NCBI GenBank assembly: GCA_934573935.1
Contig: CAKTMO010000005.1
Coordinates: 1 to 64,000, forward strand
Source: an uncultured Oscillospiraceae bacterium
Lineage (GTDB): Bacteria > Bacillota > Clostridia > Oscillospirales > Oscillospiraceae
Direction: 5' to 3'
DNA: 64,000 nt
Position numbers and translations under genes: made by a program. Positions 1 to 64,000 of the stretch are shown here, piece after piece. How positions within the stretch are numbered: position 1 is the first letter of the stretch; the number at the start of each line of letters is the position of its first letter. The notes beneath the pieces are model-generated. The model was not told where the DNA came from. It searched no databases and saw only the letters and a list, made by a program, of their open reading frames with translations.

Positions 1-140
1 CGACTTTTTTCATTGGCTCGCGGCTTCCTGATAAGTGCTGTCCTGACGGACAGCTTTGTTAGATTACCACACCTTTCCATTCTTGTCAATGATTTTTTAC
101 ATTTTTTATCAAAAAATTTTACATCTGCCATAAGTGCAGC

Positions 141-163
141 AAAAAGCGGGCCTTTCGGCCCGC
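141..163 (-). terminator. Terminator of the DUF4430 operon
   Basis: A GC-rich hairpin with 7-bp arms (gcgggcc/ggcccgc, 146-163) is followed on the minus strand by five T residues. It lies just past the stop codon of the DUF4430 lipoprotein gene. Bases 1-140 hold no gene that I can see. Confidence 0.85.
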
Positions 164-179
164 CTTTCAGAAGCGTTGT

Positions 180-665
180 TTATTTCTCCGCCATGGTCTC
201 AACCGCCAGCTTATAGGTGCTGCCGTCAGTGACTGCGGTCATGTCCACGCCGGTCTGGGCATACTCTCCGTCAATGTAGAAGGCCCAGTAGGTCTGATCC
301 TTCTCATAATCGGCGGTGACACCGTTGACTGTCTTGATATACAGGCCATAGTCGCTGTTCTCGCCCTGCACCACGTTCAGCTTCAGCAGCGCTGCGCCCA
401 CCGTTTCCTCATCGGTGTTGACGGTGGCCGTAATGGTCTTGCCGTCGAGGTCGGTGATCTCCAGCGTGAAGCTGTGGGCACCCTCGCCCAGCGTGGCGCC
501 GTCGGTGACTACGGGGGCGTCCACGTTGGCGTCATTGTTGGCGCCGTCGGTGATCCCCGTATTGGCATCATCGCTGTTGTCCGGCTGCTGGGCGGGCGTG
601 TTGCCGCAGGCCATCAGGCTCAGGGCCATGACCAGCGCCAGAATGATCGCTAAAAACTTTTTCAT
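180..665 (-). CDS. DUF4430-domain lipoprotein
   Basis: 161 residues. A lipoprotein signal peptide (MKKFLAIILALVMALSLMAC, lipobox LMAC, Cys20) is followed by an acidic Asn/Asp-rich linker and a compact C-terminal domain with the DUF4430 (transcobalamin-like C-terminal) pattern: an L.TVNGV segment, then YWAFYIDGEYAQTGVD near the end. Proteins of this type are surface lipoproteins often next to ECF-type vitamin transporters, and here it is the last gene of an operon with thiamine pyrophosphokinase and an ECF-S-like membrane protein. A ligand-capture role (vitamin or cofactor) is therefore inferred; the ligand cannot be read from sequence. The start is supported by aggaggatattataATG spacing on the minus strand. 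Confidence 0.85.
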   Translation of the reverse strand: MKKFLAIILALVMALSLMACGNTPAQQPDNSDDANTGITDGANNDANVDAPVVTDGATLGEGAHSFTLEITDLDGKTITATVNTDEETVGAALLKLNVVQGENSDYGLYIKTVNGVTADYEKDQTYWAFYIDGEYAQTGVDMTAVTDGSTYKLAVETMAEK

Positions 666-678
666 TATAATATCCTCC

Positions 679-1296
679 TTATTTATCCAGCAGTCCGATC
701 AGCAGACTGCCTTTGCGCACCGATACGGTGATCGGTTCACCAATAAAATGATTGCTGACACCCAGGGGGAAATCTGCCGTCAGCACCGCGTCCTTCAGCG
801 GGTACTGCGCGCCGGTGATGGCAACGCCCTCCGCGTCCGGCCCTATACAGAATACGGACAGGATACCCTGTTTTCGGGCGGGAAATACGATACTTTCTTC
901 CCGAATGACAGTATACCGCTCTTTATTGCCGTATAACCATCCCCGCGCGCCGTGACAGGTCAGGTACAGCAGGGCCTGCAGATTGGCCAGAGTATGGTCG
1001 CTTCTCGCGCCGCCCATGCCGCCGTAGAGATGGAACTCCCGCTGACCGCGGGTCAATCCTTCTTTGACCGCCAGCATCATATCGGTGTCGTCCTTTTCCA
1101 CCGGCACACGATGGATATGGGCAAAGTCCGGCACCTCCGCCAGCGAATCGAAATCGCCCAGCAGCAGATCCGGCGTGAGTCCCTCCTGCTTACAATACCG
1201 CCAGCCGCCATCGGCGGCGATGACAATGTCGTCTTTCGGCTCCGGACGCCGCTCCAGGCCGTAGTAGCTGCCGGCGCCGAAGATGATACAGGCCAT
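679..1296 (-). CDS. thiN: Thiamine pyrophosphokinase
   Basis: 205 residues, about the usual family length. Transfers pyrophosphate from ATP to thiamine to give thiamine diphosphate in the cytosol. Visible family motifs are AADGG near the N-terminus, LLGDFDS (metal/ATP binding), EKDDTDMM (substrate/ATP site), GGMGGARSDHTLANLQ, and the C-terminal beta-domain signature GVSNHF. It lies between the ECF-S-like gene (12-nt gap) and the DUF4430 lipoprotein, with a good ribosome binding site (aaggaggcggcggtATG). The arrangement suggests salvage of imported thiamine, but no TPP riboswitch is visible upstream of the operon. Confidence 0.92.
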   Translation of the reverse strand: MACIIFGAGSYYGLERRPEPKDDIVIAADGGWRYCKQEGLTPDLLLGDFDSLAEVPDFAHIHRVPVEKDDTDMMLAVKEGLTRGQREFHLYGGMGGARSDHTLANLQALLYLTCHGARGWLYGNKERYTVIREESIVFPARKQGILSVFCIGPDAEGVAITGAQYPLKDAVLTADFPLGVSNHFIGEPITVSVRKGSLLIGLLDK

Positions 1297-1308
1297 ACCG
1301 CCGCCTCC

Positions 1309-1827
1309 TTACTGCTTCTTCCGTCTATGCCACAGCAGGGTAAACCGCCGCAGCAGCACATCATATACCGCAAACACCACCAGACCCAGCGCAGCCGTTA
1401 CCCACAGGAGCCACGGCGCGGTGGCGGCAAGCTCCTCCGTCACCTGCGTCAGTCCGAATACATAGATCAGCGCCGCGTACATCAGTCCCACCGCCGCGAT
1501 GGCCAGGGCCAGCTTGGCTGCCCAGCGCAGAAGCGGACGGCGGATCGTCTCCAACTTCGGCTGCAGCAGCGGATAGTAGCCCAGGAACAGGTACAGCGCG
1601 GCGGCCTCCTTATCCGGCCCCAGCAGCAGCGTCAGCAGTGCGACCGCCAGCCAGCAGCACCAGGCGTAACGGGCAGAGCAGGTCTCGCGCACCACCAGCA
1701 GCGCGCAGGAGGCCAGCATGGGGCAGGCATACACCGCCAGCGGCAAAATGCCGCCCAGGCACAGCAGCACGACGCTCAGCGCCGTCATCACGCCGCACAG
1801 CGCCAGCTCCTTGGTGGTCTTTCTCAT
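1309..1827 (-). CDS. ECF-transporter S-component-like membrane protein
   Basis: 172 residues, almost entirely hydrophobic, with five or six predicted membrane segments. The N-terminus (MRKTTKELALCGVMTALSVVLL) has the A..GV.TALS pattern typical of small ECF substrate-binding (S) subunits. No soluble domain is present and the tail is basic (LLWHRRKKQ). It is the first gene of the operon with thiamine pyrophosphokinase, so thiamine or a precursor is a reasonable guess for the substrate, but the specificity motif cannot be confirmed. It could also be an unrelated small membrane protein of the same shape. Confidence 0.6.
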   Translation of the reverse strand: MRKTTKELALCGVMTALSVVLLCLGGILPLAVYACPMLASCALLVVRETCSARYAWCCWLAVALLTLLLGPDKEAAALYLFLGYYPLLQPKLETIRRPLLRWAAKLALAIAAVGLMYAALIYVFGLTQVTEELAATAPWLLWVTAALGLVVFAVYDVLLRRFTLLWHRRKKQ

Positions 1828-1933
1828 CGCGTTTCGCCTCCGGTTTTCTATGCCCGCCTATCATAGCATACCGTGGAGAAAAATGCAAATCCGAACATCT
1901 GCAAAATTATTCCATCAAATTACAAAAAAAGTG

Positions 1934-1961
1934 TTGACAAATTCCACGAAATGCGTATAAT
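1934..1961 (+). promoter_or_regulatory. Promoter of tRNA-Gln
   Basis: Consensus -35 TTGACA (1934-1939) and -10 TATAAT (1956-1961) separated by 16 bp, 21 bp upstream of the tRNA. Confidence 0.9.
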
Positions 1962-1982
1962 AGTTTTTGTTCGTCAGAACAT

Positions 1983-2056
1983 AGCGGGATTGTGTAATGG
2001 TAGCACAGCGGACTCTGACTCCGTATGTGAGGGTTCGAATCCTTCTCCCGCTGCCA
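1983..2056 (+). tRNA. tRNA-Gln (anticodon CUG)
   Basis: Complete cloverleaf: acceptor arms agcggga/tcccgct (1983-1989 with 2046-2052), D arm gtg/cac, anticodon stem gcgga/tccgt with the 7-nt loop ctctgac (anticodon ctg, 2015-2017), T arm with ggttcgaatc, and an encoded CCA at 2054-2056. Reads CAG glutamine codons. It has its own consensus promoter and terminator and is a single-gene unit. Confidence 0.95.
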
Positions 2057-2060
2057 CAAA

Positions 2061-2093
2061 AACCCTGTAACCACAACGGTTACAGGGTTTTTT
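2061..2093 (+). terminator. tRNA-Gln terminator
   Basis: Twelve-base arms (aaccctgtaacc/ggttacagggtt) around a short loop, followed by a T run on the plus strand. Confidence 0.9.
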
Positions 2094-2201
2094 ACGTTTA
2101 TTTTTGGTAGCTACACTATCCCGTTTGCGCCCGTTTTGGCACATTCAGGTGTGTCAGAGTTTTTACACTTTTAGCCGTCCCGCCATGTATCCCTGAAATT
2201 T

Positions 2202-2228
2202 GAAAAGCCGCCTTTCGGCGGCTTTTTT
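2202..2228. terminator. Bidirectional terminator after the P-type ATPase gene
   Basis: Hairpin agccgcc/ggcggct with T-runs on both strands (ttttttt on plus, ttttca on minus). On the minus strand it follows the ATPase stop codon. Bases 2094-2201 hold no gene that I can see. Confidence 0.8.
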
Positions 2229-2238
2229 TCTTATGTTG

Positions 2239-4341
2239 TTATTTCTGGCGCTTTTCCTCTTCGCTGTCGGGCAGCAGGTCGGTCACGCTTTTCAGGCTGA
2301 TGCCCAGGGTGGACATATTATGCAGCAGCGCTGAGGTGGTGGGCGGCAGAATGCCCGCCACGCCCAGGACGATCAGCGAGAAATTGAAGCCGACAATAAA
2401 GCGGTAATTCCGGTGGATACGCTGCATCAGCGCCTCGCCGAGCCTGCGCAGGGTCACCAGCTCGAACAGATCCTCCGAGGCGATGGTGATATCAGCGATC
2501 TCACGGGCGATGGCGGCGCCGGTGGAGATGGCGACGCCTGCGTCCGCCTCTGACAAGGCAGGAGAATCGTTGACACCGTCGCCCACCATGATGACGGTAT
2601 GGCCCCTGGCCTTTTCATCGCGGATAAAGGCAGCCTTATCCTCCGGCAGCACCTCTGCAAACACGGCGTCCACGCCCACCTGGCGGGCCACCGCCTCGGC
2701 GGTCTTACGGTTGTCGCCGGTCATCATGACCACCTTGGAGATGCCGCACCCGTGCAGCGCCTGCACGGCGGCACGGGCCTCGGTCCGCAGGGGATCGAAA
2801 ATACAGATAACAGCGGCCAGCTTACCGGCAATGCACAGGTACAGGTGGGAATAGGCGTCGGGCAGGGCGTCAAATTTCTCCCGCTCGTCCTCCGGCACAC
2901 AGCAGCCCTCATCCTCGAAAACGAAGTGGGCGCTGCCGATCAGCACCGTTTTCCCCTCCACCATACTGGAGATGCCGTGGGCCACCACGTACTGCACCTG
3001 AGAGTGGTACTCCTCGTGGGACAGGCCCCGCACCTTGGCCTCCTCCACCACGGCGTTGGCCATGGAATGGGGATAGTGCTCCTCCAGGCAGGCCGCCAGG
3101 CGCAGCATATCCGACTCGCTATGGCCGCCGAAGGTGATGATCTGGGCCACCTTGGGGGTGGCATAGGTCAGGGTGCCAGTCTTATCGAACACGATGGTAT
3201 CCGCTTTGGCAACGGCCTCCAGAAAACGGCCGCCCTTGACGGAGATGCGGTGGCCACTGCTCTCCCGCATGGCGGAGAGCACCGCGATGGGGATGGCAAG
3301 CTTCAGAGCGCAGGAGAAGTCCACCATCAGCACCGCCAGCATTTTGGCGATGTTGCGGGTCAGCAGGTAGGTAAGGACGGTGCCGCCCAAGGTATAGGGC
3401 ACCAGCCGGTCCGCCAGACGGGCGGCCTTATCCTCGGCGGTGGATTTCAGCTTTTCCGACTCTTCGATCATATGGACGATGCGGTCATAGCGGCCGCCGC
3501 CGGAGGCCTTGTCCACACAGATGACGCACTCGCCCTCCTCGGCCACGGTACCGGCATAGACGTAACTGCCCGGGCACTTGGGGACGGGCATGGATTCGCC
3601 GGTCATGGAGGACTGGTTCACCATGGCCTCGCCGGACACCACTTTGCCGTCCAGCGGGATCATGCCGCCGGTGCGGATCACCACGCAGTCGCCTGCCTTC
3701 ACGTCCGCAACCGGCGTCAGCACCTCGGTGCCGTCCACCTGCAGCCACACCTGATCCACATTCAGGCTCATGGCGCCGGCCAGATCGGCCACGGATTTCT
3801 TGTGGGTCCACTCCTCCAGGATCTCGCCCAGCCGCAGCATGAACATCACCGAACCGGCGGTGGCGAAATCGCCGCGGACGAGGGAGACAGTCACCGCGGT
3901 GGCGTCCAGCACCGCCACGGACAGTCTGCCGTGCCACAGCGCCTTCAGGCCCTCTTTGATATACTTCACCGAGCGGAACACGGACAGCGCCGCGGTGACG
4001 GGGAACGGCAGGAACAGCTTGGAGATGCACCGGCGCATGACGGTCATGGCCAGCCTATCCTCAAACTCGCGGTTCAGGGCGCGGGAGGTGTGCTCCGGCA
4101 CCAGTTCCATGGCCTCGGCTTTTGGGAAGGAGAAGGCGGCCAGAGCAGCGATGACGCTGCCGCGCGGCGCGGTATACAGCACCACGGCGTCCTGGGTGCG
4201 GTCATAGACCTTGACCTCCTTCACGCCGTCGATGCTGCGCAGGTAGTATTCCAGTACATCCGCCTGGTGCAGCGTCATGCGGGCGCAGTGAAGATGCACC
4301 CGCAGCCGCCCGGGGGATTCATGGAGAATGTTGCATTTCAT
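2239..4341 (-). CDS. P1B-type heavy-metal-translocating ATPase
   Basis: 700 residues. Order: an HMA-fold-like N-terminal domain (about 1-75) without a CxxC pair, membrane helices, actuator loop with TGES (MTGESMPVP), then the transmembrane metal-site helix, the phosphorylation motif DKTGTLT, an HP-type motif (HYPHSMA) and the hinge GDGVNDSPAL. The usual CPC/SPC metal motif of P1B pumps is replaced by a DFSCALKLAIP segment, a variant seen in a Firmicutes group of unassigned metal specificity. It should pump a transition-metal ion out of the cytosol at the expense of ATP. It is translated 2 nt after a DUF6110 gene, so the two form one operon. Substrate cannot be assigned from sequence. Confidence 0.9.
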   Translation of the reverse strand: MKCNILHESPGRLRVHLHCARMTLHQADVLEYYLRSIDGVKEVKVYDRTQDAVVLYTAPRGSVIAALAAFSFPKAEAMELVPEHTSRALNREFEDRLAMTVMRRCISKLFLPFPVTAALSVFRSVKYIKEGLKALWHGRLSVAVLDATAVTVSLVRGDFATAGSVMFMLRLGEILEEWTHKKSVADLAGAMSLNVDQVWLQVDGTEVLTPVADVKAGDCVVIRTGGMIPLDGKVVSGEAMVNQSSMTGESMPVPKCPGSYVYAGTVAEEGECVICVDKASGGGRYDRIVHMIEESEKLKSTAEDKAARLADRLVPYTLGGTVLTYLLTRNIAKMLAVLMVDFSCALKLAIPIAVLSAMRESSGHRISVKGGRFLEAVAKADTIVFDKTGTLTYATPKVAQIITFGGHSESDMLRLAACLEEHYPHSMANAVVEEAKVRGLSHEEYHSQVQYVVAHGISSMVEGKTVLIGSAHFVFEDEGCCVPEDEREKFDALPDAYSHLYLCIAGKLAAVICIFDPLRTEARAAVQALHGCGISKVVMMTGDNRKTAEAVARQVGVDAVFAEVLPEDKAAFIRDEKARGHTVIMVGDGVNDSPALSEADAGVAISTGAAIAREIADITIASEDLFELVTLRRLGEALMQRIHRNYRFIVGFNFSLIVLGVAGILPPTTSALLHNMSTLGISLKSVTDLLPDSEEEKRQK

Positions 4342-4343
4342 GG

Positions 4344-4613
4344 TTATTCCGCGCCGGCTTCTTCCTTGGAAGTATCCTCCACAACGGCGGCGGCAGCCTC
4401 TTCGGCGCGCTGCTCATTGATCGACTTGGCCTCGGCATAGATATCCTCGGCGTTTTCGCGGACGGTGGTGACGGTGCCCATCACGCTGTCCTTGGCCCGC
4501 AGCACGGCGGCGGTGGTATGGGTATAGACCTTTTTGGCGTCCTTGCTGCTGAGCAATTTGATACCGGCGGTGCCGAACAGCACGCCAGCGGCGAACAGAC
4601 CTAATTTCTTCAT
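4344..4613 (-). CDS. DUF6110-family small membrane-associated protein
   Basis: 89 residues. One N-terminal hydrophobic segment (LGLFAAGVLFGTAGIKLL), a conserved SSKDAKKVYTHTTAA stretch, then a long charged helix with an acidic Ala/Glu tail. This matches the DUF6110 pattern. It precedes the metal ATPase gene by 2 nt, with a strong ribosome binding site (aggaggtaatctacgATG), so it is the first gene of the operon. It may be an accessory subunit or regulator of the pump; that is inferred only from the coupling. The 128 bp upstream (4614-4741) hold the promoter region but I cannot define it. Confidence 0.75.
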   Translation of the reverse strand: MKKLGLFAAGVLFGTAGIKLLSSKDAKKVYTHTTAAVLRAKDSVMGTVTTVRENAEDIYAEAKSINEQRAEEAAAAVVEDTSKEEAGAE

Positions 4614-4741
4614 CGTAGATTACCTCCTGATCGTATCCTATTTTCAACCGTCGATGTTACCGGCGGCTGCTTGTACTATATATATCATGGAACTGCGAAA
4701 AATACGAGATTTCCGTCCCGCAAAATGCCGCAAAACCGCCG

Positions 4742-5344
4742 TCAGCTGTTGGTAAGCTTCAGGGAAAAATCGCAGCAGTCGCCGCCGCGGCCCAGGGTCT
4801 TCGTCCTGTGCCACAGCAGCTTCGGGTGCAGGCCGTCATAGGTGATATCATCGCTGTCACAGAAGCAGTGGCACAGCTCCGGACAGCCATACCGCACACT
4901 GGCATCGTGATAGGGGCACTGGGTCATATCAATGCGCCAGACGCCGCCGGAGGTCTGGCTCTCCCGCGCAGCAAAGCCCGCCGTTTTGCCAAACAGCTTC
5001 GGCGTCTGATCGGCAAAGATGGCCGGAACGCGGCGGTACAGGCCAGGTATGCACATCAGCTTGAGGAGTTTTTTCTTTGTCTGCCAGGCACGCTGCTCCA
5101 CATAGCCGTGAATGGTCTGCAGCGCTTCGTCCTTGGGCATGGCCCGCTGCAGCGCCTCATACGCCGCGATGCCGGGCAGGATCTGGCTTTCCAGATGACG
5201 CTGCTTTTGCTTTGTGGCGCCTGCGTTTTCCGCCCGCAGGGCCTCCAGCCGCGCGTCAAACGCGGCGTTCAGCGCGGACGCCTGCTCCGGAAAACGCTCT
5301 GCAGCCGTTTTTCGGAAATCTCTTGTGATATAGCTCTCTTTCAT
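4742..5344 (-). CDS. L-2-amino-thiazoline-4-carboxylic acid hydrolase-like protein
   Basis: 200 residues from the chosen start. An in-frame ATG eight codons upstream (5368) lacks a ribosome binding site, while gggaggtatcaaaATG fits the start at 5344. The C-terminal half carries the family signature: a Cys/His cluster (RYGCPELCHCFCDSDD), YDGLHPKLLWHR and RGGDCCDF. Members hydrolyse the thiazoline ring of ATC to cysteine derivatives in the AtcC family or have unknown roles in gut Firmicutes. The N-terminal half is helical and charged. It stands alone, with a dyad-symmetric site upstream that suggests its own repressor. Family assignment is good; the real substrate is uncertain. Confidence 0.75.
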   Translation of the reverse strand: MKESYITRDFRKTAAERFPEQASALNAAFDARLEALRAENAGATKQKQRHLESQILPGIAAYEALQRAMPKDEALQTIHGYVEQRAWQTKKKLLKLMCIPGLYRRVPAIFADQTPKLFGKTAGFAARESQTSGGVWRIDMTQCPYHDASVRYGCPELCHCFCDSDDITYDGLHPKLLWHRTKTLGRGGDCCDFSLKLTNS

Positions 5345-5417
5345 TTTGATACCTCCCGCTTTTGCCACAGGCGGCGTCCCGTCCAGGGGCGGCGCGCTGT
5401 GGGCGGTTTTTTATATG

Positions 5418-5433
5418 GTTAGCTCGAACTAAC
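5418..5433. promoter_or_regulatory. Dyad-symmetric site upstream of the hydrolase gene
   Basis: Inverted repeat gttag-N6-ctaac. On the minus strand it lies just upstream of a TATAAA-like box in front of the hydrolase gene, so it is a candidate operator. Confidence 0.45.
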
Positions 5434-5445
5434 TATTTTAGCTTG

Positions 5446-5468
5446 AAAAGGCCGCCTTACGGCAGCCC
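5446..5468 (-). terminator. modC terminator
   Basis: On the minus strand ggctgcc-gtaa-ggcggcc is followed by ttttc, 18 nt beyond the modC stop codon. Confidence 0.7.
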
Positions 5469-5483
5469 TTCTGTTTGGCCGTT

Positions 5484-5509
5484 CCTTATAATGTGATCAC
5501 ATTATAAGG
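5484..5509. repeat. Perfect 26-bp palindrome over the modC stop codon
   Basis: Two 13-base arms (ccttataatgtga and its exact complement) with no spacer. It contains the modC stop codon, a TGTGATCACA core and a TATAAT box on each strand. It may be an operator, a transcript-end structure, or chance. Confidence 0.7.
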
Positions 5510-6553
5510 GCTGCGTGTGGAATTGTCAAGAGGCAGGTAGCACAAACACTGCTCCGCCGCAAGAGAGACTGTGAGGGTCTGTCCCAGCTTCACGGTCATT
5601 CCCTCCGGCAGCACGGCCCGCAGCGGCGGCGTGTCCGGCTGCTGCGCGGGGCGCAGCAGCACCACCGTTCCGTCAAGACCGCGGATGACACGGCAGACCT
5701 CCGCCGGGCAGCTCCCCTCACCCAAGGTAACGGCACTGTCGGGGATGGCCACGGTAAGCTGCTCACCCTCTGCCTGCAGCGGCAGGTGGAGGTTCCAGCC
5801 GTCAAGGGACACGCCGCCCTCACAGCGGCGGGCCGGAAGAAAATTGCGGCAGCCCGCCAGACGGGCAGCCCCCTGGGTGGCGGGATGACGCACCAGAGTG
5901 TCCATATCTGTTACAGGGCCGGAGCGGCCGTTTTCCATGACGCAGACGGACTGGCAATTGCGGTAGCACTCTCCCAGATCATGGCTGACCCACAGGATGG
6001 GGCCGCTGAATTCCGCCAGCAGGTCGGACAACTCCAGCTCCAGATGCCATTTCAGGAAGCTGTCCAGAGCGGAGAAGGGCTCGTCCAGCAGGATGGCCCG
6101 GGGCTCCGAGACCAGGATGCGGGCCAGGGCCACACGCTGCTGCTGGCCGCCGGAGAGCTGGGCGGGGTATTTCTTCTCCAGCCCCTCCAGCTGGAAGCAG
6201 CGGAGCTGCTCGGCTGCCTGCCGCTGCTTTTCGGCGCGGCTGCCGGTGCGGATGCCGCACTGGATGTTCTGGGCCACGGTCATGTTGGGGAACAGGGCAT
6301 ACTGCTGGAAGAGGTAGCCCACCCGCCGCTGCTGGGGCGTCAGGTCGATATGCGCTTCGCTGTCGAACAGTGTCTCGCCGTCCAGCACGATGCGGCCCTT
6401 GTCGGGGGTCATGATACCGGCGATGCACTTCAAGGTCACGCTCTTGCCGCAGCCGGAGGCCCCCAGCAGCGCCATGGTACCACTGCCGGTCTCAAATTTC
6501 GAGTGCAGGGTGAAGCTGCCCAGCTTCTTTTCGATATCCACGATCAGGCTCAT
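5486..6553 (-). CDS. modC: Molybdate ABC transporter ATP-binding protein
   Basis: 355 residues. ATPase domain (about 1-235) with Walker A GASGCGKS, Q-loop, signature LSGGQQQR, Walker B AILLDEP and the switch His in WVSHD, followed by a C-terminal TOBE-like oxyanion-binding region (about 285-345). This is the ModC domain order. Start chosen at the ATG at 6553 with ggaaggaggcagaccgcATG; an upstream in-frame ATG lies inside modB. The start overlaps the modB stop (ATGA), showing tight translational coupling. It powers molybdate or tungstate uptake with ModA and ModB. Because modB is broken as read here, the transporter may not work in this strain. Confidence 0.88.
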   Translation of the reverse strand: MSLIVDIEKKLGSFTLHSKFETGSGTMALLGASGCGKSVTLKCIAGIMTPDKGRIVLDGETLFDSEAHIDLTPQQRRVGYLFQQYALFPNMTVAQNIQCGIRTGSRAEKQRQAAEQLRCFQLEGLEKKYPAQLSGGQQQRVALARILVSEPRAILLDEPFSALDSFLKWHLELELSDLLAEFSGPILWVSHDLGECYRNCQSVCVMENGRSGPVTDMDTLVRHPATQGAARLAGCRNFLPARRCEGGVSLDGWNLHLPLQAEGEQLTVAIPDSAVTLGEGSCPAEVCRVIRGLDGTVVLLRPAQQPDTPPLRAVLPEGMTVKLGQTLTVSLAAEQCLCYLPLDNSTRSPYNVITL

Positions 6554-7240
6554 GCGGTCTGCCTCCTTCCACGGCCGGAAGCGGCCAGCAGGTTTTTCTT
6601 CTCCAGCATGTTCACCACCAGCAATATCACGGCGGAGATGCCCACATTCACCAGCACCCATTTCAGGGCTAGGGCGTCGTTATTGACCTGCCACAGCTAA
6701 TAGACGGTGGTGGACACGGTGGCAGTCTTGCCGGGGGTATAACCGGCGATCATACTGGTGGCGCCGTACTCGCCCAGTGCGCGGGCGAAGGCCAGCACCG
6801 CGCCCGCCAGCACGCCCTGACGGCAGTAGGGCATGCGGATATGCCAGAAGATGTAGGTATTGGACAGGCCCAATGTCTGTCCGGCATAGGCCAGCGTTTC
6901 GTCAAAAGCCTCGAACGCGCCGCGGACGGTGCGGTACATCAGGGGGGGAGACCACCACCGTGGCGAAGATGGCCGACCACCAGGTCATCACCAGCCGGAT
7001 ACCGAAGGTCTCCAGCACCCATGCGCCGATGAGCCGCTTGGGGCCCAGTACACGCAGCAGCAGATAGCCCACCACCGTAGGCGGCAGGACCAGGGGCAGC
7101 GTCAAAATCACGTTCAGAATACCTTTGACCAAACGCGGGAGCTTGGCGATATAGTACGCCGCGGCGATGCCCGCGAAGAACACCACCACCGCGGAAACAG
7201 CGGCGATGCGCAGTGAGTTTAAGAGGGGATACCAATCCAT
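6550..7240 (-). pseudogene. modB: Molybdate ABC permease, frameshift plus amber codon
   Basis: Reconstructed length is about 229 residues, normal for ModB, with five or six membrane segments and the EAA-type loop GALGEYGATSMIAG-like stretch in the second part. Two lesions are visible. First, seven G residues on plus (6942-6948) where six would keep the frame joins TVVVS to PLMYRTVRGAF. Second, an in-frame TAG at 6697-6699 interrupts TVSTTVY/LWQVNNDALAL where homologues normally have Gln (CAG to TAG would be one change). The flanking genes are intact. The homopolymer indel could be a sequencing error, but the TAG is a separate substitution. As read it cannot give a full-length permease. Confidence 0.85.
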
Positions 7241-7263
7241 GGGAGACCTCCAGAAAAACGGGA

Positions 7264-7292
7264 TGTGGGCAGGGCGCGTGAAGCGCCCTGCC
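7264..7292. other. Strong intergenic hairpin between modA and modB
   Basis: Arms gggcagggcgc/gcgccctgccc with a 5-base loop and no T-run. Its place in the 76-nt gap after modA fits an mRNA-stabilising or partial-attenuation structure that would raise ModA over ModB/ModC. Confidence 0.6.
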
Positions 7293-7316
7293 CGATAAAG
7301 GGATGGGAGTATGAGA

Positions 7317-8165
7317 TTACTTGCTCAGGGGGGTGAACAGCACCTTCTCGAACTCAGCGCCCTGCAGGTAAGCCTGAAACGCGGCGGCAGCCTCCTGCTG
7401 GGCGGAGGTGTTCAGCACGGCGGCGGGATAGATGACCTGGCCGCACATATCAGCGGTAGCCTCAGCAGCCACGGTCAGACCGGCGGAGTAAGCGTCGGAG
7501 GCATAGATGATGCCGCAGTCCACGGTGCCCTCAGACACGGCGGTGGTGACTTCCTTCACGTTGGAGCCATAGGTCAGCTTCTCAGCGATAGTGGCCTCGT
7601 CGATCTCGTAATAGGCAAAGATCTTCTTGGTGTACTGGCCCACAGGCACGTCCTCGTTGCCGATGGCCAGCATCACGTCGCCGCTCTTCAGCAGCTCGGC
7701 CAGCTTATCGAAGCTGTCGATGCCCTTGTCGTTGCCCTCGGCCACAGCCAGGACCACCTTGTTCTCCAGCAGGTCCAGGCGGTTGCCTTCCACCAGCATG
7801 TCCAGACCTTCGGGGTTCTTGTCGGCGTCGTCCTTCAGGGTGCCGTCCAGCTGGTTCATCTGCTTGGGAGCGGCAGAGATGAACAGGTCGCAGGAAGCGC
7901 CCTCGGTGATCTGGGTATACAGCTTGCCGGAGGAATCGAAGTTGAAATTGATCTTCACGTTCTCGTTCTCGGCCATGTACTTTTCGCCGATGGCGGTCAG
8001 GGAGTCGGTGAGGGAGGCGGCGGCGAACACGGTCAGCTCCACGGTCTCGGCGGGGGTCTGATCGTCGTTGGCAGTGTCGTTGTTGGCGTCGGCATTGTTG
8101 TTGCCGCAGGCCACCAGGCTCAGCGCCATGACCAGCGCCAGCAGCAGGGAGATAAACTTTTTCAT
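7317..8165 (-). CDS. modA: Molybdate-binding lipoprotein
   Basis: 282 residues. Lipoprotein signal peptide (lipobox LVAC, Cys20), an Asn/Asp-rich spacer, then a type II periplasmic-binding fold of ModA type: LTVFAAASLTDSL at the start of the domain, FDSSGKLYTQI, GASCDLFISAA, and a C-terminal YLQGAEF segment. It should capture molybdate or tungstate outside the membrane and hand it to ModBC. It is the first gene of modABC, and next to other molybdenum genes (MoeA-like, MogA) transcribed nearby. The 101 bp upstream contain no riboswitch that I recognise. Confidence 0.92.
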   Translation of the reverse strand: MKKFISLLLALVMALSLVACGNNNADANNDTANDDQTPAETVELTVFAAASLTDSLTAIGEKYMAENENVKINFNFDSSGKLYTQITEGASCDLFISAAPKQMNQLDGTLKDDADKNPEGLDMLVEGNRLDLLENKVVLAVAEGNDKGIDSFDKLAELLKSGDVMLAIGNEDVPVGQYTKKIFAYYEIDEATIAEKLTYGSNVKEVTTAVSEGTVDCGIIYASDAYSAGLTVAAEATADMCGQVIYPAAVLNTSAQQEAAAAFQAYLQGAEFEKVLFTPLSK

Positions 8166-8239
8166 CTTGGGTTTTCCTTTCTTGGTGTTTCTATTCTATC
8201 GTATCGCAATTCTCTTGTGAGGATAACGAATCTCAAAGT

Positions 8240-8260
8240 CATGCGCCCCGCGGGCGCATG
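8240..8260 (-). terminator. Weak terminator after the MoeA-like gene
   Basis: Hairpin catgcgccc-cgc-gggcgcatg, followed on minus by only acttt, just past the stop codon of the molybdopterin-binding gene. The T-run is weak, so read-through into modA is possible. Confidence 0.5.
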
Positions 8261-8266
8261 ATGGAT

Positions 8267-9286
8267 TTATTTGCCGAAGGGACAGACGGGATAGTGACAC
8301 TCCTTGCAGCCCAGGCACAGGCCGCCCTCGCCCAGCGCCACCACGTCCGCGCGGGTGACGGGAACGCCTGCGGCGATACGCGGCAGCACCAGATCAAAGA
8401 TCGTCGCACCGGCGTACATCACACAGCCGGGCAGGCCCATCACAGGCATGCCGTCCGCAAAATATCCCAGCAGGAACATAGCGCCGGGCAGCACCGGCGC
8501 ACCGTAGCATACGATGCGCGCGCCGCTGGCGCGGATGCCGCCAGGTGTGTTGTCATCGGGATCCACGCTCATGCCGCCGGTGCACAGGATCATATCCGGC
8601 TGCTTTTCCCGCATGGCCAGCACCGCGTCCCGCACATTTTCCACGCCGTCTCCGGACTGCACGGTGGCGATGGTCTCGATGCCGTAGGCCTTCAGCTTGT
8701 CGATGACCACCGGAGTGAACGTGTCCTGTATGACGCCCTTTTTCACCTCGTTGCCGGTAGTCACGATGCAGGCGGTCTTTTTCGTATAGGGCAGCAGCTC
8801 CAGCAGCGGCTCATCGCCCGCGGCCTGCTCCGCCTTCTGCAGCTTCTCCTCCTCAATGATGAGAGGAATCACGCGCATGCCCGCCAGCTTATCGCCTTTT
8901 CGCACAGGGGTATTCCCCTTGCGCGTGGCGATCATGATATCCTCCTGGGAATTGACAGCCAGGAGCCTTTCGCTCTTGACACGGAACAGGCCGTCGCAGG
9001 CGGCTTTCAGCTCGATCTTGCCCTCTTTCACCTCGGTGCGGGTCATGTTGTCATTGGTGCAGAGAGCCAGCAGGCGCTCCGCCGCGTCGTTTTCATGCAT
9101 CATACCCGGGGTCATCTCGTAAATATAGAGATTTTCCTTCCCCATACTCAGCAGCACGGGGATATCCTCCTCCGTCACCACATGGCCCTTGCGGAAGCGC
9201 GCGTCTTTATACTGATCCTTAATGATCTGGGTCAGGTCGTGGCACAGTACATGACCCACCGCGTCCTGCGTTCTGATGAGCTTCAT
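8267..9286 (-). CDS. Molybdopterin-binding (MoeA-like) protein with C-terminal Cys cluster
   Basis: 339 residues from the ATG at 9286, chosen because cgggaggtgctggaATG gives good spacing; the frame stays open upstream without such a signal. The protein has a MoeA-like N-terminal region (VGHVLCHDLTQI) and a molybdopterin-binding domain with TTGNEV, CTGGMSVDPDD and LPGCVMY motifs. The tail CLGCKECHYPVCPFGK has four cysteines (CxxCxxCx5C) that could hold a metal or cluster, a feature of a MoeA-like subgroup in anaerobes. It probably acts in molybdenum cofactor maturation or in loading a molybdo-enzyme that is not in this window. It is divergent from the IclR gene. Confidence 0.82.
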   Translation of the reverse strand: MKLIRTQDAVGHVLCHDLTQIIKDQYKDARFRKGHVVTEEDIPVLLSMGKENLYIYEMTPGMMHENDAAERLLALCTNDNMTRTEVKEGKIELKAACDGLFRVKSERLLAVNSQEDIMIATRKGNTPVRKGDKLAGMRVIPLIIEEEKLQKAEQAAGDEPLLELLPYTKKTACIVTTGNEVKKGVIQDTFTPVVIDKLKAYGIETIATVQSGDGVENVRDAVLAMREKQPDMILCTGGMSVDPDDNTPGGIRASGARIVCYGAPVLPGAMFLLGYFADGMPVMGLPGCVMYAGATIFDLVLPRIAAGVPVTRADVVALGEGGLCLGCKECHYPVCPFGK

Positions 9287-9404
9287 TCCAGCACCTCCCG
9301 CGCCGTCATGCCAAAAATACAGGGATATTGTAGCAAATGTCGCCGTCTCCCGTAAGTCTTTTGTCCGATATTGTCGTATGCAAAACCGATTTTGTCGGAT
9401 TATC

Positions 9405-9433
9405 TTGACAGTCCCACGCGTATCCGCTATGAT
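9405..9433 (+). promoter_or_regulatory. Promoter of the IclR-mogA operon
   Basis: TTGACA (9405-9410), 17-bp spacer, TATGAT (9428-9433). Just upstream are two ttgtc-type repeats (9361-9366 and 9391-9396) that may be operator half-sites in this divergent region. Confidence 0.75.
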
Positions 9434-9458
9434 ACAGACAGAATCGAGGTGAAGCATC

Positions 9459-10235
9459 ATGGACGGAAATACCATCCTGTCCGTCGCCAAGGCCATGGAG
9501 CTGCTGCAGCTGCTGAGTCAGGCAGGCAGCCCGCAATCGCTGACGGAACTATCGCAGCGCAGTGGCTATCCCAAGAGCACCGTGTTCGGTCTTGTGACCA
9601 CCATGCGGGAATACGGCGTTATCATGCAGACGCCGGAGGGCAAGTACACGCTGGGGCTGCGGCTGTTTGAATACGGCCGGCAGGTGGAGCGCTCCTGGGA
9701 TGTTTCACTGGTGGCGCGGCCCTATATGGAGCTGCTCTCCCAGCAGACGGGCGCGTCTGTGATGCTCTCCATCTGCGAGGGGGGCAGCGTGATCACGCTG
9801 GACCAGGTGGAGGCGCGGGACAAGCTGCGCATCGTGTCGGAGGTCGGCGCGCGGCTGCCCATCTACTGCACGTCTCAGGGTAAGGTGTTTCTGGCCCACA
9901 TGTCCCGCGCCGGTGCGGAGGCGCTGCTGTACGCCCAGCCCATGACGCAGTTTACGCCCCACACCATCACCGATCCGCCCGCCTTGATGCAGGAGGTGGA
10001 GGCATGCCGCACCAACGGCTACGCCATCGAAAACGGCGAATATAAGGTCGGATTGCGCTCCATTTCCGCGCCGGTCTATACGGTGGAGGGCAAGGTGCGG
10101 TACGCCGTCGGCGTGATCGGCATGTTCCGCAGCACCCATTCCGATGAATTCTACACCGCCGTGAAGCGGGTCTGCGCCACGGCGTCCATGATCTCAACTT
10201 CACTTGGCTATCAAAAACAGGAGGGCACGTTATGA
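9459..10235 (+). CDS. IclR-family transcriptional regulator
   Basis: 258 residues. N-terminal winged helix-turn-helix (about 1-65: LTELSQRSGYPKSTVFGLV) and an IclR effector domain (about 80-250) with LPIYCTSQGKVFLAHM and a C-terminal IGMFRSTHSDEF. Its stop overlaps the start of the MogA gene (ttATGA), so they are translationally coupled. Divergent from the MoeA-like gene. The obvious targets are the molybdenum cofactor genes on both sides. The ligand is unknown. Confidence 0.9.
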   Translation: MDGNTILSVAKAMELLQLLSQAGSPQSLTELSQRSGYPKSTVFGLVTTMREYGVIMQTPEGKYTLGLRLFEYGRQVERSWDVSLVARPYMELLSQQTGASVMLSICEGGSVITLDQVEARDKLRIVSEVGARLPIYCTSQGKVFLAHMSRAGAEALLYAQPMTQFTPHTITDPPALMQEVEACRTNGYAIENGEYKVGLRSISAPVYTVEGKVRYAVGVIGMFRSTHSDEFYTAVKRVCATASMISTSLGYQKQEGTL

Positions 10236-10714
10236 GCTATACCGCAGCCGTTATCACCGTCAGCGATCTGGGCAGTCAGGGACTCCGGCAGGACACCAGC
10301 GGCCCCACCGTCCGCGGGATGCTGGAGGAGGCGGGGTTTTCCGTCATCCACACCGCCATCGTGCCGGACGAGCAGGCGCAGATCCAGGCGGCGCTTTGCT
10401 CCTGCGCCGATGAGCTGCACATCGACCTGATCGTGACCACCGGCGGCACGGGGCTTTCGCCCCGCGACGTGACGCCGGAGGCTACGCTGGCCGTGCTGGA
10501 GCGGGAGATCCGCGCCATCCCCGTGGCCATGTGGGTGGAGGGGCTGAAGATCACCCCCCGCGCCATGCTGTCCCGCGCCGTAGCGGGCACACGGGGCAGC
10601 AGTCTCATCATCAACCTGCCCGGCTCCGAGAAGGCGGCGCGGGAAAACCTGTCCGCCGTTATCGGCGCACTGGAGCATGCCATGCACATGATCGCCGCCG
10701 AAGGGCACAAATGA
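10232..10714 (+). CDS. MogA/MoaB-family molybdenum cofactor protein
   Basis: 160 residues, a full single-domain MogA/MoaB protein. Visible motifs are AVITVSDLGSQG and the molybdopterin-binding loop VTTGGTGLSPRDVTPEAT, followed by AGTRGSSLIINLPGS. The family adenylates molybdopterin before metal insertion (MogA/Cnx1G role) or binds it. It is coupled to the IclR regulator by a 4-nt overlap. Together with modABC and the MoeA-like protein, it makes a molybdate uptake and insertion block. Confidence 0.9.
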   Translation: MSYTAAVITVSDLGSQGLRQDTSGPTVRGMLEEAGFSVIHTAIVPDEQAQIQAALCSCADELHIDLIVTTGGTGLSPRDVTPEATLAVLEREIRAIPVAMWVEGLKITPRAMLSRAVAGTRGSSLIINLPGSEKAARENLSAVIGALEHAMHMIAAEGHK

Positions 10715-10814
10715 TCCCGCTTACGATAGGGAACGCGCCGGTATTCTGAGGATGCCGGTGCTTTTTTCGCTCTTTTGTCACTGCTGCGGTACTTTTTCTG
10801 CCTGTTTTCTGCAC

Positions 10815-10852
10815 AAAAAGTCGGCTGTTTTCCTGGAAAACAGCCGACTTTT
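10815..10852. terminator. Bidirectional terminator between mogA and lysR
   Basis: Nearly perfect hairpin with arms aaaagtcggctgttttcc/ggaaaacagccgactttt, T-rich on both strands, between two convergent genes. Confidence 0.9.
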
Positions 10853-10895
10853 CTATGCATTTTTCCAATGATATCCATAGAGCACATCTATGTGT

Positions 10896-11807
10896 TCAAA
10901 TATCGCGCCGTGCATTTGGGCAGGTCTCCAGTGACGTTCCGTCCAGAATAAACTGCCGGAACTGGCGCACGGCAGGGGATTGGAAGGAACGGTCGTCACT
11001 GACCATGTAGAAATTCCGCTCCCACACCGGATGGACGATCTGAAGGATCTTCACCTCCAGCCGCAGCAGCATCTCCATATACGGCACCACGGCGATGCCG
11101 AAGCCGTGGGCCACCAGTCCGGCGATGACCTGATCCTCCTCGGTCTCATAGGCGATGTGGGGGCTTTCGCCGATCTGGTCGAAAAGCCCGTCGATCACAT
11201 CCCGCAGGCCGCTGCCCTTGCTGAAATAGACCTGGGGATAGGGCAGCGTGTCCGCCAGATCCACGGTGTGCAGCCGCGCCAGCGGGTGATTGCGGGGCAC
11301 GGTCAGCACCAGGTCCTGCTGCTCCACGGGGATGGAGGTCAGGCCCATCTCCGGCGCGGGGCGGGAGGAGAACACCAGATCATACCGGTGGGCCAGCAGG
11401 CCCTCTAACAGCTGGCTGGTGACGCCGGTGTGGAAGGTGAAGCGGATATTCTTCTCCGGATTAGCCGCCAGGAAACGGGAGGCCAGATCCGGCACGAAAT
11501 CCACCCCCAGCTTCCGCAGCAGGCCCAGGCGGATCACACCCTCTCCCCTGCCCACACGGCGCAGGGCATCCACCCCGTCGTCCAGCGTGGCCAGCGTCTG
11601 CTGGGCGCAGGTCAGGAACTGCTGGCCGAAGTGGGTCAGCGCCACGTTGCGGCCCCGTTTTTCAAACAGAGGCACCTCCAGTTCCCCCTCCATCTGGGCG
11701 ATGGCGTGACTGAGGCTGGGCTGGGTGATGCACATCTGCTCCGCCGCGCGGGTGTAGTGCTGGGTATGGGCCAACTCCACAAAGTAGCGCAAATGTAACA
11801 AATTCAT
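10896..11807 (-). CDS. LysR-family transcriptional regulator
   Basis: 303 residues from the ATG at 11807 (MNLLHLRYFVELAHTQHYTR), the classical LysR N-terminus; the frame runs open further upstream but that part is out of family. The helix-turn-helix covers about 1-60 (TRAAEQMCITQPSLSHAIAQ) and the substrate-binding domain the rest. It is divergent from the shikimate-type cluster, with 157 bp between, so it very likely controls that cluster in response to one of its substrates. Confidence 0.9.
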   Translation of the reverse strand: MNLLHLRYFVELAHTQHYTRAAEQMCITQPSLSHAIAQMEGELEVPLFEKRGRNVALTHFGQQFLTCAQQTLATLDDGVDALRRVGRGEGVIRLGLLRKLGVDFVPDLASRFLAANPEKNIRFTFHTGVTSQLLEGLLAHRYDLVFSSRPAPEMGLTSIPVEQQDLVLTVPRNHPLARLHTVDLADTLPYPQVYFSKGSGLRDVIDGLFDQIGESPHIAYETEEDQVIAGLVAHGFGIAVVPYMEMLLRLEVKILQIVHPVWERNFYMVSDDRSFQSPAVRQFRQFILDGTSLETCPNARRDI

Positions 11808-11964
11808 ACCGGTATTCCTCCCTTTCCTGCACCAAGTACACAACAAACCATAAAGGAAATCTATGGGTTTTGTGAAAAAATTTGATTTGTTAATTCTTTG
11901 GCATTGCGGTACAGTGGAGCCAGACAACACGAGCCGCCCCACAGACGGCGGCGAAGAGGAGGCG

Positions 11965-12498
11965 ATGAGCGTGCAGCTCTCAGGAACCACCACCATGCTG
12001 GGGTTGATTGGAACGCCGGTGGCACATTCCAAATCCCCCGCCATGTACAACCACTGCTTCGCCAGGTATGGACTTGACTGGGCGTATCTGGCCTTTGACG
12101 TGACGCAGGAGAAGGCGGGCGCGGCGGTGCAGACGCTGCAGACCATCACCCAGGCCGCGCCGGAATGCACGCTGTCTCTGCATGATCTGGACGACGGAGA
12201 TGATCTGCGCAGGGCCGTCAGCCGCTGCGACATTCTCTCCAACGCCACGCGGGTAGGCATGGCGCCGGAGGTGGAGCACAGCATCATCACCGACCGGAGC
12301 TGGTTCCAGCCGGAGCTGGTGGTGACCGATGTGGTCTATGCCCCGCCGGAGACGAAGCTGCTGCGGGACGCCAGATCGGCCGGATGCCGCACCTGTGACG
12401 GACTGGGCATGCTGCTGTGCCAGGGGGCGGAGGCCTTCCGGCTGTACAGCGGCCTGGAGATGCCCATCGAGGAGATATGGACGCTTCTGTACACCTGA
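11965..12498 (+). CDS. Shikimate dehydrogenase-like protein with internal deletion
   Basis: 177 residues against about 280 for the family. The N-terminal substrate-binding strand is present (LGLIGTPVAHSKSPAMYN) and so is the C-terminal part (CDILSNATRVGM, VVTDVVYAPPETKLL, GLGMLLCQGAEAF), but the centre is missing: no catalytic Lys motif, no NTDG motif with the catalytic Asp, and no GAGGA nucleotide-binding loop. The join falls after about residue 50 (AVQTLQTITQAAPEC) and stays in frame. It therefore cannot be a normal NADP-dependent dehydrogenase. The start is uncertain: ATG 11965 is only 2 nt from gaggagg, so GTG 11971 or ATG 11995 are alternatives. Confidence 0.8.
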   Translation: MSVQLSGTTTMLGLIGTPVAHSKSPAMYNHCFARYGLDWAYLAFDVTQEKAGAAVQTLQTITQAAPECTLSLHDLDDGDDLRRAVSRCDILSNATRVGMAPEVEHSIITDRSWFQPELVVTDVVYAPPETKLLRDARSAGCRTCDGLGMLLCQGAEAFRLYSGLEMPIEEIWTLLYT

Positions 12499-12530
12499 CA
12501 ACAATCAAGAGAAGAGAAAGGAACATCACC

Positions 12531-13750
12531 ATGAACCAGACTGTGGACTCCCGCAAGTATTACCCCACGGCGCCGGCCCTGTACATCACCTATTTCGTTC
12601 TGGGCGTGTCCGCCACTATTATGGGACAGTACAAGCAGAACTTTGCCGCCCTGTGGGGGGCATCGACGCTGACCGACGGCAGCTATGACGTTTCCGGCGT
12701 GGTGGCGGTCATCGCCGCCATCGGGCTGGGCCGCCTGATCGCCTTTCCGGTGGTCGGTCCTCTCAGCGACCGGCTGGGCCGGCGGCTCTCCGCCCTGATC
12801 GGCTGCGGACTGTACGCCATCTTCCTGCTGGGCATCACCTTTGCCCCAATCTGTATGTGGGCTACGCCCTGGCGGTGGTCAGTGGCATGGTCAACTCCTT
12901 CCTGGACACCAGCATCACCCCCTCCTGCATGGAGATCTTCAAGGAAAAGGGCACCATCACCAACATCTTCACCAAGCTGGCCATCTCTATCGCCCAGTTT
13001 CTGCTGCCCTTCGCCATCGGCTTTGTGGCGGCCCATGAATTGCCCTTCCGCACCATCTTCATCGCAACTGCGGTGATCATCATCGCCGACGGCGTGCTGC
13101 TGGCTTTCCTGCCTTTCCCGCCCTTTGAAAAGGTGGTAAAGGTCAAGGGACAGAAGGGCGAGAAGATGCATTTCACCCCCGCGGCCATCGTGCTGGTGTG
13201 TCTGGGCTTCACCACCTCCACCACGTTCATGCTGTGGATGAACTGCAATCAGGAGCTGGGCGCCCTGTACGGTCTGGCGGATCCCAGCAAGATCCAGTCC
13301 TTCTATTCCGTGGGCATCGTAGTGGCGCTGTTTGTCAGCGCGGCGCTGCTGAAGCGGAATGTGGAGCCCGCCAAAATTCTGGTGATCTATCCCTGCGTGG
13401 CGCTGGCGACACTGGCGGCCATCTACTTCATCCAGAAGCCGGTCATCTGTCTGGCGGGCGGCTTCCTGCTGGGCTTCTTCGCAGCGGGCGGCGTGCTGCA
13501 GCTGGTGACGGCGGTGGCCAATGAGATGTTCCCCAGGAACCGCGGCGTCATCACCTCCATTGTGATGATCTCCTCCAGCGTGGCCAACTATATCGTCATC
13601 AGCGTGGCCGGTGTGCTGACCCGCGTGGGCGGCGTCAACGGTCCCCGACTGGTGGTGCTGTTCAACATGGCGGTGACGCTGGTGGGCATCCTGCTGGCGG
13701 TATACCTGAACATCTGCCAGAAGCGGGAACGGGCCGCGCAGGTGAAATAA
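12531..13750 (+). pseudogene. MFS transporter, frameshifted
   Basis: Reconstructed length is about 406 residues with twelve membrane segments, a major facilitator. The first frame covers ATG 12531 to about 12845 and includes the loop motif GPLSDRLGRR; the second covers about 12847 to 13750. The join needs one extra C in the run at 12844-12847, restoring APNLYVGYALAVVSG. The start has a good ribosome binding site (gagaaaggaac). Its position between shikimate-dehydrogenase-like and shikimate kinase genes suggests it carried shikimate, quinate or a related cyclohexane carboxylate. One missing base in a C-run may also be a read error. Confidence 0.85.
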
Positions 13751-13751
13751 G

Positions 13752-14261
13752 ATGAGGACGCTATTCTTTATCGGCTTCATGGGCGTGGGAAAAACCTCCG
13801 TCTCCGCCGCGCTGGGGCGGATGCTGGGGCTGCCGGTCATGGAGATGGACGAGGAGATCGCCCGACAGGAGGGCATGCGTATTCCGGAGATCTTTGTCCA
13901 AAAAGGCGAAGCGTACTTTCGCCAGTGTGAAACGGCGCTGCTGACGGGGCTGGCCGCGGAGCGCGCCTGTCTGGTCTCCTGCGGCGGCGGGGTGGCTATG
14001 CGGCCGGAAAACGTGGATGCCATGCGCCGCTGTGGCACGGTGGTGCTGCTGACCGCTCGTCCGGAGGTGATCCTGGCGCGGGTCAAAGACAGCGGTGAAC
14101 GGCCCCTGCTGCAAGGCAAAAAGAACGTGGCGGACATCGCCGCATTGATGGCCCAGCGCCGCGCCGCTTACGAAGCCGCCGCGGATATCACCGTGGATAC
14201 CTCGGATCTGGCCATTGAAGAGGTCTGCCGTGCCGTGCTGCGGCAGATCAATACGAAATAA
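13752..14261 (+). CDS. aroK: Shikimate kinase
   Basis: 169 residues, full length. Walker A GFMGVGKTSVS at residues 8-18, substrate-binding D-E pair (MEMDEEIARQEG), FR..E in YFRQCETALL, SCGGGVAMRP and the lid RPLLQGK. Phosphorylates shikimate at O3 with ATP. It starts 1 nt after the MFS stop, so they form one transcript. It is the only undamaged enzyme gene in the cluster and may serve the core aromatic pathway. Confidence 0.92.
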   Translation: MRTLFFIGFMGVGKTSVSAALGRMLGLPVMEMDEEIARQEGMRIPEIFVQKGEAYFRQCETALLTGLAAERACLVSCGGGVAMRPENVDAMRRCGTVVLLTARPEVILARVKDSGERPLLQGKKNVADIAALMAQRRAAYEAAADITVDTSDLAIEEVCRAVLRQINTK

Positions 14262-14299
14262 CACACAAATAGAAAACGTATTTTGAGGAGGAAGCTACC

Positions 14300-14815
14300 A
14301 TGTCTCACAAGTATCCCATCACCATCAGTTCCTGGACCCTGGGCGATCAGTGCACCTTTGAGGAGCGGGTCGCCGCCGCCAAGGCGGCGGGCTTTGAGGG
14401 CATCGGCCTGCGGGCGGAGACCTATGTGGACGCCTTGAACGAGGGTCTGTTTGACGCCGACATTCTGGCGATCCTGGACAAGTACGGCATGAAGGTCACC
14501 GAGGTGGAGTACATCGTCCAGTGGGCGGAGGACCACCGCTCCCATGAGCAGAAGTACAAGGAGCAGATGTGCTTTCATATGTGCCAGCTGTTCGGCGTGA
14601 ACCACATCAACTGCGGGCTGATGGAGAACTACTCCGTGGAGCACACGGCCCAGAAGTTGCGGGAGCTGTGCCACCGCGCCGGAAAGTATACCATCGGCGT
14701 GGAGGTCATCAGCGATGAAATTCTCGCCACCGGCGTGGCCGCAGCGGCCAAGGCCAACTTTGACGCCACCCGCGCCGTGCTGGCCCAGGCATGGCCTGAG
14801 GTTCTGGAAAAGTAA
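14300..14815 (+). CDS. Sugar-phosphate isomerase/epimerase-type TIM barrel, internally deleted
   Basis: 171 residues against about 260-280 for this TIM-barrel family. The N-terminal half is normal ([38 protein letters not shown]) up to GKYTIGVE. The sequence then jumps to a typical C-terminal stretch ([16 protein letters not shown]), leaving out the middle strands that carry the metal ligands. An IGVE segment would be expected on both sides of the missing part, so recombination between short repeats (near 14691-14706) is a likely cause. The frame is kept. Homologues include 3-dehydroshikimate dehydratase-like enzymes, which fits the neighbours. Start supported by gaggaggaagctaccATG. Confidence 0.7.
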
Positions 14816-14850
14816 CACAACATTGACAATAGAGATAGGAGGATCACAGT

Positions 14851-15303
14851 ATGGAAAGCAGAATTTCCGGGCATACCAAGCTCTTTTGCCTGATCGGTTC
14901 CCCCGTGGGACATTCCGGCTCCCCCGCCATGTATAACTACAGCTTCCAGCGCACCGGCATCGACGCGGCCTATCTGGCCTTCAACATTCCGCTGGAGGAC
15001 AGCGATGCGCTGGCCCAGGCGGTGAAGCGCTGCGACATTCTGGTGAACGCCACTCGTGTGGGCATGAAGCCCCTGGACGGCGAGACCCTGATCGACCCCG
15101 CCCTGTTCCGCGCCGATCTGTTGGTGGCGGACACAGTGTACAACCCCCGCGAGACCCGCATGATCCAGGAGGCCAAGGCGGCGGGCTGCAAGGCCGCCGT
15201 GGGCGGCATCGGCATGCTGCTGTGGCAGGGCGTGGCGGCCTTCAAGCTGTTCACCGGCAAGGATATGCCCGCCCAGGAAGTGCTGGAGAAGTTTTTCTCC
15301 TGA
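14851..15303 (+). CDS. Second shikimate dehydrogenase-like protein with internal deletion
   Basis: 150 residues. It keeps the substrate-binding N-terminus (LIGSPVGHSGSPAMYN) and the C-terminal region (CDILVNATRVGM, DTVYNPRETRM, GIGMLLWQGVAAF), but about 130 central residues are absent, including catalytic Lys, Asp and the nucleotide-binding loop. The join lies at NIPLEDSDALAQAV, where the family has an LED-like motif at both ends. The join differs from that of the paralogue at 11965, so the two deletions are separate events. A good ribosome binding site (ataggaggatcacagtATG) and intact frame suggest it is still translated. Confidence 0.8.
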   Translation: MESRISGHTKLFCLIGSPVGHSGSPAMYNYSFQRTGIDAAYLAFNIPLEDSDALAQAVKRCDILVNATRVGMKPLDGETLIDPALFRADLLVADTVYNPRETRMIQEAKAAGCKAAVGGIGMLLWQGVAAFKLFTGKDMPAQEVLEKFFS

Positions 15304-15331
15304 CGCGATTTTGAGGAAGTGAGGTGCGACG

Positions 15332-17263
15332 ATGAAATTCCCGACCATGTTTTCTCCCGTGCAGATCGGCACGGTGACCGTTCCCAACCGCTTTGTGGTG
15401 CCCCCTATGGGCAACAATCTGGCCAACACCGACGGCACTCTCAGCGACCGGTCCCTGTCCTACTATCAGGCCCGGGCCAAGGGCGGTTTCGGATTGATCA
15501 CCATCGAGTCCACGGTGGTGTATCAGGAGGCCAAGGGCGGCCCCCGAAAGCCCTGCCTGTTCTCCGACGACACGGTGGAGAGCTTCCGCCGTGTGGCGGA
15601 CGCCTGCCACGCCTATGGCGCCAAGGTGTCCATCCAGCTGCAGCACGCAGGGCCCGAGGGCAACTCCGCCCTGACGGGCTATCCCCTGAAGGCCGCCAGC
15701 GCCATGCCCGCCTCGGCGGGGCGGGAGATCCCCCAGGCGGTGTCCAACGAGGAGGTCTATCGCATCATCGAGTGCTACGGCGACGCGGCGCGGCGCGCCC
15801 AGCTGGCGGGTATCGACATGGTGGAGGTGCACTGTGCCCACGGGTATCTGGTCAGCACCTTCATCTCCCAGCGCACCAACAACCGCACCGACGAGTTCGG
15901 CGGCTGCTTTGAAAACCGGATGCGCCTGCCCCGACTCATTATTGAGAATATCCGCCGCAAGACCGGCGGCAACCTGCCCATCCTGTGCCGCATCAACGCC
16001 TGCGACGAGGTGGAGGGCGGCCAGAGCGTGCAGGACGCGGCGGCGGTGGCGGCCTATCTGGAGGAGGAGGAGTGCGGCGTGGACGCCCTGCATGTGACCC
16101 GTGCCGTTCACCTGTATGACGAGTTCATGTGGGCCCCGGGCGTCACCCACGGTGGCTTTAACGCCGATCTGGTGACGGAGATCAAGCGGGCGGTGTCCGT
16201 GCCCGTCATCGCCGTGGGACGGTTCACCGAGCCCCAGTACGCTGAGCTGCTGGTAAAGCAGGGCCGCGCCGATCTGATCGCCTTCGGCCGACAGAGCATT
16301 GCCGATCCTGAGCTGCCCGCCAAGGCGCGGAACGGCCAGCTGGAGACGCTCTCGCCCTGCATCGGCTGTCTGCTGGGCTGCGTGCCCAACATGTTCGCCG
16401 GAAAGGCCATCACCTGTGCGGTGAATCCCTGCGTGGGCCGCGAAAGCGAGCTGGCTCCCGCTGCGTAGAAGAAGCGCGTCACCGTAGTGGGCGGCGGCCC
16501 CGGCGGACTGTACGCCGCATGGGCCTGTGCCGTCCGCGGCCATCAGGTGACGCTGATAGAGAAAGCCGACGAGCTGGGCGGCAACTTCCGCATCGCCGCC
16601 TATCCCACCGGCAAGGGGCAACTGACGGAGGCCATCCGCTCCATGATTGTCAAGTGCCAGCTGGCAGGCGTGGATCTGCGCTGCGGCGTGGAGGCCGACG
16701 AGATGCTGCTGCGGTCTCTTGCCCCCGACGCCATCATTCTGGCCACCGGCTCCACGCCGTTGATCCTGCCTATCCCCGGCCTTTCCGACTGCGGCTATGT
16801 GACCGCTCAGGATATGCTGGACGGCAAGGCGCCCATGGGGCAGAAGGTACTGGTGGTTGGCGGCGGCATGGTAGGCTGCGAGGCCGCCGAGTATCTGGTG
16901 GAGCGCGGCCATCAGGTGGCGGTCATTGAGATGAAGGACGTGATCGCCGCCGATGTGACGCCGGAAAACCGCCGCTACATGTTCGAGAATTTCGAGGAAA
17001 ACCACGTGCTGCTGCGCCCCGGCGCCAAGGTGACCCAGTTCTATGCCGACGGCGTGGACTATGCGCTGGCGGACGGCACGGCCGGTTCCCTGCGGGGCTA
17101 TGACAACATCGTGCTGGCTACGGGCTCCCGCTCCAACACCGCCCTGAAGGAGACTGCCGAGAAGGTGGCCGGTCAGGTACTGGTGATCGGCGAGGCCGCC
17201 AAGGCCCCGGGCAACGCCGTGCTGGCCACCGGCGACGCGCTGGAGGCTGCGCTGCAGATCTGA
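15332..17263 (+). pseudogene. Old-Yellow-Enzyme/enoate reductase family, split by an amber codon
   Basis: Reconstructed length is 643 residues, the size of 2,4-dienoyl-CoA reductase/enoate reductase-type proteins: FMN TIM barrel (about 1-330), a four-Cys cluster motif (CIGCLLGC then CAVNPC, about 345-372) for [4Fe-4S], then FAD and NADH Rossmann domains (VVGGGPGGLYAAW; VLVVGGGMVGCEAAEYL). An in-frame TAG at 16466-16468 interrupts SELAPAA/KKRVTVVGG between the cluster and FAD domains, where Lys (AAG) is expected. Such enzymes reduce activated C=C bonds. In this cluster an unsaturated ring acid such as shikimate derivatives is a plausible substrate. As read, only the flavin barrel would be made. 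Confidence 0.85.
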
Positions 17264-17311
17264 TCTCCGGCGACATTCTTTTCCTTTTGTGCTGTATACT
17301 CTTTTCCGGAC

Positions 17312-17347
17312 CGCGCCCGACCGCCTCTCTGGTCGGGCGCGATTTTT
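17312..17347 (+). terminator. Terminator of the shikimate-type cluster
   Basis: Hairpin cgcgcccgacc/ggtcgggcgcg with T5 on plus, 49 nt after the oxidoreductase stop. Confidence 0.85.
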
Positions 17348-17357
17348 CCGCGCACAG

Positions 17358-17386
17358 GTGACAAAACAGAAAAAGCATGGTATACT
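17358..17386 (+). promoter_or_regulatory. Promoter of the small-protein operon
   Basis: GTGACA (17358-17363), 17-bp spacer, TATACT (17381-17386), followed by a ribosome binding site (caaggag) before ATG 17411. Confidence 0.75.
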
Positions 17387-17410
17387 CTAAGCAGCAAGGA
17401 GGGCTATGCC

Positions 17411-17713
17411 ATGCGTATCAACTGGTTCAAGGACGAAAACAATCTGATTTACATCAACGGCGAAACACAGCTTGCGGAGCTGGAGCGGACGCTGCACTTT
17501 CCAGGCTTGGAGGAGGCCGCCAACGAGCTGCGGCAGCATCCCACGGCGGAGGGCTTTACCATCAAGGGCCCCAAGCGCACCAGCGGGCGGCTGTTCGTGC
17601 CGGATCTGGCCTTTGGCGAGCATATCGAGATGGGGGAGAATATTTTCTTCTTCATGGGTGAAATGCAGGAGTGCTATGTCATCTACTGGCCCGACGCGCC
17701 GGTCGTGGGATAA
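17411..17713 (+). CDS. Hypothetical protein, 100 residues
   Basis: Not recognised. Soluble, no signal peptide, no cysteines apart from one near the C-terminus, mixed alpha/beta pattern. It has its own promoter and a ribosome binding site (aaggagggctatgccATG). The next small gene follows 13 nt after the stop, so they form one operon. Codon use resembles the neighbours, supporting that it is a real gene. Confidence 0.65.
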   Translation: MRINWFKDENNLIYINGETQLAELERTLHFPGLEEAANELRQHPTAEGFTIKGPKRTSGRLFVPDLAFGEHIEMGENIFFFMGEMQECYVIYWPDAPVVG

Positions 17714-17726
17714 GGGGGCGCGCAGA

Positions 17727-17951
17727 ATGGCGGAATACGAGATCATCGTGGAATCCATGACGCCCTGCGGCGGCGCGAAGCACGCCATCCGGACGATCAT
17801 CGAGGCGGAGGCGGAAAGCCCCCAGGCCTATGTGGAGCAGAACAAACGCTTTCCCATCCGCGATATGGGAAAAACCACCGACGGCAGCGTCGTCATCACC
17901 ACCGGCAACGAGAGCGGCTATGTGGTCCGCTATACCTTTACCGAGGTGTAA
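17727..17951 (+). CDS. Hypothetical protein, 74 residues
   Basis: Not recognised. Small soluble protein (MAEYEIIVESMTPCGGAKHA) rich in Glu and Thr, with predicted beta strands at both ends and a helix in the middle. Start chosen at ATG 17727 with ataagggggcgcgcag before it. It forms an operon with the 100-residue gene upstream and ends before a strong terminator. The two together could be a small protein pair, but nothing in sequence shows a function. Confidence 0.65.
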   Translation: MAEYEIIVESMTPCGGAKHAIRTIIEAEAESPQAYVEQNKRFPIRDMGKTTDGSVVITTGNESGYVVRYTFTEV

Positions 17952-17970
17952 CGCCTGCCTGTATACAAGC

Positions 17971-18012
17971 GAAAAGCAAGGCCTCCGGCTGTGCCGGAGG
18001 CCTTGCTTTTCG
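17971..18012. terminator. Bidirectional terminator
   Basis: Perfect hairpin with 20-base arms (start cgaaaagcaaggcctccggc) and a 3-base loop, T-rich on both strands, between the convergent small-protein operon and the RNHCP gene. Confidence 0.9.
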
Positions 18013-18030
18013 TCTGTCTGACGCTTGGGG

Positions 18031-18456
18031 CTACTGTAACCGCCCGTCGCCGCCCATCAGGGCGGTCATTTCCTCGATGCGTTCCAGCGGGAACGGCGGC
18101 TCGCACAGGGGCTTCATGGCGATGGACATGAGCTTCATGGGGTTGTCATCCGCTGCCACACGGTTGGAGCTGAGGGCGCCGCAGCGCTTGCAGCGGTGGA
18201 TGATGGCCCACTCGCCGCCCTTGCGCACCCAGACGGAAACGGGTTCCATGATGCCGCCGCAGTCGCTGGCGCGATCGCCGGGCTCGTTGTCCACATGGAG
18301 GCTGCTGAGGCAGTTGGGACAGTGGTTGCGATGGTCGCTGCCTGCGTTTTGCGGTGTGCAGAGTCTGCCGCAGACCTTGCAGGTAAAGCTGTCGTGGCAG
18401 GCATGGGTCTTATAGTAGCCTTTTTCAAAGGTTTTGCGTTTGTTTTCGCGGTTCAT
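18031..18456 (-). CDS. RNHCP-domain protein
   Basis: 141 residues. The signature DHRNHCPNCLSSLHVD gives the RNHCP family its name, with CKVCGRLC and HRCKRCGALSSNRVAADD on either side. The three CxxC pairs suggest zinc binding; the role is unknown in this family. It is a single gene with a good ribosome binding site (caggaggaacaaaATG) and ends in TAG, which matters for judging amber codons elsewhere in the window. Confidence 0.85.
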   Translation of the reverse strand: MNRENKRKTFEKGYYKTHACHDSFTCKVCGRLCTPQNAGSDHRNHCPNCLSSLHVDNEPGDRASDCGGIMEPVSVWVRKGGEWAIIHRCKRCGALSSNRVAADDNPMKLMSIAMKPLCEPPFPLERIEEMTALMGGDGRLQ

Positions 18457-18579
18457 TTTGTTCCTCCTGAAGATGTATGACCGGTTCCTCGGGAGGAATG
18501 GCGTGTGAATGGATTTGCCAGACCTCCCGATCAGGCCACACGCTCCAGCGCTAAAGTAGTCAGTTTCAAAAAATTCTCC

Positions 18580-19212
18580 TTAACTATTTGATGATATTGT
18601 GTCAATGGTCTCCTGCAAAAGCTGTAAAAACCGGCCCGCATGCGCGCCGTCCATCTGGGTATGGTGGAACTGGAACGACAGCTTCAGCGTTGTTCGGAAA
18701 AGCCCCTGGCGGTATTTTCCCCAGATGAGGAAGGGGTTGTTGAAAATGCCGCTGTTCATGCCGACGGCTCCGTCGATCTCGGTGTCCACGACGGCGGAGG
18801 TGCCGATCACCATGCTGTCGGTCAGGTCGTGGTTTTCGCAGGTTTCCGCCGTCTGCCGCGTCAGGCGCAGATAGTCAGCGCTGAACTGCGTCAGGTCAGC
18901 GGAAAAGGGCACGTCGCAGGAGCTGACCTGGCCGGTCTGGTTCCTGACGATGGTGTTCACGGCCAGGGCGTCATATTGCAGCAACTGCCGCCCCACGGGA
19001 AGCGTATAGAACTCCCTGACCCTACCGGCGGCTTTTCCGATGCACCAGCACAGCAGCATGTTGAATTTAAGTCCTTTTCTGCGGCTGAGGCGGACAAGAG
19101 GCGTCACGTCCAGTGTCTTGAAGAACGTTACCATGGGGTTGGGCGCGTTCATCCACAGTTCGTAGGCTTCCGCGCGGGCGGTGGTTTTCGGGTCGATACT
19201 GACGGGCTTCAT
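18580..19212 (-). CDS. Chloramphenicol acetyltransferase-fold (CatA-like) O-acetyltransferase
   Basis: 210 residues, the length of type A chloramphenicol acetyltransferase. The catalytic motif FHHTQMDGAHAGRFL (HHxxxDGxH) is present near residues 185-199, and VNTIVRNQTGQ, NSGIFNNPFLIWGK match the fold. It differs from classical Cat proteins elsewhere, so the acceptor may not be chloramphenicol. Third gene of a TetR-DUF998-Cat operon. The TetR operator suggests induction by a small molecule, and a detoxification role is possible but unproven. Confidence 0.8.
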   Translation of the reverse strand: MKPVSIDPKTTARAEAYELWMNAPNPMVTFFKTLDVTPLVRLSRRKGLKFNMLLCWCIGKAAGRVREFYTLPVGRQLLQYDALAVNTIVRNQTGQVSSCDVPFSADLTQFSADYLRLTRQTAETCENHDLTDSMVIGTSAVVDTEIDGAVGMNSGIFNNPFLIWGKYRQGLFRTTLKLSFQFHHTQMDGAHAGRFLQLLQETIDTISSNS

Positions 19213-19249
19213 CGGATGGCCTCCAGCGCGCGGGGGCAGATCGTATGGG

Positions 19250-19897
19250 TCACGCGGCTCTCACCTCCTTTTTTCGGGTATCCGCGCAGAACAGGTGGAT
19301 GCCCAGCGCCGCATTGAAGCCCGTGGCGGCAAAAACGCTGAAGCGCTCCACCACGCCGAAGTACGCGGCGGGGACGAGCTTCATACCCACGGCCCCCACC
19401 AGCATCATCCCCAGGGCGATCCCTGCGCAGACGCCGTAGGAGCGGCATTCCCTGTTTTTCACACCCGCAAGGATGATAACGGTCAGCGACACGATGGACA
19501 GCAGCACCACTGCGGCGGTGACCACCATGTGCATCACGTCCTGAAAGGCTCCGGCGTAGCCGCTGTCGCTGAGGGGGAACATCCGGTAGCCGACGGCGGA
19601 GATCCACTCCATGACGGCGAACAGATAGATCCCCGTGCGCAGCAGTCTGGTCTTTTGGCCCTGTATGCCGATGCACACCACCGTCACGCACAGGACCTCG
19701 CACGTGTTATACAGCGCGCTCAGCTGGTTCCACAGCGTCAGGGACGGCGCGTTCGCCGCGCTCAGGTCGCTGACCGCCTGGGCCATCCAGTCGTAGTCCG
19801 GATAGGCCAGCGGCGAGAAGATCACCGCCGCGGTGTAGGACAGCAGGCTGACGACGCCCAGCAGTCCCAGCTTTTGAAGCAATGTTTTCTGCATCAT
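19250..19897 (-). CDS. DUF998-family membrane protein
   Basis: 215 residues with six predicted membrane segments. The family pattern is visible: FSPLAYPDYDWMAQAVSDLSA near the N-terminus, and YRMFPLSDSGYAG in the middle. DUF998 proteins are integral membrane proteins of unknown function. Lies 21 nt after the TetR gene and 37 nt before the Cat-like gene, in one operon. The start has two ATGs in a row at 19892-19897. Confidence 0.8.
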   Translation of the reverse strand: MMQKTLLQKLGLLGVVSLLSYTAAVIFSPLAYPDYDWMAQAVSDLSAANAPSLTLWNQLSALYNTCEVLCVTVVCIGIQGQKTRLLRTGIYLFAVMEWISAVGYRMFPLSDSGYAGAFQDVMHMVVTAAVVLLSIVSLTVIILAGVKNRECRSYGVCAGIALGMMLVGAVGMKLVPAAYFGVVERFSVFAATGFNAALGIHLFCADTRKKEVRAA

Positions 19898-19918
19898 ATG
19901 CCCCCTTTTTCTGTCTTT

Positions 19919-20578
19919 TTACAGACTCCTGTTCTCATAACGCTTGACCTCGCCGAAATGTTGCACGCCGGAGCGGCTGGCCTCGATCCGGCGGATAAAG
20001 CGGTCGATGTGGGCGTCCAGCAGGGGGGCGACGGCGCTTTTGTCCGCCGCGCCGTCATAGACGCTGTACAGCAGGTACATGGGCCCGTAAAACTCCAGGG
20101 CCAGCTGCATGGCGGCTTCGTCACTGTCCGTCAGCTTGCGGAAGATGGCCGCCATGTACTGGGTGGGGCCTGTGGCAAGATAGTCGTGGTACAGCTGGGC
20201 CATCGCCGGATCGCGGTACTGCTCCAGGGTCAGCATTTTCCGGAAATTTGCGGAAAACGGCTCCTTTGTCCAGTGGTCGAACTGCGCCACGCTGTAGGCG
20301 TGGATCCGCTCCAGCGGCGTGTGCAGATAGGCCTCGGCAAAGCCGTCCGGCTCCGTCTCCGGCATGTCATAGGCCTCCGCCCGCTCATAGTCCATCCGGC
20401 GCATGCGCTGGATGATCCGGTCCAGGATCTCCTGCTTTCCGGCGTAATGCTTATACAGCGCGGCTTTGGTGATCCCCAGCTGGTTCGCGATGTCGCTCAT
20501 GGAGGTGCCCAGATACCCGCTGCGGGCAAACAGCGCCAGCGCGGTCTCCAGGATCCGTTCCTTCGTGCCTCCGGCCAT
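19919..20578 (-). CDS. TetR-family transcriptional regulator
   Basis: 219 residues from ATG 20578 with aaaaggaggacgatcATG; the frame is open upstream but only the chosen start has a ribosome binding site. The N-terminal helix-turn-helix (ERILETALALFARSGYLG, SDIANQLGITKAALYKHYAG) is typical. The C-terminal ligand domain is unassigned. It heads an operon with DUF998 and Cat-like genes. A 16-bp inverted repeat straddles its own -10, so it is autoregulated. Confidence 0.9.
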   Translation of the reverse strand: MAGGTKERILETALALFARSGYLGTSMSDIANQLGITKAALYKHYAGKQEILDRIIQRMRRMDYERAEAYDMPETEPDGFAEAYLHTPLERIHAYSVAQFDHWTKEPFSANFRKMLTLEQYRDPAMAQLYHDYLATGPTQYMAAIFRKLTDSDEAAMQLALEFYGPMYLLYSVYDGAADKSAVAPLLDAHIDRFIRRIEASRSGVQHFGEVKRYENRSL

Positions 20579-20602
20579 GATCGTCCTCCTTTTCCGATAA
20601 AA

Positions 20603-20650
20603 GTAACCACTCGGCAACCTTATTATAGTTACCGAGTGGTCACATGTCAA
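20603..20650 (-). promoter_or_regulatory. TetR promoter with overlapping operator
   Basis: On minus: TTGACA (20650-20645), 17-bp spacer, TATAAT (20627-20622). Two 16-base arms, gtaaccactcggcaac (20603-20618) and its near complement (20628-20643; 14 of 16 match), flank the -10. The layout is a textbook repressor-controlled promoter. Confidence 0.88.
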
Positions 20651-20662
20651 GACGTTGTTTTG

Positions 20663-21502
20663 TCAATTGTCCGCGGCGCTTTGCTGCGGCTCCCCTTCCC
20701 CCTCCTCCGCCACCGGCAGGACGAGGCGGGAGCAGTACCGCCGCGTTTCGATCTCGCGGCCTGTGTAGGGGGCCACGATGCCCATCACGCGGGGAAGGCC
20801 CGCGGGGGTCAGGGCGCGGCTTTTCGCCTCACGCCCCAGGGTCAGCCACACCTCGTCCATGCCGTCGTAGTCGCCGTAGTACAGCACCGACAGGGCGCGG
20901 CACTCCGGCAGCGTCACCGCGTCCTTGGGAGCCTTTTCCGGCCGGACGGGGACGCAGACGTAGATGGGATAGGGCGTGTCGCCGATGTAGCCCTCCCAAT
21001 AGTCGTGCCGGTCCGACAGGGTAAACAGGGGCTCGTCGGACAGCACGCACCCCCTTTTGATACAGTCGCTGTAAAAGGCGTACATATAGGCGTACTTTTC
21101 CGCGATGGTGTGGCCCTCGCAGCGGCGCATGCAGCAGGTCACGGCGGGCAGGGTCATCATCTGCACGGAGACGGCGGCGGTCTCTTCCGCCCGCAGGCGC
21201 ATTTCCTCCACGCTGCGCTGCAGGCTGCGCAGCCGCGTCTCCAGCACCGCCAGCAGCTCCGCCGCCTCGCCGCCGTGGACGAAATAGGCGGCGATCTCCT
21301 CCGCCCCCAGGCCCATGGCCTTGAATTTCTCGATCTGCAAAACGCGGGCCACGTTGTGGTTGTCGTAATAGCGCCGCCCGCTGTCCGGCGCGGTGTAGGC
21401 GGGGGTCAGCAGGCCTTTTTCCTCCATCCGCAGCAGGGTGCTGCGGGAAATGCCGCAGGCGTGGGCCGCCTCGGTGATCTGAAACAGTTTTTTTGTGTCC
21501 AT
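20663..21502 (-). CDS. MerR-family regulator with effector-binding domain
   Basis: 279 residues. N-terminal MerR helix-turn-helix (QITEAAHACGISRSTLLRM) with the RRYYDNHNVARVLQIEKFKAMGLG-type pattern, a coiled linker (about 85-120), and a C-terminal GyrI-like small-molecule domain (PIYVCVPV, GDYDGMDEVWLTLG). Such proteins twist promoters with an overlong spacer when ligand binds. The promoter at 21530-21560, with a 19-bp spacer and central dyad, points away toward the giant surface protein gene, so that gene is the likely target. Confidence 0.88.
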   Translation of the reverse strand: MDTKKLFQITEAAHACGISRSTLLRMEEKGLLTPAYTAPDSGRRYYDNHNVARVLQIEKFKAMGLGAEEIAAYFVHGGEAAELLAVLETRLRSLQRSVEEMRLRAEETAAVSVQMMTLPAVTCCMRRCEGHTIAEKYAYMYAFYSDCIKRGCVLSDEPLFTLSDRHDYWEGYIGDTPYPIYVCVPVRPEKAPKDAVTLPECRALSVLYYGDYDGMDEVWLTLGREAKSRALTPAGLPRVMGIVAPYTGREIETRRYCSRLVLPVAEEGEGEPQQSAADN

Positions 21503-21529
21503 TTTTTCTGTTTTTCTCCCAAAAAGCTC

Positions 21530-21560
21530 TTGCTTCGTTCACAGGTGAACGGGTTATACT
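21530..21560 (+). promoter_or_regulatory. MerR-type promoter facing the first giant surface protein gene
   Basis: TTGCTT (21530-21535), 19-bp spacer, TATACT (21555-21560). The spacer contains the perfect dyad gttcac-ag-gtgaac (21537-21550). The 19-bp spacer and central dyad are the hallmarks of MerR-activated promoters. The start site would be about 115 bp upstream of the surface protein ATG. Confidence 0.7.
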
Positions 21561-21612
21561 ACCATTATAAGGAAAACCATCCGTCTGTCAAGAGGATGGC
21601 TTGGGGAAACAT

Positions 21613-21654
21613 GCGCCGCCCGTGGGCGGCGCGCCCTTCGGGTATACCCGAAGG
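21613..21654 (+). other. Two stem-loops in the leader of the surface protein gene
   Basis: Hairpin gcgccgccc-gt-gggcggcgc (21613-21632) and the perfect 20-bp palindrome ccttcgggta/tacccgaagg (21635-21654) just before the ribosome binding region. No T-run follows, so a role in mRNA stability or translation control is more likely than termination. Confidence 0.6.
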
Positions 21655-21682
21655 AGCAAGATCACGAAAGGGTGTGTGAATC

Positions 21683-24600
21683 ATGACATGGAGAAAGAGG
21701 ATACTGTGCATGGTGCTGTGCATGGTAACGGTGCTGAGCATGTTGTGCGTGCAGGCGGAGGGGGCGACAGGCCATCAAAAGCACTACATCTGCGGAAAGA
21801 CAACCTGCACGGAGAGCGGACACAAGAAGCCAACGTGGGCAGCGTGGGACGGAACAAAAGACATTACATATGATGCGAACGGCGTTGCTTATGTTTATCT
21901 GACACAGGATGTAACGCGCAGCGATTACCTTCTCGTTGGTAACAACCAAACCCTTTATCTTTGTCTCAACGGACATTCTATTACAAAGAGCGGGTATAAT
22001 TATACAATTTATATCGCTGATGATGGGGCACTTACGCTCTGCGACTGTGAGCCGAACGGTAAAAAGGGCTGCATTACCCATGTCCTAAAAGATGATGGTA
22101 CAAGATCCGGCGACAGAGGTGTTGCAGCACGCGGATCTTTTACCATGTACGGCGGCGAGATCGCCAACAACAACGGCGGCGTGACTGTAGGCTTTAAAAG
22201 CTCCCGCTCCCAATCTATAGGCAGTTTCACCATGTACGGTGGTACCATCCGCGATAATGAACTCACAACAACTTCTGGCACTGAGGGCGGCGGCGGCGTA
22301 CGGGTGAACGAGGATAGCAGTTTTACCATGTATGGCGGCACCATTTGTGACAATGAAGCGCTTAACGCTGCCAATGGCGGTGGTGTATATGTGAAAAACG
22401 GTCATTTCATCATGAACGGTGGTGAAATCACCGGAAACACGTGCGAAAAATACCGTGGCGGCGGTGTATATATCAGTGGCAAAACCATTCAGGTGACCGG
22501 CGGCACCATCTCCAATAATAAATGCTTCGGCACGGATCAAGGTGAAGGCGGCGGCATGTGTGTATCCAATACATCCGGCAGCATCTCCGGCATCACCGTT
22601 ACCGGCAATACGGCCGGTGATCGTGGCGGCGGAATTGCTTTTGTGAACGAAGGCGACGTTACACTCAAAGACAGCACCATCACCGGCAATATGGCTGGCA
22701 GCAGCGGAAAGGGCGGCGGTGGCGTGAGTATCAGAGATACAACGGTCACCATTTCCGGCAAGCTGATCATCAGCGGCAACACCAAGGGCGGCACGATCAA
22801 TAGTAGCGGCAAGCTGACTGGCGGTACGCCAAATAATGTCCTCCTGTGGATGTCCAAGGATTCTCTCCACATCGGCGGCAAGCTGACCGGCGGTGAGGGC
22901 AGCATCGGTGTGACTACGGCCAGCACTCCTGGAAATAATAATTACAGGGATATTGCCGAGGGCAAGAGTCAGTATATCGACCTAAGCGTTTTTACCTACG
23001 AAAACGATGATACGCCCATCAGCACGTACACTGACACTGAGGGGGACGTCGTTTTCCTCAGGGTGTGCAAACACAGCTTCAACAACAAGTGGATAACAGG
23101 CAACGGGCAGCATTGGCACACGTGTAAGAACTGCGACAGCACCAGTGAAAAGGTGAACCACACTTTTAATAAAAGGGTAAGCAGCAGCACGTATTCTGCA
23201 TCTGCCGCCACCTGCACAGAGGGGCCGAAGTATTATTACTCCTGCGAGTGTGGTGAAAAGGGAACGGAAACCTTTACCTTCGGCAATGCGCTGGGGCATA
23301 GCTATGGCACGCCCAGTTACAGCTGGGACGGCGACAAGTGCACGGCGCGGCGCATCTGTTCGCGTGACGACAGCCATATTGAGACGGAGACCGTCACGGC
23401 TGTTGCGACGGTGACGCGGGAGGAAACCTGCGAATTGGAGGAGCTTTCCACCTATACGGCAACCTTCGAGAATGCGGCGTTTAAGCAGCAGACGAAGGAA
23501 AATGTGGTCACTGCAAACAAGCTGGGACATGACTTCAGCGTGCAGCAGAACGACAACACGCAGCACTGGGAAAAGTGCTCCCGCTGTGATGCCACGACCG
23601 AAAAGAGCAACCACGGCTGGGACGCGGGCACTGTGACCACCGAGCCTACCTGCACTGAGAAGGGTGTGAAGCTCTTTACCTGCACCGTGTGCAAGGCCAC
23701 GAAGACGGAATCCATTAACGCCAAGGGGCATGACTGGGATGCGAACTTCACCGTGGATCAGGCTGCCACCTGTACGGCGGCGGGCAGTCAGAGCAAGCAC
23801 TGCTCCCGCTGCGACGCAAAGAGTGAGGTAACGGCGATCCCCGCCAAGGGGCACACCTGGGATAACGGCACTGTGACCACCGAGCCCACCTGCACCGCCG
23901 CCGGTGTGAAGCTCTTTACCTGCACCTGCGGGGCGACGAAGACGGAATCCGTGGACGCTTTGCAGCATAGCTATGGCACGCCCAGTTACAGCTGGGACGG
24001 CGACAAGTGCACGGCACTGCGCACCTGTTCGCGTGACGGCAGCCATGTCGAGACGGAGATCGTCACGGCTGTTGTGACGGTGACGCAGAATAGGACCTGC
24101 ATTCTGTCTGAACTGTCCCAGTATACGGCGACCTTCACAAATTCGGCATTTGCGGTACAGACGAAGGTAAATGTTGAGACCAACTCTGCGCTGGGACACA
24201 ATTGGGCGGCTGCCAACTGCCTCTCTCCCAAAACCTGCACGCGCTGCCAAGTCACGGACGGTCAGCCTCTGGGCCACGACTACACCGTATCCCTTAACAA
24301 CGGCACAGTGGCCACCTGCACGGCGGATGGCAAGGAGTCCGATATGCAGTGCTCCCGCTGCGACGATGTGAAGACCGGCGCGACTATTAACGCCACGGGC
24401 CATACCTCCGGCGCTGCCGTAACGGAAAACGTAGTTGACGCCACCTGTCTGGAAAGCGGCAGCTACGACGAGGTGGTCTACTGTACGACATGCAAAACCG
24501 AACTCCGCCGCGAACAGAAGACCACCCCCGCGCTGGGGCATGACATCGTCCACCACGAGCCCAAGACTCCCACCTGTACGGAGATTGGCTGGAACGCCTA

Positions 24601-26524
24601 TGACACCTGCTCCCGCTGCGACTATACCACGTACCAGGAACTGGCGACGCTGGGCCACAACTATTCCGAAGAGTGGAGCAAGGACGAGAGCGGCCACTGG
24701 CATGAATGCAGCCGCTGCGCAGGCAGAACAGATGAAAGCGGCCACACCCCGGGGCCGGAGGCCACCGACACAACCGCGCAGACCTGCGCGAAGTGCGGAT
24801 ATGTGATCGAAGCCGAACGGGGCCATGAGCTGGAACACCACGCGGCCAAGGCGCCCACCTGCACGGAGTTCGGCTGGGACGCCTATGATACCTGTAAGCG
24901 CTGCGACTATACCACGTATGTGAAGCGCGAGGCCACCGGCCACACGAAGGAGCCTATCCCCGCCGTGCCCGCCACCTGTACGGAAAATGGTAAGACAGAG
25001 GGCAAGCGCTGCTCAGTCTGTAACGAGGTGCTTGAGGAGCCGCAGACAGTAGACGCGCTGGGCCATGACCCCATCCACCACGAGGCGCAGGCGGCCACCT
25101 GCACAAGCATCGGCTGGAACGCCTACGACACCTGCAAGCGCTGCAGCTATACCACGTATCAGGAACAGCCCGTACTGGGCCACGACACCGTACATCACGA
25201 GGCGAAGGACGCGACCTGTCTATCCATCGGCTGGAAGGCCTATGACACCTGCACGCGCTGCGACTACACCACGTATCAGGAGCAGTCCGCACTGGGCCAC
25301 GACTGGACGGACGCCACCTGCACCACGCCCAGGACCTGCGCACGGTGCGCCGTCACCGAGGGCGCTGCGCTGGGCCACGACTGGGGCAACTGGATCGTCA
25401 CCACGCCGGCTACCGAGCTTGCCGAGGGTGTGGAGACACGAACCTGCCGCCATGACGCCTCCCACACCCAGACCCGCGTCATCCCGAAGCTGCCCGCCCG
25501 CACCTATGACATCACCGGCGAGGTGCGGACCAGCGCGGACGATCCCTTCGAGGGCGTGACCGTGACGCTGATGCTGGGCAACCGCCAGCTGGCTTCCACC
25601 GTTACCGGCAGCGACGGCCGGTACGGCTTCAACAACATTGCGCCGGGCGACTACAACCTTGTGGCCGCCAAGGACGGCGTGACCATGACTGTCAAGGTGA
25701 CCGTCCGGAACAGGAACGTCACGGTGGAGACCATCACCATGCCGGTGGGTAAGACCAACTCCATCGTGGAGGTCAAGTCCGACGACCCGCAGGAGGCCGT
25801 GGAGGCGGTGGTGGGCAATCTGGAAAAGCTGTTCACCGATCCCGACGCCGGTGAGGTCTATACGGACGCCGACAAGGAGATCGTGAAAAAGGGCGGCAGC
25901 GTGGATATCAAGCTGACCCTGACCAAGACGGACGAAGAACAGACCTCCGACCAGATCAGCGAGAGCCTTGCCGACGGCGATTCTCTGGGCCTGCGGCTGG
26001 AGCTGGAGGTCAGCAAGATCGTCAAGCCCAGCGGTGAAGCCTCTGAGATTACGGAGATCAGCGACACCGGCATGCTGCTGGAGACCCTGGTGCATCTTCC
26101 CGAAGCGCTGCAGGGCAAGGGCGGCTACACGGTGTACCGCCTGCACGACGGTGCTGTGGAGACGCTGACCACCACGCCCAATGAAAAGGGCGAATATATC
26201 GAGATCAGCGCCGACAAGACCAGCATCACCATCCACGCAAGACTGTACTCCGAGTACGTCATCGCGTATCAGGAGGCTCCCGTTCAGCCCGACCAGCCGC
26301 AGCCTGACCCCACGCAGCCGGAGCGGGCCGACGGCGGACACACCAACCGCCGCTTCCCTGCCGGTGGTACGGCGAACACTGCCAACGGCACCGGCTCTGC
26401 CACAGGCACCGACAAGACGGTGAAGTCCAGCGACACCGGCGATATGGGCGTCGCCCTGTACGCCGTCACCACCCTGCTGAGCATCAGCGGCATGGCCTGG
26501 GCAGGCCGGAAGCGCGGCAGATAA
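21683..26524 (+). CDS. Giant surface protein: beta-helix, Cys/His repeats, sorting-like tail
   Basis: 1613 residues. Signal peptide about 1-27 (RILCMVLCMVTVLSMLC). A right-handed beta-helix region (about 130-400) is built on repeated FTMYGGTI, NNNGG and GGGVYV motifs. A long region (about 450-1260) repeats a unit of roughly 45-60 residues: LGH, then ATCTE.G, then CxxCxxT, for example TCKRCDYTTYQE, giving many CxxC and His residues. A carboxypeptidase-regulatory-like fold follows (TYDITGEV to YNLVAAKDG, about 1273-1335). The tail has SSDTGDMG, a hydrophobic helix and RKRGR. This resembles a sortase signal, with SDTGD in place of LPxTG. Probably a wall-attached adhesin or matrix protein. Likely controlled by the divergent MerR protein. 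Confidence 0.85.
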   Translation: MTWRKRILCMVLCMVTVLSMLCVQAEGATGHQKHYICGKTTCTESGHKKPTWAAWDGTKDITYDANGVAYVYLTQDVTRSDYLLVGNNQTLYLCLNGHSITKSGYNYTIYIADDGALTLCDCEPNGKKGCITHVLKDDGTRSGDRGVAARGSFTMYGGEIANNNGGVTVGFKSSRSQSIGSFTMYGGTIRDNELTTTSGTEGGGGVRVNEDSSFTMYGGTICDNEALNAANGGGVYVKNGHFIMNGGEITGNTCEKYRGGGVYISGKTIQVTGGTISNNKCFGTDQGEGGGMCVSNTSGSISGITVTGNTAGDRGGGIAFVNEGDVTLKDSTITGNMAGSSGKGGGGVSIRDTTVTISGKLIISGNTKGGTINSSGKLTGGTPNNVLLWMSKDSLHIGGKLTGGEGSIGVTTASTPGNNNYRDIAEGKSQYIDLSVFTYENDDTPISTYTDTEGDVVFLRVCKHSFNNKWITGNGQHWHTCKNCDSTSEKVNHTFNKRVSSSTYSASAATCTEGPKYYYSCECGEKGTETFTFGNALGHSYGTPSYSWDGDKCTARRICSRDDSHIETETVTAVATVTREETCELEELSTYTATFENAAFKQQTKENVVTANKLGHDFSVQQNDNTQHWEKCSRCDATTEKSNHGWDAGTVTTEPTCTEKGVKLFTCTVCKATKTESINAKGHDWDANFTVDQAATCTAAGSQSKHCSRCDAKSEVTAIPAKGHTWDNGTVTTEPTCTAAGVKLFTCTCGATKTESVDALQHSYGTPSYSWDGDKCTALRTCSRDGSHVETEIVTAVVTVTQNRTCILSELSQYTATFTNSAFAVQTKVNVETNSALGHNWAAANCLSPKTCTRCQVTDGQPLGHDYTVSLNNGTVATCTADGKESDMQCSRCDDVKTGATINATGHTSGAAVTENVVDATCLESGSYDEVVYCTTCKTELRREQKTTPALGHDIVHHEPKTPTCTEIGWNAYDTCSRCDYTTYQELATLGHNYSEEWSKDESGHWHECSRCAGRTDESGHTPGPEATDTTAQTCAKCGYVIEAERGHELEHHAAKAPTCTEFGWDAYDTCKRCDYTTYVKREATGHTKEPIPAVPATCTENGKTEGKRCSVCNEVLEEPQTVDALGHDPIHHEAQAATCTSIGWNAYDTCKRCSYTTYQEQPVLGHDTVHHEAKDATCLSIGWKAYDTCTRCDYTTYQEQSALGHDWTDATCTTPRTCARCAVTEGAALGHDWGNWIVTTPATELAEGVETRTCRHDASHTQTRVIPKLPARTYDITGEVRTSADDPFEGVTVTLMLGNRQLASTVTGSDGRYGFNNIAPGDYNLVAAKDGVTMTVKVTVRNRNVTVETITMPVGKTNSIVEVKSDDPQEAVEAVVGNLEKLFTDPDAGEVYTDADKEIVKKGGSVDIKLTLTKTDEEQTSDQISESLADGDSLGLRLELEVSKIVKPSGEASEITEISDTGMLLETLVHLPEALQGKGGYTVYRLHDGAVETLTTTPNEKGEYIEISADKTSITIHARLYSEYVIAYQEAPVQPDQPQPDPTQPERADGGHTNRRFPAGGTANTANGTGSATGTDKTVKSSDTGDMGVALYAVTTLLSISGMAWAGRKRGR

Positions 26525-26572
26525 CAACGCTCCCACGGAAGGCGGCGTTCTCCCTTGCCGCCTGGAGATAGG

Positions 26573-26602
26573 AAAAAGAGACGCGAAAGCGTCTCTTTTT
26601 TC
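26573..26602 (+). terminator. Terminator of the first surface protein gene (repeat copy A)
   Basis: Hairpin aaaaagagacgc-gaaa-gcgtctctttttt, preceded by a smaller stem ggcggc...gccgcc (26541-26562). The same pair of structures occurs after the second surface gene and at 37823. Confidence 0.9.
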
Positions 26603-26648
26603 CTGCCCGCCGGAGGCGGCTCCGCCTTGAAGAATTTGAGGAAAGCCC

Positions 26649-26677
26649 TTGTGCATTCCCCGCCGGTATGGTATAAT
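26649..26677 (+). promoter_or_regulatory. Promoter of the second surface protein gene
   Basis: TTGTGC (26649-26654), 17-bp spacer, TATAAT (26672-26677), 65 bp before the start codon. Confidence 0.8.
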
Positions 26678-26741
26678 TCTGGCATGCGCACCAATTGGAT
26701 AGAAGGATAGGACAGAAAAGGAACGATAGGGAGGATATCAT

Positions 26742-29700
26742 ATGAAGAAACGACTGCTCAGCGCCTTGCTTGTGCTTTGCATGGTATTCAGCCTGATGCC
26801 GGTGACGGCGCTGGCGGAGGGCGGAAGTGCCAAAGGCGGTGAGGCGACATTCACACTCAACGCGGATAGCTTCTCCTGTGCGGATGGGCACACCGGCAAG
26901 CTTGGAAGCTTACAAGTGACCGGTGTTGACATTTCCCAGTGGAAATCGGACAAAAAGATCACGATCCAATATGAGGTGCAGTATCGCTGCACCAATTCTT
27001 CGTGCGAGTTGTACGGCAACGACGATTCGTTCTTTTCCTACAGTGGAAAACACACCTTCACAGATACGAAGGTAGAGTTCTGCCACAAGAAGATCAGCGA
27101 GTCTTTCACGGCGACGATCCCGACAGCCCTTACACCTAGCGGCACCAAGGATTTCTCTATTTCCTTTACGCTGACGTCGGATAAGGGGATCTCTGAAATC
27201 GTGCGCCATGATTATGATGCCGCCTCTGCCTGCACGGAATGGTACTATTCGACACGCTGCTGGGAGTGTAAGGGCTGCGAGAGCTTTTTCACCAGAGAAG
27301 ATTGTGACGATGCATATAAAACAGACAAGGATATGCTCTATTTTTCTCCGCTTGGGCATAATATGACGCATTTTGATGCGAAAGCCCCCTCTTGTGTTGC
27401 CAAGGGTACGGTGGAGTACTGGCACTGCGAGCGCTGCCAGCTGAAATTCAGCGATGCGGATGGCAAAAATGAGCTGACGACCATTGAGACCAATGCGCCG
27501 CTGGCTAAACACACATACACCACCAACGGCATCTGCTCGGTCTGCGGCAAGAAGGCCGCTGCGGGTATTTGGGCTGGCAGTGGAACCACGTGGTACAACA
27601 CCATGGACAACGCGCTGGCCGCGCTGGATTCGATGTCCGGTAACGCCGAGCTTACCATCAACGACGACTATAACGACACCATCACCCTCAGCAAGACCTG
27701 CACTGTGAAGGTCAAGGCGGGCGTGGCGGTTTCCGCAATCCAGGTAAATGACGCGGAAAACTGCGTTGTCACCGTTGTCAACAACGGCACCATCAGCGCT
27801 CTGACCGGCTATACCGGCAAGCTGGTGCTCAAGAGCGGCAACGGCACCTACGGCAGCATCACCAACAGCAGCGAAAACGGCACGGCGGGTGGGCTTCTGC
27901 ACACGGACAGCGCCGACAAGTTCTACTGCTACAAACAGGGCAGCACTTGGCTTCACCCCGACGCGGCAACCGACAGCACTATTGAGAACGTGACCGTGGC
28001 TTACGCGCCGCTGGCCACCCTTGCCATTACCGGCGATAAGGTCACCGGCAGCGACGGCAGCTATGCGCTGACCGCGAATAAGGATGATACCATCACCCTG
28101 ACCGCCGCCGCAAAGGATATGGACGGCACTGCCGCCTCCGGCGTGTCCTACAGCTGGTACAACGAAAAAACGCCCAGCAAATCGCTGGGCAGTGAGGCGG
28201 AATTGACGCTGGAGAACATCAAGGCCGGAAAGCGCACCATCGTCTGCAAGGCAACGGCGGACGGCTACAGCATCACCGCCAAGCTGGTGCTGACGGCGGA
28301 GGGACAGAAGGATGCTCAGAGCTTCACAGTGAAGCTCTCTCAGGACACCTGCGGTGTCCGCGAGAAGGTCCTGCCGATCCTCTCTGTGGAGGGTGTGCAG
28401 GAAGAGGCGGCCGTGACGTATTATCTGATGACCGGCGAAACGCCCGCTCCGAAGACTGACACCAAGATCGACGCGAACTTTACCTTTGAAAAAATCGATA
28501 ACACGACAGGCGAACGTAAAGTCTACGCCCACACCGCGGAAACCGACAACTTCGCGTCAACGACGTCCGATCCTGTCACTATCACCGTCACGGCCCACTA
28601 CAACCACTGCATCTGCGGTGGCACGCTGAATCACACCCACGAGAACGTGGAATGGCAGGCGTGGGACGGCAAGAGCGCAATTAACTACGAACAGAAATTG
28701 GTTAAGGTCAGCGAATACACTTCCCATACGCGTTATGTTGCTTATGTCTATCTGACCGGCAATGTGTCGGCCAATCTGACGCTGGGCTCGCGGCAGATGC
28801 TGTATCTGTGCCTGAACGGCTACAGCTTCACGAGTGCAGATCCGTCACAACCGGCCATCACGCTGAAGGGCGAGAGGGGCTATCCCGCGGAGTTGTATCT
28901 GTGCGACTGCGGCAGCACGGGCACGCTGGGCGGCTCCACGGTTAGCGGCGGCAGCATCCGTGCCGCCGAGTATGCGAACGTTACTCTCTATGGCGGCACG
29001 CTGACGGGCAACACCGTTTCCGGCAACGGCGGCGCTGTGGCCGTTAACGACAATTGCAGCTTTACGATGCACGGCGGCACGATCTCCGGCAACGAGGCTT
29101 CCGGCAATGGCGGCGGTATCTATGCCACTGCTGGGTCTGTCACAATCAACGGCGGTATGATCTCGAATAACCAAGCCACCAATGGCGGCGGTATCTATGC
29201 CGTCTCCGGCGCACAGTTCCATCTCAACGGCGGCGAGATCAACGGCAACACAGCCACCAATGAGGGCGGCGGCGTTTACTGCAGCCACCTCTACAGCCAG
29301 AATACCGGTCGCTGCGAGTTCTACGGCAGCACCATTTCCGGCAACTCCGCCAAGCGGGGCGGCGGCGCGTATGTCCGCGTCTGCTATATCGGTTACCGGA
29401 ACTGCCGCATCACCGGCAATACCGCCACCGAGGCGGGCGGCGGCCTCTATCTGGAGCCGTATGCGTCTGCAAAGATCATATACATGGGCAACGTGTATGG
29501 AAACAGCGGTCCAATCACTCCGTATATCTATGACAATACGGTCAATTTCGCCCAGAACAACCTCTATCTCAGCGATCCGGACACACAGATCGTGTTTACC
29601 TCTCCCATAAACACGGACGGAGACGCAAAGATCGGCGTCTACTTCACCGGCATCACCAAAAATGGCGCATCTGTCCTTTTGAATGGTCTGCAAATCAATA

Positions 29701-32700
29701 CGGAGGCTCGGGCTCAGCTATACCATGATCGCATCTTCTGCGACAATCCGGATTACGGGATGCTGGAGATACAACAAGATGACGAATACTATAATCTGTA
29801 TCTGCGCAGCACCATTTCTGCGGTCAAGGTTACCCTCGACCCGAACGGCGGTACGCTGAGCGCGGGCGAAGGGAGCATATTCGTTCAGCCCGACTCGCCC
29901 TATGGCACACTGCCGACGCCGACGCGGGCCAGCTATCGCTTTGACGGCTGGTTTACCGAAAAGGACGGCGGCACGAAGGTGGAGGAGACCACCACTGTGT
30001 CCATACGCGGAAACCATACCCTCTACGCCCACTGGACCTTCCAGCACGAGCACTGCATCTGCGGCGGCGACGTTGCGGCGGGGGATCATACCGCGCATAC
30101 CCCGCAGGTGTTTACCGCGTGGAACGGTACGGACGCTATTGCGTATACGAATAGAATTGCCTATGTGTATCTGACGCAGAATGTGACCATCAACAGCAAT
30201 CTGGTGGTGGACGGCACGACCCTTTACCTCTGCCTGAGCGGAAATACCTTTGCCAGCAACGGCACCAATAAGATCCAGGTCAAAAACGGCGGACGGCTTG
30301 TCCTCTGCGACTGCGCAGGCGGCGGCACCATTAAGGGCGCGACCAGCGGCTGGGGCGGCGCGTGCATTTACATTTATACAAGTACTGTAGACATTTTTGG
30401 CGGCAAGATCACCGGTGGTAAGGTCACCACCAGCGGTGGCGGCGGCGCCATCGCGCTGGATGACAGCAAGTGCGTGCTGAACATCTACGGCGGCGAGATC
30501 TCCGGCAACAACGGCAAAAATTCCGGCGGCGCCATCTTCCTGAACAACAAAGATAACAAGGGCGGCACCGTGAATATGTACGGCGGTACGATCGCCAACA
30601 ATGAGGCACAAAAAGGCGGCGTGATCTATTCCGAATGCGGCGGCACCATCAACCTGGTGGGCGGCACCATCTCCGGCAACAAGGCCACAAAAGGCGACGG
30701 CGGCGTGATCAATATGGCCGGAGGCACGATCACCCTCTCCGGCGCAAAGCTCACCGGCAACAGCGCCAGTCAATATGGCGGCGCGGTCTATCTCTACGAG
30801 GGCGTGACAGCCACCATGACCGGCGGCGCGATCAGCAATAATTATGCTGGCTCAGAGGGCGGCGCGGTGCATGTGTACGGCAAGAATTCCACCTTCTACC
30901 TAAAAGGCGGCACGATCACCGGTAATCGTTCTGTGGACGGCGGAGCCATCTATCTGAACCGTGAGCCGTCTGTTCTGACCATGACAGGCGGTGTGATCTC
31001 CGGCAATACGGCCACTGGCAACGGCGGCGGCGTGTATATCTACCGCACCGGCTCGGTCTGCAACCTCTCCGGCGGTAGGATCGAGCAGAATACCGCAAAG
31101 GCCGGCGGCGGAATCTATGTCAACCCCTCGAACAGCGGCCAATTGAAGATCAGCGGCGCACCCGTTGTACGGGGCAACACCGTCTCCGGTGCGGCCAGCA
31201 ATGTGTACCTGCCCAGCGGCAAGTTGCTGACCATCAGCGGAAGCATGGAAGCTGGCGCATCCATTGGCGTGACCACCGAAAGCAAGAACTATCCGGTGGC
31301 GTTCTCTAATGCTTACGCCACGGACTACAGCGGCTTCTTCCGCGCGGATGACGCAGGCGCAGAGGTGGTGTACAAAACCGACCAAAAGCTGTACCTCGAC
31401 GCACGGCAGTATGACATTATCATTCAGGGCACCGACAACGGCCATGCCACTGCGGATTCCTCGCGTGCAGCAGCAAGCAAACGGATCACCCTGACTCCTG
31501 CGCCCAGTGTAGGTTATCATTTCATGGCATGGAATGTGATCAGCGGTGGTATCACCATCACAAAAGATGCGTCTGGTAAAGATGGGTTTACTATGCCTGC
31601 CAGCAATGTGATCATTCAGGCTGTTTTTGCGCAACACAGCTTCACGGCGGAGAGGGCGGAGGATACGTATCTGAAAACCGCAGCCGACTGTGAGAACGAT
31701 GCTGTCTACTACAAGAGCTGCGCCTGCGGTGAAAAGGGCACAGAAATCTTTACAAAGGCCAATTCTGCCCTTGGCCACGATTACGGCGCATGGACTTCCA
31801 ACGACAACGGCACCCACACCCGCATTTGCAGCAACGACACCAGCCACACCGAGACGAAGGACTGCCACGGCGGCACAGCGTCCTGCACAGCAAAGGCCAT
31901 CTGCGAGGACTGCGGGGCTGCATACGGCGAAATGAGTGCCCACAGCTTCACGGCGGAAACGGTGGAGGAAACGTATCTGAAATCCGAAGCCACATGCACG
32001 GATAAGGCTGTGTACTACAAGTCCTGTGCTGTCTGCGGCTTGAGCTCCGAGGGTACGGCGGGTGAAGCGACCTTCGAGTCCGGTAATTCTCTCGGCCACA
32101 ATTACGGTGCATGGACTTCTAACAACAACGGCACCCACACCCGCACTTGCAGCCGCGACGCCAGCCACAAAGAAACGGATAACTGCCACGGCGGCACGGC
32201 CACCTGCATCGCAGCGGCCGTCTGCACGGACTGCGGGACTGCATACGGCGCAAAGAAACCCCAGAATCACGCGGACGGGTGCATGCTTGAGTGGATAACG
32301 ACCGAAGAGACGCATCAGCAGAAGTATTCCAAGTGCGGACAGGAAGTGGTTCCCGAAGAAGACCATGAGTGGGAGAACGGGACCTGCACAGAGTGCCGCT
32401 ACGTCTGCCAGCACAGCGGCGGCACGGCCACCTGTACGGAAAAGGCCGTCTGTGAGATCTGCGGCGAGTCCTACAGCGATCCTTTGGGCCACGACTGGGG
32501 CCAGTGGACCGTGACCACTCCCGCCACGGCCAGGGCCGAGGGCGTGGAGACGCGGACGTGCCGGAACGACGCCTCTCACACTGAGACGCGGGCCATTCCG
32601 AAGCTCACGCCCGAACGGGGCCACACCTCCCGCCGCTTCCCTGCCGGCGGCACGACGAACAGCACCGGCTCTGCCACAGACACCGACAAGACGGTGAAGT

Positions 32701-32801
32701 CCAGCGACACCGGCGATATGGGCGTCGCCCTGTACGCTGTCACTGCGCTGCTGAGCGTCACCGGCATGGCCTGGGTGGGCAGAAAGAAGCGCGGTAACTA
32801 A
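26742..32801 (+). CDS. Giant surface protein: two beta-helices, InlB-type repeat, Cys/His repeats
   Basis: 2019 residues. Signal peptide about 1-26 (LLSALLVLCMVFSLMPVTALA). Ig-like/unknown domains (about 30-630) contain Cys pairs. Two right-handed beta-helix blocks (about 735-930 and 1160-1500) consist of repeated GGTISGN, GGGIYA and GGAVYL units. Between them is a Listeria-Bacteroides (InlB B-type) repeat ending FDGWFTEKDGGTKV and LYAHW (about 1030-1090). A second GWxxx-type repeat lies about 1545-1625, then HSFTAE/LGHxYGAWTSN/CHGGTATC modules rich in Cys and His (about 1630-1950). The tail, SSDTGDMGVALYAVTALLS then GRKKRGN, is nearly identical to that of the preceding gene. The two genes are paralogues in tandem. 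Probable wall-attached adhesin. Confidence 0.85.
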   Translation: MKKRLLSALLVLCMVFSLMPVTALAEGGSAKGGEATFTLNADSFSCADGHTGKLGSLQVTGVDISQWKSDKKITIQYEVQYRCTNSSCELYGNDDSFFSYSGKHTFTDTKVEFCHKKISESFTATIPTALTPSGTKDFSISFTLTSDKGISEIVRHDYDAASACTEWYYSTRCWECKGCESFFTREDCDDAYKTDKDMLYFSPLGHNMTHFDAKAPSCVAKGTVEYWHCERCQLKFSDADGKNELTTIETNAPLAKHTYTTNGICSVCGKKAAAGIWAGSGTTWYNTMDNALAALDSMSGNAELTINDDYNDTITLSKTCTVKVKAGVAVSAIQVNDAENCVVTVVNNGTISALTGYTGKLVLKSGNGTYGSITNSSENGTAGGLLHTDSADKFYCYKQGSTWLHPDAATDSTIENVTVAYAPLATLAITGDKVTGSDGSYALTANKDDTITLTAAAKDMDGTAASGVSYSWYNEKTPSKSLGSEAELTLENIKAGKRTIVCKATADGYSITAKLVLTAEGQKDAQSFTVKLSQDTCGVREKVLPILSVEGVQEEAAVTYYLMTGETPAPKTDTKIDANFTFEKIDNTTGERKVYAHTAETDNFASTTSDPVTITVTAHYNHCICGGTLNHTHENVEWQAWDGKSAINYEQKLVKVSEYTSHTRYVAYVYLTGNVSANLTLGSRQMLYLCLNGYSFTSADPSQPAITLKGERGYPAELYLCDCGSTGTLGGSTVSGGSIRAAEYANVTLYGGTLTGNTVSGNGGAVAVNDNCSFTMHGGTISGNEASGNGGGIYATAGSVTINGGMISNNQATNGGGIYAVSGAQFHLNGGEINGNTATNEGGGVYCSHLYSQNTGRCEFYGSTISGNSAKRGGGAYVRVCYIGYRNCRITGNTATEAGGGLYLEPYASAKIIYMGNVYGNSGPITPYIYDNTVNFAQNNLYLSDPDTQIVFTSPINTDGDAKIGVYFTGITKNGASVLLNGLQINTEARAQLYHDRIFCDNPDYGMLEIQQDDEYYNLYLRSTISAVKVTLDPNGGTLSAGEGSIFVQPDSPYGTLPTPTRASYRFDGWFTEKDGGTKVEETTTVSIRGNHTLYAHWTFQHEHCICGGDVAAGDHTAHTPQVFTAWNGTDAIAYTNRIAYVYLTQNVTINSNLVVDGTTLYLCLSGNTFASNGTNKIQVKNGGRLVLCDCAGGGTIKGATSGWGGACIYIYTSTVDIFGGKITGGKVTTSGGGGAIALDDSKCVLNIYGGEISGNNGKNSGGAIFLNNKDNKGGTVNMYGGTIANNEAQKGGVIYSECGGTINLVGGTISGNKATKGDGGVINMAGGTITLSGAKLTGNSASQYGGAVYLYEGVTATMTGGAISNNYAGSEGGAVHVYGKNSTFYLKGGTITGNRSVDGGAIYLNREPSVLTMTGGVISGNTATGNGGGVYIYRTGSVCNLSGGRIEQNTAKAGGGIYVNPSNSGQLKISGAPVVRGNTVSGAASNVYLPSGKLLTISGSMEAGASIGVTTESKNYPVAFSNAYATDYSGFFRADDAGAEVVYKTDQKLYLDARQYDIIIQGTDNGHATADSSRAAASKRITLTPAPSVGYHFMAWNVISGGITITKDASGKDGFTMPASNVIIQAVFAQHSFTAERAEDTYLKTAADCENDAVYYKSCACGEKGTEIFTKANSALGHDYGAWTSNDNGTHTRICSNDTSHTETKDCHGGTASCTAKAICEDCGAAYGEMSAHSFTAETVEETYLKSEATCTDKAVYYKSCAVCGLSSEGTAGEATFESGNSLGHNYGAWTSNNNGTHTRTCSRDASHKETDNCHGGTATCIAAAVCTDCGTAYGAKKPQNHADGCMLEWITTEETHQQKYSKCGQEVVPEEDHEWENGTCTECRYVCQHSGGTATCTEKAVCEICGESYSDPLGHDWGQWTVTTPATARAEGVETRTCRNDASHTETRAIPKLTPERGHTSRRFPAGGTTNSTGSATDTDKTVKSSDTGDMGVALYAVTALLSVTGMAWVGRKKRGN

Positions 32802-32847
32802 GCTTCCTGCACAGGCGGCGTTCTCCCTTGCCGCCTGATGAGGATAG

Positions 32848-32877
32848 AAAAAAGAGACGCTTACGCGTCTCTTTTTT
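32848..32877 (+). terminator. Terminator of the second surface protein gene (repeat copy B)
   Basis: Hairpin with agagacgc/gcgtctct arms and T6, after a ggcggcg/ccgcc stem. Same module as at 26573 and 37823. Confidence 0.9.
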
Positions 32878-32939
32878 CATTATGTGCCGGCAGCGAGAAG
32901 AGCGCACCACCGGCATGCAGAGGAGGGATCTCCATCCGG

Positions 32940-34943
32940 TCACTGCTCCAGACCGCAGTATTTCTTGTAGTTCTCGATGTAATTATCCGCGTAGGGCGCT
33001 TCCTTGAAGTAGTAGCAGGACATCTCTCTTGCCACCGCCTTGCCGTCCTCCATGTGGATGGGCAGGAACTCATGCCACTTGGGATCGTCCTCGGGATAGT
33101 CGAGCCGTGTGAAGTTGAGCACCTTATTGCTGGACTTTCTGGCCTTCGCGCTTTCCAGCACGAATCTGTCCAGCTTCAGCAGCGCCTTGCTCTCGATGGC
33201 GCGGACCAGCTCGTGGGGGTTGGCGGCGTAGGTGCGCTGCCCCTCACACTCGGCAAGGCTGTCGATGCGTCTGATACCGGCGTCCAGCACGTCCTCGGTG
33301 ATCGCCGGACCGAAATAGTCCTGCATCACTCTGGCAGAGGCATAGTTCAGCTCCTTCCAGCCGATGTCGCCGGGGTTCGTCACGGACTGATAGCAGTCCT
33401 CCTTTTCCCTGTCGATCTGCCGGCGGCACGGCTCCGTGATCTCCTGCCCGCGGGCAAAGATGGCCGCCTGACGACCGGCGTAGCGGCCCGTTGTGTGGGC
33501 TTCGCCGTGGTTGCCGTTTCCGAACAGGCAGGGTGCGCCTGCCGCGAAAAGGCCGGGGAGATTGGTCATCAGCCGCCAGTCGGTCAGGTAGCCGCCGGAA
33601 CCGCCCAGGATCCGGACGGCGGCCGGTGCATGGCGCATATTGCCCCAGAAGATGCCGCCCCTGAAATCGTCCACCGCCAGGATGGGGCACTGGATCATGT
33701 CCTTATCGGGATCAAAGCCCCAATGGGTGTAGTTCTTATAGACAGAGGCCAGCGTCTTACCCTCGTTGCCCACCATCAGGCCGAAGATGGCGCGCCGGTC
33801 ATGGGGATCCGTCCCTGGGAAATCCACATAGAGCGGCAGCTTGTACTCGCCGGAGCGGATCTTTGCCGGAAGCTTCGGGTCCACGACGCACTCGTCATAC
33901 GAGCTGTCCGCCGAGATGCCGATGGTGCCAATCCCCGGGCAGAACACAAACTTGTCGTCCTCCTTGCGGCTCATGATCTGGCTGATATCCACCTGTTCGC
34001 CGCGGGCATTGTACATCTGCACTTCCTTGCCGTTGGCGTCCACCACCTTGGCGCCATACCAGGTGTCGCCGGAGTTGCCGATGCTGTAGGGCATATAGGC
34101 GTGGCCAGGCTTTCTGTCCAGCACCACATGATCCATCATGCAGAATTCCGCGCCCGCGTCAATGCCCGCCGTCCAGCCCAGACCGGCCAGGTTCAGGTCG
34201 TACATGGACGCGCTCTCCGTCACCTCGGGGGAGAAGTTCCAGATGCGGTTCGTTCCGCCGGTGCTGACCACCACGGCCTTGGCCTTGAAAATGCAGAACT
34301 CCCCTGTTCTGGCGTTCACGCCGGTGGCGCCGATGACACGTCCCCCCTGCTTTCCGTCTTCCGTCAGGAAGGAGGTGATCGCCACACGGTTGACGACCTT
34401 GACGCCCTTGCGCTTCATCTCGCGATCCACGCAGTTTTTGATCCTTGCGCCGTAGATGCGGATCATGAATCTGGATTTGTTGTCATAGGCGAACATCAAT
34501 CCGGTCTCCGGATCCTTCCACTGGGCGCCGTCGAACTCGCCGTCCAGATCTCTGATCTGAACGCCCATCTCCTCCGCTTCCAGCAGGGTATCCCAGCCCT
34601 CCTTGGCGGAGATATAGCGGGCGATGCCGTTGGTATAGCCGCCGCTCTGTTCCAGCGTGCCGTCCGTATAGTCCTCCGGCGTCACTGTGGAGCAGGGGTT
34701 CGTCAGCGCGTTGAGCCAGTGGTCAACGCCCGCACCGCCGCGGCCGCTTCTTCTGCTGTCGCCTCTGTCCGCCACGATGACGGAGGCGCCATACTTTGCC
34801 GCCTCGATCGCCGCTCTGCATCCCGCGACGCCGCCGCCGACGATCAGGACATCGGATTCATAGACATTCTCTTTGCCGTAATTCACCTCATACGGCCAGT
34901 CAGGAGCTTTTCCTGCCTTCATTACATATTCATGCCAATTCAT
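32940..34943 (-). CDS. AprA/fumarate-reductase-type flavoprotein
   Basis: 667 residues. FAD-binding N-terminus (DVLIVGGGVAGCRAAIEAAKYGA), the family capping domain, and a C-terminal helical domain. The level of similarity is to fumarate reductase/adenylylsulfate reductase alpha-type flavoproteins, with GGSGGYLTDWRLMTNLPGLF and FGNGNHGEAHTTGRYAG near the FAD site. Start at ATG 34943 behind gggagacaaaat; a frame extension upstream adds only six residues. It is the third gene after a two-cluster ferredoxin and an APC permease. I infer an electron-accepting or substrate-oxidising reaction on an imported organic substrate, with the ferredoxin as electron partner. Neither the AprA active-site assignment nor the substrate is established. 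Confidence 0.8.
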   Translation of the reverse strand: MNWHEYVMKAGKAPDWPYEVNYGKENVYESDVLIVGGGVAGCRAAIEAAKYGASVIVADRGDSRRSGRGGAGVDHWLNALTNPCSTVTPEDYTDGTLEQSGGYTNGIARYISAKEGWDTLLEAEEMGVQIRDLDGEFDGAQWKDPETGLMFAYDNKSRFMIRIYGARIKNCVDREMKRKGVKVVNRVAITSFLTEDGKQGGRVIGATGVNARTGEFCIFKAKAVVVSTGGTNRIWNFSPEVTESASMYDLNLAGLGWTAGIDAGAEFCMMDHVVLDRKPGHAYMPYSIGNSGDTWYGAKVVDANGKEVQMYNARGEQVDISQIMSRKEDDKFVFCPGIGTIGISADSSYDECVVDPKLPAKIRSGEYKLPLYVDFPGTDPHDRRAIFGLMVGNEGKTLASVYKNYTHWGFDPDKDMIQCPILAVDDFRGGIFWGNMRHAPAAVRILGGSGGYLTDWRLMTNLPGLFAAGAPCLFGNGNHGEAHTTGRYAGRQAAIFARGQEITEPCRRQIDREKEDCYQSVTNPGDIGWKELNYASARVMQDYFGPAITEDVLDAGIRRIDSLAECEGQRTYAANPHELVRAIESKALLKLDRFVLESAKARKSSNKVLNFTRLDYPEDDPKWHEFLPIHMEDGKAVAREMSCYYFKEAPYADNYIENYKKYCGLEQ

Positions 34944-34981
34944 ATTTTGTCTCCCGATCAATAGTCATTGTCTGTTTGTGT

Positions 34982-36379
34982 TTACTTTGCGGCGGACTCC
35001 GCGTCCACCTGCGCCCATTTCGCCTCCAGGGCCTCCCATTCGGGATAGGGCGCGCCAAGATCCTTGATCAGATCATAGCCGTCGCCCTTGAGCTTTCTGA
35101 TCCGGAAGAACAGGTAGATCAGCGAGACGACCAGGATCACGGCAAACGCGATCCACGCAGGGGCGCCCAGATTGATGATGGTACCGATGGACAGATAGAC
35201 GTCCACGATCACCGCGAAAGCGCATACGATGACGATCAGCGTGGGGCTGAGCTTCAGGCCGGGATGGTTGCAGGCGTGGGGGTATCTCTTGCGCAGGAAG
35301 AAGGGCACCAAACACTTGGGGATGGCGCACAGGCCCACGATCAGGGAAAAGACCTTCATCATCACGCCGTAGTTGACGCCCGTGCCCACCAGTAGGACGG
35401 CCACGCCGATCAGGTAGCAGAGCATGACGACAGGGGTGCCGTACTTGTTCTTCTTGGCGGTGAATGCCGGAAACACCTTGTTTTCCGCCGCGGAATACAG
35501 CACTGCGTTGCTCATCATGATCACGGGGATCAGGGAGGTCAGGATGCCGAACAGCGGGCCGCCCACGATGAAGAAGGTCATCAGCGCGGGACTCATATAT
35601 GTGGCCGCGATCTCGGAAAGGCTCTCAATGGTCGCACTGGGCATAATACCGACGGTGACCACTGCCATGATGATGTAGATCAGGGAGACCGCGAACGGGG
35701 CAATGATCAGCGTCAGGGGGATATCTCTTGAAGGATTCTTCAGGTCATCCGCGATCTGAGCCACATTGCCCGCGCCGTTCAGGGTCGATGAGACCATCAC
35801 GATGGTCGCCGACAGCGTCGTCAGGGAAATGCCGGTGCCGGCCAGTTTGCTGAGGGCCAGCTTACTGACGTCCACATGGGGGACGCCCAGGATGACATAT
35901 GCGGCGATGGCAGCCAGCAGCACAAAGACCATGATGGTGCTGAACTTGGCAAAGATATCATTGCCGAAGTAGGCCAGAATAAAGAACACCACCAGGATCG
36001 CAACGCCGCACAGCGTCGCGTAGGGTGCCAGCGCCGGAACCAGCGCGGTAAAATACACCGCGAACATCTTTGCGAAGGACGCCACCAGGAAAGGATGCAC
36101 CAAGCCCAGATAGACCATAAACAGGCCCACATAGGGGGAGATCAGCTTGGCGGAATAGAGAAACGCGCCGCCGGACTTGGGAATGACCGACATGGAATAG
36201 GCGTCGGGGATCAGCAGCGCGATCACATAGATCGCGGCAAAGATGAAGGCCAGTATTACCGTGTTGCCCACTTCATTGATGCCTTCGGGAAGGGTGCCGA
36301 AGATGCCGCTGCCGATGATGGAGCCGACCGCCAGGACAATGCACCCGAATAAGCCGATTTTCTTTTTGTTATCGTTCAT
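34982..36379 (-). CDS. APC-superfamily amino acid/organic acid permease
   Basis: 465 residues with twelve to thirteen predicted membrane segments. APC signature at the N-terminus (GSIIGSGIFGTLPEGI), and NGAGNVAQIADDLKNPSRDIP in the middle. Start at ATG 36379 (ATGAACGATAAC, behind atggaggaaat); an in-frame ATG 8 codons upstream is less well placed. Gaps to the neighbours are 42 and 38 nt, so ferredoxin, permease and flavoprotein form one operon. It probably supplies the flavoprotein with its substrate or exchanges substrate for product. Confidence 0.88.
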   Translation of the reverse strand: MNDNKKKIGLFGCIVLAVGSIIGSGIFGTLPEGINEVGNTVILAFIFAAIYVIALLIPDAYSMSVIPKSGGAFLYSAKLISPYVGLFMVYLGLVHPFLVASFAKMFAVYFTALVPALAPYATLCGVAILVVFFILAYFGNDIFAKFSTIMVFVLLAAIAAYVILGVPHVDVSKLALSKLAGTGISLTTLSATIVMVSSTLNGAGNVAQIADDLKNPSRDIPLTLIIAPFAVSLIYIIMAVVTVGIMPSATIESLSEIAATYMSPALMTFFIVGGPLFGILTSLIPVIMMSNAVLYSAAENKVFPAFTAKKNKYGTPVVMLCYLIGVAVLLVGTGVNYGVMMKVFSLIVGLCAIPKCLVPFFLRKRYPHACNHPGLKLSPTLIVIVCAFAVIVDVYLSIGTIINLGAPAWIAFAVILVVSLIYLFFRIRKLKGDGYDLIKDLGAPYPEWEALEAKWAQVDAESAAK

Positions 36380-36421
36380 ATTTCCTCCATAGTAAGCACA
36401 CAATCACTCGTTTTTCTGTTG

Positions 36422-36775
36422 TTACTTCAATTGCCTTCCGGCCGAGGGTCTGGTGTTGGGGGGCAGCGGGTCGTTCATGCCGACGCGGTACTCCTTGCCG
36501 GTCGCCTTATCCACCCATACCGCCGAAATGTTCTGCTTTGTCGGATTGCACAGGGTAATGGCCTCCTTCGGGCAGTCGTTCACGCACGAGCCGCAGAACC
36601 AGCACTCCTCCGCAAACACAACGATGGGCTCCTTGCCTTTTTCCGGATTGGGGATCATCACGTCGATGGGGCATACATCCACACAGGTGTTGCAGCCTAC
36701 ACACTTCTCCGCATCGAACTTCAAGACCCTGCTGGGACCGGAAAACGCGGGAAATGTATAAATTGCTTCTTTCAT
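36422..36775 (-). CDS. Two-cluster ferredoxin, AprB-like
   Basis: 117 residues. Two [4Fe-4S] motifs: CVGCNTCVDVCP and CWFCGSCVNDCP, the second with the aromatic insertion typical of AprB-type ferredoxins, followed by a beta-rich tail (VWVDKATGKEYRVG). Start at ATG 36775 with agaaggaggtattttcagATG. It is first in the operon with permease and flavoprotein, so it is the likely electron partner of the AprA-like enzyme. The pairing resembles aprBA, but no sulfate-activation gene is in the window, so a different substrate is likely. Confidence 0.85.
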   Translation of the reverse strand: MKEAIYTFPAFSGPSRVLKFDAEKCVGCNTCVDVCPIDVMIPNPEKGKEPIVVFAEECWFCGSCVNDCPKEAITLCNPTKQNISAVWVDKATGKEYRVGMNDPLPPNTRPSAGRQLK

Positions 36776-36815
36776 TCTGAAAATACCTCCTTCTGGCAAA
36801 AGTTTGGGTGTCATC

Positions 36816-36868
36816 ATGATAGCATATCATTTTGCGTTTTGCAATATGCAAAACGCAAAATGATATGC
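36816..36868. promoter_or_regulatory. Ferredoxin-operon promoter inside a 47-bp palindrome
   Basis: Perfect 22-base arms (36822-36843 and 36847-36868; left arm starts gcatatcattttgcg) around 3 bp. The minus-strand promoter TTGCAA-N17-TATCAT (36844-36816) lies directly in it: the -35 is at the centre and one arm fills the spacer. A strong operator candidate for the divergent GntR protein. Confidence 0.85.
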
Positions 36869-36930
36869 CTCCTGATTGTGCAAAATCACCGTACCCCGCT
36901 GCAGGATCTTTGCACAAAATGCATTTTATG

Positions 36931-36959
36931 TTGCTACTCTCCGCGGTTTGTGCTATAAT
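36931..36959 (+). promoter_or_regulatory. Promoter of the gntR-type gene
   Basis: TTGCTA (36931-36936), 17-bp spacer, TATAAT (36954-36959), 39 bp before the start. A partial operator-like tgcacaaaatgca stretch lies just upstream. Confidence 0.8.
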
Positions 36960-36998
36960 TGAATAATTGGATATTAAGATGCCTTATAAGGAGTTACT

Positions 36999-37685
36999 AT
37001 GGCTGCAAAAATACAGACCGTTACGGAGCAGATCTATCGTGAGATCCGCAAAGAGATCCTCAGCAAAACCATGGCCCCGGGAGAAAAGCTGACGATCAAA
37101 ATGTTGAATGAGCGCTACGGCGTCAGCTCCTCCCCTATTCGGGAGGCGCTGGCCCGTCTGCAGCAGGATGGCCTTATCGACTATAAGCCCAATGTGGGCA
37201 TGAGCGTGATCCAGCTGACGACGCGGGACATGGACGAGCTTTTTGACTTCATGGCCGAATTGGACGTGATGGCCCTGCGGATGGCCATGCGGATGGCCAT
37301 GCGGTCCGGCAGGATCGAGGAGCTGACGGACAAGCTCCGTCTGCTGCAGCAGCAGGCGAAAAGCTGTCTGGACGACAACGCGGAGCAGTGGAACAACTTC
37401 AGCGACGCCTTCCATGTCACCCTGTACGAATTTGCCAATAATTCAAGACTGACGGACGCCGCCGTCAAGGTGCGGTCGCAGTTTACGATCTTCACCCATG
37501 CATACCGTGAGGACAAGGCGGCCCGCGAGTCCATTCTGGCGGAGCATCAGAACATCATCGATGCCATCTCCCGCGGCGATGACGTTCTGGCGGAAAGGCT
37601 CATGCGGGAGCATGTCTACCGCTCCCGTGACAAAGTCCTGGAGACGCTGGAAAAGGAAAACAGCGCCGCGTCCCCGTCGGTATAA
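36999..37685 (+). CDS. GntR-family (FCD domain) transcriptional regulator
   Basis: 228 residues. Winged helix-turn-helix at about 8-75 (LTIKMLNERYGVSSSPIREALARLQQDGLI), then an FCD ligand domain (about 85-215) with metal-site-like residues (D.AFH, H..I..AI..GD). Divergent from the ferredoxin-permease-flavoprotein operon, whose promoter sits in a large palindrome, so control by this protein is likely. It carries a 12-nt tandem repeat (atggccatgcgg) near 37280-37305, giving MAMRMAMR. The start has aaggagttactATG. Confidence 0.9.
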   Translation: MAAKIQTVTEQIYREIRKEILSKTMAPGEKLTIKMLNERYGVSSSPIREALARLQQDGLIDYKPNVGMSVIQLTTRDMDELFDFMAELDVMALRMAMRMAMRSGRIEELTDKLRLLQQQAKSCLDDNAEQWNNFSDAFHVTLYEFANNSRLTDAAVKVRSQFTIFTHAYREDKAARESILAEHQNIIDAISRGDDVLAERLMREHVYRSRDKVLETLEKENSAASPSV

Positions 37686-37722
37686 TAATGCGGCGGTATT
37701 GCTCTACAGCAGTATCATACAT

Positions 37723-37775
37723 CGCTGCTGAGCGTCACCGGCATGGCCTGGGTGGGCAGAAAGCGCGGCAACTAA
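37723..37775 (+). pseudogene. Orphan 3' tail of a surface-protein gene (repeat copy C)
   Basis: Reading ctg at 37725 gives LLSVTGMAWVGRKRGN and a stop, which is the tail of the giant surface protein ending at 32801 but without any gene body. The DNA match to 32746-32786 is about 41 bp, exact or nearly so, and continues as similar stems and terminator. It suggests a third surface gene once ended here, or that the metabolic cassette was inserted by recombination between tails. Confidence 0.8.
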
Positions 37776-37822
37776 ATAGCCTCCAAAGGACGGCGCTCTC
37801 CCTGCCGCCTGCGGATATATCG

Positions 37823-37852
37823 GAAAAAGAGACGCGCAAGCGTCTCTTTTTC
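37823..37852 (+). terminator. Terminator of gntR (repeat copy C)
   Basis: Hairpin aaaaagagacgc-gcaa-gcgtctcttttt with T-run. Same module as 26573 and 32848. Confidence 0.9.
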
Positions 37853-37883
37853 CCGTCTTTTTCCCCGATTTGGCGGCACGTGA

Positions 37884-37925
37884 TTTAATCTCTGTTTAAC
37901 ACTTCCGCGCCGGATATGCTATAAT
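37884..37925 (+). promoter_or_regulatory. Histidine-kinase promoter with TTTAAC direct repeats
   Basis: Direct repeat tttaat-N5-tttaac (37884-37900; 11-bp period), overlapping the -35 TTAACA (37896-37901); 18-bp spacer; -10 TATAAT (37920-37925). A very similar repeat lies before the DUF368 gene (39739). An 11-bp period is typical of OmpR/PhoB-type binding sites. Confidence 0.75.
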
Positions 37926-37954
37926 GGAGCCATCGACACGGAGGAGGGATGGGC

Positions 37955-39087
37955 ATGACCATCAAAAAGAGACTGGCGCGGTCCAACATCGCCATGCTGG
38001 TAATACCGATCCTTGCGGCGGCGGTGTTGCTGCTGCTGGGGCTGGGAGCGGCGCTGTTGCTGCTGCGGTGCAATCTGCTGACGCTGCGCGAAGCCGTGGT
38101 GCAGATCGAGCACGTGCTCCACGGCTTCAAGCTGACGCTGTGCGGCTATGCCGCCGTTGCGGTATTGCTGCTGCTGGGCACGGTGGCGCTGACCAATCTC
38201 TATCTGACGCGCAGCCTGTTCCGCCACATCTCCCAGCCCCTGGACACCCTGACGGCGGGGGTGGCCCGTATTCGGGACGGCGATCTGGACAGCCCCATCG
38301 CCTACCGCCAGCCGGACGAGTTCAAAACCGCCTGCGACGCGGTGGACGAGATGGCGGCGCGGCTGAAAGCCTCGCTGGAGCAGCAGCAGGCGGCCCAGCA
38401 GCAGAAGCAGGAGCTGATCGCCGGCATGTCCCACGACCTGAAAAGCCCCCTGACCGCCATCCGCGCCTACACGGAAGGTCTGCTGGAGGGCGTGGCCCAG
38501 GACGAAGCCAGCCGCCAGCGGTATTTGCAGACCATCTACGCCAAGGAGGCGGATATGGAAACGCTGGTAAACCGGCTGTTTGCCTTTGCCCGCATGGACG
38601 TCAGCCAATATCTGGTGCATCCGGAACCCCTGGCCCTGCGTCCCGCGCTGGAGGCGATCATCGCCGAAGAGGAGGGCCTCTCCGTCACGCTGGACGTGCC
38701 GGACATGACCGTGCTGGCGGACCGTGAGCTGCTGGGGCGCATTGCGGTGAACCTGCTGGACAACAGCCGCAAGTACGGCGGGCGGGCGGACGTCCATGTC
38801 CGCATCACGGCAGAGGAAAACGGCGGCATGGCGGCCATCGCCTTCACCGACGACGGCGCGGGCGTGCCGCCGGAGCAGCTGCCCCGCCTGTTTGACGTGT
38901 TCTATCGGGGCGACGCCGCCTGAACGGCGTCCGGCAGCGGCATCGGCCTTGCGGTGGTGAAAAAGGCCTGCGAGGAAATGCGCGGCAGCGCGCGGGCGGA
39001 GAATGCCGCAGGCGGCGGCCTGCGCGTCGTGATAACGCTGCCGCTGGCAAAGGAGGGAGAGCATGGCGAAAATACTCATCATTGAGG
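37955..39087 (+). pseudogene. Sensor histidine kinase, nonsense codon before the last ATP-binding motif
   Basis: Reconstructed about 377 residues. Two membrane segments (about 10-30 and 55-78), a HAMP domain, the dimer/phosphoacceptor box GMSHDLKSPLTAIRAY (His in SHD), then an HATPase domain with LLDNSRKYGG and FTDDGAGVP. A TGA at about 38921-38923 (GDAA/TASGSGIGLAVVKKA) cuts off the G2 motif GSGIGL; CGA to TGA would be one change. Without it ATP binding is impaired. Start at ATG 37955, 8 nt from the gaggagg; ATG 37949 is too close. Overlaps the response regulator start. Confidence 0.85.
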
Positions 39088-39743
39088 ACGACGCGGACAT
39101 CGCCGCCATCGAGCGGGACTATCTGGCGCTGAGCGGCTATGAGGTTCTGCGCCGACGGCGTATCCGGCCTGACGGCGGCGCTGGAGCAGCCCTTTGATCT
39201 GTTGCTGCTTGACCTGATGCTGCCCGGGCTGGACGGCTTTTCCATCTGCCGCAGGGTGCGGGAGGTCAAGGACATCCCCATTCTTATGGTCACGGCGCTG
39301 GGCAAGGATGTGGACAAGATCCGCGGCCTGGGCTACGGCGCGGACGATTACATCGAAAAGCCCTTCTCCCCCAGCGTCCTGGTGGCGCGGGTCAAGGCCC
39401 ATCTGGCGCAGTACCGGCGGCTGAAGCCCTTGACGGCGGAGCCGGTCACCCTGACGGCGGGGCCGCTGGCGGCGGACACCGCCTGCCGCCGCGTCACAAA
39501 AACGGCACAGAGATCCCACTGAAAAACAAGGAGTATGAGCTGCTGCTATTCCTCATGCGCCACCCTGGGCAGGTCTTCAGCCGCGAGGACCTGTATGAAA
39601 TGATCTGGGGGTTGGAATCCCTGGGGGACAACATCACCGTGGCGGTGCATATGAACCGCCTGCGGGAGAAGTTGGAGGACGACCCCGCCCACCCCCAGCT
39701 GCTGCAGACCGTATGGGGCGTGGGCTACCGCCTGTCGGTTTAA
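39063..39743 (+). pseudogene. OmpR-family response regulator, two frameshifts
   Basis: Reconstructed about 226 residues. The receiver has the acidic pair (LIIEDDADIAAIE), the phospho-Asp (LLLLDLMLPGLDGF) and the conserved Lys (EKPFSP), followed by a winged-helix DNA-binding domain (LKNKEYELLLFLMRHPGQVF to WGVGYRLSV). The frame changes near 39143-39150 (after SGYEV) and again at the A5 run near 39497 (cacaaaaacggc; one more A restores KNGTEIPL). The kinase gene ahead is damaged as well. Two separate indels make a lone sequencing slip less likely, but the second is in a homopolymer. Confidence 0.85.
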
Positions 39744-39777
39744 CCTTTGTTTAACTTTCCTTTATCGGTGATTTAAC
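39739..39777 (+). promoter_or_regulatory. TTTAAC direct repeats before the DUF368 gene
   Basis: tttaac-N5-tttaac (39739-39755) and a third tttaac at 39772-39777. This matches the repeat in front of the histidine kinase and so probably binds the same response regulator. Confidence 0.65.
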
Positions 39778-39838
39778 GGTTCCCTCTATCATGGATACAT
39801 CCACGATGGAGGGAACTGTTTTTATAGGAGGTTTGCTT

Positions 39839-40723
39839 ATGCTTCTGATACCCTTTCACGGCTTTTGTATGGCGCTGGCAGACAGTGTGCCAGGCGTGTC
39901 CGGCGGCACGGTGGCGTTTATTCTGGGGTTTTATGACCGCTTTATCAACGGCCTTGCACGATCTGTTCGGACGGAACAGTGCCGCCCGTAAGGCCGCGCT
40001 TCTTTATCTTCTGAAACTGGGCGTCGGCTGGATCGTCGGCATGGGGCTGTGCGTGTCGCTGCTGGCAGGGCTGTTTGCCGACCACATCTATTTCATGAGC
40101 AGCCTGTTTCTGGGGCTGACCGTGGCATCCATCCCCTTTGTGGCGATGGCGGAGCGGGACGCCCTGCGCCGGTGGCGGCTTTCGCCCTGCGCCCTGTTGG
40201 GCGCGGCGCTGGTGGTGGGGCTGACCCTGCTGCGCTCCGGCTCCGGACTGCTGGCGGTGGACATGGCGCAGCCTGGCGTCGGGGACGCGGCGTACCTGTT
40301 TTTCTCCGGCGCGGTGGCCATCACCGCCATAGTGCTACCAGGTATCTCCGGCTCCTCCGTTCTGCTGATTGCCGGCGTGTACCTGCCGGTGATCCAGGCC
40401 ATCCGCCAGCTGCTGCGCCTTGACCTGCATGTGCTGCCTGGGCTGATGGCACTGGGCTTTGGCGTCATTGCCGGTGTGGCCCTGTCCATTCACGCCATCC
40501 GCGCCGCATTGCAGAGGCACCGCGCCGCCATGATCTGGTTCATTCTGGGACTGATGCTGGGCTCGTTGTACGCTATCGCCATGGGCCTCGCCAGCTGCAA
40601 ACGCCCAAGCCGCCCCTGAGCGCGGCATCGTTCCGGCCGCTGGCCTTCCTGCTGGGCGCGGGGCTGCTGGTGGGGCTGGAGCTGCTGCGGCGGCGCATGG
40701 AGAGGAGCGTGACCGCGGCATGA
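39839..40723 (+). pseudogene. DUF368 membrane protein (undecaprenyl phosphate translocase family), two frameshifts
   Basis: Reconstructed about 294 residues with many membrane segments. Family signatures are ADSVPGVSGGTVAFILGFY near the start and VLPGISGSSVLLIAGVY in the second half. DUF368 proteins include the carrier-lipid translocase PopT. The frame changes at 39953 (ggccttgcac; removing one t restores GLHDLFGRNSAARK) and again near 40588 (one missing C; the correct frame gives LQTPKPPLSAASFRP through to a stop that overlaps PAP2). Ribosome binding site ataggaggtttgcttATG. With the PAP2 gene it would form a lipid-carrier recycling pair. Confidence 0.85.
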
Positions 40724-41229
40724 ATCTGGATCAGACGATCCTCTATTGGATCCACGACAATCTCTCCTGCGGGCTGCTGGATGTGCTGATGCCGAAGCTG
40801 ACGCTGCTGGGCAGCGGCGGCGCCATCTGGCTGCTGGCGGCGGGCGGCATGCTCTGCACGAAGCGATATCGCCGTCAGGGCGTGATACTGCTGGCGGGCC
40901 TGGCCGCAGGCGTGCTGGTGGGCAACGTGTGCCTGAAAAACCTTATCGCCCGCCCCCGTCCCTGCTGGCTGGATGACAGCGTGACGCTGCTGATCGCAAC
41001 GCCCACGGACTACTCCTTCCCCTCCGGCCACACGCTGTCCTCCGTCATCGGCGCCACGGTGCTGACGAAGACCACCCGGAAATTCGGCTGGGCGGTCATC
41101 GCCTTTTCGCAGCTGTACCTGTTCGTTCACTATCCCAGCGATATTCTGGCGGGCGCGGCGCTGGGCGTGGCCATCGGCGAGGCCGTGTACGCCCTCGGGC
41201 TGCGCCTGGCGGAGAAAAACCGCGCATAA
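40720..41229 (+). CDS. PAP2-family phosphatase
   Basis: 169 residues with about five membrane segments. The three-part phosphatase signature is complete: KNLIARPRP (C1), YSFPSGHTLSS (C2) and HYPSDILAGAALG (C3). Members dephosphorylate undecaprenyl pyrophosphate or phospholipid phosphates at the outer face of the membrane. ATG overlaps the DUF368 stop (ATGA), which supports a common role in undecaprenyl phosphate recycling. Intact, unlike the three genes upstream. Confidence 0.9.
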   Translation: MNLDQTILYWIHDNLSCGLLDVLMPKLTLLGSGGAIWLLAAGGMLCTKRYRRQGVILLAGLAAGVLVGNVCLKNLIARPRPCWLDDSVTLLIATPTDYSFPSGHTLSSVIGATVLTKTTRKFGWAVIAFSQLYLFVHYPSDILAGAALGVAIGEAVYALGLRLAEKNRA

Positions 41230-41252
41230 ACGGGATACATCGAACGTTTCAG

Positions 41253-41281
41253 TTGGCAAACGGCATGGGATATGTTATAAT
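41253..41281 (+). promoter_or_regulatory. Promoter of the Fe-S protein gene
   Basis: TTGGCA (41253-41258), 17-bp spacer, TATAAT (41276-41281). Confidence 0.85.
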
Positions 41282-41361
41282 AAACGCACCATCCCCCACA
41301 GGAGCGTGTCCGCTCCCGCCGGAGGGTGGTGCAAATTTGACAAGACAAGGATGAATGACCC

Positions 41362-41883
41362 ATGGCCATCAAACGTAAATTCCCGCCCAGGACGGCGACT
41401 GTTCATTGCAGCGGCGGCTGCCGCGCCAAGAGAGACGAACGCGGCGAAATGCTCTGCGCCTATGGCTGCATGGGCTGCGGCGTATGCGTGGAAACATGCA
41501 AATTCGACGCCATCCATATCAACGCCCTGAGCTGCGCCGAGGTGGATGAAGAAAAATGCATCGGCTGCGGCGCGTGTACCCGCAAATGCCCCCGCGAGCT
41601 CATTGCCCTGCGGCGGCTGGATGACCGCATCGCGGTGCTGTGCTCCAATCGGGACAAGGGCTTCGATCCGGCCACCAAGACCGGCGCCCGCACGGTATGC
41701 GACGTCAGCTGCATCGCCTGCGGCCTGTGCGTGAAGCAATGCCCCGCCGACGCCATTCATGTGGAGGAGTTCCGCGCAGTCATCGACTATGAAAAATGCC
41801 TCAGCTGCGGCGCATGCGCGGTAGCCTGCCCCCGCCATGTGATCCACGACCGCTTCGGCATCCTGACAACAGCATGTGAATAA
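41362..41883 (+). CDS. Polyferredoxin-like [4Fe-4S] protein
   Basis: 173 residues. Contains four Cys-rich motifs: CMGCGVCVETCK, CIGCGACTRKCP, CIACGLCVKQCP and CLSCGACAVACP, plus CSGGCRAKR at the N-terminus. This layout resembles the ferredoxin-rich part of RnfB without its membrane anchor. It probably carries several [4Fe-4S] clusters in the cytosol as an electron carrier. It is a single gene with its own promoter and terminator, so its redox partner is not shown here. Confidence 0.85.
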   Translation: MAIKRKFPPRTATVHCSGGCRAKRDERGEMLCAYGCMGCGVCVETCKFDAIHINALSCAEVDEEKCIGCGACTRKCPRELIALRRLDDRIAVLCSNRDKGFDPATKTGARTVCDVSCIACGLCVKQCPADAIHVEEFRAVIDYEKCLSCGACAVACPRHVIHDRFGILTTACE

Positions 41884-41920
41884 ACAGAGAAGGACGGCGT
41901 AAGCCGTCCTTCTCTGTTTA
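41881..41920. terminator. Bidirectional terminator between Fe-S protein and coaX
   Basis: Perfect inverted repeat with 18-base arms (taaacagagaaggacggc) and loop gtaa, overlapping the stop codons of two convergent genes. Confidence 0.9.
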
Positions 41921-42709
41921 TTCATCAGAAGCCGCACACCGGTCTTGCGGTGCGGTCGCGCCGTACAGGACCGCCAGTCCCCGCAGCAGCAGGTCGTCGT
42001 CAAGGATGACCAGACGGCGGCAGTGGGGGATCACGCACCCTGCCAGCCCTCCGGTGGCCACGGCGGTCACCGACATGCCCAGTGCCGCCTCCAGCCGGTC
42101 CAGCATACCGTCCACCATGGCGGCGGCGCCCAGCACGATGCCGCTGCGCAGACAGTCGTCCGTGCTGCGGCTCAGAGGGCTTTGGGGCGCAGTCATCGTT
42201 ACCATGGGCAGTCCCGTCCGCTGGACGAGGGCTTCCGCCCCCAGATGCACGCCAGGTGCGATGGCGCCCCCCAGAAAGGCGCCGGTTTCATCCAGCACCG
42301 AAAAGGTGGTGGCCGTGCCCATATCCACCAGGATCAGCGGCGGCGCGTATTGCGCCAGTGCCCCCTCCGCCGCGGCGATCAGGTCGGCGCCGATGGTCTC
42401 CGGCCGGTCGATGCGCAGCGGGATGGCGCTTTTCACCGTATCGCCCACCACCGGAACAGGGGCGGCGGTCAACGCCGAAAGCGCCTGCCGCAGCGGCTCC
42501 GTCACCGCCGCCACCACGCTGGAGAGGATCGCGCCGCGGAAATCAGTGCTGCAATAGCCGTTCCGCGCCAGCAGCGCCCGAAGGGCGGCGGTATATCCCG
42601 CGGCGTCCATGGCACGGTCGGTAGCCAACCGCAGGGTGCGCCGCACCGTCAGGCCTTCCATGCAGCCCAGCACAATGTTGCTGTTACCTGCGTCCACTGC
42701 CAGGATCAT
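41918..42709 (-). CDS. coaX: Type III pantothenate kinase
   Basis: 263 residues from ATG 42709 (MILAVDAGNSNIVLGC); the frame runs open upstream inside the neighbouring gene. ASKHA-fold motifs: DAGNSN (ATP P-loop), LSSVVAAVTEPL, DRPETIGADLIAAA (the family has GxDR..), LVDMGTATTFSVLDE, GGAIAPGVHLGAEAL and ATGGLAG. Phosphorylates pantothenate in the first step of coenzyme A synthesis; the type III enzyme is not feedback-inhibited by CoA. Overlaps the transporter stop by ATGA, so the two are coupled. Confidence 0.93.
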   Translation of the reverse strand: MILAVDAGNSNIVLGCMEGLTVRRTLRLATDRAMDAAGYTAALRALLARNGYCSTDFRGAILSSVVAAVTEPLRQALSALTAAPVPVVGDTVKSAIPLRIDRPETIGADLIAAAEGALAQYAPPLILVDMGTATTFSVLDETGAFLGGAIAPGVHLGAEALVQRTGLPMVTMTAPQSPLSRSTDDCLRSGIVLGAAAMVDGMLDRLEAALGMSVTAVATGGLAGCVIPHCRRLVILDDDLLLRGLAVLYGATAPQDRCAASDE

Positions 42710-43257
42710 GCCGTCCGCCTCCGCATCGTCACGATCCGCAGCACGGCGGGGGCCAGCACGATGTTGACCGCCAGCTCCAGCAGGAAGTTGACGCTCATGA
42801 ACGCCGACAGCACCGCGGCCCAGGAGGTATCGAAACACAGCGCCAGCACCAGATACAGCACGCCGGTGTTCACCAGCGGGCACACAGCGGCAGCCGCGAT
42901 GACCGCCGCTTTTTCATTGCGGCGCGATACCAGCCGGTATACGGCGGCCGCCGCCGTGCCGCACAGCGCGCCCTTGACCACGCAGGCGGCGGAGGTGATC
43001 AACGGATGCAGCGCCAGCATCATCTGGCCTGAGGCGTCCGCGCCGGTCAGCACCATGACCAGCACCACCAGCCCAAACACGGTGCCCAGCAGCGCGCCGC
43101 TGCCGACGCCGTACAGGATACCGGCCACCACAATGGGGATCAGCGTCAGCGTGATGGGAAAGCTGCCGAAGCGGATAAAGGTAGCTGCCGTTTGCAGGAC
43201 CACCACAAGCGCGGTCAGTATACCCAGTGCCGTCAGGCGGGAAAAGCGGTTGTTCAT
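42706..43257 (-). CDS. ECF-transporter S component, probably pantothenate (PanT-like)
   Basis: 183 residues with about six membrane segments. The N-terminus (FSRLTALGILTALVVVLQTAAT) has the ECF-S pattern, and the central GSFPITLTLIPIVVAGILYG fits substrate-specific subunits of the pantothenate/riboflavin type. It shares an ATGA overlap with coaX, so import and phosphorylation of pantothenate are likely coupled. The energising EcfA/T parts must be encoded elsewhere. Confidence 0.82.
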   Translation of the reverse strand: MNNRFSRLTALGILTALVVVLQTAATFIRFGSFPITLTLIPIVVAGILYGVGSGALLGTVFGLVVLVMVLTGADASGQMMLALHPLITSAACVVKGALCGTAAAAVYRLVSRRNEKAAVIAAAAVCPLVNTGVLYLVLALCFDTSWAAVLSAFMSVNFLLELAVNIVLAPAVLRIVTMRRRTA

Positions 43258-43314
43258 TTGTCATACCTCCTGCTGTCGCTCCGCGCAGGGCGGATGCAAC
43301 GCAAATTTAACGGC

Positions 43315-43343
43315 AGTATACCGCCTGGCGGCGGCGCTGTCTA
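43315..43343 (-). promoter_or_regulatory. Promoter of the panT-coaX operon
   Basis: On minus: TAGACA (43343-43338), 17-bp spacer, TATACT (43320-43315). Confidence 0.7.
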
Positions 43344-43383
43344 TCCAGGTAAGGTAAAATTTAAGTAAAGCTTTTGCCGCCAT

Positions 43384-43419
43384 AGAGAAAGCGCCATCCA
43401 AAAGGATGGCGCTTTCTCT
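43384..43419 (-). terminator. Terminator of the BlaI-M56 operon
   Basis: Perfect 16-base arms (agagaaagcgccatcc) around a 4-base loop, 36 nt after the M56 stop. Confidence 0.85.
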
Positions 43420-43454
43420 GTGTGAGGGGGATTCTGATCGCATTTGAAGCAGGC

Positions 43455-45236
43455 TCATCCGTTTGTGCCCATCTGCAGCAGCTGCTGCAGCACCGCCGCC
43501 GCGTCGCCGCGGCCCTGGGGGTCCGCCATGCCGGTCAGTGTCTTGCAATAGCCCAGCACCACCTCCGGCATCTGCCGATAGCGTGCCGTCAGTGTCTCCA
43601 TGGCCTGCTGGGCATATACCCCATCGGCGTTCAGGTAATAGGCGCACAGGTAAGCCAGGGGCACGGTGTCCCAGTCAGGCAGATGCGCCTGGTCATAGAC
43701 GATGCCGTATTCCTCCGCGCTGACGCAGCAGATGTGCCCGCTGACCAGGAGATCCCACGGGATCTCCGCGCCGTCGTCGTTGATCCACAGGGGATTTCTG
43801 TCCACCCCCATCCCGGCCCACCGCCACTCAGACTCCAGCGTTCCCGCTTTCTTCTCCCGCTCCAACAGGTCGATGAACGCCCGCAGACCCTCCGCGCTTT
43901 GCCGCGCCGCGTCGATCTCCTGGCGATAGGTATCTGCATACATGATGGGCATCCAGAATCCGCCCATCTCCGTTGGGCCTTTCAGATACGGCTCCCACGC
44001 CTGCCATTCCAGCCACTCCGCACCGTCGATCAGCGCCAGCGCCAGATAGCCCCGCAGATGCATCTCCGCGTTTTTGTTCCTGTCCCACGATCCCAGCAGC
44101 TCGTTGAAAATATGACGGACGGTGATGCCGGTGGCTCCCTCCTTCTGCCCGAGCTCCGAGTAATACGTATAGGTGGCCGTCTCATCTGTGTTTTCTATCG
44201 TGGATCCTCCGCCCAGCTCCCGCATATCCAGTGCCTCCAGTATGGCGTCTACCGCCGCCTGGTCGTGTACATTTTCCGTTCGCAGCGCGTAAAGCGTCTG
44301 GGCATCCGACAGCTTCCATTTGCCGGGCTTTGTCAGCAGGCACGCGCCGATGGCCGCCGCCGCGATCAGCAGGACCACAACGGCCCACACCGCAGAGGAT
44401 TTTTTGTTGATCACATTGTTCACCCTTTCTTTCACCGCAACCTCGCCAAAGGCGAGGGGACATACCGCCGCCATTCTGGGCTGGACGGCACAGCTTACCA
44501 GCGCACGGGAGTAGGCCGCCCGCTGGGCAGCGTCCGCGTGCTGCAGGGCCATCTCGTCGCAGGCGTTCTCCATGTCCCGCCCCAGCAGGGCATAGGCCGC
44601 CCACAGCACCGGATGGAACCAGTTCACCGCCAGCAGCACAAACGCCAGCGGCTTCCACACATGATCCCACCGGCGGATGTGGCACCGCTCATGAGCCAGC
44701 ACCAGGGGCAGATCCTTCTCCGCCACCGTCTCCGGCACGTAGATGCGGGGCGCCAGGATACCCAGCACGAAGGGTGTGCGCCACCGTCCGCAGCGGTATA
44801 TGTTTCCCTTCACCCGCACCGCCTGCCGCAGCGAGAGCCGCATCCACAGCAGGCTTGCCGCCATGTAGAGCAGCATGCACCCCATGCCCGCCAGCCAGAG
44901 CCACGGCAGCGCGTCCGCGAGGGACGGGGCGTCCGCCGCGGACGCGGCGGCTGTCTGCGTAGGGATGGCCTGCACCGCCGGAGCGCTGGCCTTCGTCGTG
45001 CGCTGCATCTCGTGATACGCCTGACTGACCGGCGCTTCCGCCGCCTGAAGGCTCATGGAGCTTTCCACCGTCAGGCTCACCGGCAGCACCAGCCGCAGCG
45101 CCACCAGCGCCCACAGCAGACACAGCCACCGGCGGGCCACCCTTCCCCGCAGCAAAAACCGCACCGCCATCACCGCCAGAGCGATCAGCCCCGCCTGCCA
45201 GGACAGCTCCAGGACCTTGCCAAACACGTCAGCCAT
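43455..45236 (-). CDS. M56-family metallopeptidase (BlaR1-like sensor)
   Basis: 593 residues. N-terminal membrane region with several helices, then the zinc-protease motif LVLAHERCHIRRWDHVWK (HExxH-like HERCH) and ENACDEMAL (third ligand region), another helix (AVWAVVVLLIAAAAIGACLL) and a large C-terminal external domain (about 300-593) not related to the beta-lactam sensor of BlaR1. On signal it should cleave the BlaI-type repressor. Overlaps blaI by 8 nt. The signal is unknown. Confidence 0.88.
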   Translation of the reverse strand: MADVFGKVLELSWQAGLIALAVMAVRFLLRGRVARRWLCLLWALVALRLVLPVSLTVESSMSLQAAEAPVSQAYHEMQRTTKASAPAVQAIPTQTAAASAADAPSLADALPWLWLAGMGCMLLYMAASLLWMRLSLRQAVRVKGNIYRCGRWRTPFVLGILAPRIYVPETVAEKDLPLVLAHERCHIRRWDHVWKPLAFVLLAVNWFHPVLWAAYALLGRDMENACDEMALQHADAAQRAAYSRALVSCAVQPRMAAVCPLAFGEVAVKERVNNVINKKSSAVWAVVVLLIAAAAIGACLLTKPGKWKLSDAQTLYALRTENVHDQAAVDAILEALDMRELGGGSTIENTDETATYTYYSELGQKEGATGITVRHIFNELLGSWDRNKNAEMHLRGYLALALIDGAEWLEWQAWEPYLKGPTEMGGFWMPIMYADTYRQEIDAARQSAEGLRAFIDLLEREKKAGTLESEWRWAGMGVDRNPLWINDDGAEIPWDLLVSGHICCVSAEEYGIVYDQAHLPDWDTVPLAYLCAYYLNADGVYAQQAMETLTARYRQMPEVVLGYCKTLTGMADPQGRGDAAAVLQQLLQMGTNG

Positions 45237-45600
45237 GGCTCTCCTCCTCGAATCGGTCGATCATCCGCCGCAGCTCGTCGGCCTCCGCCGCCGTCAGGCC
45301 CTTGCCGCCCACAAAGGCGGCCAGAAAGCCCGGCAGGCTGCCGTGGAAGTTTTTGTCCACAAAGGCGCGGCTCTCGGCCTGCTGCACCGCCTCGCGCCCC
45401 ACCTTCGCCGTGACCACGGCGTTCTCCGTGTGCACCACGCCCCGCTCCGTCAGCCGTTTGATGACGGTGTAGGTGGTGGATTTCTTCCACCCCAGCTCAT
45501 CGGCGCACAGGCGCACCAGTTCGCTGCTCTTCACCGGTTCGTGCTGCCAGAGTATTTCGCAGAATCTCAGCTCGCTGTCAAAGATCTTGGGTGTGTCCAT
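45229..45600 (-). CDS. BlaI/MecI/CopY-family repressor
   Basis: 123 residues from ATG 45600, which lies 8 nt from caaggagg; an ATG six bases upstream is too close. Winged helix (CEILWQHEPVKSSELVRLCA, GWKKSTTYTVIKRLTERGVV) and C-terminal dimer region (GFLAAFVGGKGLTAAEADELRRMIDRFEEE). The family blocks a promoter until cut by its M56 partner, which follows here. Symmetric GTCTAA boxes cover its own promoter, and one overlaps the sigma factor promoter on the other side. Confidence 0.92.
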   Translation of the reverse strand: MDTPKIFDSELRFCEILWQHEPVKSSELVRLCADELGWKKSTTYTVIKRLTERGVVHTENAVVTAKVGREAVQQAESRAFVDKNFHGSLPGFLAAFVGGKGLTAAEADELRRMIDRFEEESHG

Positions 45601-45615
45601 CGTCATGTCCTCCTT

Positions 45616-45670
45616 GGTCGAATTCGTTAGACCTTGCAGATAGTCTAACCTATTAGACCAAATCTGTCAA
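45616..45670 (-). promoter_or_regulatory. blaI promoter with GTCTAA operators
   Basis: On minus: TTGACA (45670-45665), 17-bp spacer, TAGACT (45647-45642). The palindrome gtctaa-N4-ttagac (45643-45658) covers the spacer and -10; a second, less perfect copy (ggtcgaattcgttagacc) lies at 45616-45633. Confidence 0.82.
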
Positions 45671-45709
45671 GGGTTTTTTACTTTTGCCAAAACTTCCTCA
45701 CGGCAGGTG

Positions 45710-45739
45710 TTGCATTTTCCCCAAAAAACGGTCTAATCT
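45710..45739 (+). promoter_or_regulatory. Sigma-factor promoter with GTCTAA half-site
   Basis: TTGCAT (45710-45715), 18-bp spacer, TAATCT (45734-45739). The -10 overlaps gtctaa (45731-45736), the half-site of the blaI operators. Confidence 0.55.
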
Positions 45740-45768
45740 GATAGAAACCAACAGAACGGGGGATCAGG

Positions 45769-46344
45769 ATGCTGCCTATCATCGCGGCCCTGCCGGAATC
45801 TCCGGATGACCGGCAGTTTATGGGCAGGCTGTATGAGGAATACGAATCCCTGCTGTATGCCACCGCGCTGAAATACACCGCCTCGCATCCGGACGCCGAG
45901 GAGATCGTGCAGGAGTGCGTGGTAAAGCTCATGGGCAAGACGTCCACCCTGCGCGGCATGGAGCGCTGCGTTCTGGCGGGCTATCTGGTGGCCGCCGTCA
46001 GAAACACCGCCATCCGTTATCTGCAAAAGGAGCGCAGCCGCCAAAAGCAGGCGGCGCCCATGGAGGAGGTCAGCGCCGCGGAGCTTCCCGCCCAGGAGCT
46101 GTCGCTGGATGAGCTGATGATCCTGTGGGAAAACCGCCGGCGGGTAAAGGCCGCGTGGCCTCTGCTTCCGGAAAGCGACCGCTATCTGCTGGAGGGAAAG
46201 TATCTTTTGAACCTGTCGGACGAAGCGCTTGCCGCGCAGCTGCACTGCAAAATTGACAGCGTGCGGATGAAGCTGACCCGTGCCCGCAGGCGGGCATGGA
46301 AGCTTATTGAAAAACAGGAGGCGAAGGAAAATGACCAGACATGA
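45769..46344 (+). CDS. ECF-type RNA polymerase sigma factor
   Basis: 191 residues. Region 2 (YEEYESLLYATALKYTAS, DAEEIVQECVVKLM) and region 4 (LPESDRYLLEGKYLLNLSDEALAAQLHCKIDSVRMKLTRARRRAW) with the usual linker. The start is near ggggatcaggATG. Its stop overlaps the start of a membrane DUF4367-type gene (14 nt), so the pair looks like sigma and anti-sigma. Divergent from blaI. Confidence 0.88.
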   Translation: MLPIIAALPESPDDRQFMGRLYEEYESLLYATALKYTASHPDAEEIVQECVVKLMGKTSTLRGMERCVLAGYLVAAVRNTAIRYLQKERSRQKQAAPMEEVSAAELPAQELSLDELMILWENRRRVKAAWPLLPESDRYLLEGKYLLNLSDEALAAQLHCKIDSVRMKLTRARRRAWKLIEKQEAKENDQT

Positions 46345-47058
46345 GGAATTGACCAGACAATACGAGGACGCCGTTTTTGCCCTACTGCTGGAGGAGGTGG
46401 CCGCAGCGGAGGGCGCGCGGGCGCTGGCGGAGCTGGACGCTGCACCGGCCGTGCCCCACACGCTGACGAATCGCTGCCACGGCCGCATGGAGCGGCAGAC
46501 CCTCCGGCGGCGCTGCAAGACATTTGGGCGGGGCTTTTCCCGTGTGATCGGCAAGGTAGCGGTGGTAGTGCTGGTGACAATGATGCTCTTTACCGTGGTC
46601 TTCGCCGCCTCGCCGGAGTTCCGGCAGCGGACCATCGACCTGGTAACAGAAGTGTTCGACAGCTATACCGAGGTCTTCGCCACAGAGGCGCAGCTTGCCG
46701 CCGGTCGAACGCCCATGCCCACGCTGACCGTGGGATGGATCCCCGACGGCTTTGCCCTGAATCACGCGGAGAGCGGGGAAATGGGATACGCGGAATACTA
46801 TCGAAACAGCGCCGGTGTGGAATTCATGGTGGGCGTCTACGACCTCTCCTGCGGCAGTCTCTATCTGGAAAACGGCGGGGCGGCCACGCAGAAGATCACC
46901 CTGCGCGATACCGAGGGCTATATAGCCACCGACGAAGACGGCTCCGTTCAGGTGCTCTGGCAGATCAACGGCAGCGACGCCTGGGTGGGCTAGGCTACAT
47001 CATCAACGGCCCCGCCGAGACGCTGCTGCAGGTGGTGGAATCCCTGACCGTCAGTTGA
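46331..47058 (+). pseudogene. DUF4367-type membrane protein (anti-sigma candidate), 5-bp duplication
   Basis: Reconstructed about 240 residues: cytosolic N-terminus (about 1-75), one membrane helix (VAVVVLVTMMLFTVVFAA), then an external domain (about 100-240) of DUF4367 type with LTVGWIPDGF and a final GYIINGPAETLLQVVESL. A tandem copy of ggcta (46988-46992 and 46993-46997) shifts the frame and creates TAG at 46991. Removing one copy restores GSDAWVGYIINGP. The lost part is only the last 20 or so residues. It overlaps the sigma gene, so an anti-sigma role is inferred. Start at ATG 46331. Confidence 0.85.
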
Positions 47059-47177
47059 GCCCGCTGTCAGCGGGAAAAACAGCAGGTTTTATTCAAATTT
47101 TACCATTTTTTGATAGACGATTGCCGCGGGACATGGTATAGTAGAAGCTGATCAAAATGAAGGGTGGGATCCGAACT

Positions 47178-47985
47178 ATGGAATCGTTTGCTCCTTTGGA
47201 TTTCAATGCGAAAAAAGGCTTTATCTGCGATATGGACGGCGTCATCTATCACGGCAACCGCATTTTGCCCGGCGTGGCGGAGTTCATCTAGTGGCTCCAC
47301 GATGAGGACAAGGAATACCTTTTCCTGACCAACAACAGCGGCTATACCCCCCCCCGTGAGCTGAACCAGAAGCTGACCCGCATGGGACTGGACGTGCCGG
47401 AGGAGCATTTCTACACCAGCGCTCTGGCTACGGCGGCCTTTCTGAAGGAGCAGGCCCCCGGCTGTTCCGTGTTCGCCATCGGCGAGGCGGGACTGCTGAA
47501 CGCCCTGTATGACGCGGGGATCACCATGAACGATGTGAACCCCGACTACGTGGTGGTAGGCGAGGGCCGCTCCTATTCCCTGGACACCCTGACCAAAGCC
47601 ACCAATCTGGTGATGGCAGGCGCCAAGCTGATCGGCGCCAACTCCGATGTGTCCGGCCCCATTGAAAACGGCATCGCCCCCGCCTGCCGCGCCCTGATCT
47701 CCCCCATCGAGATGGCCACCGGCAAGCAGGCCTATTTCTGCGGCAAGCCCAATCCGCTTGATGATGCGCACCGGATTGCGGATGCTGCACTGCCACTCCG
47801 CCGAGGCGGTGATGGTGGGCGACCGCATGGACACCGATGTGATCTCCGGCATGGAGAGCAGCATGTCCACGGTGCTGGTGCTCTCCGGTGTGTCCACCCC
47901 CGAAACGCTGAAGACCTATGCCTACCGCCCCAGCATCGTGCTGAACGGCGTGGGCGACATCCCCGCTCTGGCGCGGGCGCGCTGA
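47178..47985 (+). pseudogene. HAD-family phosphatase (NagD type), amber codon and frameshift
   Basis: Reconstructed about 268 residues. HAD motif I CDMDGVIYHGN, motif II LFLTNNSGYTP, motif III/IV KPNPL and VGDRMDTDVISG. An in-frame TAG (47289-47291; VAEFI/WLHDED, expected GAG) and an extra t at about 47759 (ccgcttgatg, in place of ccgctgatg) break it. The second lesion has the same ctg-to-cttg form as the first DUF368 frameshift. Members dephosphorylate small phosphates such as glycerol or UMP derivatives. Single gene. Confidence 0.88.
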
Positions 47986-48020
47986 CTGTCCGGCCGCTGA
48001 AGGCGCGTGTCAAGAATCGC

Positions 48021-48054
48021 AAAAACGGAGACGCAGAGCGTCTCCGTTTTTCTC
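48021..48054. terminator. Terminator between convergent HAD and PatB genes
   Basis: Hairpin aaaacggagacgc-agag-cgtctccgtttt with T-run. Confidence 0.88.
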
Positions 48055-48090
48055 ATCGTGCTTTCTGTCGGCGCGTGCAGGTGCGAGGTA

Positions 48091-49320
48091 TCATTCTTTC
48101 GCCGTCCCGCGCTGCTCCCTGCGGATGGCCTCCACCATGCGGGTCAGGCCGGTCTCGATGATGCTGCGGGGCATGGCCAGATTCAGGCGGACATAGCCGT
48201 CGGCGTTGCCCACAAACATATCGTCTCCGCCCTCCAGCAGCACCCCCGCCCTATTGGCAAAGAAGTCCGGCATATCGGTGGTCTCCGGCAGGCACTTACC
48301 CAGGTCTATCCAGGCAAGGTAGGTGGCCTCGGGAATATACATGACCGCTTCCGGCAGCTCACGGGCAAGGAATTCTTTTACAAAGGTGAAATTACCATCC
48401 AGATAGGCCTTCAGCGCCTCGTGCCACGGGCCGCCGTGCGCATAAGCCGCTTTCGCCGCGGCCAAGGACAGGGGATTCACCAGACCGGACAGCTTGTCCC
48501 GCTCCCTGAACCGGCGGCGGAGGCCCTCATCCCGAATGATGACGTTGGAGAAGGCCAGACCCGCCAGATTGAAGGTCTTGCTGGGGGCCATGCAGGTGAT
48601 GAGCTTGGGATAGTCCGTCATGACCTTAGCCATGGGGATATGGCGGCGGCCGCAGCGGATCAGGTCGCAGTGGATCTCGTCGGACACCACCCACAGGTTA
48701 TATTTCCGCATGATCTCACCGGCGCGGCGCAGCTCCTCCTCCGTCCACATACGGCCGGTGGGGTTCTGGGGATTGCACCAGAACACCAGCTTGCAGGCGG
48801 GATCGGCGCACTTCCTCTCAAAGTCCTCGAAGTCCACTTCAAAGGTGCCGTCTCCTTTTTTGCGCAGCGGTGAGGTCAGCACACCCACACCGGCGTACTT
48901 CGCCGCGTTGGCAAAGCTGCCGTAGGCTGGGGTGTGCACCAGCACCTTTTCGCCTCTGGTACACAGGATCTCCGTCAGCTGATACAGGGCGGGAACGATG
49001 CCCGGCGTCACGCAGATCTGCTCCTGCGGGAAACTCCAGTCGTAGTGCTCCCTGCACCACTGGGAAAAAGCGTTGTAATAGGTATCATCATACAGGCCGG
49101 TGTAGCCGAAGATGCGGCGGTCGATGCGGCTGCGGATGGCGTCCAGGATCTCCGGCGCCACGGCGAACTCCATATCGGCCACCCACATGCGGACAAATTC
49201 ATCGTCCTTATAGGGGAAGGCCTTTTCGGGGCCCGCATGGAAGAGGCTGCTCCGGAAGCCGTCGGTGTTCACGGCGTTGGTATGACGGCGGTCAATGATC
49301 TCGTCAAAGTTGTAGGTCAT
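48091..49320 (-). CDS. PatB/MalY-family C-S lyase (aminotransferase fold)
   Basis: 409 residues from ATG 49320 (MTYNFDEIIDRRHTNAVNTD), behind gaaaggagcagccatcATG. Fold-type I PLP enzyme: VADMEFAVAPEI, YGSFANAAKYAG, WCNPQNPTGRMW, VSDEIHCDLI and the lysine region APSKTFNLAGLAFSN. The family cleaves cystathionine and related C-S bonds to thiols, pyruvate and ammonia (PatB/MalY). Single gene. It could be involved in sulfur amino acid catabolism; the substrate is not visible. Confidence 0.9.
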   Translation of the reverse strand: MTYNFDEIIDRRHTNAVNTDGFRSSLFHAGPEKAFPYKDDEFVRMWVADMEFAVAPEILDAIRSRIDRRIFGYTGLYDDTYYNAFSQWCREHYDWSFPQEQICVTPGIVPALYQLTEILCTRGEKVLVHTPAYGSFANAAKYAGVGVLTSPLRKKGDGTFEVDFEDFERKCADPACKLVFWCNPQNPTGRMWTEEELRRAGEIMRKYNLWVVSDEIHCDLIRCGRRHIPMAKVMTDYPKLITCMAPSKTFNLAGLAFSNVIIRDEGLRRRFRERDKLSGLVNPLSLAAAKAAYAHGGPWHEALKAYLDGNFTFVKEFLARELPEAVMYIPEATYLAWIDLGKCLPETTDMPDFFANRAGVLLEGGDDMFVGNADGYVRLNLAMPRSIIETGLTRMVEAIRREQRGTAKE

Positions 49321-49701
49321 GATGGCTGCTCCTTTCTCTTTCAATGGTACAACATATATCGTGTAACGCTCTGTCAATCGGCGGAGACCTTCCCGGCTCC
49401 GCCGACTTCGTGTCATTCCGCAGCGACGCCGCACAAAGAAATGCGTTCCGATCCTGTATCTCCCTGCGCGGCCCGCTTTTCTACCATCGTATCATATTTC
49501 CGCCAAAAATCAATAATGCTTTTTACCGGATCCCTTTCGGCAGAAAAAAACCCCGTCTCAAACCTGTTGTTTGAGACGGGGTTTTCCGCTGCGTGCCGCT
49601 TTGGTTGCTTTTTCAAATTTTGCGCAGTCTTCTTTTCGTCAACGCGTCCGGGCCGCAGCGTATGGGGAGGGGAGTTTGATCTGTCATCTTGCTTCCGTAG
49701 T
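49321..49701. other. Intergenic region between PatB gene and matrix operon
   Basis: 381 bp with no gene that I can support. On minus it carries a TTGACA box (49377-49372) with a weak -10 before patB, and the matrix-operon terminator (49548-49584). Confidence 0.6.
49548..49584 (-). terminator. Terminator of the matrix operon
   Basis: Hairpin aaaccccgtctcaaa with complementary arm, followed by T7 on minus, about 118 nt past the last gene of the ten-gene operon. Confidence 0.9.
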
Positions 49702-51153
49702 TCAGTGCCGAGAAGTCCTGCTCTTCTTCTGGAGGAAGATCAGGAGGAGCCCCGCGCCGGAAACAAGCACCGCCGCACTGTATAGCAGCAGATTCATATT
49801 GTCGCCGGTCTTCGGATCCGATCCCTTCGTTCCATCCGTGATATCCTCCACGATGAACTTCCAGTCGATCTGCGTCAGCTGATCGGCGTACGTCATGGGC
49901 GTATCCTTATCCAGCGTCAACTCCACACGGAGCTTGCCGCTCTTTTTGCCGCCGTATTCGCCCAGCAACACAACTTCTTGCAGGTCGTTGATGCTGCCCT
50001 TATAGTCCTTGCCCAGCGCCGTGCCATCGTAAATGAGCTTGTCGCCGTTATAGACCTTCATGGCGATCCGCTCCAGCAGATCGCGCGGCAGCTTGTCCTG
50101 CTTCTCCTTGGGCACCACCTGCAGATAGACCTTACAGCTCTTGTCCGTCTGATTCTCGATCACCAGCGTGTCCTCGTAGACCTCGCCGGGCATCATGTTC
50201 AGGTGGCTCATAAACCAGTTTTCTTCGGGCTTGGAGGGCGTATAGGTCAACACGCCGTTCTTCTCCTCCAGATACAGCTTCTTCAAAGCCACGCTGTCAT
50301 CGCGGCTGTAATCCGCATCGCTGCCGGAAACGGCAATAGTTTTCAGATAGCTGATAACGGATTGATCCGCCCCGCTCTCATCGCCAAACACAGCTTTCAC
50401 GGCGGAGGCCGTGGCCTGCACCGTGTTCATGGTGGCGGTCAGCGTAAAGCGGGAGCTCTGGTAATCATAGGTGGGATTTTTGGTGCTGGTGGTAACCCAC
50501 TGCTGCGCCGCCTTGTCCCACACTGTCCGTGTGGCAAGGGTGACTGCCTGGATCTGGGGATTCATGGTCACGCCATCCAAAAGGAGCGGGGTTTCCTCGC
50601 CCTTATCCAGCACGCCCATGTAATAAAACGTCAAATATCCGTCACTGTCCGGCGTCTCGCGCATCAGCAGCCATTTTCCGGCGGCATCCTTCACCTTGGA
50701 CACGGTAGGAAGGCCCAGACGGGCCGTGCTGCCCGACGCTTTGCCAAAGTCCAGAAGAACAACATTCTTGCCCCACTGCATCAGCGCGGCATAGCTTTCT
50801 CCATCCGATGTCTGAAAGGTGTTCGGGATGCTCTCGCCCTTTTTTGGGGGGACGATGTTTCCGTCGGCGTCGGTGACGTTCTCCTTGCGTACCCAGCTCT
50901 GGTGGAGCTTGATACTGGCAAACACGGGCACCGTGCCGTTGTTGCGCACCTTTACATCCTTATTCACAGAAATACCGGGCTGCCAGTCGCTGGGCGGCAC
51001 GAACTCCTCCACCAGCTCCGTCGCATATTCCCCGGTGCGGAATTCGTTGACAGCCTGCTGCGTCTGGGTGCCGTAGGCGACGGTTCCGCCCATGATCCCC
51101 AACGCCAGCAGCGCCGCCAGTGCCAGCACCCGGTACCGCTTTCGTTTCTTCAT
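49702..51153 (-). CDS. BsaA-like SipW-type matrix protein with wall-sorting tail
   Basis: 483 residues from ATG 51153 (MKKRKRYRVLALAALLALGI). SipW-type signal peptide ending GTVAYGT, then a BsaA/TasA-like fold starting with the shared stretch YATELVEEFVPPSDWQPGIS and NKDVKVRNNGTVPVF, and a second similar domain near 370-450. The C-terminus has DPKTGD, a hydrophobic segment and KKSRTSRH, a sortase-type sorting signal. It is the only one of the five paralogues with such a tail, so it probably anchors the fibre to the wall, as a base subunit. Last gene of the operon. Confidence 0.85.
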   Translation of the reverse strand: MKKRKRYRVLALAALLALGIMGGTVAYGTQTQQAVNEFRTGEYATELVEEFVPPSDWQPGISVNKDVKVRNNGTVPVFASIKLHQSWVRKENVTDADGNIVPPKKGESIPNTFQTSDGESYAALMQWGKNVVLLDFGKASGSTARLGLPTVSKVKDAAGKWLLMRETPDSDGYLTFYYMGVLDKGEETPLLLDGVTMNPQIQAVTLATRTVWDKAAQQWVTTSTKNPTYDYQSSRFTLTATMNTVQATASAVKAVFGDESGADQSVISYLKTIAVSGSDADYSRDDSVALKKLYLEEKNGVLTYTPSKPEENWFMSHLNMMPGEVYEDTLVIENQTDKSCKVYLQVVPKEKQDKLPRDLLERIAMKVYNGDKLIYDGTALGKDYKGSINDLQEVVLLGEYGGKKSGKLRVELTLDKDTPMTYADQLTQIDWKFIVEDITDGTKGSDPKTGDNMNLLLYSAAVLVSGAGLLLIFLQKKSRTSRH

Positions 51154-51182
51154 GTTCCTATTCCTCATTTGTACGCATGCGA

Positions 51183-51713
51183 TCACGTCTCGTCGGAGAG
51201 CCCTTGCAGCTTCTCCCACACCGTCTCGCCGGCGGTCTTTTTCTTTTTTTCCGGCGTCAGAAGAATATCCAGCACCAGAATAATGCCGCAGGCGCCCAAC
51301 ACATACCACTGCTGGGCATAACGCACAAAGTAACCGACATAGGGGATGGCGAACCCCGTGGTCTTACCCGCTACCCGCGAATAGGGCACGGGGTTCACAT
51401 CCTCCGTCTCATTGTGGTCACCCTTTGTGGTAAAGCTCTGCGCGGTGTCGTCCTTTGCTGTCACGCGATGGGTCGCCAGCTCGCCATCCTCCCCGATGCG
51501 GAAGGTGATAGGATCACCCACCGCGATATCTTCGTAGGCGGCACTTTTATAATAGGTCACGCTGCCCACAGGGTAGCTGGGCAGCATACTGCCTGACAGC
51601 ACCACCACGGGATGATAACCCGCCACCAGCGGCGCGATCAGCAGCAGCGTCAACGCAATGACCGTCAGCACGAGCCATGTCAATGCCCGTACCACAGCAG
51701 AAACCACTTTCAT
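51183..51713 (-). CDS. ER-type signal peptidase I (SipW-like)
   Basis: 176 residues. N-terminal membrane helix, catalytic Ser in VVVLSGSMLPSYPVGS, then ATHRVTAKD with His replacing the Lys of normal bacterial signal peptidases, and TKGDHNETEDVNPV, followed by a C-terminal membrane helix (GACGIILVLDILL). This is the S26B, SipW type that processes TasA/camelysin-like precursors. It lies among the five BsaA-like genes, its obvious substrates. Known related systems are Bacillus tapA-sipW-tasA and C. perfringens sipW/bsaA loci. Confidence 0.92.
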   Translation of the reverse strand: MKVVSAVVRALTWLVLTVIALTLLLIAPLVAGYHPVVVLSGSMLPSYPVGSVTYYKSAAYEDIAVGDPITFRIGEDGELATHRVTAKDDTAQSFTTKGDHNETEDVNPVPYSRVAGKTTGFAIPYVGYFVRYAQQWYVLGACGIILVLDILLTPEKKKKTAGETVWEKLQGLSDET

Positions 51714-51722
51714 TGTTGCTCC

Positions 51723-52544
51723 TTACTTCAGATCCCAGGTAGTATTGGCCGGCATCGTCGTCAGCTTCCACTCCTCCTGCACCGCGGCCAGGGTCGCCTG
51801 GCATGTTTCCGCGGTGATAGTCAGGGTGTAATCCGCGCCGGCGTAGCCCATTGCGTTGGGATCCAACTTGGAAATCGTGCGGGTAAAAATCTTGTTGTTA
51901 GAATTCCCGGGTGCGGGTACTGCACCATCGAAGGACTTCCAGCCACCGGTTGCCGTTTTATCATCACCAGTCTCGCCGGGCTCAAAGTTGAGCGCGGCGG
52001 TTCCCTCATGGTAGTAGCTGGTGACGGTATACTTGCCCATATCGGCATCTTTATCCAGCGTAATGGCGCACAGCAGCGCTTGCGTCTCACTACCCGCGGT
52101 CAGTTGGGTGTTATAATACCAGTAGCCATCGGCAGAGTTGAACGTCCAATTGGTGCTGTCGAGCTCCTTGGACACCACGGTCTTGTCGTTATCGACCTTG
52201 CCATCCGTGGCATCCTGCTGATTTACAGTGGTGATATTGCTTTTGTTCGTGGTGGAGTCGATGGTCTTAAAGGCTTGGCTGTTCCGCGCCCAGGTCTCCT
52301 CCATCTTCACGCGAACCACCTGGGGATATTCGCCGGTGTTCTTCACGGCGAAGATCTTATCCACCTTCTGGCCGGGCTGCCAGTCATCGCGGGGGGTAAA
52401 TTCCTCGGTAATGGTGCTGCCGTAGGTCTTGGTCTGCAGCTGGTTATTCATGTGGGCTTCATTGGTATAATAGGCCCAAGTGCAGCCCAGCACCGTCAGC
52501 AGCGACAGCCCCGCGGCAAGCCATGCTTTTGTTTTGCGTTTCAC
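51723..52544 (-). CDS. BsaA-family SipW-dependent matrix protein 4
   Basis: 273 residues. SipW-type signal peptide (KAWLAAGLSLLTVLGCTWAY). The mature part starts with the conserved QTKTYGSTITEEFTPRDDWQPG, matching its neighbours, and VRVKMEETWARN. Predicted beta-sandwich, no sorting signal, no cysteines in the mature part. Expected to be secreted and assembled into extracellular fibres. It is downstream of paralogue 3 and upstream of SipW, spaced by a few bases. Confidence 0.88.
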   Translation of the reverse strand: MKRKTKAWLAAGLSLLTVLGCTWAYYTNEAHMNNQLQTKTYGSTITEEFTPRDDWQPGQKVDKIFAVKNTGEYPQVVRVKMEETWARNSQAFKTIDSTTNKSNITTVNQQDATDGKVDNDKTVVSKELDSTNWTFNSADGYWYYNTQLTAGSETQALLCAITLDKDADMGKYTVTSYYHEGTAALNFEPGETGDDKTATGGWKSFDGAVPAPGNSNNKIFTRTISKLDPNAMGYAGADYTLTITAETCQATLAAVQEEWKLTTMPANTTWDLK

Positions 52545-52550
52545 GGCTGA

Positions 52551-53423
52551 TTAGTTGTTGTTGGCCTCAGCCGCGGTGTTGCGCAGCGTCCAAGAGCAGG
52601 CACCGGGCTTGACAAAATTTCCGTCCTTGTTGAAGACAGCCTCCACAGCTTCCTGAGTGGCCTGCACGGTCTCCACGGTAACGGTCAGAACATAGTTGGA
52701 ATTGCTGTAGCCGTGATCAGTGGGGTCGGTCTTGGTCTCCTTCTTGCTGAAGGTCACGGGCTTGGCACCAGCCACCATGGTTTCACTACCTTTACCGTCT
52801 GCGGTCAGGTAAGCAGGAACCTCTTTCGTACCTTCAGGCAACGTAGTCCAAGTGGTACTATCGGTCACTGTAGCATCAGTGGTCACCTTGAAGGTGGTGA
52901 CTTTCTTACCCATATCAGCCTTGTCCATCAACTCCACGGCATCCAGCCACTTATCCGTAGTGAGACCGCTCTTCAGATTGTCGGTGTAGTAGTACCAGCC
53001 GTCCTCACCCAGTACCCACTTGTTCATACCATCGGCAAAGTGCTTGATAACAACAGTGGCATCGCTGTCCCACTTGCCGTCAGTTTCAGAATTCTGGCCC
53101 TCAACGTAGACATTCTTGGGGTTAACCACTTTGTAGGGGGTCGTCTGACCCTTGAGCGTCCAAGTCTCATCCAGCTTGGCGCGCACCAGAATGTCGGTGG
53201 TGCCCTCGTTCTTCACGGTGACGTCCTTGTTGACCTTCACGCCGGGCTGCCAGTCTTCACCGTCCTGGGGGCTGAACTTTTCCACGATAGTGGAGCCGTA
53301 GGTGTTGGTGTCAAAGGGGTTCTCGATGCTGCTGGACTGGCTCCAGTAAGCGACGGTGCTGCCGACGAGGGCAACCACCAGCAGTGCAACCAGTGCAATG
53401 ATAGATGTCTTGCGGTTTTTCAT
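52551..53423 (-). CDS. BsaA-family SipW-dependent matrix protein 3
   Basis: 290 residues. SipW-type signal peptide (SIIALVALLVVALVGSTVAY), then TNTYGSTIVEKFSPQDGEDW and VKNEGTTDILVRAKLDETW in the family pattern. Closest to paralogue 4 (shared TYGSTI-EEF and DWQPG). The C-terminus ends in WTLRNTAAEANNN with no sorting signal. Likely the main fibre subunit, as it is the cleanest family member, but that is inference. Its 3' end is 6 nt from the next start. Confidence 0.88.
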   Translation of the reverse strand: MKNRKTSIIALVALLVVALVGSTVAYWSQSSSIENPFDTNTYGSTIVEKFSPQDGEDWQPGVKVNKDVTVKNEGTTDILVRAKLDETWTLKGQTTPYKVVNPKNVYVEGQNSETDGKWDSDATVVIKHFADGMNKWVLGEDGWYYYTDNLKSGLTTDKWLDAVELMDKADMGKKVTTFKVTTDATVTDSTTWTTLPEGTKEVPAYLTADGKGSETMVAGAKPVTFSKKETKTDPTDHGYSNSNYVLTVTVETVQATQEAVEAVFNKDGNFVKPGACSWTLRNTAAEANNN

Positions 53424-53488
53424 TTTTCTTTTTCTCCTTCGCTGTTTGTGTTTGTTTTATGTATTGAACCCTTGCGGGGATACATACG

Positions 53489-54103
53489 TTAAGGGGTTTG
53501 ATTGCTTGCGCTCCATGTCAAGACGCCGTCAGCGGCAGCGGTAAAGGTCATGCCCCAGCCTGCCTCTGTCTCGATCTGGTTCACGTCCAGCGCTTCTATT
53601 ATCACCGTCAGCGTGTAGCGCTTGTTGGAATAATCCTGTTTGCCATCGTAACCGCCGTTGGTTAATTCGCTGCCGAATTTGATCGCGCTGATGGCGTTTT
53701 CAGTGACTACACCGGGCTGGAGTGCCTTTTTGTAGTAGTACCAGTCACCCACCTGCTGCCAGTTTTTCGTGCCAGAAAACTGGATCGTGGGCTTCTGCGT
53801 CAGAGTCAGCACAGGGGCATCGGCGATTCCGTTCAACGTGCTTTCGCTCCATGCGCTTTCGCACTTGAAACGGATCACCTGAGGCAGCTCTCCGCTGTTG
53901 CTGAAGGAGACTTGCTTCTCCTTCGTCTCACCCGGCAGCCACTTGTCCGCCGGATTGAACACCTCGCGCATGGTGACGCCGCTCTTTTTGGTGCTGATGC
54001 GGTTAACCACGGGGGACGCGGTTTTGTGATAGCCCCATGTACTGCTTACGGCACTGAGCAGCAGCACGATCACCAGAAGCAGCAGAAAATGTCTTTTTTT
54101 CAT
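53489..54103 (-). CDS. BsaA-family SipW-dependent matrix protein 2
   Basis: 204 residues from ATG 54103 (MKKRHFLLLLVIVLLLSAVS), behind aaggaggcggaagacaATG; an upstream in-frame ATG extends into the preceding gene. Signal peptide ends SSTWGYHK. The mature part has the short family core (VTMREVFNPADKWLPGETK, VSFSNSGELPQVIRFK, GDWYYYKKALQPG). More divergent than paralogues 3 and 4. 14 nt separate it from the gene before. No sorting tail. Confidence 0.82.
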   Translation of the reverse strand: MKKRHFLLLLVIVLLLSAVSSTWGYHKTASPVVNRISTKKSGVTMREVFNPADKWLPGETKEKQVSFSNSGELPQVIRFKCESAWSESTLNGIADAPVLTLTQKPTIQFSGTKNWQQVGDWYYYKKALQPGVVTENAISAIKFGSELTNGGYDGKQDYSNKRYTLTVIIEALDVNQIETEAGWGMTFTAAADGVLTWSASNQTP

Positions 54104-54117
54104 TGTCTTCCGCCTCC

Positions 54118-54732
54118 TTAGTTCGTCCACGTGACGGTGCCGTCGGTAACGGCGCCGTAGGACGTGGTCATGTCAGTCACCTCAGCGGTACGGCCGAACA
54201 GTGTCTTTGTGGCGTCGGTATTCACCGCGGCCTCATCACTGACCTGCACCGTTTCCACCTGGAAGTCCAGGTGGTACGACGCGCCAGCGGTCACGCTGGC
54301 TGGGAAGGTCACGCTTTCCAGCACTTGGACGCTTCCACCGGCCGGCAGCACCTTTTTGTAATAGTACCAGCCGTCGTCATGACGCTTAAAGTCGTTCTTC
54401 CAGTCGGTTGTCCAGTTTTGTTTCACATTGGTAGCGCCTGCCAGCTGCTCCGTAGCTGTTGTCCAGTACTCCGCATAGCTTACACGGACGAAAGCGGCGG
54501 CATTGCCTGTGTTCTGCACCGTGACTGTCTTTTTTTTGGTTGTTCCCTTTTCCACCCTGTTGCTGGGGAACTCTTCCGCTACAGCGACAGAGACGGTGCG
54601 GCTTTCCAGCTGGTTCACCTGCTGCGCGCGGTGGGTATTCCACGCCCACGCCGCGCCAAAGCCGGCAACGCCGATCAACAGCAGGGCCAGCATACCGGTC
54701 AAAGCAAACCAGGCCCGCGTTTTTGTTCTCAT
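54118..54732 (-). CDS. BsaA-family SipW-dependent matrix protein 1
   Basis: 204 residues. Signal-like N-terminus (AWFALTGMLALLLIGVAGFG), then VSVAVAEEFPSNRVEKGTTK, VQNTGNAAAFVRVSYAEYW and GWYYYKKVLPAGGSV in the family pattern. First of four tandem paralogues between the giant protein and SipW. The most divergent member; it may cap or nucleate the fibre. Ribosome binding site gagaggaggtagatcATG. Confidence 0.8.
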   Translation of the reverse strand: MRTKTRAWFALTGMLALLLIGVAGFGAAWAWNTHRAQQVNQLESRTVSVAVAEEFPSNRVEKGTTKKKTVTVQNTGNAAAFVRVSYAEYWTTATEQLAGATNVKQNWTTDWKNDFKRHDDGWYYYKKVLPAGGSVQVLESVTFPASVTAGASYHLDFQVETVQVSDEAAVNTDATKTLFGRTAEVTDMTTSYGAVTDGTVTWTN

Positions 54733-54758
54733 GATCTACCTCCTCTCTGTCTCTGCGC

Positions 54759-57700
54759 TCAAGTCGCAGGCCAAAATGTGTTGTTTTTCTGGGTGCGGCT
54801 CTTGAAGTAACCCTGGCCTGTGTACGTGTTGTGGACAATCAGGGTAACGCGGTCTCCGGCGTGCAGCGTCAGCGTGCCATCATTAGTCAGTACAGCCTTG
54901 CTGCCCTCCGGCTGCGTAAACGTCAAACTCTCCAGCTGGAACTCCATCGGCAGCACCTCGCTAAGCTTGATGGCATCGCTGCCGGTAATGGGCACCTTGA
55001 TGAAATTGGAGGTACCATCGTGCTTAAGGTTCACCTGAGCTATGGACTCACCCGTGTTCGTTCTGGTGAGGTTGATGGTAAAGGTCTGATCCTTCATGGC
55101 TTCCGTATAACCGTCGACGACCTTCTTCACCTGAACGTAGGCGTTTTCCTCTACCGTGATGACGACGCGCACGTTGTAGTGCATGTCTTTGAAGTTCAGG
55201 CCTTCGAACTCCTTCTCCAATTCAGTTTTCTTCTCTTCATCCATATCTGCCGGAAAATCAGGAAGCTTGACCGTCTCTGTTTCCTTTCCTCCGTTGTGCT
55301 CACGGTTGAACATGATGTAATAGGTACCATCCTCCGTCACACACAGGTCATAGCGCACCAGAGCCGTGGTAGAATGGGACTCCTCGCGCAATGTCTGACC
55401 ACCGCTCGCTTGTTTCACGTCTGCGGTATAGAAGTATTCAATGGGAATCCATATCTCCGCGGGATTGTCGACCGTTACCTTTTCTATCGTTTCCTTGCTG
55501 ATTGTCTTGCTACCCTGCACATATAGAGCATCCTTCATCTGGATCTCAATTCTCGTAATCTCAGCGTCTGAATTCGCCTTTTTCCACACGGCGGTGGAAG
55601 GCACCTCTACGGGGATACCTTCTTTTATAACCGAACCGCGAGTCGTACCACTACTCACAACCGTTGTTTTATCACCTTCATATGCCTCCAGATACAGAGC
55701 CGTTGTGATGGGATGGTCGTCTCCAGCCTGAGCCTCCACCGTCAGATAACGCGTGGTGGGAATGATCTCCACCAACTTACTGTCGGTCACATAGCGGCCG
55801 TCCGCCAGCTGCCAGTAGTAGCTGACCTCATACATCTGATTTTCGTCTACAAAGAAGTGGTCGTTTCCGTTCCATTTTTTCTCGTCCTTGGTAGGGTCTG
55901 CTCCAGAGATGCCGCTGGTTCCTTCACCGGTGACCTTGACGGAGCAGTTGAAGCTGTACCCGTCTCCGTCTTGCATATACGCGCCATCCTCCGTTTTTGC
56001 CACACGCCAGATCTCGGTGTTCAGGATAGCGCCGATGGAGGCGGAGAAGTTGGTTTTCAGATGATTTTCGTGGTCGGTGGGTACGCCATAGTAGTAGGGG
56101 CTGAGCGGTGACTTGCCTGTCGCCTTCTCAGTAGGATAGCCAGCGCGCTTGGCTGTTGACCAGTACTTGGTGTCATCCCATCCCAGCACGCGGTTTTCCT
56201 CAATGCTGTCCATCATGGTCAGGGTGACGCCATTCCTGTGGTTGTAATATGCGCCGGATTCTACGGCATTTTCACCTGTGCGGTCATCGCCTGCGTCGAT
56301 GCTCATGTAGCCGGTCAGGCGCAGGGGGCGGCTGGCTGTCTCGTTACCGACTTGTTCAGAGACGGAGAACCAGTTCATGCCGGGGCCCTCCACCGTGCCG
56401 TTGGTGCCCTTGATGACGATGTTCTTTGTGGTGGCGCTCTGGGACGTACCGCCCACCACCTCCAGCCGGGTCTTCGCACCGCCGGTGATCAGTTCCTTCC
56501 ATGTTCCGGTGGTGTTGGTGACGGTGAAGGGAGAAATGATCTCGCGGACGGTGTCGTAGGTGTATTTGTCCGCCCTATGGGATGTTCCATCGGGCTCACG
56601 ATTATAGTCGACTTTCTCCGCCGAGCGGACACCCTTTTCGTCCCAATCGTAGCCCTTCTCCCAGGTGTTCAAAAACACCGTGGCGGTGGAGGCTTTGGAC
56701 ACAGCCTCCACCAGCTGCGCCATTTCCATGCCGCCCCAAGCCGTCGAATTATTCGTCGCTCCGGAGAATACCTGCAGCTGGGGGTAGTGCTCTGGCGAAT
56801 AACTCCAAACGCCCTCACTCTGCGGCCCCAGGCCGAAATTCTGTCCGCTGGCCATGCCGACAGAATTGCCTCCATTTGCGGCCTTGTTTTTATCCGATGT
56901 CTTGGTCAGCAGACCGGTGATGTTCTCATTCGTCTTCCAGCCCCAGAGGGCGTTTTCACGCATGGCGGTGGTCTGCTTGTCGTAGTAGCAGTTGGTATAG
57001 CTGCCCGAAGCGTCTAAGCCTTCCGAACGGCTGTTTGCGTAGGAGCCGAAGCCGCCCACGTTTTTCTTGTCGGCATCTTCCTCGGAAAGTTCTACCTTCT
57101 CCAACGGAGTGGTATGACTGCCCACCTCACCAGCGGCATAGCAGTCCTTAAAATTGCCATGAACACCAGTGGCAAAGCCCGCCATATTCCGCGCCTCGGT
57201 ACGCAAGCCCACCAGCATGGTGCTGTAGCTCTTTGTCACATTCCGTACGTCGGGCACTTCTCTTGAGTTTGCCACATCAGGATTTCTGTACCCTCCGCCA
57301 AGGCCGGAAAGATCCTTATATCCTTCCATTTTTCCCGTGGTATAGCACTGATCCACGGCAGAAGCTCCGCCGAGGCCATAGATATCCCGCGCGCCATACA
57401 TCTCTGCGGAGATGAAACACTTCTCAACCCTTGTCTTATTGGTAGAGCACGGCAGCAAGCCGCCGGAGTGTCCTCCCGTACCGACCAGCATACAGCCGAT
57501 GGAGGCGCAGTTCTCCATCTTGCCGTTATAAACACATAAGAATCCCAGCGACACATGGTTTTTTCCGAACATATAATTGTTTATGAAATACACCCGTTTT
57601 GCCGAGAAGCTTTTATACAACCCTTCGCTATCCAATGGGGACGTACCAGGCTGTCCCATAATTGAAGAACCCCAGATCAAGAAACGATTATATCTTGTCT

Positions 57701-60164
57701 TACCGTCCGTCCCCTTCCACTTATAATTGTTGTATACGCCGGAGTAGTTCAGACACCTCTCAAAAGTGAGGTCGGTCATGGTTAGGTTCACTGTGCCTGG
57801 TTCATATTGTTTACTTTCGCTCTGTAACCGCTGGAACAACCCACCGTAGGAACACATCGGCTGAACGATCTTTGCGGTGACAAAGTTCAGATTTTGGATC
57901 GTACAGGCGCTGTTCGTACCAGTTCGATTCAAGAAAACCGGACGCTTCACAGTATCCTTTTTTTGATCGTCTGTCGTTTTGTCCGAGGAATCATACACAT
58001 TGCCATAGTTATAAATGGTAAACCCCGCGCCATCAATGATCGTGTTATTACTACTGTTTGTAACACCGGGCCAGCTGTGATGCATACCATTCAGGTCAAT
58101 GTTGTCGCCCAGTCGGACGACCTGATTATCTTTGTAGTGCTGCAGTGCGTAAAGCAGCTGCTCACCGGAATAGACTATCCAAACGACTTCTTTTATCGTT
58201 TTTCCATCTTTTTCATATATGGTGGTTTCGACGGGGCTCCGTTTGGGATTGGTTGTTACATCACCCGTAGTCTCATCGGCGACCATACCGCTCCAAGCCC
58301 AACCTTCTCTTTCCCGAGCATGAAATTCAATGCTGCTGTTGGGCGTCCAGGAAAACTGCTGCATAACCTTATTCTGCCAGATGGTGCACACATAGTCGCG
58401 CCATACGCCAGAAATGCCATATTCATAGAAATCTGTAGTTTTCCCTCCAAGGGTATTCTTGATATAGTCGACCACTTCGGGGTCACTATCGTCTGCGGCT
58501 GCGTTGCCGCTGGTAGGGGCATATTGTCTCATCAATGCATCGCCCCGATCATCCTCCGTTCCGCCATTGCCGTTAACGGACATCAGAGAAAAGCCGCCCA
58601 TGCCCGCCTGTTCGCTGCCCTCAATGATGGAGATGCAGCCTAAAGCGGGGTACATGGCGGCGGTGGATTCCTGTTGCTGGGCAGCATTTTCTGCGCCCTC
58701 CCGGGTGGCGTCCTCCTGTTCAGGATCGCGCGCCACAGTATAGATATCTCTGTCGGAAGCTCCGTGGGTATTCTGATACGCCACCAGCCGCTCCGCGTCC
58801 TCCACCGACATGACGGACTCCTCGCCGGTGTTCAGCTTGATGATACGGACGGTGTCCTTGCCGTACAGGGGGCAAGTCACGTTCTCCGGATCGTGAACAT
58901 GGGAAAAGTCACCAGGCACATATTCCGTATGGGTGCCCAGGTATGTGTTGCTGTCAGGGTCATAGTCCTCCATCTCAACCGCCACCTGCTCGCGGCACAT
59001 GCACTCAATGGGGCTGAAATACTTGCAGTCCGCCTGATGGGCCCAGGGATAGTTATCGGCGGCGATGGGTTCGCCATCCAGACCGCAGTGGCAGTCCGTC
59101 AGCGGCAGCACATAGCAGGGGCAGTCCTCCGCGTGCTGCTCGCTGGGCTCGTTGGTCGCCAGACCACAGGTACACAGCAGCGCCGCCTGATAGAAGGGGC
59201 AGCTTGCGTCGTGGTCGGAGGAGACAACATCTTCGCCCACCGCGCAGGTGCAGTGGATCTCTTTGGAGACGTAGCAGGGGCAATCCTCCGCGTGGATGAC
59301 GGCGCCGTCCTCTCTGGGCTGGGCGCCGCAGGTGCAGACAGGCTCGGACGCGGTATAGCAGGGGCAGTCCTCTGCGTGGACGGTAACACCGTTCTCGTCG
59401 GGCTGGGCACCACAGGTGCAGGCAGGCTCCGGCGCGGTGTAACAGGGGCAGTCCTCCGCGTGGAGGGTGACGCCGTTCTCGTCGGGCTGGGCACCGCAGG
59501 TGCAGACGGGCTCGTCGCTGTGGTCGTCATCAGGACTGTCGCTCTGTAACACACAGACGGTGGCCGTGGGGGCGCTGCCGCTCCAGTGATAGGAGGACTC
59601 GCCGGAAACACGGGCGGTGAATGTGTACGTGCCGGCGGTCTCGCCGTCGTAGCTGCCGCTCCACTCCACGGGGATATCCAGCACCGCGCCGGTGATGTTG
59701 CCAGCCTCATCGCAGGCAAACCAGAGATTCTCGCTGCCCTCGATAGAGCCGTAGAGACGGTAGGCCAGGTCGCCGTTGGCGTAGTAGATGGTATAGATGG
59801 CCTTTTCGCCCGCTTCCACCAACGCGTCGGCGCCCTTGGGCGCCACGTAGCCGTACCAGTAGTAGTCGAAGCTCTCCGAGCCGTCGCTGGTATCGGCCTC
59901 CGGCGCTGCCTGGAGGAAGGTGGAGACATCCATCTCCTCCGGAATGCCTACGATAGCGCGGAGGGTATCGGGCAGGTGCAGCGCGTCCCGCGCCGTTCCC
60001 AGCTCCACCGTCTCGTCATAGACGGGGTCGGTTCTCTCGAAAGAGTGGATCTGATTCGACCACTGGTGCTCCGCCAAACCGGGCACGGCAAGCGCCAGCA
60101 GCAGTACCACCGCCAGCACCACACATATCAGGCGATACGATGGTGCGGTCTTTTTTCGTATCAT
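54759..60164 (-). CDS. Giant secreted Cys/His-repeat protein of the matrix operon
   Basis: 1801 residues. Signal peptide about 1-32 (LICVVLAVVLLLALAVPGLA). About residues 220-430 hold roughly seven tandem units of about 28 residues with the pattern CxCG...HAEDCPCY, i.e. CxC, His and Cys with spacing that suits zinc or other metal binding. A central part (about 690-1150) has beta-helix/GLUG-like turns (NLGG, GGLFQRL, GGFGSYANS). The C-terminal part (about 1640-1790) has a Cna-B/DUF5979-like domain (VQVKKVVDGYTEAMKD to VTLIVHNTYTG). No sorting signal. Probably a secreted adhesin or fibre-linked matrix protein, and the longest gene in the operon. Confidence 0.82.
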   Translation of the reverse strand: MIRKKTAPSYRLICVVLAVVLLLALAVPGLAEHQWSNQIHSFERTDPVYDETVELGTARDALHLPDTLRAIVGIPEEMDVSTFLQAAPEADTSDGSESFDYYWYGYVAPKGADALVEAGEKAIYTIYYANGDLAYRLYGSIEGSENLWFACDEAGNITGAVLDIPVEWSGSYDGETAGTYTFTARVSGESSYHWSGSAPTATVCVLQSDSPDDDHSDEPVCTCGAQPDENGVTLHAEDCPCYTAPEPACTCGAQPDENGVTVHAEDCPCYTASEPVCTCGAQPREDGAVIHAEDCPCYVSKEIHCTCAVGEDVVSSDHDASCPFYQAALLCTCGLATNEPSEQHAEDCPCYVLPLTDCHCGLDGEPIAADNYPWAHQADCKYFSPIECMCREQVAVEMEDYDPDSNTYLGTHTEYVPGDFSHVHDPENVTCPLYGKDTVRIIKLNTGEESVMSVEDAERLVAYQNTHGASDRDIYTVARDPEQEDATREGAENAAQQQESTAAMYPALGCISIIEGSEQAGMGGFSLMSVNGNGGTEDDRGDALMRQYAPTSGNAAADDSDPEVVDYIKNTLGGKTTDFYEYGISGVWRDYVCTIWQNKVMQQFSWTPNSSIEFHAREREGWAWSGMVADETTGDVTTNPKRSPVETTIYEKDGKTIKEVVWIVYSGEQLLYALQHYKDNQVVRLGDNIDLNGMHHSWPGVTNSSNNTIIDGAGFTIYNYGNVYDSSDKTTDDQKKDTVKRPVFLNRTGTNSACTIQNLNFVTAKIVQPMCSYGGLFQRLQSESKQYEPGTVNLTMTDLTFERCLNYSGVYNNYKWKGTDGKTRYNRFLIWGSSIMGQPGTSPLDSEGLYKSFSAKRVYFINNYMFGKNHVSLGFLCVYNGKMENCASIGCMLVGTGGHSGGLLPCSTNKTRVEKCFISAEMYGARDIYGLGGASAVDQCYTTGKMEGYKDLSGLGGGYRNPDVANSREVPDVRNVTKSYSTMLVGLRTEARNMAGFATGVHGNFKDCYAAGEVGSHTTPLEKVELSEEDADKKNVGGFGSYANSRSEGLDASGSYTNCYYDKQTTAMRENALWGWKTNENITGLLTKTSDKNKAANGGNSVGMASGQNFGLGPQSEGVWSYSPEHYPQLQVFSGATNNSTAWGGMEMAQLVEAVSKASTATVFLNTWEKGYDWDEKGVRSAEKVDYNREPDGTSHRADKYTYDTVREIISPFTVTNTTGTWKELITGGAKTRLEVVGGTSQSATTKNIVIKGTNGTVEGPGMNWFSVSEQVGNETASRPLRLTGYMSIDAGDDRTGENAVESGAYYNHRNGVTLTMMDSIEENRVLGWDDTKYWSTAKRAGYPTEKATGKSPLSPYYYGVPTDHENHLKTNFSASIGAILNTEIWRVAKTEDGAYMQDGDGYSFNCSVKVTGEGTSGISGADPTKDEKKWNGNDHFFVDENQMYEVSYYWQLADGRYVTDSKLVEIIPTTRYLTVEAQAGDDHPITTALYLEAYEGDKTTVVSSGTTRGSVIKEGIPVEVPSTAVWKKANSDAEITRIEIQMKDALYVQGSKTISKETIEKVTVDNPAEIWIPIEYFYTADVKQASGGQTLREESHSTTALVRYDLCVTEDGTYYIMFNREHNGGKETETVKLPDFPADMDEEKKTELEKEFEGLNFKDMHYNVRVVITVEENAYVQVKKVVDGYTEAMKDQTFTINLTRTNTGESIAQVNLKHDGTSNFIKVPITGSDAIKLSEVLPMEFQLESLTFTQPEGSKAVLTNDGTLTLHAGDRVTLIVHNTYTGQGYFKSRTQKNNTFWPAT

Positions 60165-60214
60165 GGTTGTGTTCTCCTTTCCCTTGCTGTGGTTCTCTTT
60201 CTCTATGCAGGGCG

Positions 60215-61159
60215 TCAGCCCTGACTGCTCAGTATTTCGACCAGAGGCGCGGCGTCCACCGCTCCCCAGCCGTAGTCTGTATCATAGCCCGCCGCGCCTT
60301 TATCGACGGCGGTGGTTTTCAGCAACTCCATAAAGCCCTCGCCTGTCAGATAGGGCTGGTACTGTTTGGCGATGGCCGCCAGCGCTGTTACCTGCGCCGC
60401 CGCATAGCTGGCGCCCGCGCCGCCGTGAACGTAGCCGCCGTTGACGCCCAGACTCACCAGTTCTTCCCCGGGCGCGGTGACAAACACGCTGCCGTTTCGG
60501 GCGGCAGTCTCCGGCAGTTCGCCCGCCGCGTTCAGGGCGTCCACGCCCACCACGGCATCATAAGCGGCAGGATAGACCGGCGTTTCGCTGTCGCCGCCGG
60601 CGGAGGCCACCAATATGGCGCCCTGTTGAGCCGCATAATCCACCGCCTCGCGCAGCTGCGCACTGTCGTTGGGCGTTCCCATGGAGAGGTTGATCACGCC
60701 GCAGCCGTATACATCTACCGCGTCACGGATCGCCTGCGCCAGCGCGGTAACGCTGGCCTGTCCGCTGGTGCTCCATACCTTAAGGACAACCAGGTCGCTG
60801 TCTGTCATTCCGGCAATGCCTTTGCCGTTGCCCCGCGACGCCGCCAGAAGGCCCGCGATAAACGTGCCGTGTCCCACCTTGTCGGTGAGGTCGCTCTCGT
60901 CCTCATCCACGTAGCTCTTTCCGGTGATGCGTCTGCTGTTCAGATCGGGATGCTCCGCCACGCCGGTGTCGATCAGGGCGATCTTTACGCCCTTGCCGGT
61001 CATACCAACTGACCAGGCGGATTCGATATGCAGCTCAGCCAGATTTGTCTGAGAGGGGTATAAGGGGTCGTCAGGCGGCAAACCACCGCCTCCGCAGGCG
61101 CTCAGCGTCAGCAGCATAGCCAGCAGCCATGCGAGCGCACCGATATGTTTCTTTCTCAT
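60215..61159 (-). CDS. Subtilisin-like (S8) serine protease lipoprotein with altered oxyanion site
   Basis: 314 residues. Lipobox LSAC (Cys22), then an S8 catalytic domain starting almost at once: Asp in ALIDTG, His in VGHGTFIAG, Ser in GGAGASYAAAQ. The usual oxyanion Asn (AAGN) is aligned with a Gly in VASAGGDSE, so the enzyme may be weak, specialised, or use another residue. There is no prodomain of usual length. Being lipid-anchored outside and in the matrix operon, it may mature or remodel the giant protein or the fibre. It is co-transcribed with signal peptidase genes. Confidence 0.85.
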   Translation of the reverse strand: MRKKHIGALAWLLAMLLTLSACGGGGLPPDDPLYPSQTNLAELHIESAWSVGMTGKGVKIALIDTGVAEHPDLNSRRITGKSYVDEDESDLTDKVGHGTFIAGLLAASRGNGKGIAGMTDSDLVVLKVWSTSGQASVTALAQAIRDAVDVYGCGVINLSMGTPNDSAQLREAVDYAAQQGAILVASAGGDSETPVYPAAYDAVVGVDALNAAGELPETAARNGSVFVTAPGEELVSLGVNGGYVHGGAGASYAAAQVTALAAIAKQYQPYLTGEGFMELLKTTAVDKGAAGYDTDYGWGAVDAAPLVEILSSQG

Positions 61160-61167
61160 TGCACTAT

Positions 61168-61725
61168 TCAGCCCTCAATACGCAGCAGGGCGATAATTTT
61201 CCCGCACAATTGCTCTTTCCGCACCGCGCCGAAATTACGGGAGTCCACGCTGTTCTCGCGGGAATCCCCCAGGACAAAATATTCGTCCTCTCCCAGCGTC
61301 AGCGGCAGGCTGCAGCCCGTCTTGCGAAAGGTGTCGCCGCGGGCATAGTCATCCACCGCCGGTGCGCCGTCTATCAGCAGGCGGTGGGTCTTCTGATTGT
61401 CGATGTCCACCGTCTGTCCGGGGAGCGCCGCCACCCGCTTGATATAGCTGCCATCCGTCCGCACCAGTACGATGTCGCCAACGGCATAGTGGGAACGGAG
61501 GCGAAAAAACAGCACGATATCCCCGCTGAACAACGCAGGCTCCATGGATTCGCCTTTGACAAAGCCTACGCCGCACACCACACCGAACAGGAGGTACGCC
61601 GCCGCAGCGGTCAGCACGATCCGCAGGATCGCGGCACGGGCGGCCTTTTTGCGGCGGATCGCCTCCAACCGCAGTTCCAGCAGCTTGTCCAGCAGTATGT
61701 CAGCGGCGTTATTCTGCGGTTCCAT
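61168..61725 (-). CDS. Bacterial-type signal peptidase I
   Basis: 185 residues. An N-terminal cytosolic arm, one membrane helix (VLTAAAAYLLFGVVCG), catalytic Ser in VKGESMEPAL and catalytic Lys in YIKRVAALPG, and box E LGDSRENSVDSRNFG. This is the ordinary Ser-Lys enzyme, in contrast to the ER-type SipW homologue of the same operon. The start ATG lies inside the end of the coiled-coil gene (17-nt overlap). It may serve the giant protein, whose signal peptide is conventional. The operon thus has two signal peptidases of different type. Confidence 0.9.
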   Translation of the reverse strand: MEPQNNAADILLDKLLELRLEAIRRKKAARAAILRIVLTAAAAYLLFGVVCGVGFVKGESMEPALFSGDIVLFFRLRSHYAVGDIVLVRTDGSYIKRVAALPGQTVDIDNQKTHRLLIDGAPAVDDYARGDTFRKTGCSLPLTLGEDEYFVLGDSRENSVDSRNFGAVRKEQLCGKIIALLRIEG

Positions 61726-62488
61726 TCTCGTTGGCGCACAGGCTCATAAGCTGGTTCTTCATCTGCTGCGCCTGCGTCAGCAGGGTATCCAGCGTCAGCG
61801 ACAGAGAGTGGGAATCCTCCTCCAGCATTTTTTGCAGCTGGTTGTTCTTCTGCTCTATAATGAACGACTCCGCCTGGATGCGATTCGCGTCCTTGATGGC
61901 CTGTTCCTTGTAGTGGGCGAGGATATCCGACTTGGCCAGTTCGATAGAGGCCAGCAGAACACGAAGCTTCTCCGCATCGCTGTCCTGTCCGAAGAGCGGC
62001 TCCTCCTGCGCAGGCTCGGCACACACTGCGGCGTGCGCTGCAGCCTCCGGCTGTACCGCGGTGCGCTGTGAGCGCAGTTCTTCCAGCTCCGTCTCAAGGT
62101 GCTGCTTTTCCTCCTCTGTCTGGCAAAGCAGCTTTGTTTTCTCTGCCAGCTCCTCTTCCGTCTGGCAAAGCTGCTTTGTTTTCTCTGCCAGCTCCTCTTC
62201 CGTCTGGCAAAGCTGCTTCGTCTTTTCCGCCAGTTCTTCCTCCGTCTGGCGAAGCTTTTCCTCCTGGGTCGAGAGCGCATGTTCCATCTCCTGGCACCGC
62301 TGCTTTTCCTCGTTTAAGGCGGCTTCCGCCTGTGCGCGGTACTCCTCCAGTTGACCGCCGCTCCCCTCGCTGCGGGCAAGCTTCGCTACCTCAGTCATTT
62401 TCAAAATAACGTCTTCCGGATCATATCCACCGAAAGACTTTGTCTTGATCTTCATGGATTTGAGATAGGACTCCAGATTCTGCTCCAT
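61709..62488 (-). CDS. Coiled-coil cytoplasmic protein (DivIVA-like N-terminus)
   Basis: 259 residues without signal peptide. A short N-terminal domain (SFGGYDPEDVILKMTEVAKLAR) resembles the DivIVA-type anchor. Then a long coiled coil follows (about 50-140) including three tandem 14-residue units (QTEEELAEKTKQLC), a hinge (about 143-168) and a second helix rich in Gln (about 170-255). First gene of the operon, directly after the invertible segment, so it is the first product of any switched promoter. A scaffolding or placement role is suggested by its shape only. Ribosome binding site gaaaggggaactgagcATG. Confidence 0.75.
   Translation of the reverse strand: MEQNLESYLKSMKIKTKSFGGYDPEDVILKMTEVAKLARSEGSGGQLEEYRAQAEAALNEEKQRCQEMEHALSTQEEKLRQTEEELAEKTKQLCQTEEELAEKTKQLCQTEEELAEKTKLLCQTEEEKQHLETELEELRSQRTAVQPEAAAHAAVCAEPAQEEPLFGQDSDAEKLRVLLASIELAKSDILAHYKEQAIKDANRIQAESFIIEQKNNQLQKMLEEDSHSLSLTLDTLLTQAQQMKNQLMSLCANENGTAE
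62118..62243. repeat. Three tandem 42-bp repeats in the coiled-coil gene
   Basis: Units at 62118-62159, 62160-62201 and 62202-62243, each starting gtctggcaaag. The first two differ in very few bases, the third in more. Each codes 14 residues, so copy-number change would lengthen the coil without a frameshift. Confidence 0.85.
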
Positions 62489-62548
62489 GCTCAGTTCCCC
62501 TTTCTGTCAATGATCTTGGCCGCGTACCTCTATTTTGCAAGAAAACAA

Positions 62549-62609
62549 CCGCCGGACTTTCATTCCACTACATAATTTGCATTATGTGGTATGAAAGTAG
62601 CGGCGGTCT
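62549..62609. other. Long hairpin around the left inverted repeat
   Basis: Outer arms ccgccgg-actttcat (62549-62563) and atgaaag-tagcggcgg (62591-62607) extend the repeat into a stem of about 28 bp. On minus the stem is followed by ttgttttcttg, like an intrinsic terminator; on plus by ctggcttgctttttttac. One outer arm lies inside the invertible segment and the other outside. Confidence 0.7.
62565..62592 (+). repeat. Left inverted repeat (IR-L) of the putative switch
   Basis: 28 bp: ccactacataat-ttgc-attatgtggtat. It matches the complement of IR-R at 25 of 28 positions, with 23 in a row (62570-62592). The centre ttgc is the complement of gcaa in IR-R, which fixes the orientation as inverted. 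Confidence 0.88.
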
Positions 62610-62736
62610 GGCTTGCTTTTTTTACGATTTATTTTTGACAGATCTTTTTCGCTGCGGGTAACCTCGATAAGCCGGATACACCTATCGCGTAGGAGGATCC
62701 GGCTCGTTTCGCATGCGCTGGATATGTAAAATGATC

Positions 62737-62765
62737 ATTATATGGCCTAATAAAGTGTTTGTTAT
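62737..62765 (-). promoter_or_regulatory. Leftward promoter P1 in the switch segment
   Basis: On minus: ATAACA (62765-62760), 17-bp spacer, TATAAT (62742-62737). It faces the matrix operon as read here but must pass the long hairpin at 62549-62609. Confidence 0.55.
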
Positions 62766-62787
62766 TTAATTAACAGGTCAATATATA

Positions 62788-62816
62788 TTGACTTTCTGCG
62801 CTTTTTGTCGTAACAT
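62788..62816 (+). promoter_or_regulatory. Rightward promoter P2 in the switch segment
   Basis: TTGACT (62788-62793), 17-bp spacer, TAACAT (62811-62816). As read here it faces IR-R with its T7 run and then the antisense strand of the recombinase. After inversion it would face the matrix operon. Confidence 0.6.
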
Positions 62817-62857
62817 AAGACTACTATGCGAAAAGGAAACTTTTGGCTTTGGCAGGA

Positions 62858-62885
62858 ATACCACATAATGCAAATTATGTGGTAT
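62858..62885 (-). repeat. Right inverted repeat (IR-R) of the putative switch
   Basis: 28-bp perfect dyad: ataccacataat-gcaa-attatgtggtat. T residues continue to 62891, so on plus it also forms an AT-rich intrinsic terminator. Confidence 0.88.
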
Positions 62886-62900
62886 TTTTTTGTATGCCCT

Positions 62901-63752
62901 CTATACGACGAGGCCTAACCGCTCCACCTTGCTGGCATATTCGTTGCGGCTGACGGCGGTATAGATGCGGGTGGTATTGATGCTGCTGTGGCCGAGAATA
63001 TCTGCCAGACGGACGATATCTTTTTCAAGGCCATAAAACGTTCTGGCAAACAGATGACGCAAGTTGTGGGGGAAGATCTTGCTTTCCGCCACACCGGCCT
63101 CCCGCCCCAACCGCTTCATAGCGTGCCAAATGTTGGATCTGTCCAGGGGCTTGCCCGACGCCGTGCGGAAAAGATAACCCTTTTGAATGCCGCAGCTCCC
63201 GGCGTAACGCGCCAGCGCGCTGCACAGCTTTTTGGGCAGGATCACGGTGCGCCGCTTTCCCTTACAGGTGATCTCCGCCCTGCGCGCACGCACCGCCTCC
63301 ACCGTGATATAGGGCAGCTCCGACACGCGGATGCCCGTTGCGCAGATCGTCTCCATCACCAGACACAGCCGCTGGTTGTGCTTGCGGCGGGCGGCGTGCA
63401 GCAGGCGGAAATATTCCTCCTTTGTCAATTCACGGCTGTCATCCATAAAGGGCTGGCGCTGGCATCTTACAAGCTTCACGCGGCACTCATCGCACCCCGC
63501 GAAGCGTAGAAAACCGTTCACCGCCGCAAGGATGGAGTTCACACTGCTGACGCGATGCTTTTTCTGCAGCCGCTGCTTATAGGCGATAACCTCCTGCTTG
63601 CTGACCTGCTGGCTGTGGTTTTCCTCTAAAAACGCCAGAAACTGCCGCACATCCCGCAGGTATTTTCCAACGGTATGTACGCTTCGCTCCTGCTCGACAA
63701 GCCAATCCTGATAGCGCGGCAAAACGCCGGCAAGCTCTTTTCTCTGGATCAT
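62901..63752 (-). CDS. Tyrosine recombinase (XerD-like), putative DNA invertase
   Basis: 283 residues. N-terminal SAM-like core-binding domain (about 5-90: YQDWLVEQERSVHTVGKYLRDV) and catalytic domain (about 105-280) with the complete set: Arg in ATGIRVSELP, Lys in TCKGKRR, HNLRH, GHSSINTTRIYT with the nucleophile Tyr at the end (RIYT). Length is like XerC/XerD and small invertases. Start has ggggaggactctcagATG. Ends 16 bp from IR-R, and is therefore the likely enzyme acting on the repeats. It is on the same strand as the matrix operon. Ends in TAG. Confidence 0.92.
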   Translation of the reverse strand: MIQRKELAGVLPRYQDWLVEQERSVHTVGKYLRDVRQFLAFLEENHSQQVSKQEVIAYKQRLQKKHRVSSVNSILAAVNGFLRFAGCDECRVKLVRCQRQPFMDDSRELTKEEYFRLLHAARRKHNQRLCLVMETICATGIRVSELPYITVEAVRARRAEITCKGKRRTVILPKKLCSALARYAGSCGIQKGYLFRTASGKPLDRSNIWHAMKRLGREAGVAESKIFPHNLRHLFARTFYGLEKDIVRLADILGHSSINTTRIYTAVSRNEYASKVERLGLVV

Positions 63753-63784
63753 CTGAGAGTCCTCCCCATTTCTTTGATGGCTTC

Positions 63785-63813
63785 ATTATACTCATTCCGC
63801 GCAAGGACAACAA
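63785..63813 (-). promoter_or_regulatory. Recombinase promoter
   Basis: On minus: TTGTTG (63813-63808), 17-bp spacer, TATAAT (63790-63785). Confidence 0.75.
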
Positions 63814-63856
63814 AAGTCTTTTCTCTTTGTTTCCCTTATCAAGCAGCTCAAACTCC

Positions 63857-63890
63857 GCAAAACCTCCGGTTTCACCGGAGGTTTTGCTTT
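63857..63890. terminator. Terminator near the right edge
   Basis: Perfect hairpin caaaacctccggt-ttc-accggaggttttg with T-rich flank on plus (ctttt) and a T-rich arm on minus. Its gene is uncertain; it insulates the recombinase from the promoter at the window edge. Confidence 0.85.
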
Positions 63891-63948
63891 TCACCGCCTT
63901 TCCGTCAGTTGTGCTTGCTGCCAAATATGTAAAAAATCCGCAAATTCT

Positions 63949-64000
63949 GTGACATGCGTTTGGAAAAAGGTATTATATGTATATAGGGAAAAAGGAGGTC
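63949..64000 (+). promoter_or_regulatory. Promoter and ribosome binding site of a gene starting beyond the window
   Basis: GTGACA (63949-63954), 16-bp spacer, TATTAT (63971-63976), and aaaggaggtc at the last bases. The gene begins just outside. Confidence 0.7.

What the first reader, a model, noticed from the sequence alone, without database searches (positions are those of the whole stretch)
62488..63752. Putative invertible promoter switch controlling a ten-gene matrix operon
A 265-bp segment lies between 28-bp inverted repeats (62565-62592 and 62858-62885; 25 of 28 match, 23 consecutive). It carries sigma-A-like promoters on both strands and sits between the first gene of the matrix operon and a tyrosine recombinase with all catalytic residues. 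This is the layout of phase-variable loci in Bacteroides and C. difficile, where tyrosine recombinases invert short promoter segments. I know of no such switch described for a SipW/BsaA matrix locus.
Basis: partly seen in the sequence, partly recalled or inferred. Interest (0 to 1): 0.92.

Follow-up and report, generated by a model that had tools for sequence, protein, structure and literature searches.

The report
Invertible promoter switch for biofilm-matrix operon
A short DNA segment in front of a set of biofilm-matrix genes looks built to be flipped by the enzyme encoded next to it, so that each cell turns those genes on or off; flipped copies occur in related bacteria, but flipping of this very copy has not been seen.

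Summary
The 265-bp segment 62593-62857 lies between inverted repeats, each itself a palindrome (ACATAAT-TTGC-ATTATGT), the form of a tyrosine-recombinase crossover site. The XerD-like recombinase gene ends 20 nt from the nearer core.

Relatives support a working switch. Of 112 recombinase loci with enough flank (window included), 78 carry such a site pair directly 3' of the gene; 0 of 127 upstream controls do. The 4-nt centres match in inverted reading in 77 of 78 pairs (1.9 expected). A promoter near one repeat faces the recombinase in 49 loci, the operon in 10 (about 3.5 each by chance); 19 are undecided. In three locus pairs the inner segment is inverted while the recombinase stays collinear.

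The window is best read as OFF. A U-tailed hairpin spanning the operon-side repeat would be lost on inversion.

SipW-type genes lie downstream in 11 of 77 related inverton loci, so the window is one case of a pattern. The kind of switch is known and probably matches a published Clostridia inverton-invertase pair. My searches found no paper on it controlling SipW/BsaA genes. Inversion at this exact locus remains unobserved.

The parts
62901..63752 (-). XerD-like tyrosine recombinase, 283 aa, presumed invertase of the adjacent segment; transcribed toward the segment
   Evidence: PF00589/PF02899; R142, K164/K166, H229, R232, H255, Y264; these columns are invariant in 76 of 76 aligned members, window included (whose own numbering is one too high); relatives of solved Xer recombinases 4a8e, 5hxy, 1a0p
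62858..62885 (.). Recombinase-side inverted repeat; core crossover site 62863-62880
   Evidence: core begins 20 nt after the recombinase stop
62565..62592 (.). Operon-side inverted repeat; core crossover site 62570-62587
62593..62857 (.). Invertible segment, 265 bp, 40% G+C in a 59.5% G+C window
   Evidence: repeats; G+C; related segments found in both orientations
62788..62816 (+). Sigma-A-like promoter TTGACT-17-TAACAT; its -10 ends 46 nt from the recombinase-side core, the family's canonical position; faces away from the operon now (OFF) and would face it after inversion
   Evidence: score 10.5 at this end, 7.1 at the operon end; 99th percentile of shuffles 10.56
62737..62765 (-). Second promoter-like match ATAACA-17-TATAAT pointing at the operon now; not at the canonical position (149 nt from the arm core), role doubtful
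62538..62608 (-). Orientation-dependent hairpin (stem 62547-62608) with U-rich tail in the operon leader; built from 62593-62608 inside the segment, the repeat, and 62547-62566 outside it
   Evidence: dG -36.8, z -6.9; 101-nt leader z -6.3 now and -1.3 after in-silico inversion
61709..62488 (-). Operon gene 1: coiled-coil-like protein, 259 aa, with three 14-aa tandem repeats
61168..61725 (-). Operon gene 2: signal peptidase I (S26)
   Evidence: PF10502, TIGR02227 above cut-off
60215..61159 (-). Operon gene 3: subtilisin-like protease, mycosin-like
   Evidence: PF00082; TIGR03921 below cut-off
54759..60164 (-). Operon gene 4: 1801-aa protein with an N-terminal hydrophobic, signal-peptide-like stretch
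   Evidence: sequence only, by eye; not scanned against family libraries
54118..54732 (-). Operon gene 5: BsaA-like (48.4 bits, under the TIGR04090 cut-off of 60)
53489..54130 (-). Operon gene 6: BsaA family matrix protein
   Evidence: TIGR04090, 61.5 bits
52551..53423 (-). Operon gene 7: BsaA family matrix protein with SipW-type signal peptide
   Evidence: TIGR04090 189.3 bits, TIGR04088 30.6 bits
51723..52544 (-). Operon gene 8: BsaA family matrix protein
   Evidence: TIGR04090, 168.7 bits
51183..51713 (-). Operon gene 9: SipW-like signal peptidase
   Evidence: TIGR02228 above cut-off; NF046067 86.7 bits, under its cut-off of 190
49702..51309 (-). Operon gene 10: BsaA family protein (the true start is probably an internal ATG)
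   Evidence: TIGR04090, 197.7 bits

Best explanation
The locus is a phase-variation switch. The recombinase of 62901-63752 acts on the two inverted core sites and inverts the 265-bp segment. Their asymmetric 4-nt centres (TTGC against GCAA) favour inversion over deletion. The segment's main promoter is + 62788-62816. In the orientation read here it points at the recombinase gene, and the operon is OFF or low. After inversion it would sit about 46 nt from the operon-side core and drive the ten-gene SipW/BsaA operon (ON). In the OFF orientation the operon-side repeat also lies in a long hairpin with a U-rich tail on the operon strand, probably a terminator against read-through from the recombinase gene or from the minus-strand promoter; inversion removes half of its stem. 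Shown here by sequence: sites, recombinase, promoter position, predicted hairpin, and both orientations in related loci. Inferred: inversion at this locus, that this recombinase does it, and that the operon is one transcript governed by it.
For: (1) 78 of 112 unique loci with at least 430 nt of 3' sequence (window included) have two core-like sites 120-450 nt apart directly 3' of the recombinase, median 17.5 nt after the stop; 0 of 127 upstream controls. A stricter repeat search that required matching arms gave 58 of 112 against 1 of 128 upstream. (2) With the centres left free in the search, the 4-nt centres agree in inverted reading in 77 of 78 pairs, in direct reading in 0; 1.9 expected after shuffling partners; 52 different centres. 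(3) A promoter of score 10.5 or more lies 20-60 nt from one arm in 58 of 78, against 1.3% per end in mononucleotide shuffles; 49 OFF, 10 ON, 19 undecided, where shuffled segments give 3.5 OFF and 3.7 ON per 78; 43 OFF and 7 ON calls exceed the 99th percentile of shuffles. (4) L038 and L065: recombinase 81% and upstream flank 92% identical and collinear, inner segment alignable only when flipped (87% over 193 nt). L109 against L111 and L113, three loci of one genome: recombinases collinear at 82-83%, segments flipped. (5) Contigs end within 400 nt 3' of the recombinase in 19 of 98 loci, against 5 of 98 on the 5' side (p 0.007) and 1.7 expected; L011, L040, L059 and L124 end 0-6 nt after a core (L011 is not among the 98), as expected if both orientations were in the sample. 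(6) Recombinase identity and arm identity co-vary: Mantel r 0.449, 0 of 2000 permutations as high; shared ancestry alone could give part of this. (7) Window: canonical-position promoter score 10.5 at the recombinase end, 7.1 at the operon end; hairpin z -6.3 now, -1.3 inverted.
Against: No read, strain or same-species genome could be examined (no whole genome held; recombinase relatives reach at most 57% identity, apart from a 52-residue piece at 69%). The window promoter has a poor -10 (TAACAT) and a score just under the 99th percentile of shuffles. A minus-strand promoter with a perfect TATAAT faces the operon already, so the OFF reading is not certain. About a third of the 10 ON calls could be chance (3.7 expected); L039, L080 and L139 are the weak ones. 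34 of 112 loci lack a site pair by the motif used, though at least three of them (L002, L004, L026) have an inverted-repeat pair with other arm sequences. Of 30 alignable segment pairs 26 have the same orientation and only 4 are flipped, one of them (L112/L133) weakly. The orientation-dependent hairpin is only weakly general in the family (p 0.05; 8 of 49 OFF loci at p<=0.05 against 2.5 expected and 4 of 49 when flipped).
Confidence: 0.86

Rival explanations
1. The segment inverts, but control works mainly by an orientation-dependent terminator, as modelled for cwpV in C. difficile: transcription starts outside or at the minus-strand promoter 62765-62737 and is stopped by the hairpin 62547-62608 in the present orientation; inversion removes the hairpin. 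The segment's own promoter matters little. (This shares the inversion step with the best explanation; its odds overlap with it.)
For: Hairpin z -6.9 with U-rich tail, lost on in-silico inversion; 0 of 154 mismatched segment ends fold as well with this flank; minus-strand promoter with perfect -10; cwpV precedent (PMC2784873, passages seen).
Against: Promoters at the canonical position are common in the family (58 of 78), whereas the hairpin difference is not general.
Confidence: 0.2
2. The repeats are two bidirectional intrinsic terminators or structural palindromes between the recombinase gene and the operon; the DNA does not invert.
For: Each arm is a palindrome and the recombinase-side one is followed by a T run on the + strand.
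Against: Terminators need no matching centres in inverted reading (77 of 78); flipped relatives; recombinase-arm co-variation.
Confidence: 0.04
3. A once-active switch that is now fixed in this species (degraded promoter, locked orientation).
For: Weak -10 of the canonical promoter; 3 mismatches between the two repeats read as 28-mers.
Against: Recombinase open and with all catalytic residues; core sites without mismatch, centres identical.
Confidence: 0.09
4. The recombinase is the integrase of a mobile element and the repeats are its attachment ends or a MITE.
For: The few names given for related proteins are of the integrase/recombinase kind.
Against: Gene and site pair stay together across distant loci with differing downstream genes; no ORF-sized cargo between the repeats; no relative found in viral contigs and no exact arm there.
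Confidence: 0.02

Closest known systems
Inverton group 139 with invertase group 35 (hCom2 gut community; PMC11892184, sections 7 and 8 read, other passages seen)
   Same: Tyrosine-type recombinase/integrase within 5 kb of the inverton, 32 of 33 invertons in Clostridia; recombinase enriched in the orientation that the inverton cannot drive; two named examples have repeats 231 and 241 bp apart; read-level orientation shifts reported (Clostridium sp. D5, Intestinimonas butyriciproducens)
   Different: The main-text passages give no repeat motif and the supplements could not be read, so identity with the ACATAAT-N4-ATTATGT class is unproven; 'SipW' and 'biofilm matrix' occur 0 times in the main text (BsaA not searched there)
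cwpV switch of Clostridioides difficile, recombinase RecV (PMC2784873, passages seen)
   Same: 21-bp inverted repeats around 195 bp, site-specific recombinase, terminator hairpin predicted only in the OFF orientation
   Different: There the promoter lies outside the segment and the target is one cell-wall protein; here a promoter lies inside and the recombinase gene is adjacent
fimS/FimB-FimE of E. coli (mentioned in PMC2784873 passages; otherwise recalled)
   Same: Tyrosine recombinase inverts a promoter-bearing segment in front of a surface-fibre operon
   Different: Two recombinases, different host, sites and fibre system (recalled)
sipW-bsaA operon of Clostridium perfringens (PMC7395162, passages seen)
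   Same: SipW peptidase and BsaA matrix fibres with bimodal ON/OFF expression
   Different: [quoted passage not shown] 'inversion' occurs 0 times in the main text

Membership tests
Tyrosine-recombinase promoter inverton (fim-like kind) | Inverted repeats with recombinase core-site form flanking a short segment | tested here: met
Tyrosine-recombinase promoter inverton (fim-like kind) | Adjacent tyrosine recombinase with complete catalytic residues | tested here: met
Tyrosine-recombinase promoter inverton (fim-like kind) | Promoter inside the segment near one repeat, facing outward | tested here: met
   window score 10.5, 46 nt from the core; one of 58 of 78 loci at or above 10.5. Consensus match only, no transcript data
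Tyrosine-recombinase promoter inverton (fim-like kind) | Both orientations observed | tested here: inconclusive
   Met in relatives; no same-species DNA or reads for the window
Inverton group 139 / invertase group 35 | Same repeat motif | not testable with these tools
Inverton group 139 / invertase group 35 | Tyrosine-type recombinase within 5 kb, Clostridia host | tested here: inconclusive
   Recombinase adjacent: met. Host unnamed; titled relatives are mostly Clostridia/Oscillospiraceae MAGs
cwpV-type terminator switch | Terminator forms only in the OFF orientation | tested here: met
   Predicted only: (z -6.3 against -1.3)
cwpV-type terminator switch | Promoter outside the inverting segment | tested here: inconclusive
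   The consensus scan lists no minus-strand promoter between the segment and the operon, nor upstream of the segment to 64000; the recombinase gene must have one, which the scan missed or which lies beyond the window
SipW/BsaA matrix operon | SipW-like signal peptidase with BsaA family proteins in one operon | tested here: met
   TIGR04090 above cut-off in 4 of 5 proteins, TIGR02228 above cut-off; the SipW model NF046067 is below its cut-off. Operon inferred from gene spacing

The most novel reading that the evidence does not exclude
A widespread recombinase-linked inverton class of Oscillospiraceae-related gut bacteria repeatedly captures SipW/TasA/BsaA-type fibre operons, so that protein-matrix production is genetically bistable by DNA inversion rather than by regulators. 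In this locus the switch is double-locked: inversion turns the promoter round and also dismantles a terminator assembled from sequence inside and outside the segment.
Probability: 0.4. Interest if true: 0.74.

Novelty: new member of a known kind. Interest (0 to 1): 0.64.

Why it matters
Matrix production is reported to be heterogeneous through regulators in C. perfringens (PMC7395162, passages seen; for Bacillus recalled). Here the same class of fibre operon appears to be placed under a heritable DNA switch, and that placement recurs in related bacteria (11 of 77 related inverton loci have SipW-type genes downstream). It predicts clonal sub-populations with and without protein matrix and can be tested directly by orientation PCR or by counting reads. 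The family-wide signature (fixed arms, free but paired centre, promoter 20-60 nt from one arm) also lets such switches, and often their ON/OFF state, be read from assemblies alone.

Tried and rejected
Bidirectional terminators only, and mobile-element ends: set aside on the paired-centre test and the flipped relatives. The idea that an OFF-state composite terminator is a general family feature: tested with own against mismatched flanks; only a weak excess (8 of 49 OFF loci at p<=0.05), so kept for this locus alone. Finding the same species: the recombinase scan of genome contigs gave only distant relatives; the coiled-coil gene was absent from 300 genomes of the family of G294, though without a positive control; a neighbouring aminotransferase gene gave no organism names among the 120 proteins listed. 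Viral contigs: no relative and no exact arm. BsaA family rows (TIGR04090; 48 rows in 27 of 295 genomes) compared by eye with the 98 recombinase rows: the only shared contig has them about 184 kb apart, though contig breaks could hide pairs; the association is with SipW-type operons more broadly. L010 has one core site and a SipW operon, but no good second site in the 16.8-kb locus (the only other match has 2 mismatches and another centre). Loci L141-L155 were fetched but entered no count.

Dropped before counts: of 140 fetched loci, L031 gave no recombinase hit; with the window this left 140 entries, of which 5 were duplicates and 23 had under 430 nt of 3' sequence, leaving 112. The residue numbers printed are one too high; one search gives the right ones.
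Full report
WHAT IS THERE. On the minus strand the order is: recombinase gene (63752-62901), repeat (62885-62858), 265-bp segment, repeat (62592-62565), then ten closely spaced ORFs from 62488 to 49702. The repeats are confirmed. Each is a palindrome with core ACATAAT-TTGC-ATTATGT, and exact cores occur nowhere else in the window. The recombinase is a full-length XerD-like protein with R142, K164/K166, H229, R232, H255 and Y264; these columns are invariant in 76 of 76 aligned members, window included. The ten ORFs encode a coiled-coil-like protein, signal peptidase I, a subtilisin-like protease, an 1801-aa protein with a signal-peptide-like start, five BsaA-like proteins and a SipW-like peptidase. 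Four of the five BsaA-like proteins exceed the family cut-off.

IS IT A RECOMBINATION SYSTEM? I collected relatives of the recombinase from named contigs (31 loci), from the genomes behind 19 of those loci (11 further loci fetched) and from 295 genomes of one order (75 of 295 genomes have a match, 98 rows). All 98 rows were fetched. After removing L031 (no recombinase hit) and 5 duplicates, 135 entries remained including the window; 112 had at least 430 nt 3' of the gene. I looked for two core-like palindromes 120-450 nt apart without requiring that their centres agree. 78 of 112 had such a pair, and 0 of 127 upstream control stretches did; a stricter repeat search gave 58 of 112 against 1 of 128. 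The median position is 17.5 nt after the stop codon and the median spacing 261 nt. In 77 of 78 pairs the 4-nt centres are identical when the second site is read inverted (the exception is L069); 0 agree in direct reading; shuffled partners give 1.9. The centres themselves are free: 52 different ones. Fixed arms with a free but paired centre is what tyrosine recombinases require of their crossover region (established knowledge). The arms, without the centre, co-vary with the recombinase (Mantel r 0.449; 0 of 2000 permutations; 76 loci), to which shared ancestry may contribute.

DOES IT FLIP? Three lines, all from relatives. First, orientation: where one strand has a promoter above threshold, it lies 20-60 nt from the arm it faces in 42 of 48 segments pointing at the recombinase and 7 of 10 pointing at the operon; the best match on the opposite strand lies there in only 9 of 58. 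Scoring only that position (score 10 or more, 1 above the other end), 49 loci (window included) are OFF, 10 ON and 19 undecided. Shuffled segments give 3.5 OFF and 3.7 ON per 78, and 43 OFF and 7 ON calls exceed the 99th percentile of shuffles, so some ON calls may be chance. Second, direct inversions: L038 and L065 are collinear in recombinase (81%) and upstream flank (92%), yet their inner segments align only when one is reversed (87% over 193 nt; same-orientation score near chance); L109 is reversed against L111 and L113, loci of the same genome with recombinases 82-83% identical. Beyond the segment the downstream DNA of these pairs is not alignable. Of 30 pairs of alignable segments 26 had the same orientation and 4 were flipped; the fourth, L112/L133, is weak and its flanks were not examined. 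Third, assembly: contigs stop within 400 nt 3' of the recombinase in 19 of 98 loci, against 5 on the 5' side (p 0.007) and 1.7 expected by uniform placement; L011 (not among the 98), L040, L059 and L124 stop 0-6 nt after a core. Mixed orientations in the sequenced population explain that well. None of this shows flipping at the window locus itself, for which no reads or same-species DNA were available.

THE WINDOW'S STATE. The promoter at the conserved position is + 62788-62816 (TTGACT-17-TAACAT, 46 nt from the recombinase-side core; score 10.5 against 7.1 at the operon end). It faces away from the operon: OFF. The score is just under the 99th percentile of shuffles (10.56). The minus-strand match 62765-62737 (ATAACA-17-TATAAT) faces the operon but lies 149 nt from the arm core, where family promoters usually do not lie. 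Promoter-like matches as such are no more frequent than chance in this region, so the argument rests on position. The operon leader now contains a 62-nt hairpin with U-rich tail (dG -36.8, z -6.9). Its stem uses 16 nt from inside the segment and 20 nt from outside, so inversion removes it (z -1.3). None of 154 mismatched segment ends folds as well with this flank. This resembles the published model for cwpV (PMC2784873, passages seen). In the family it is a minority feature.

WHAT THE SWITCH FAMILY CONTROLS. Of 76 mechanically chosen first downstream ORFs (77 inverton loci other than the window; L109 had none), scanned over at most 400 aa, 5 match the SipW peptidase model and 2 the SipW-dependent signal peptide. 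Others match DUF4379 (8), Band 7 (6), BspA-type LRR (4) and ResIII/helicase (4). Searching all ORFs of the loci, SipW peptidases or SipW-dependent-type proteins lie downstream and co-directional in 11 of 77: L009, L015, L039, L052, L054, L070, L078, L081, L086, L089, L133 (L009, L039 and L133 supplied queries themselves and were identified). The flanks held differ in length, so this is a lower bound. Eight of the 11 are among the 98 rows; six of these eight also appear in the listed rows of the SipW search (a capped list). About 0.08 would be expected within 5 kb on the same strand from the 203 SipW matches in those genomes, taking an assumed mean genome of 2.15 Mb. L039, with SipW as first gene, is scored ON, but weakly (10.4). 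The window is therefore one case of a recurrent pairing, although none of the 48 BsaA-family rows lies near a recombinase row.

WHAT IS KNOWN. A 2025 study of a defined gut community reports inverton group 139 (33 invertons, 32 in Clostridia), linked most significantly to invertase group 35, a tyrosine-type recombinase/integrase family, with orientation changes in reads (PMC11892184; sections 7 and 8 read, other passages seen). Layout and size fit; the motif could not be compared. In C. perfringens the sipW-bsaA operon is bimodal through a two-component system and PilA2 (PMC7395162, passages seen). My searches found no paper joining SipW, TasA or camelysin with inversion: 'SipW + phase variation + inversion' gave one listing, a small-RNA review, not opened; 'TasA + inverton' none; 'sipW + phase variable' one review in which 'phase variable' occurs only in a reference title; 'invertible + camelysin' one listing, a Bacillus genome paper, not opened. 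BsaA with inversion was not searched as such. The library holds open-licence papers only, so absence there is weak evidence.

VERDICT. A real, probably working, promoter inverton of a known kind with a target class for which my searches found no report. Most likely OFF in this assembly. Confidence 0.86 for recombinase-driven inversion controlling the operon; the double-lock detail is less certain.

Noticed in passing
window 62109-62256: Operon gene 1 carries a 42-nt tandem repeat in three in-frame copies; most near-identical metagenome homologues (245 aa) are 14 aa shorter, and the two of them that I read (P0122, P0129) lack one copy, so its length varies between strains.
   Followed up: partly
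P0003 and P0152: A recombinase relative (62%) and a gene-1 relative (44%) are both listed with 7 contigs and a longest contig of 13885 bases, which suggests the same recombinase plus gene-1 locus in a second species.
   Followed up: no
L008, L022, L059, L124, 3' of the recombinase near contig ends: Two copies of the same core site in the same orientation lie 39-94 nt apart; tandem switch segments or assembly artefacts.
   Followed up: no
L010:8856-9935: A single core site, a helix-turn-helix regulator-like ORF (by eye) and then a SipW operon directly after the recombinase; no good second site found.
   Followed up: partly
Loci such as L016, L063, L088, L140 (helicase-like starts, by eye) and others: The same switch family sits in front of helicase/restriction-like genes (4 of 76) and DUF4379 zinc-finger proteins (8 of 76), which hints at phase-variable defence systems (tallies).
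   Followed up: no
L028:1187-1606: An 86-nt perfect inverted repeat 3' of the recombinase contains a tRNA-3'-end-like sequence (by eye).
   Followed up: no
window 21683-32801 (+): Two very large proteins (1613 and 2019 aa) with signal-peptide-like starts (by eye) are encoded elsewhere in the window.
   Followed up: no
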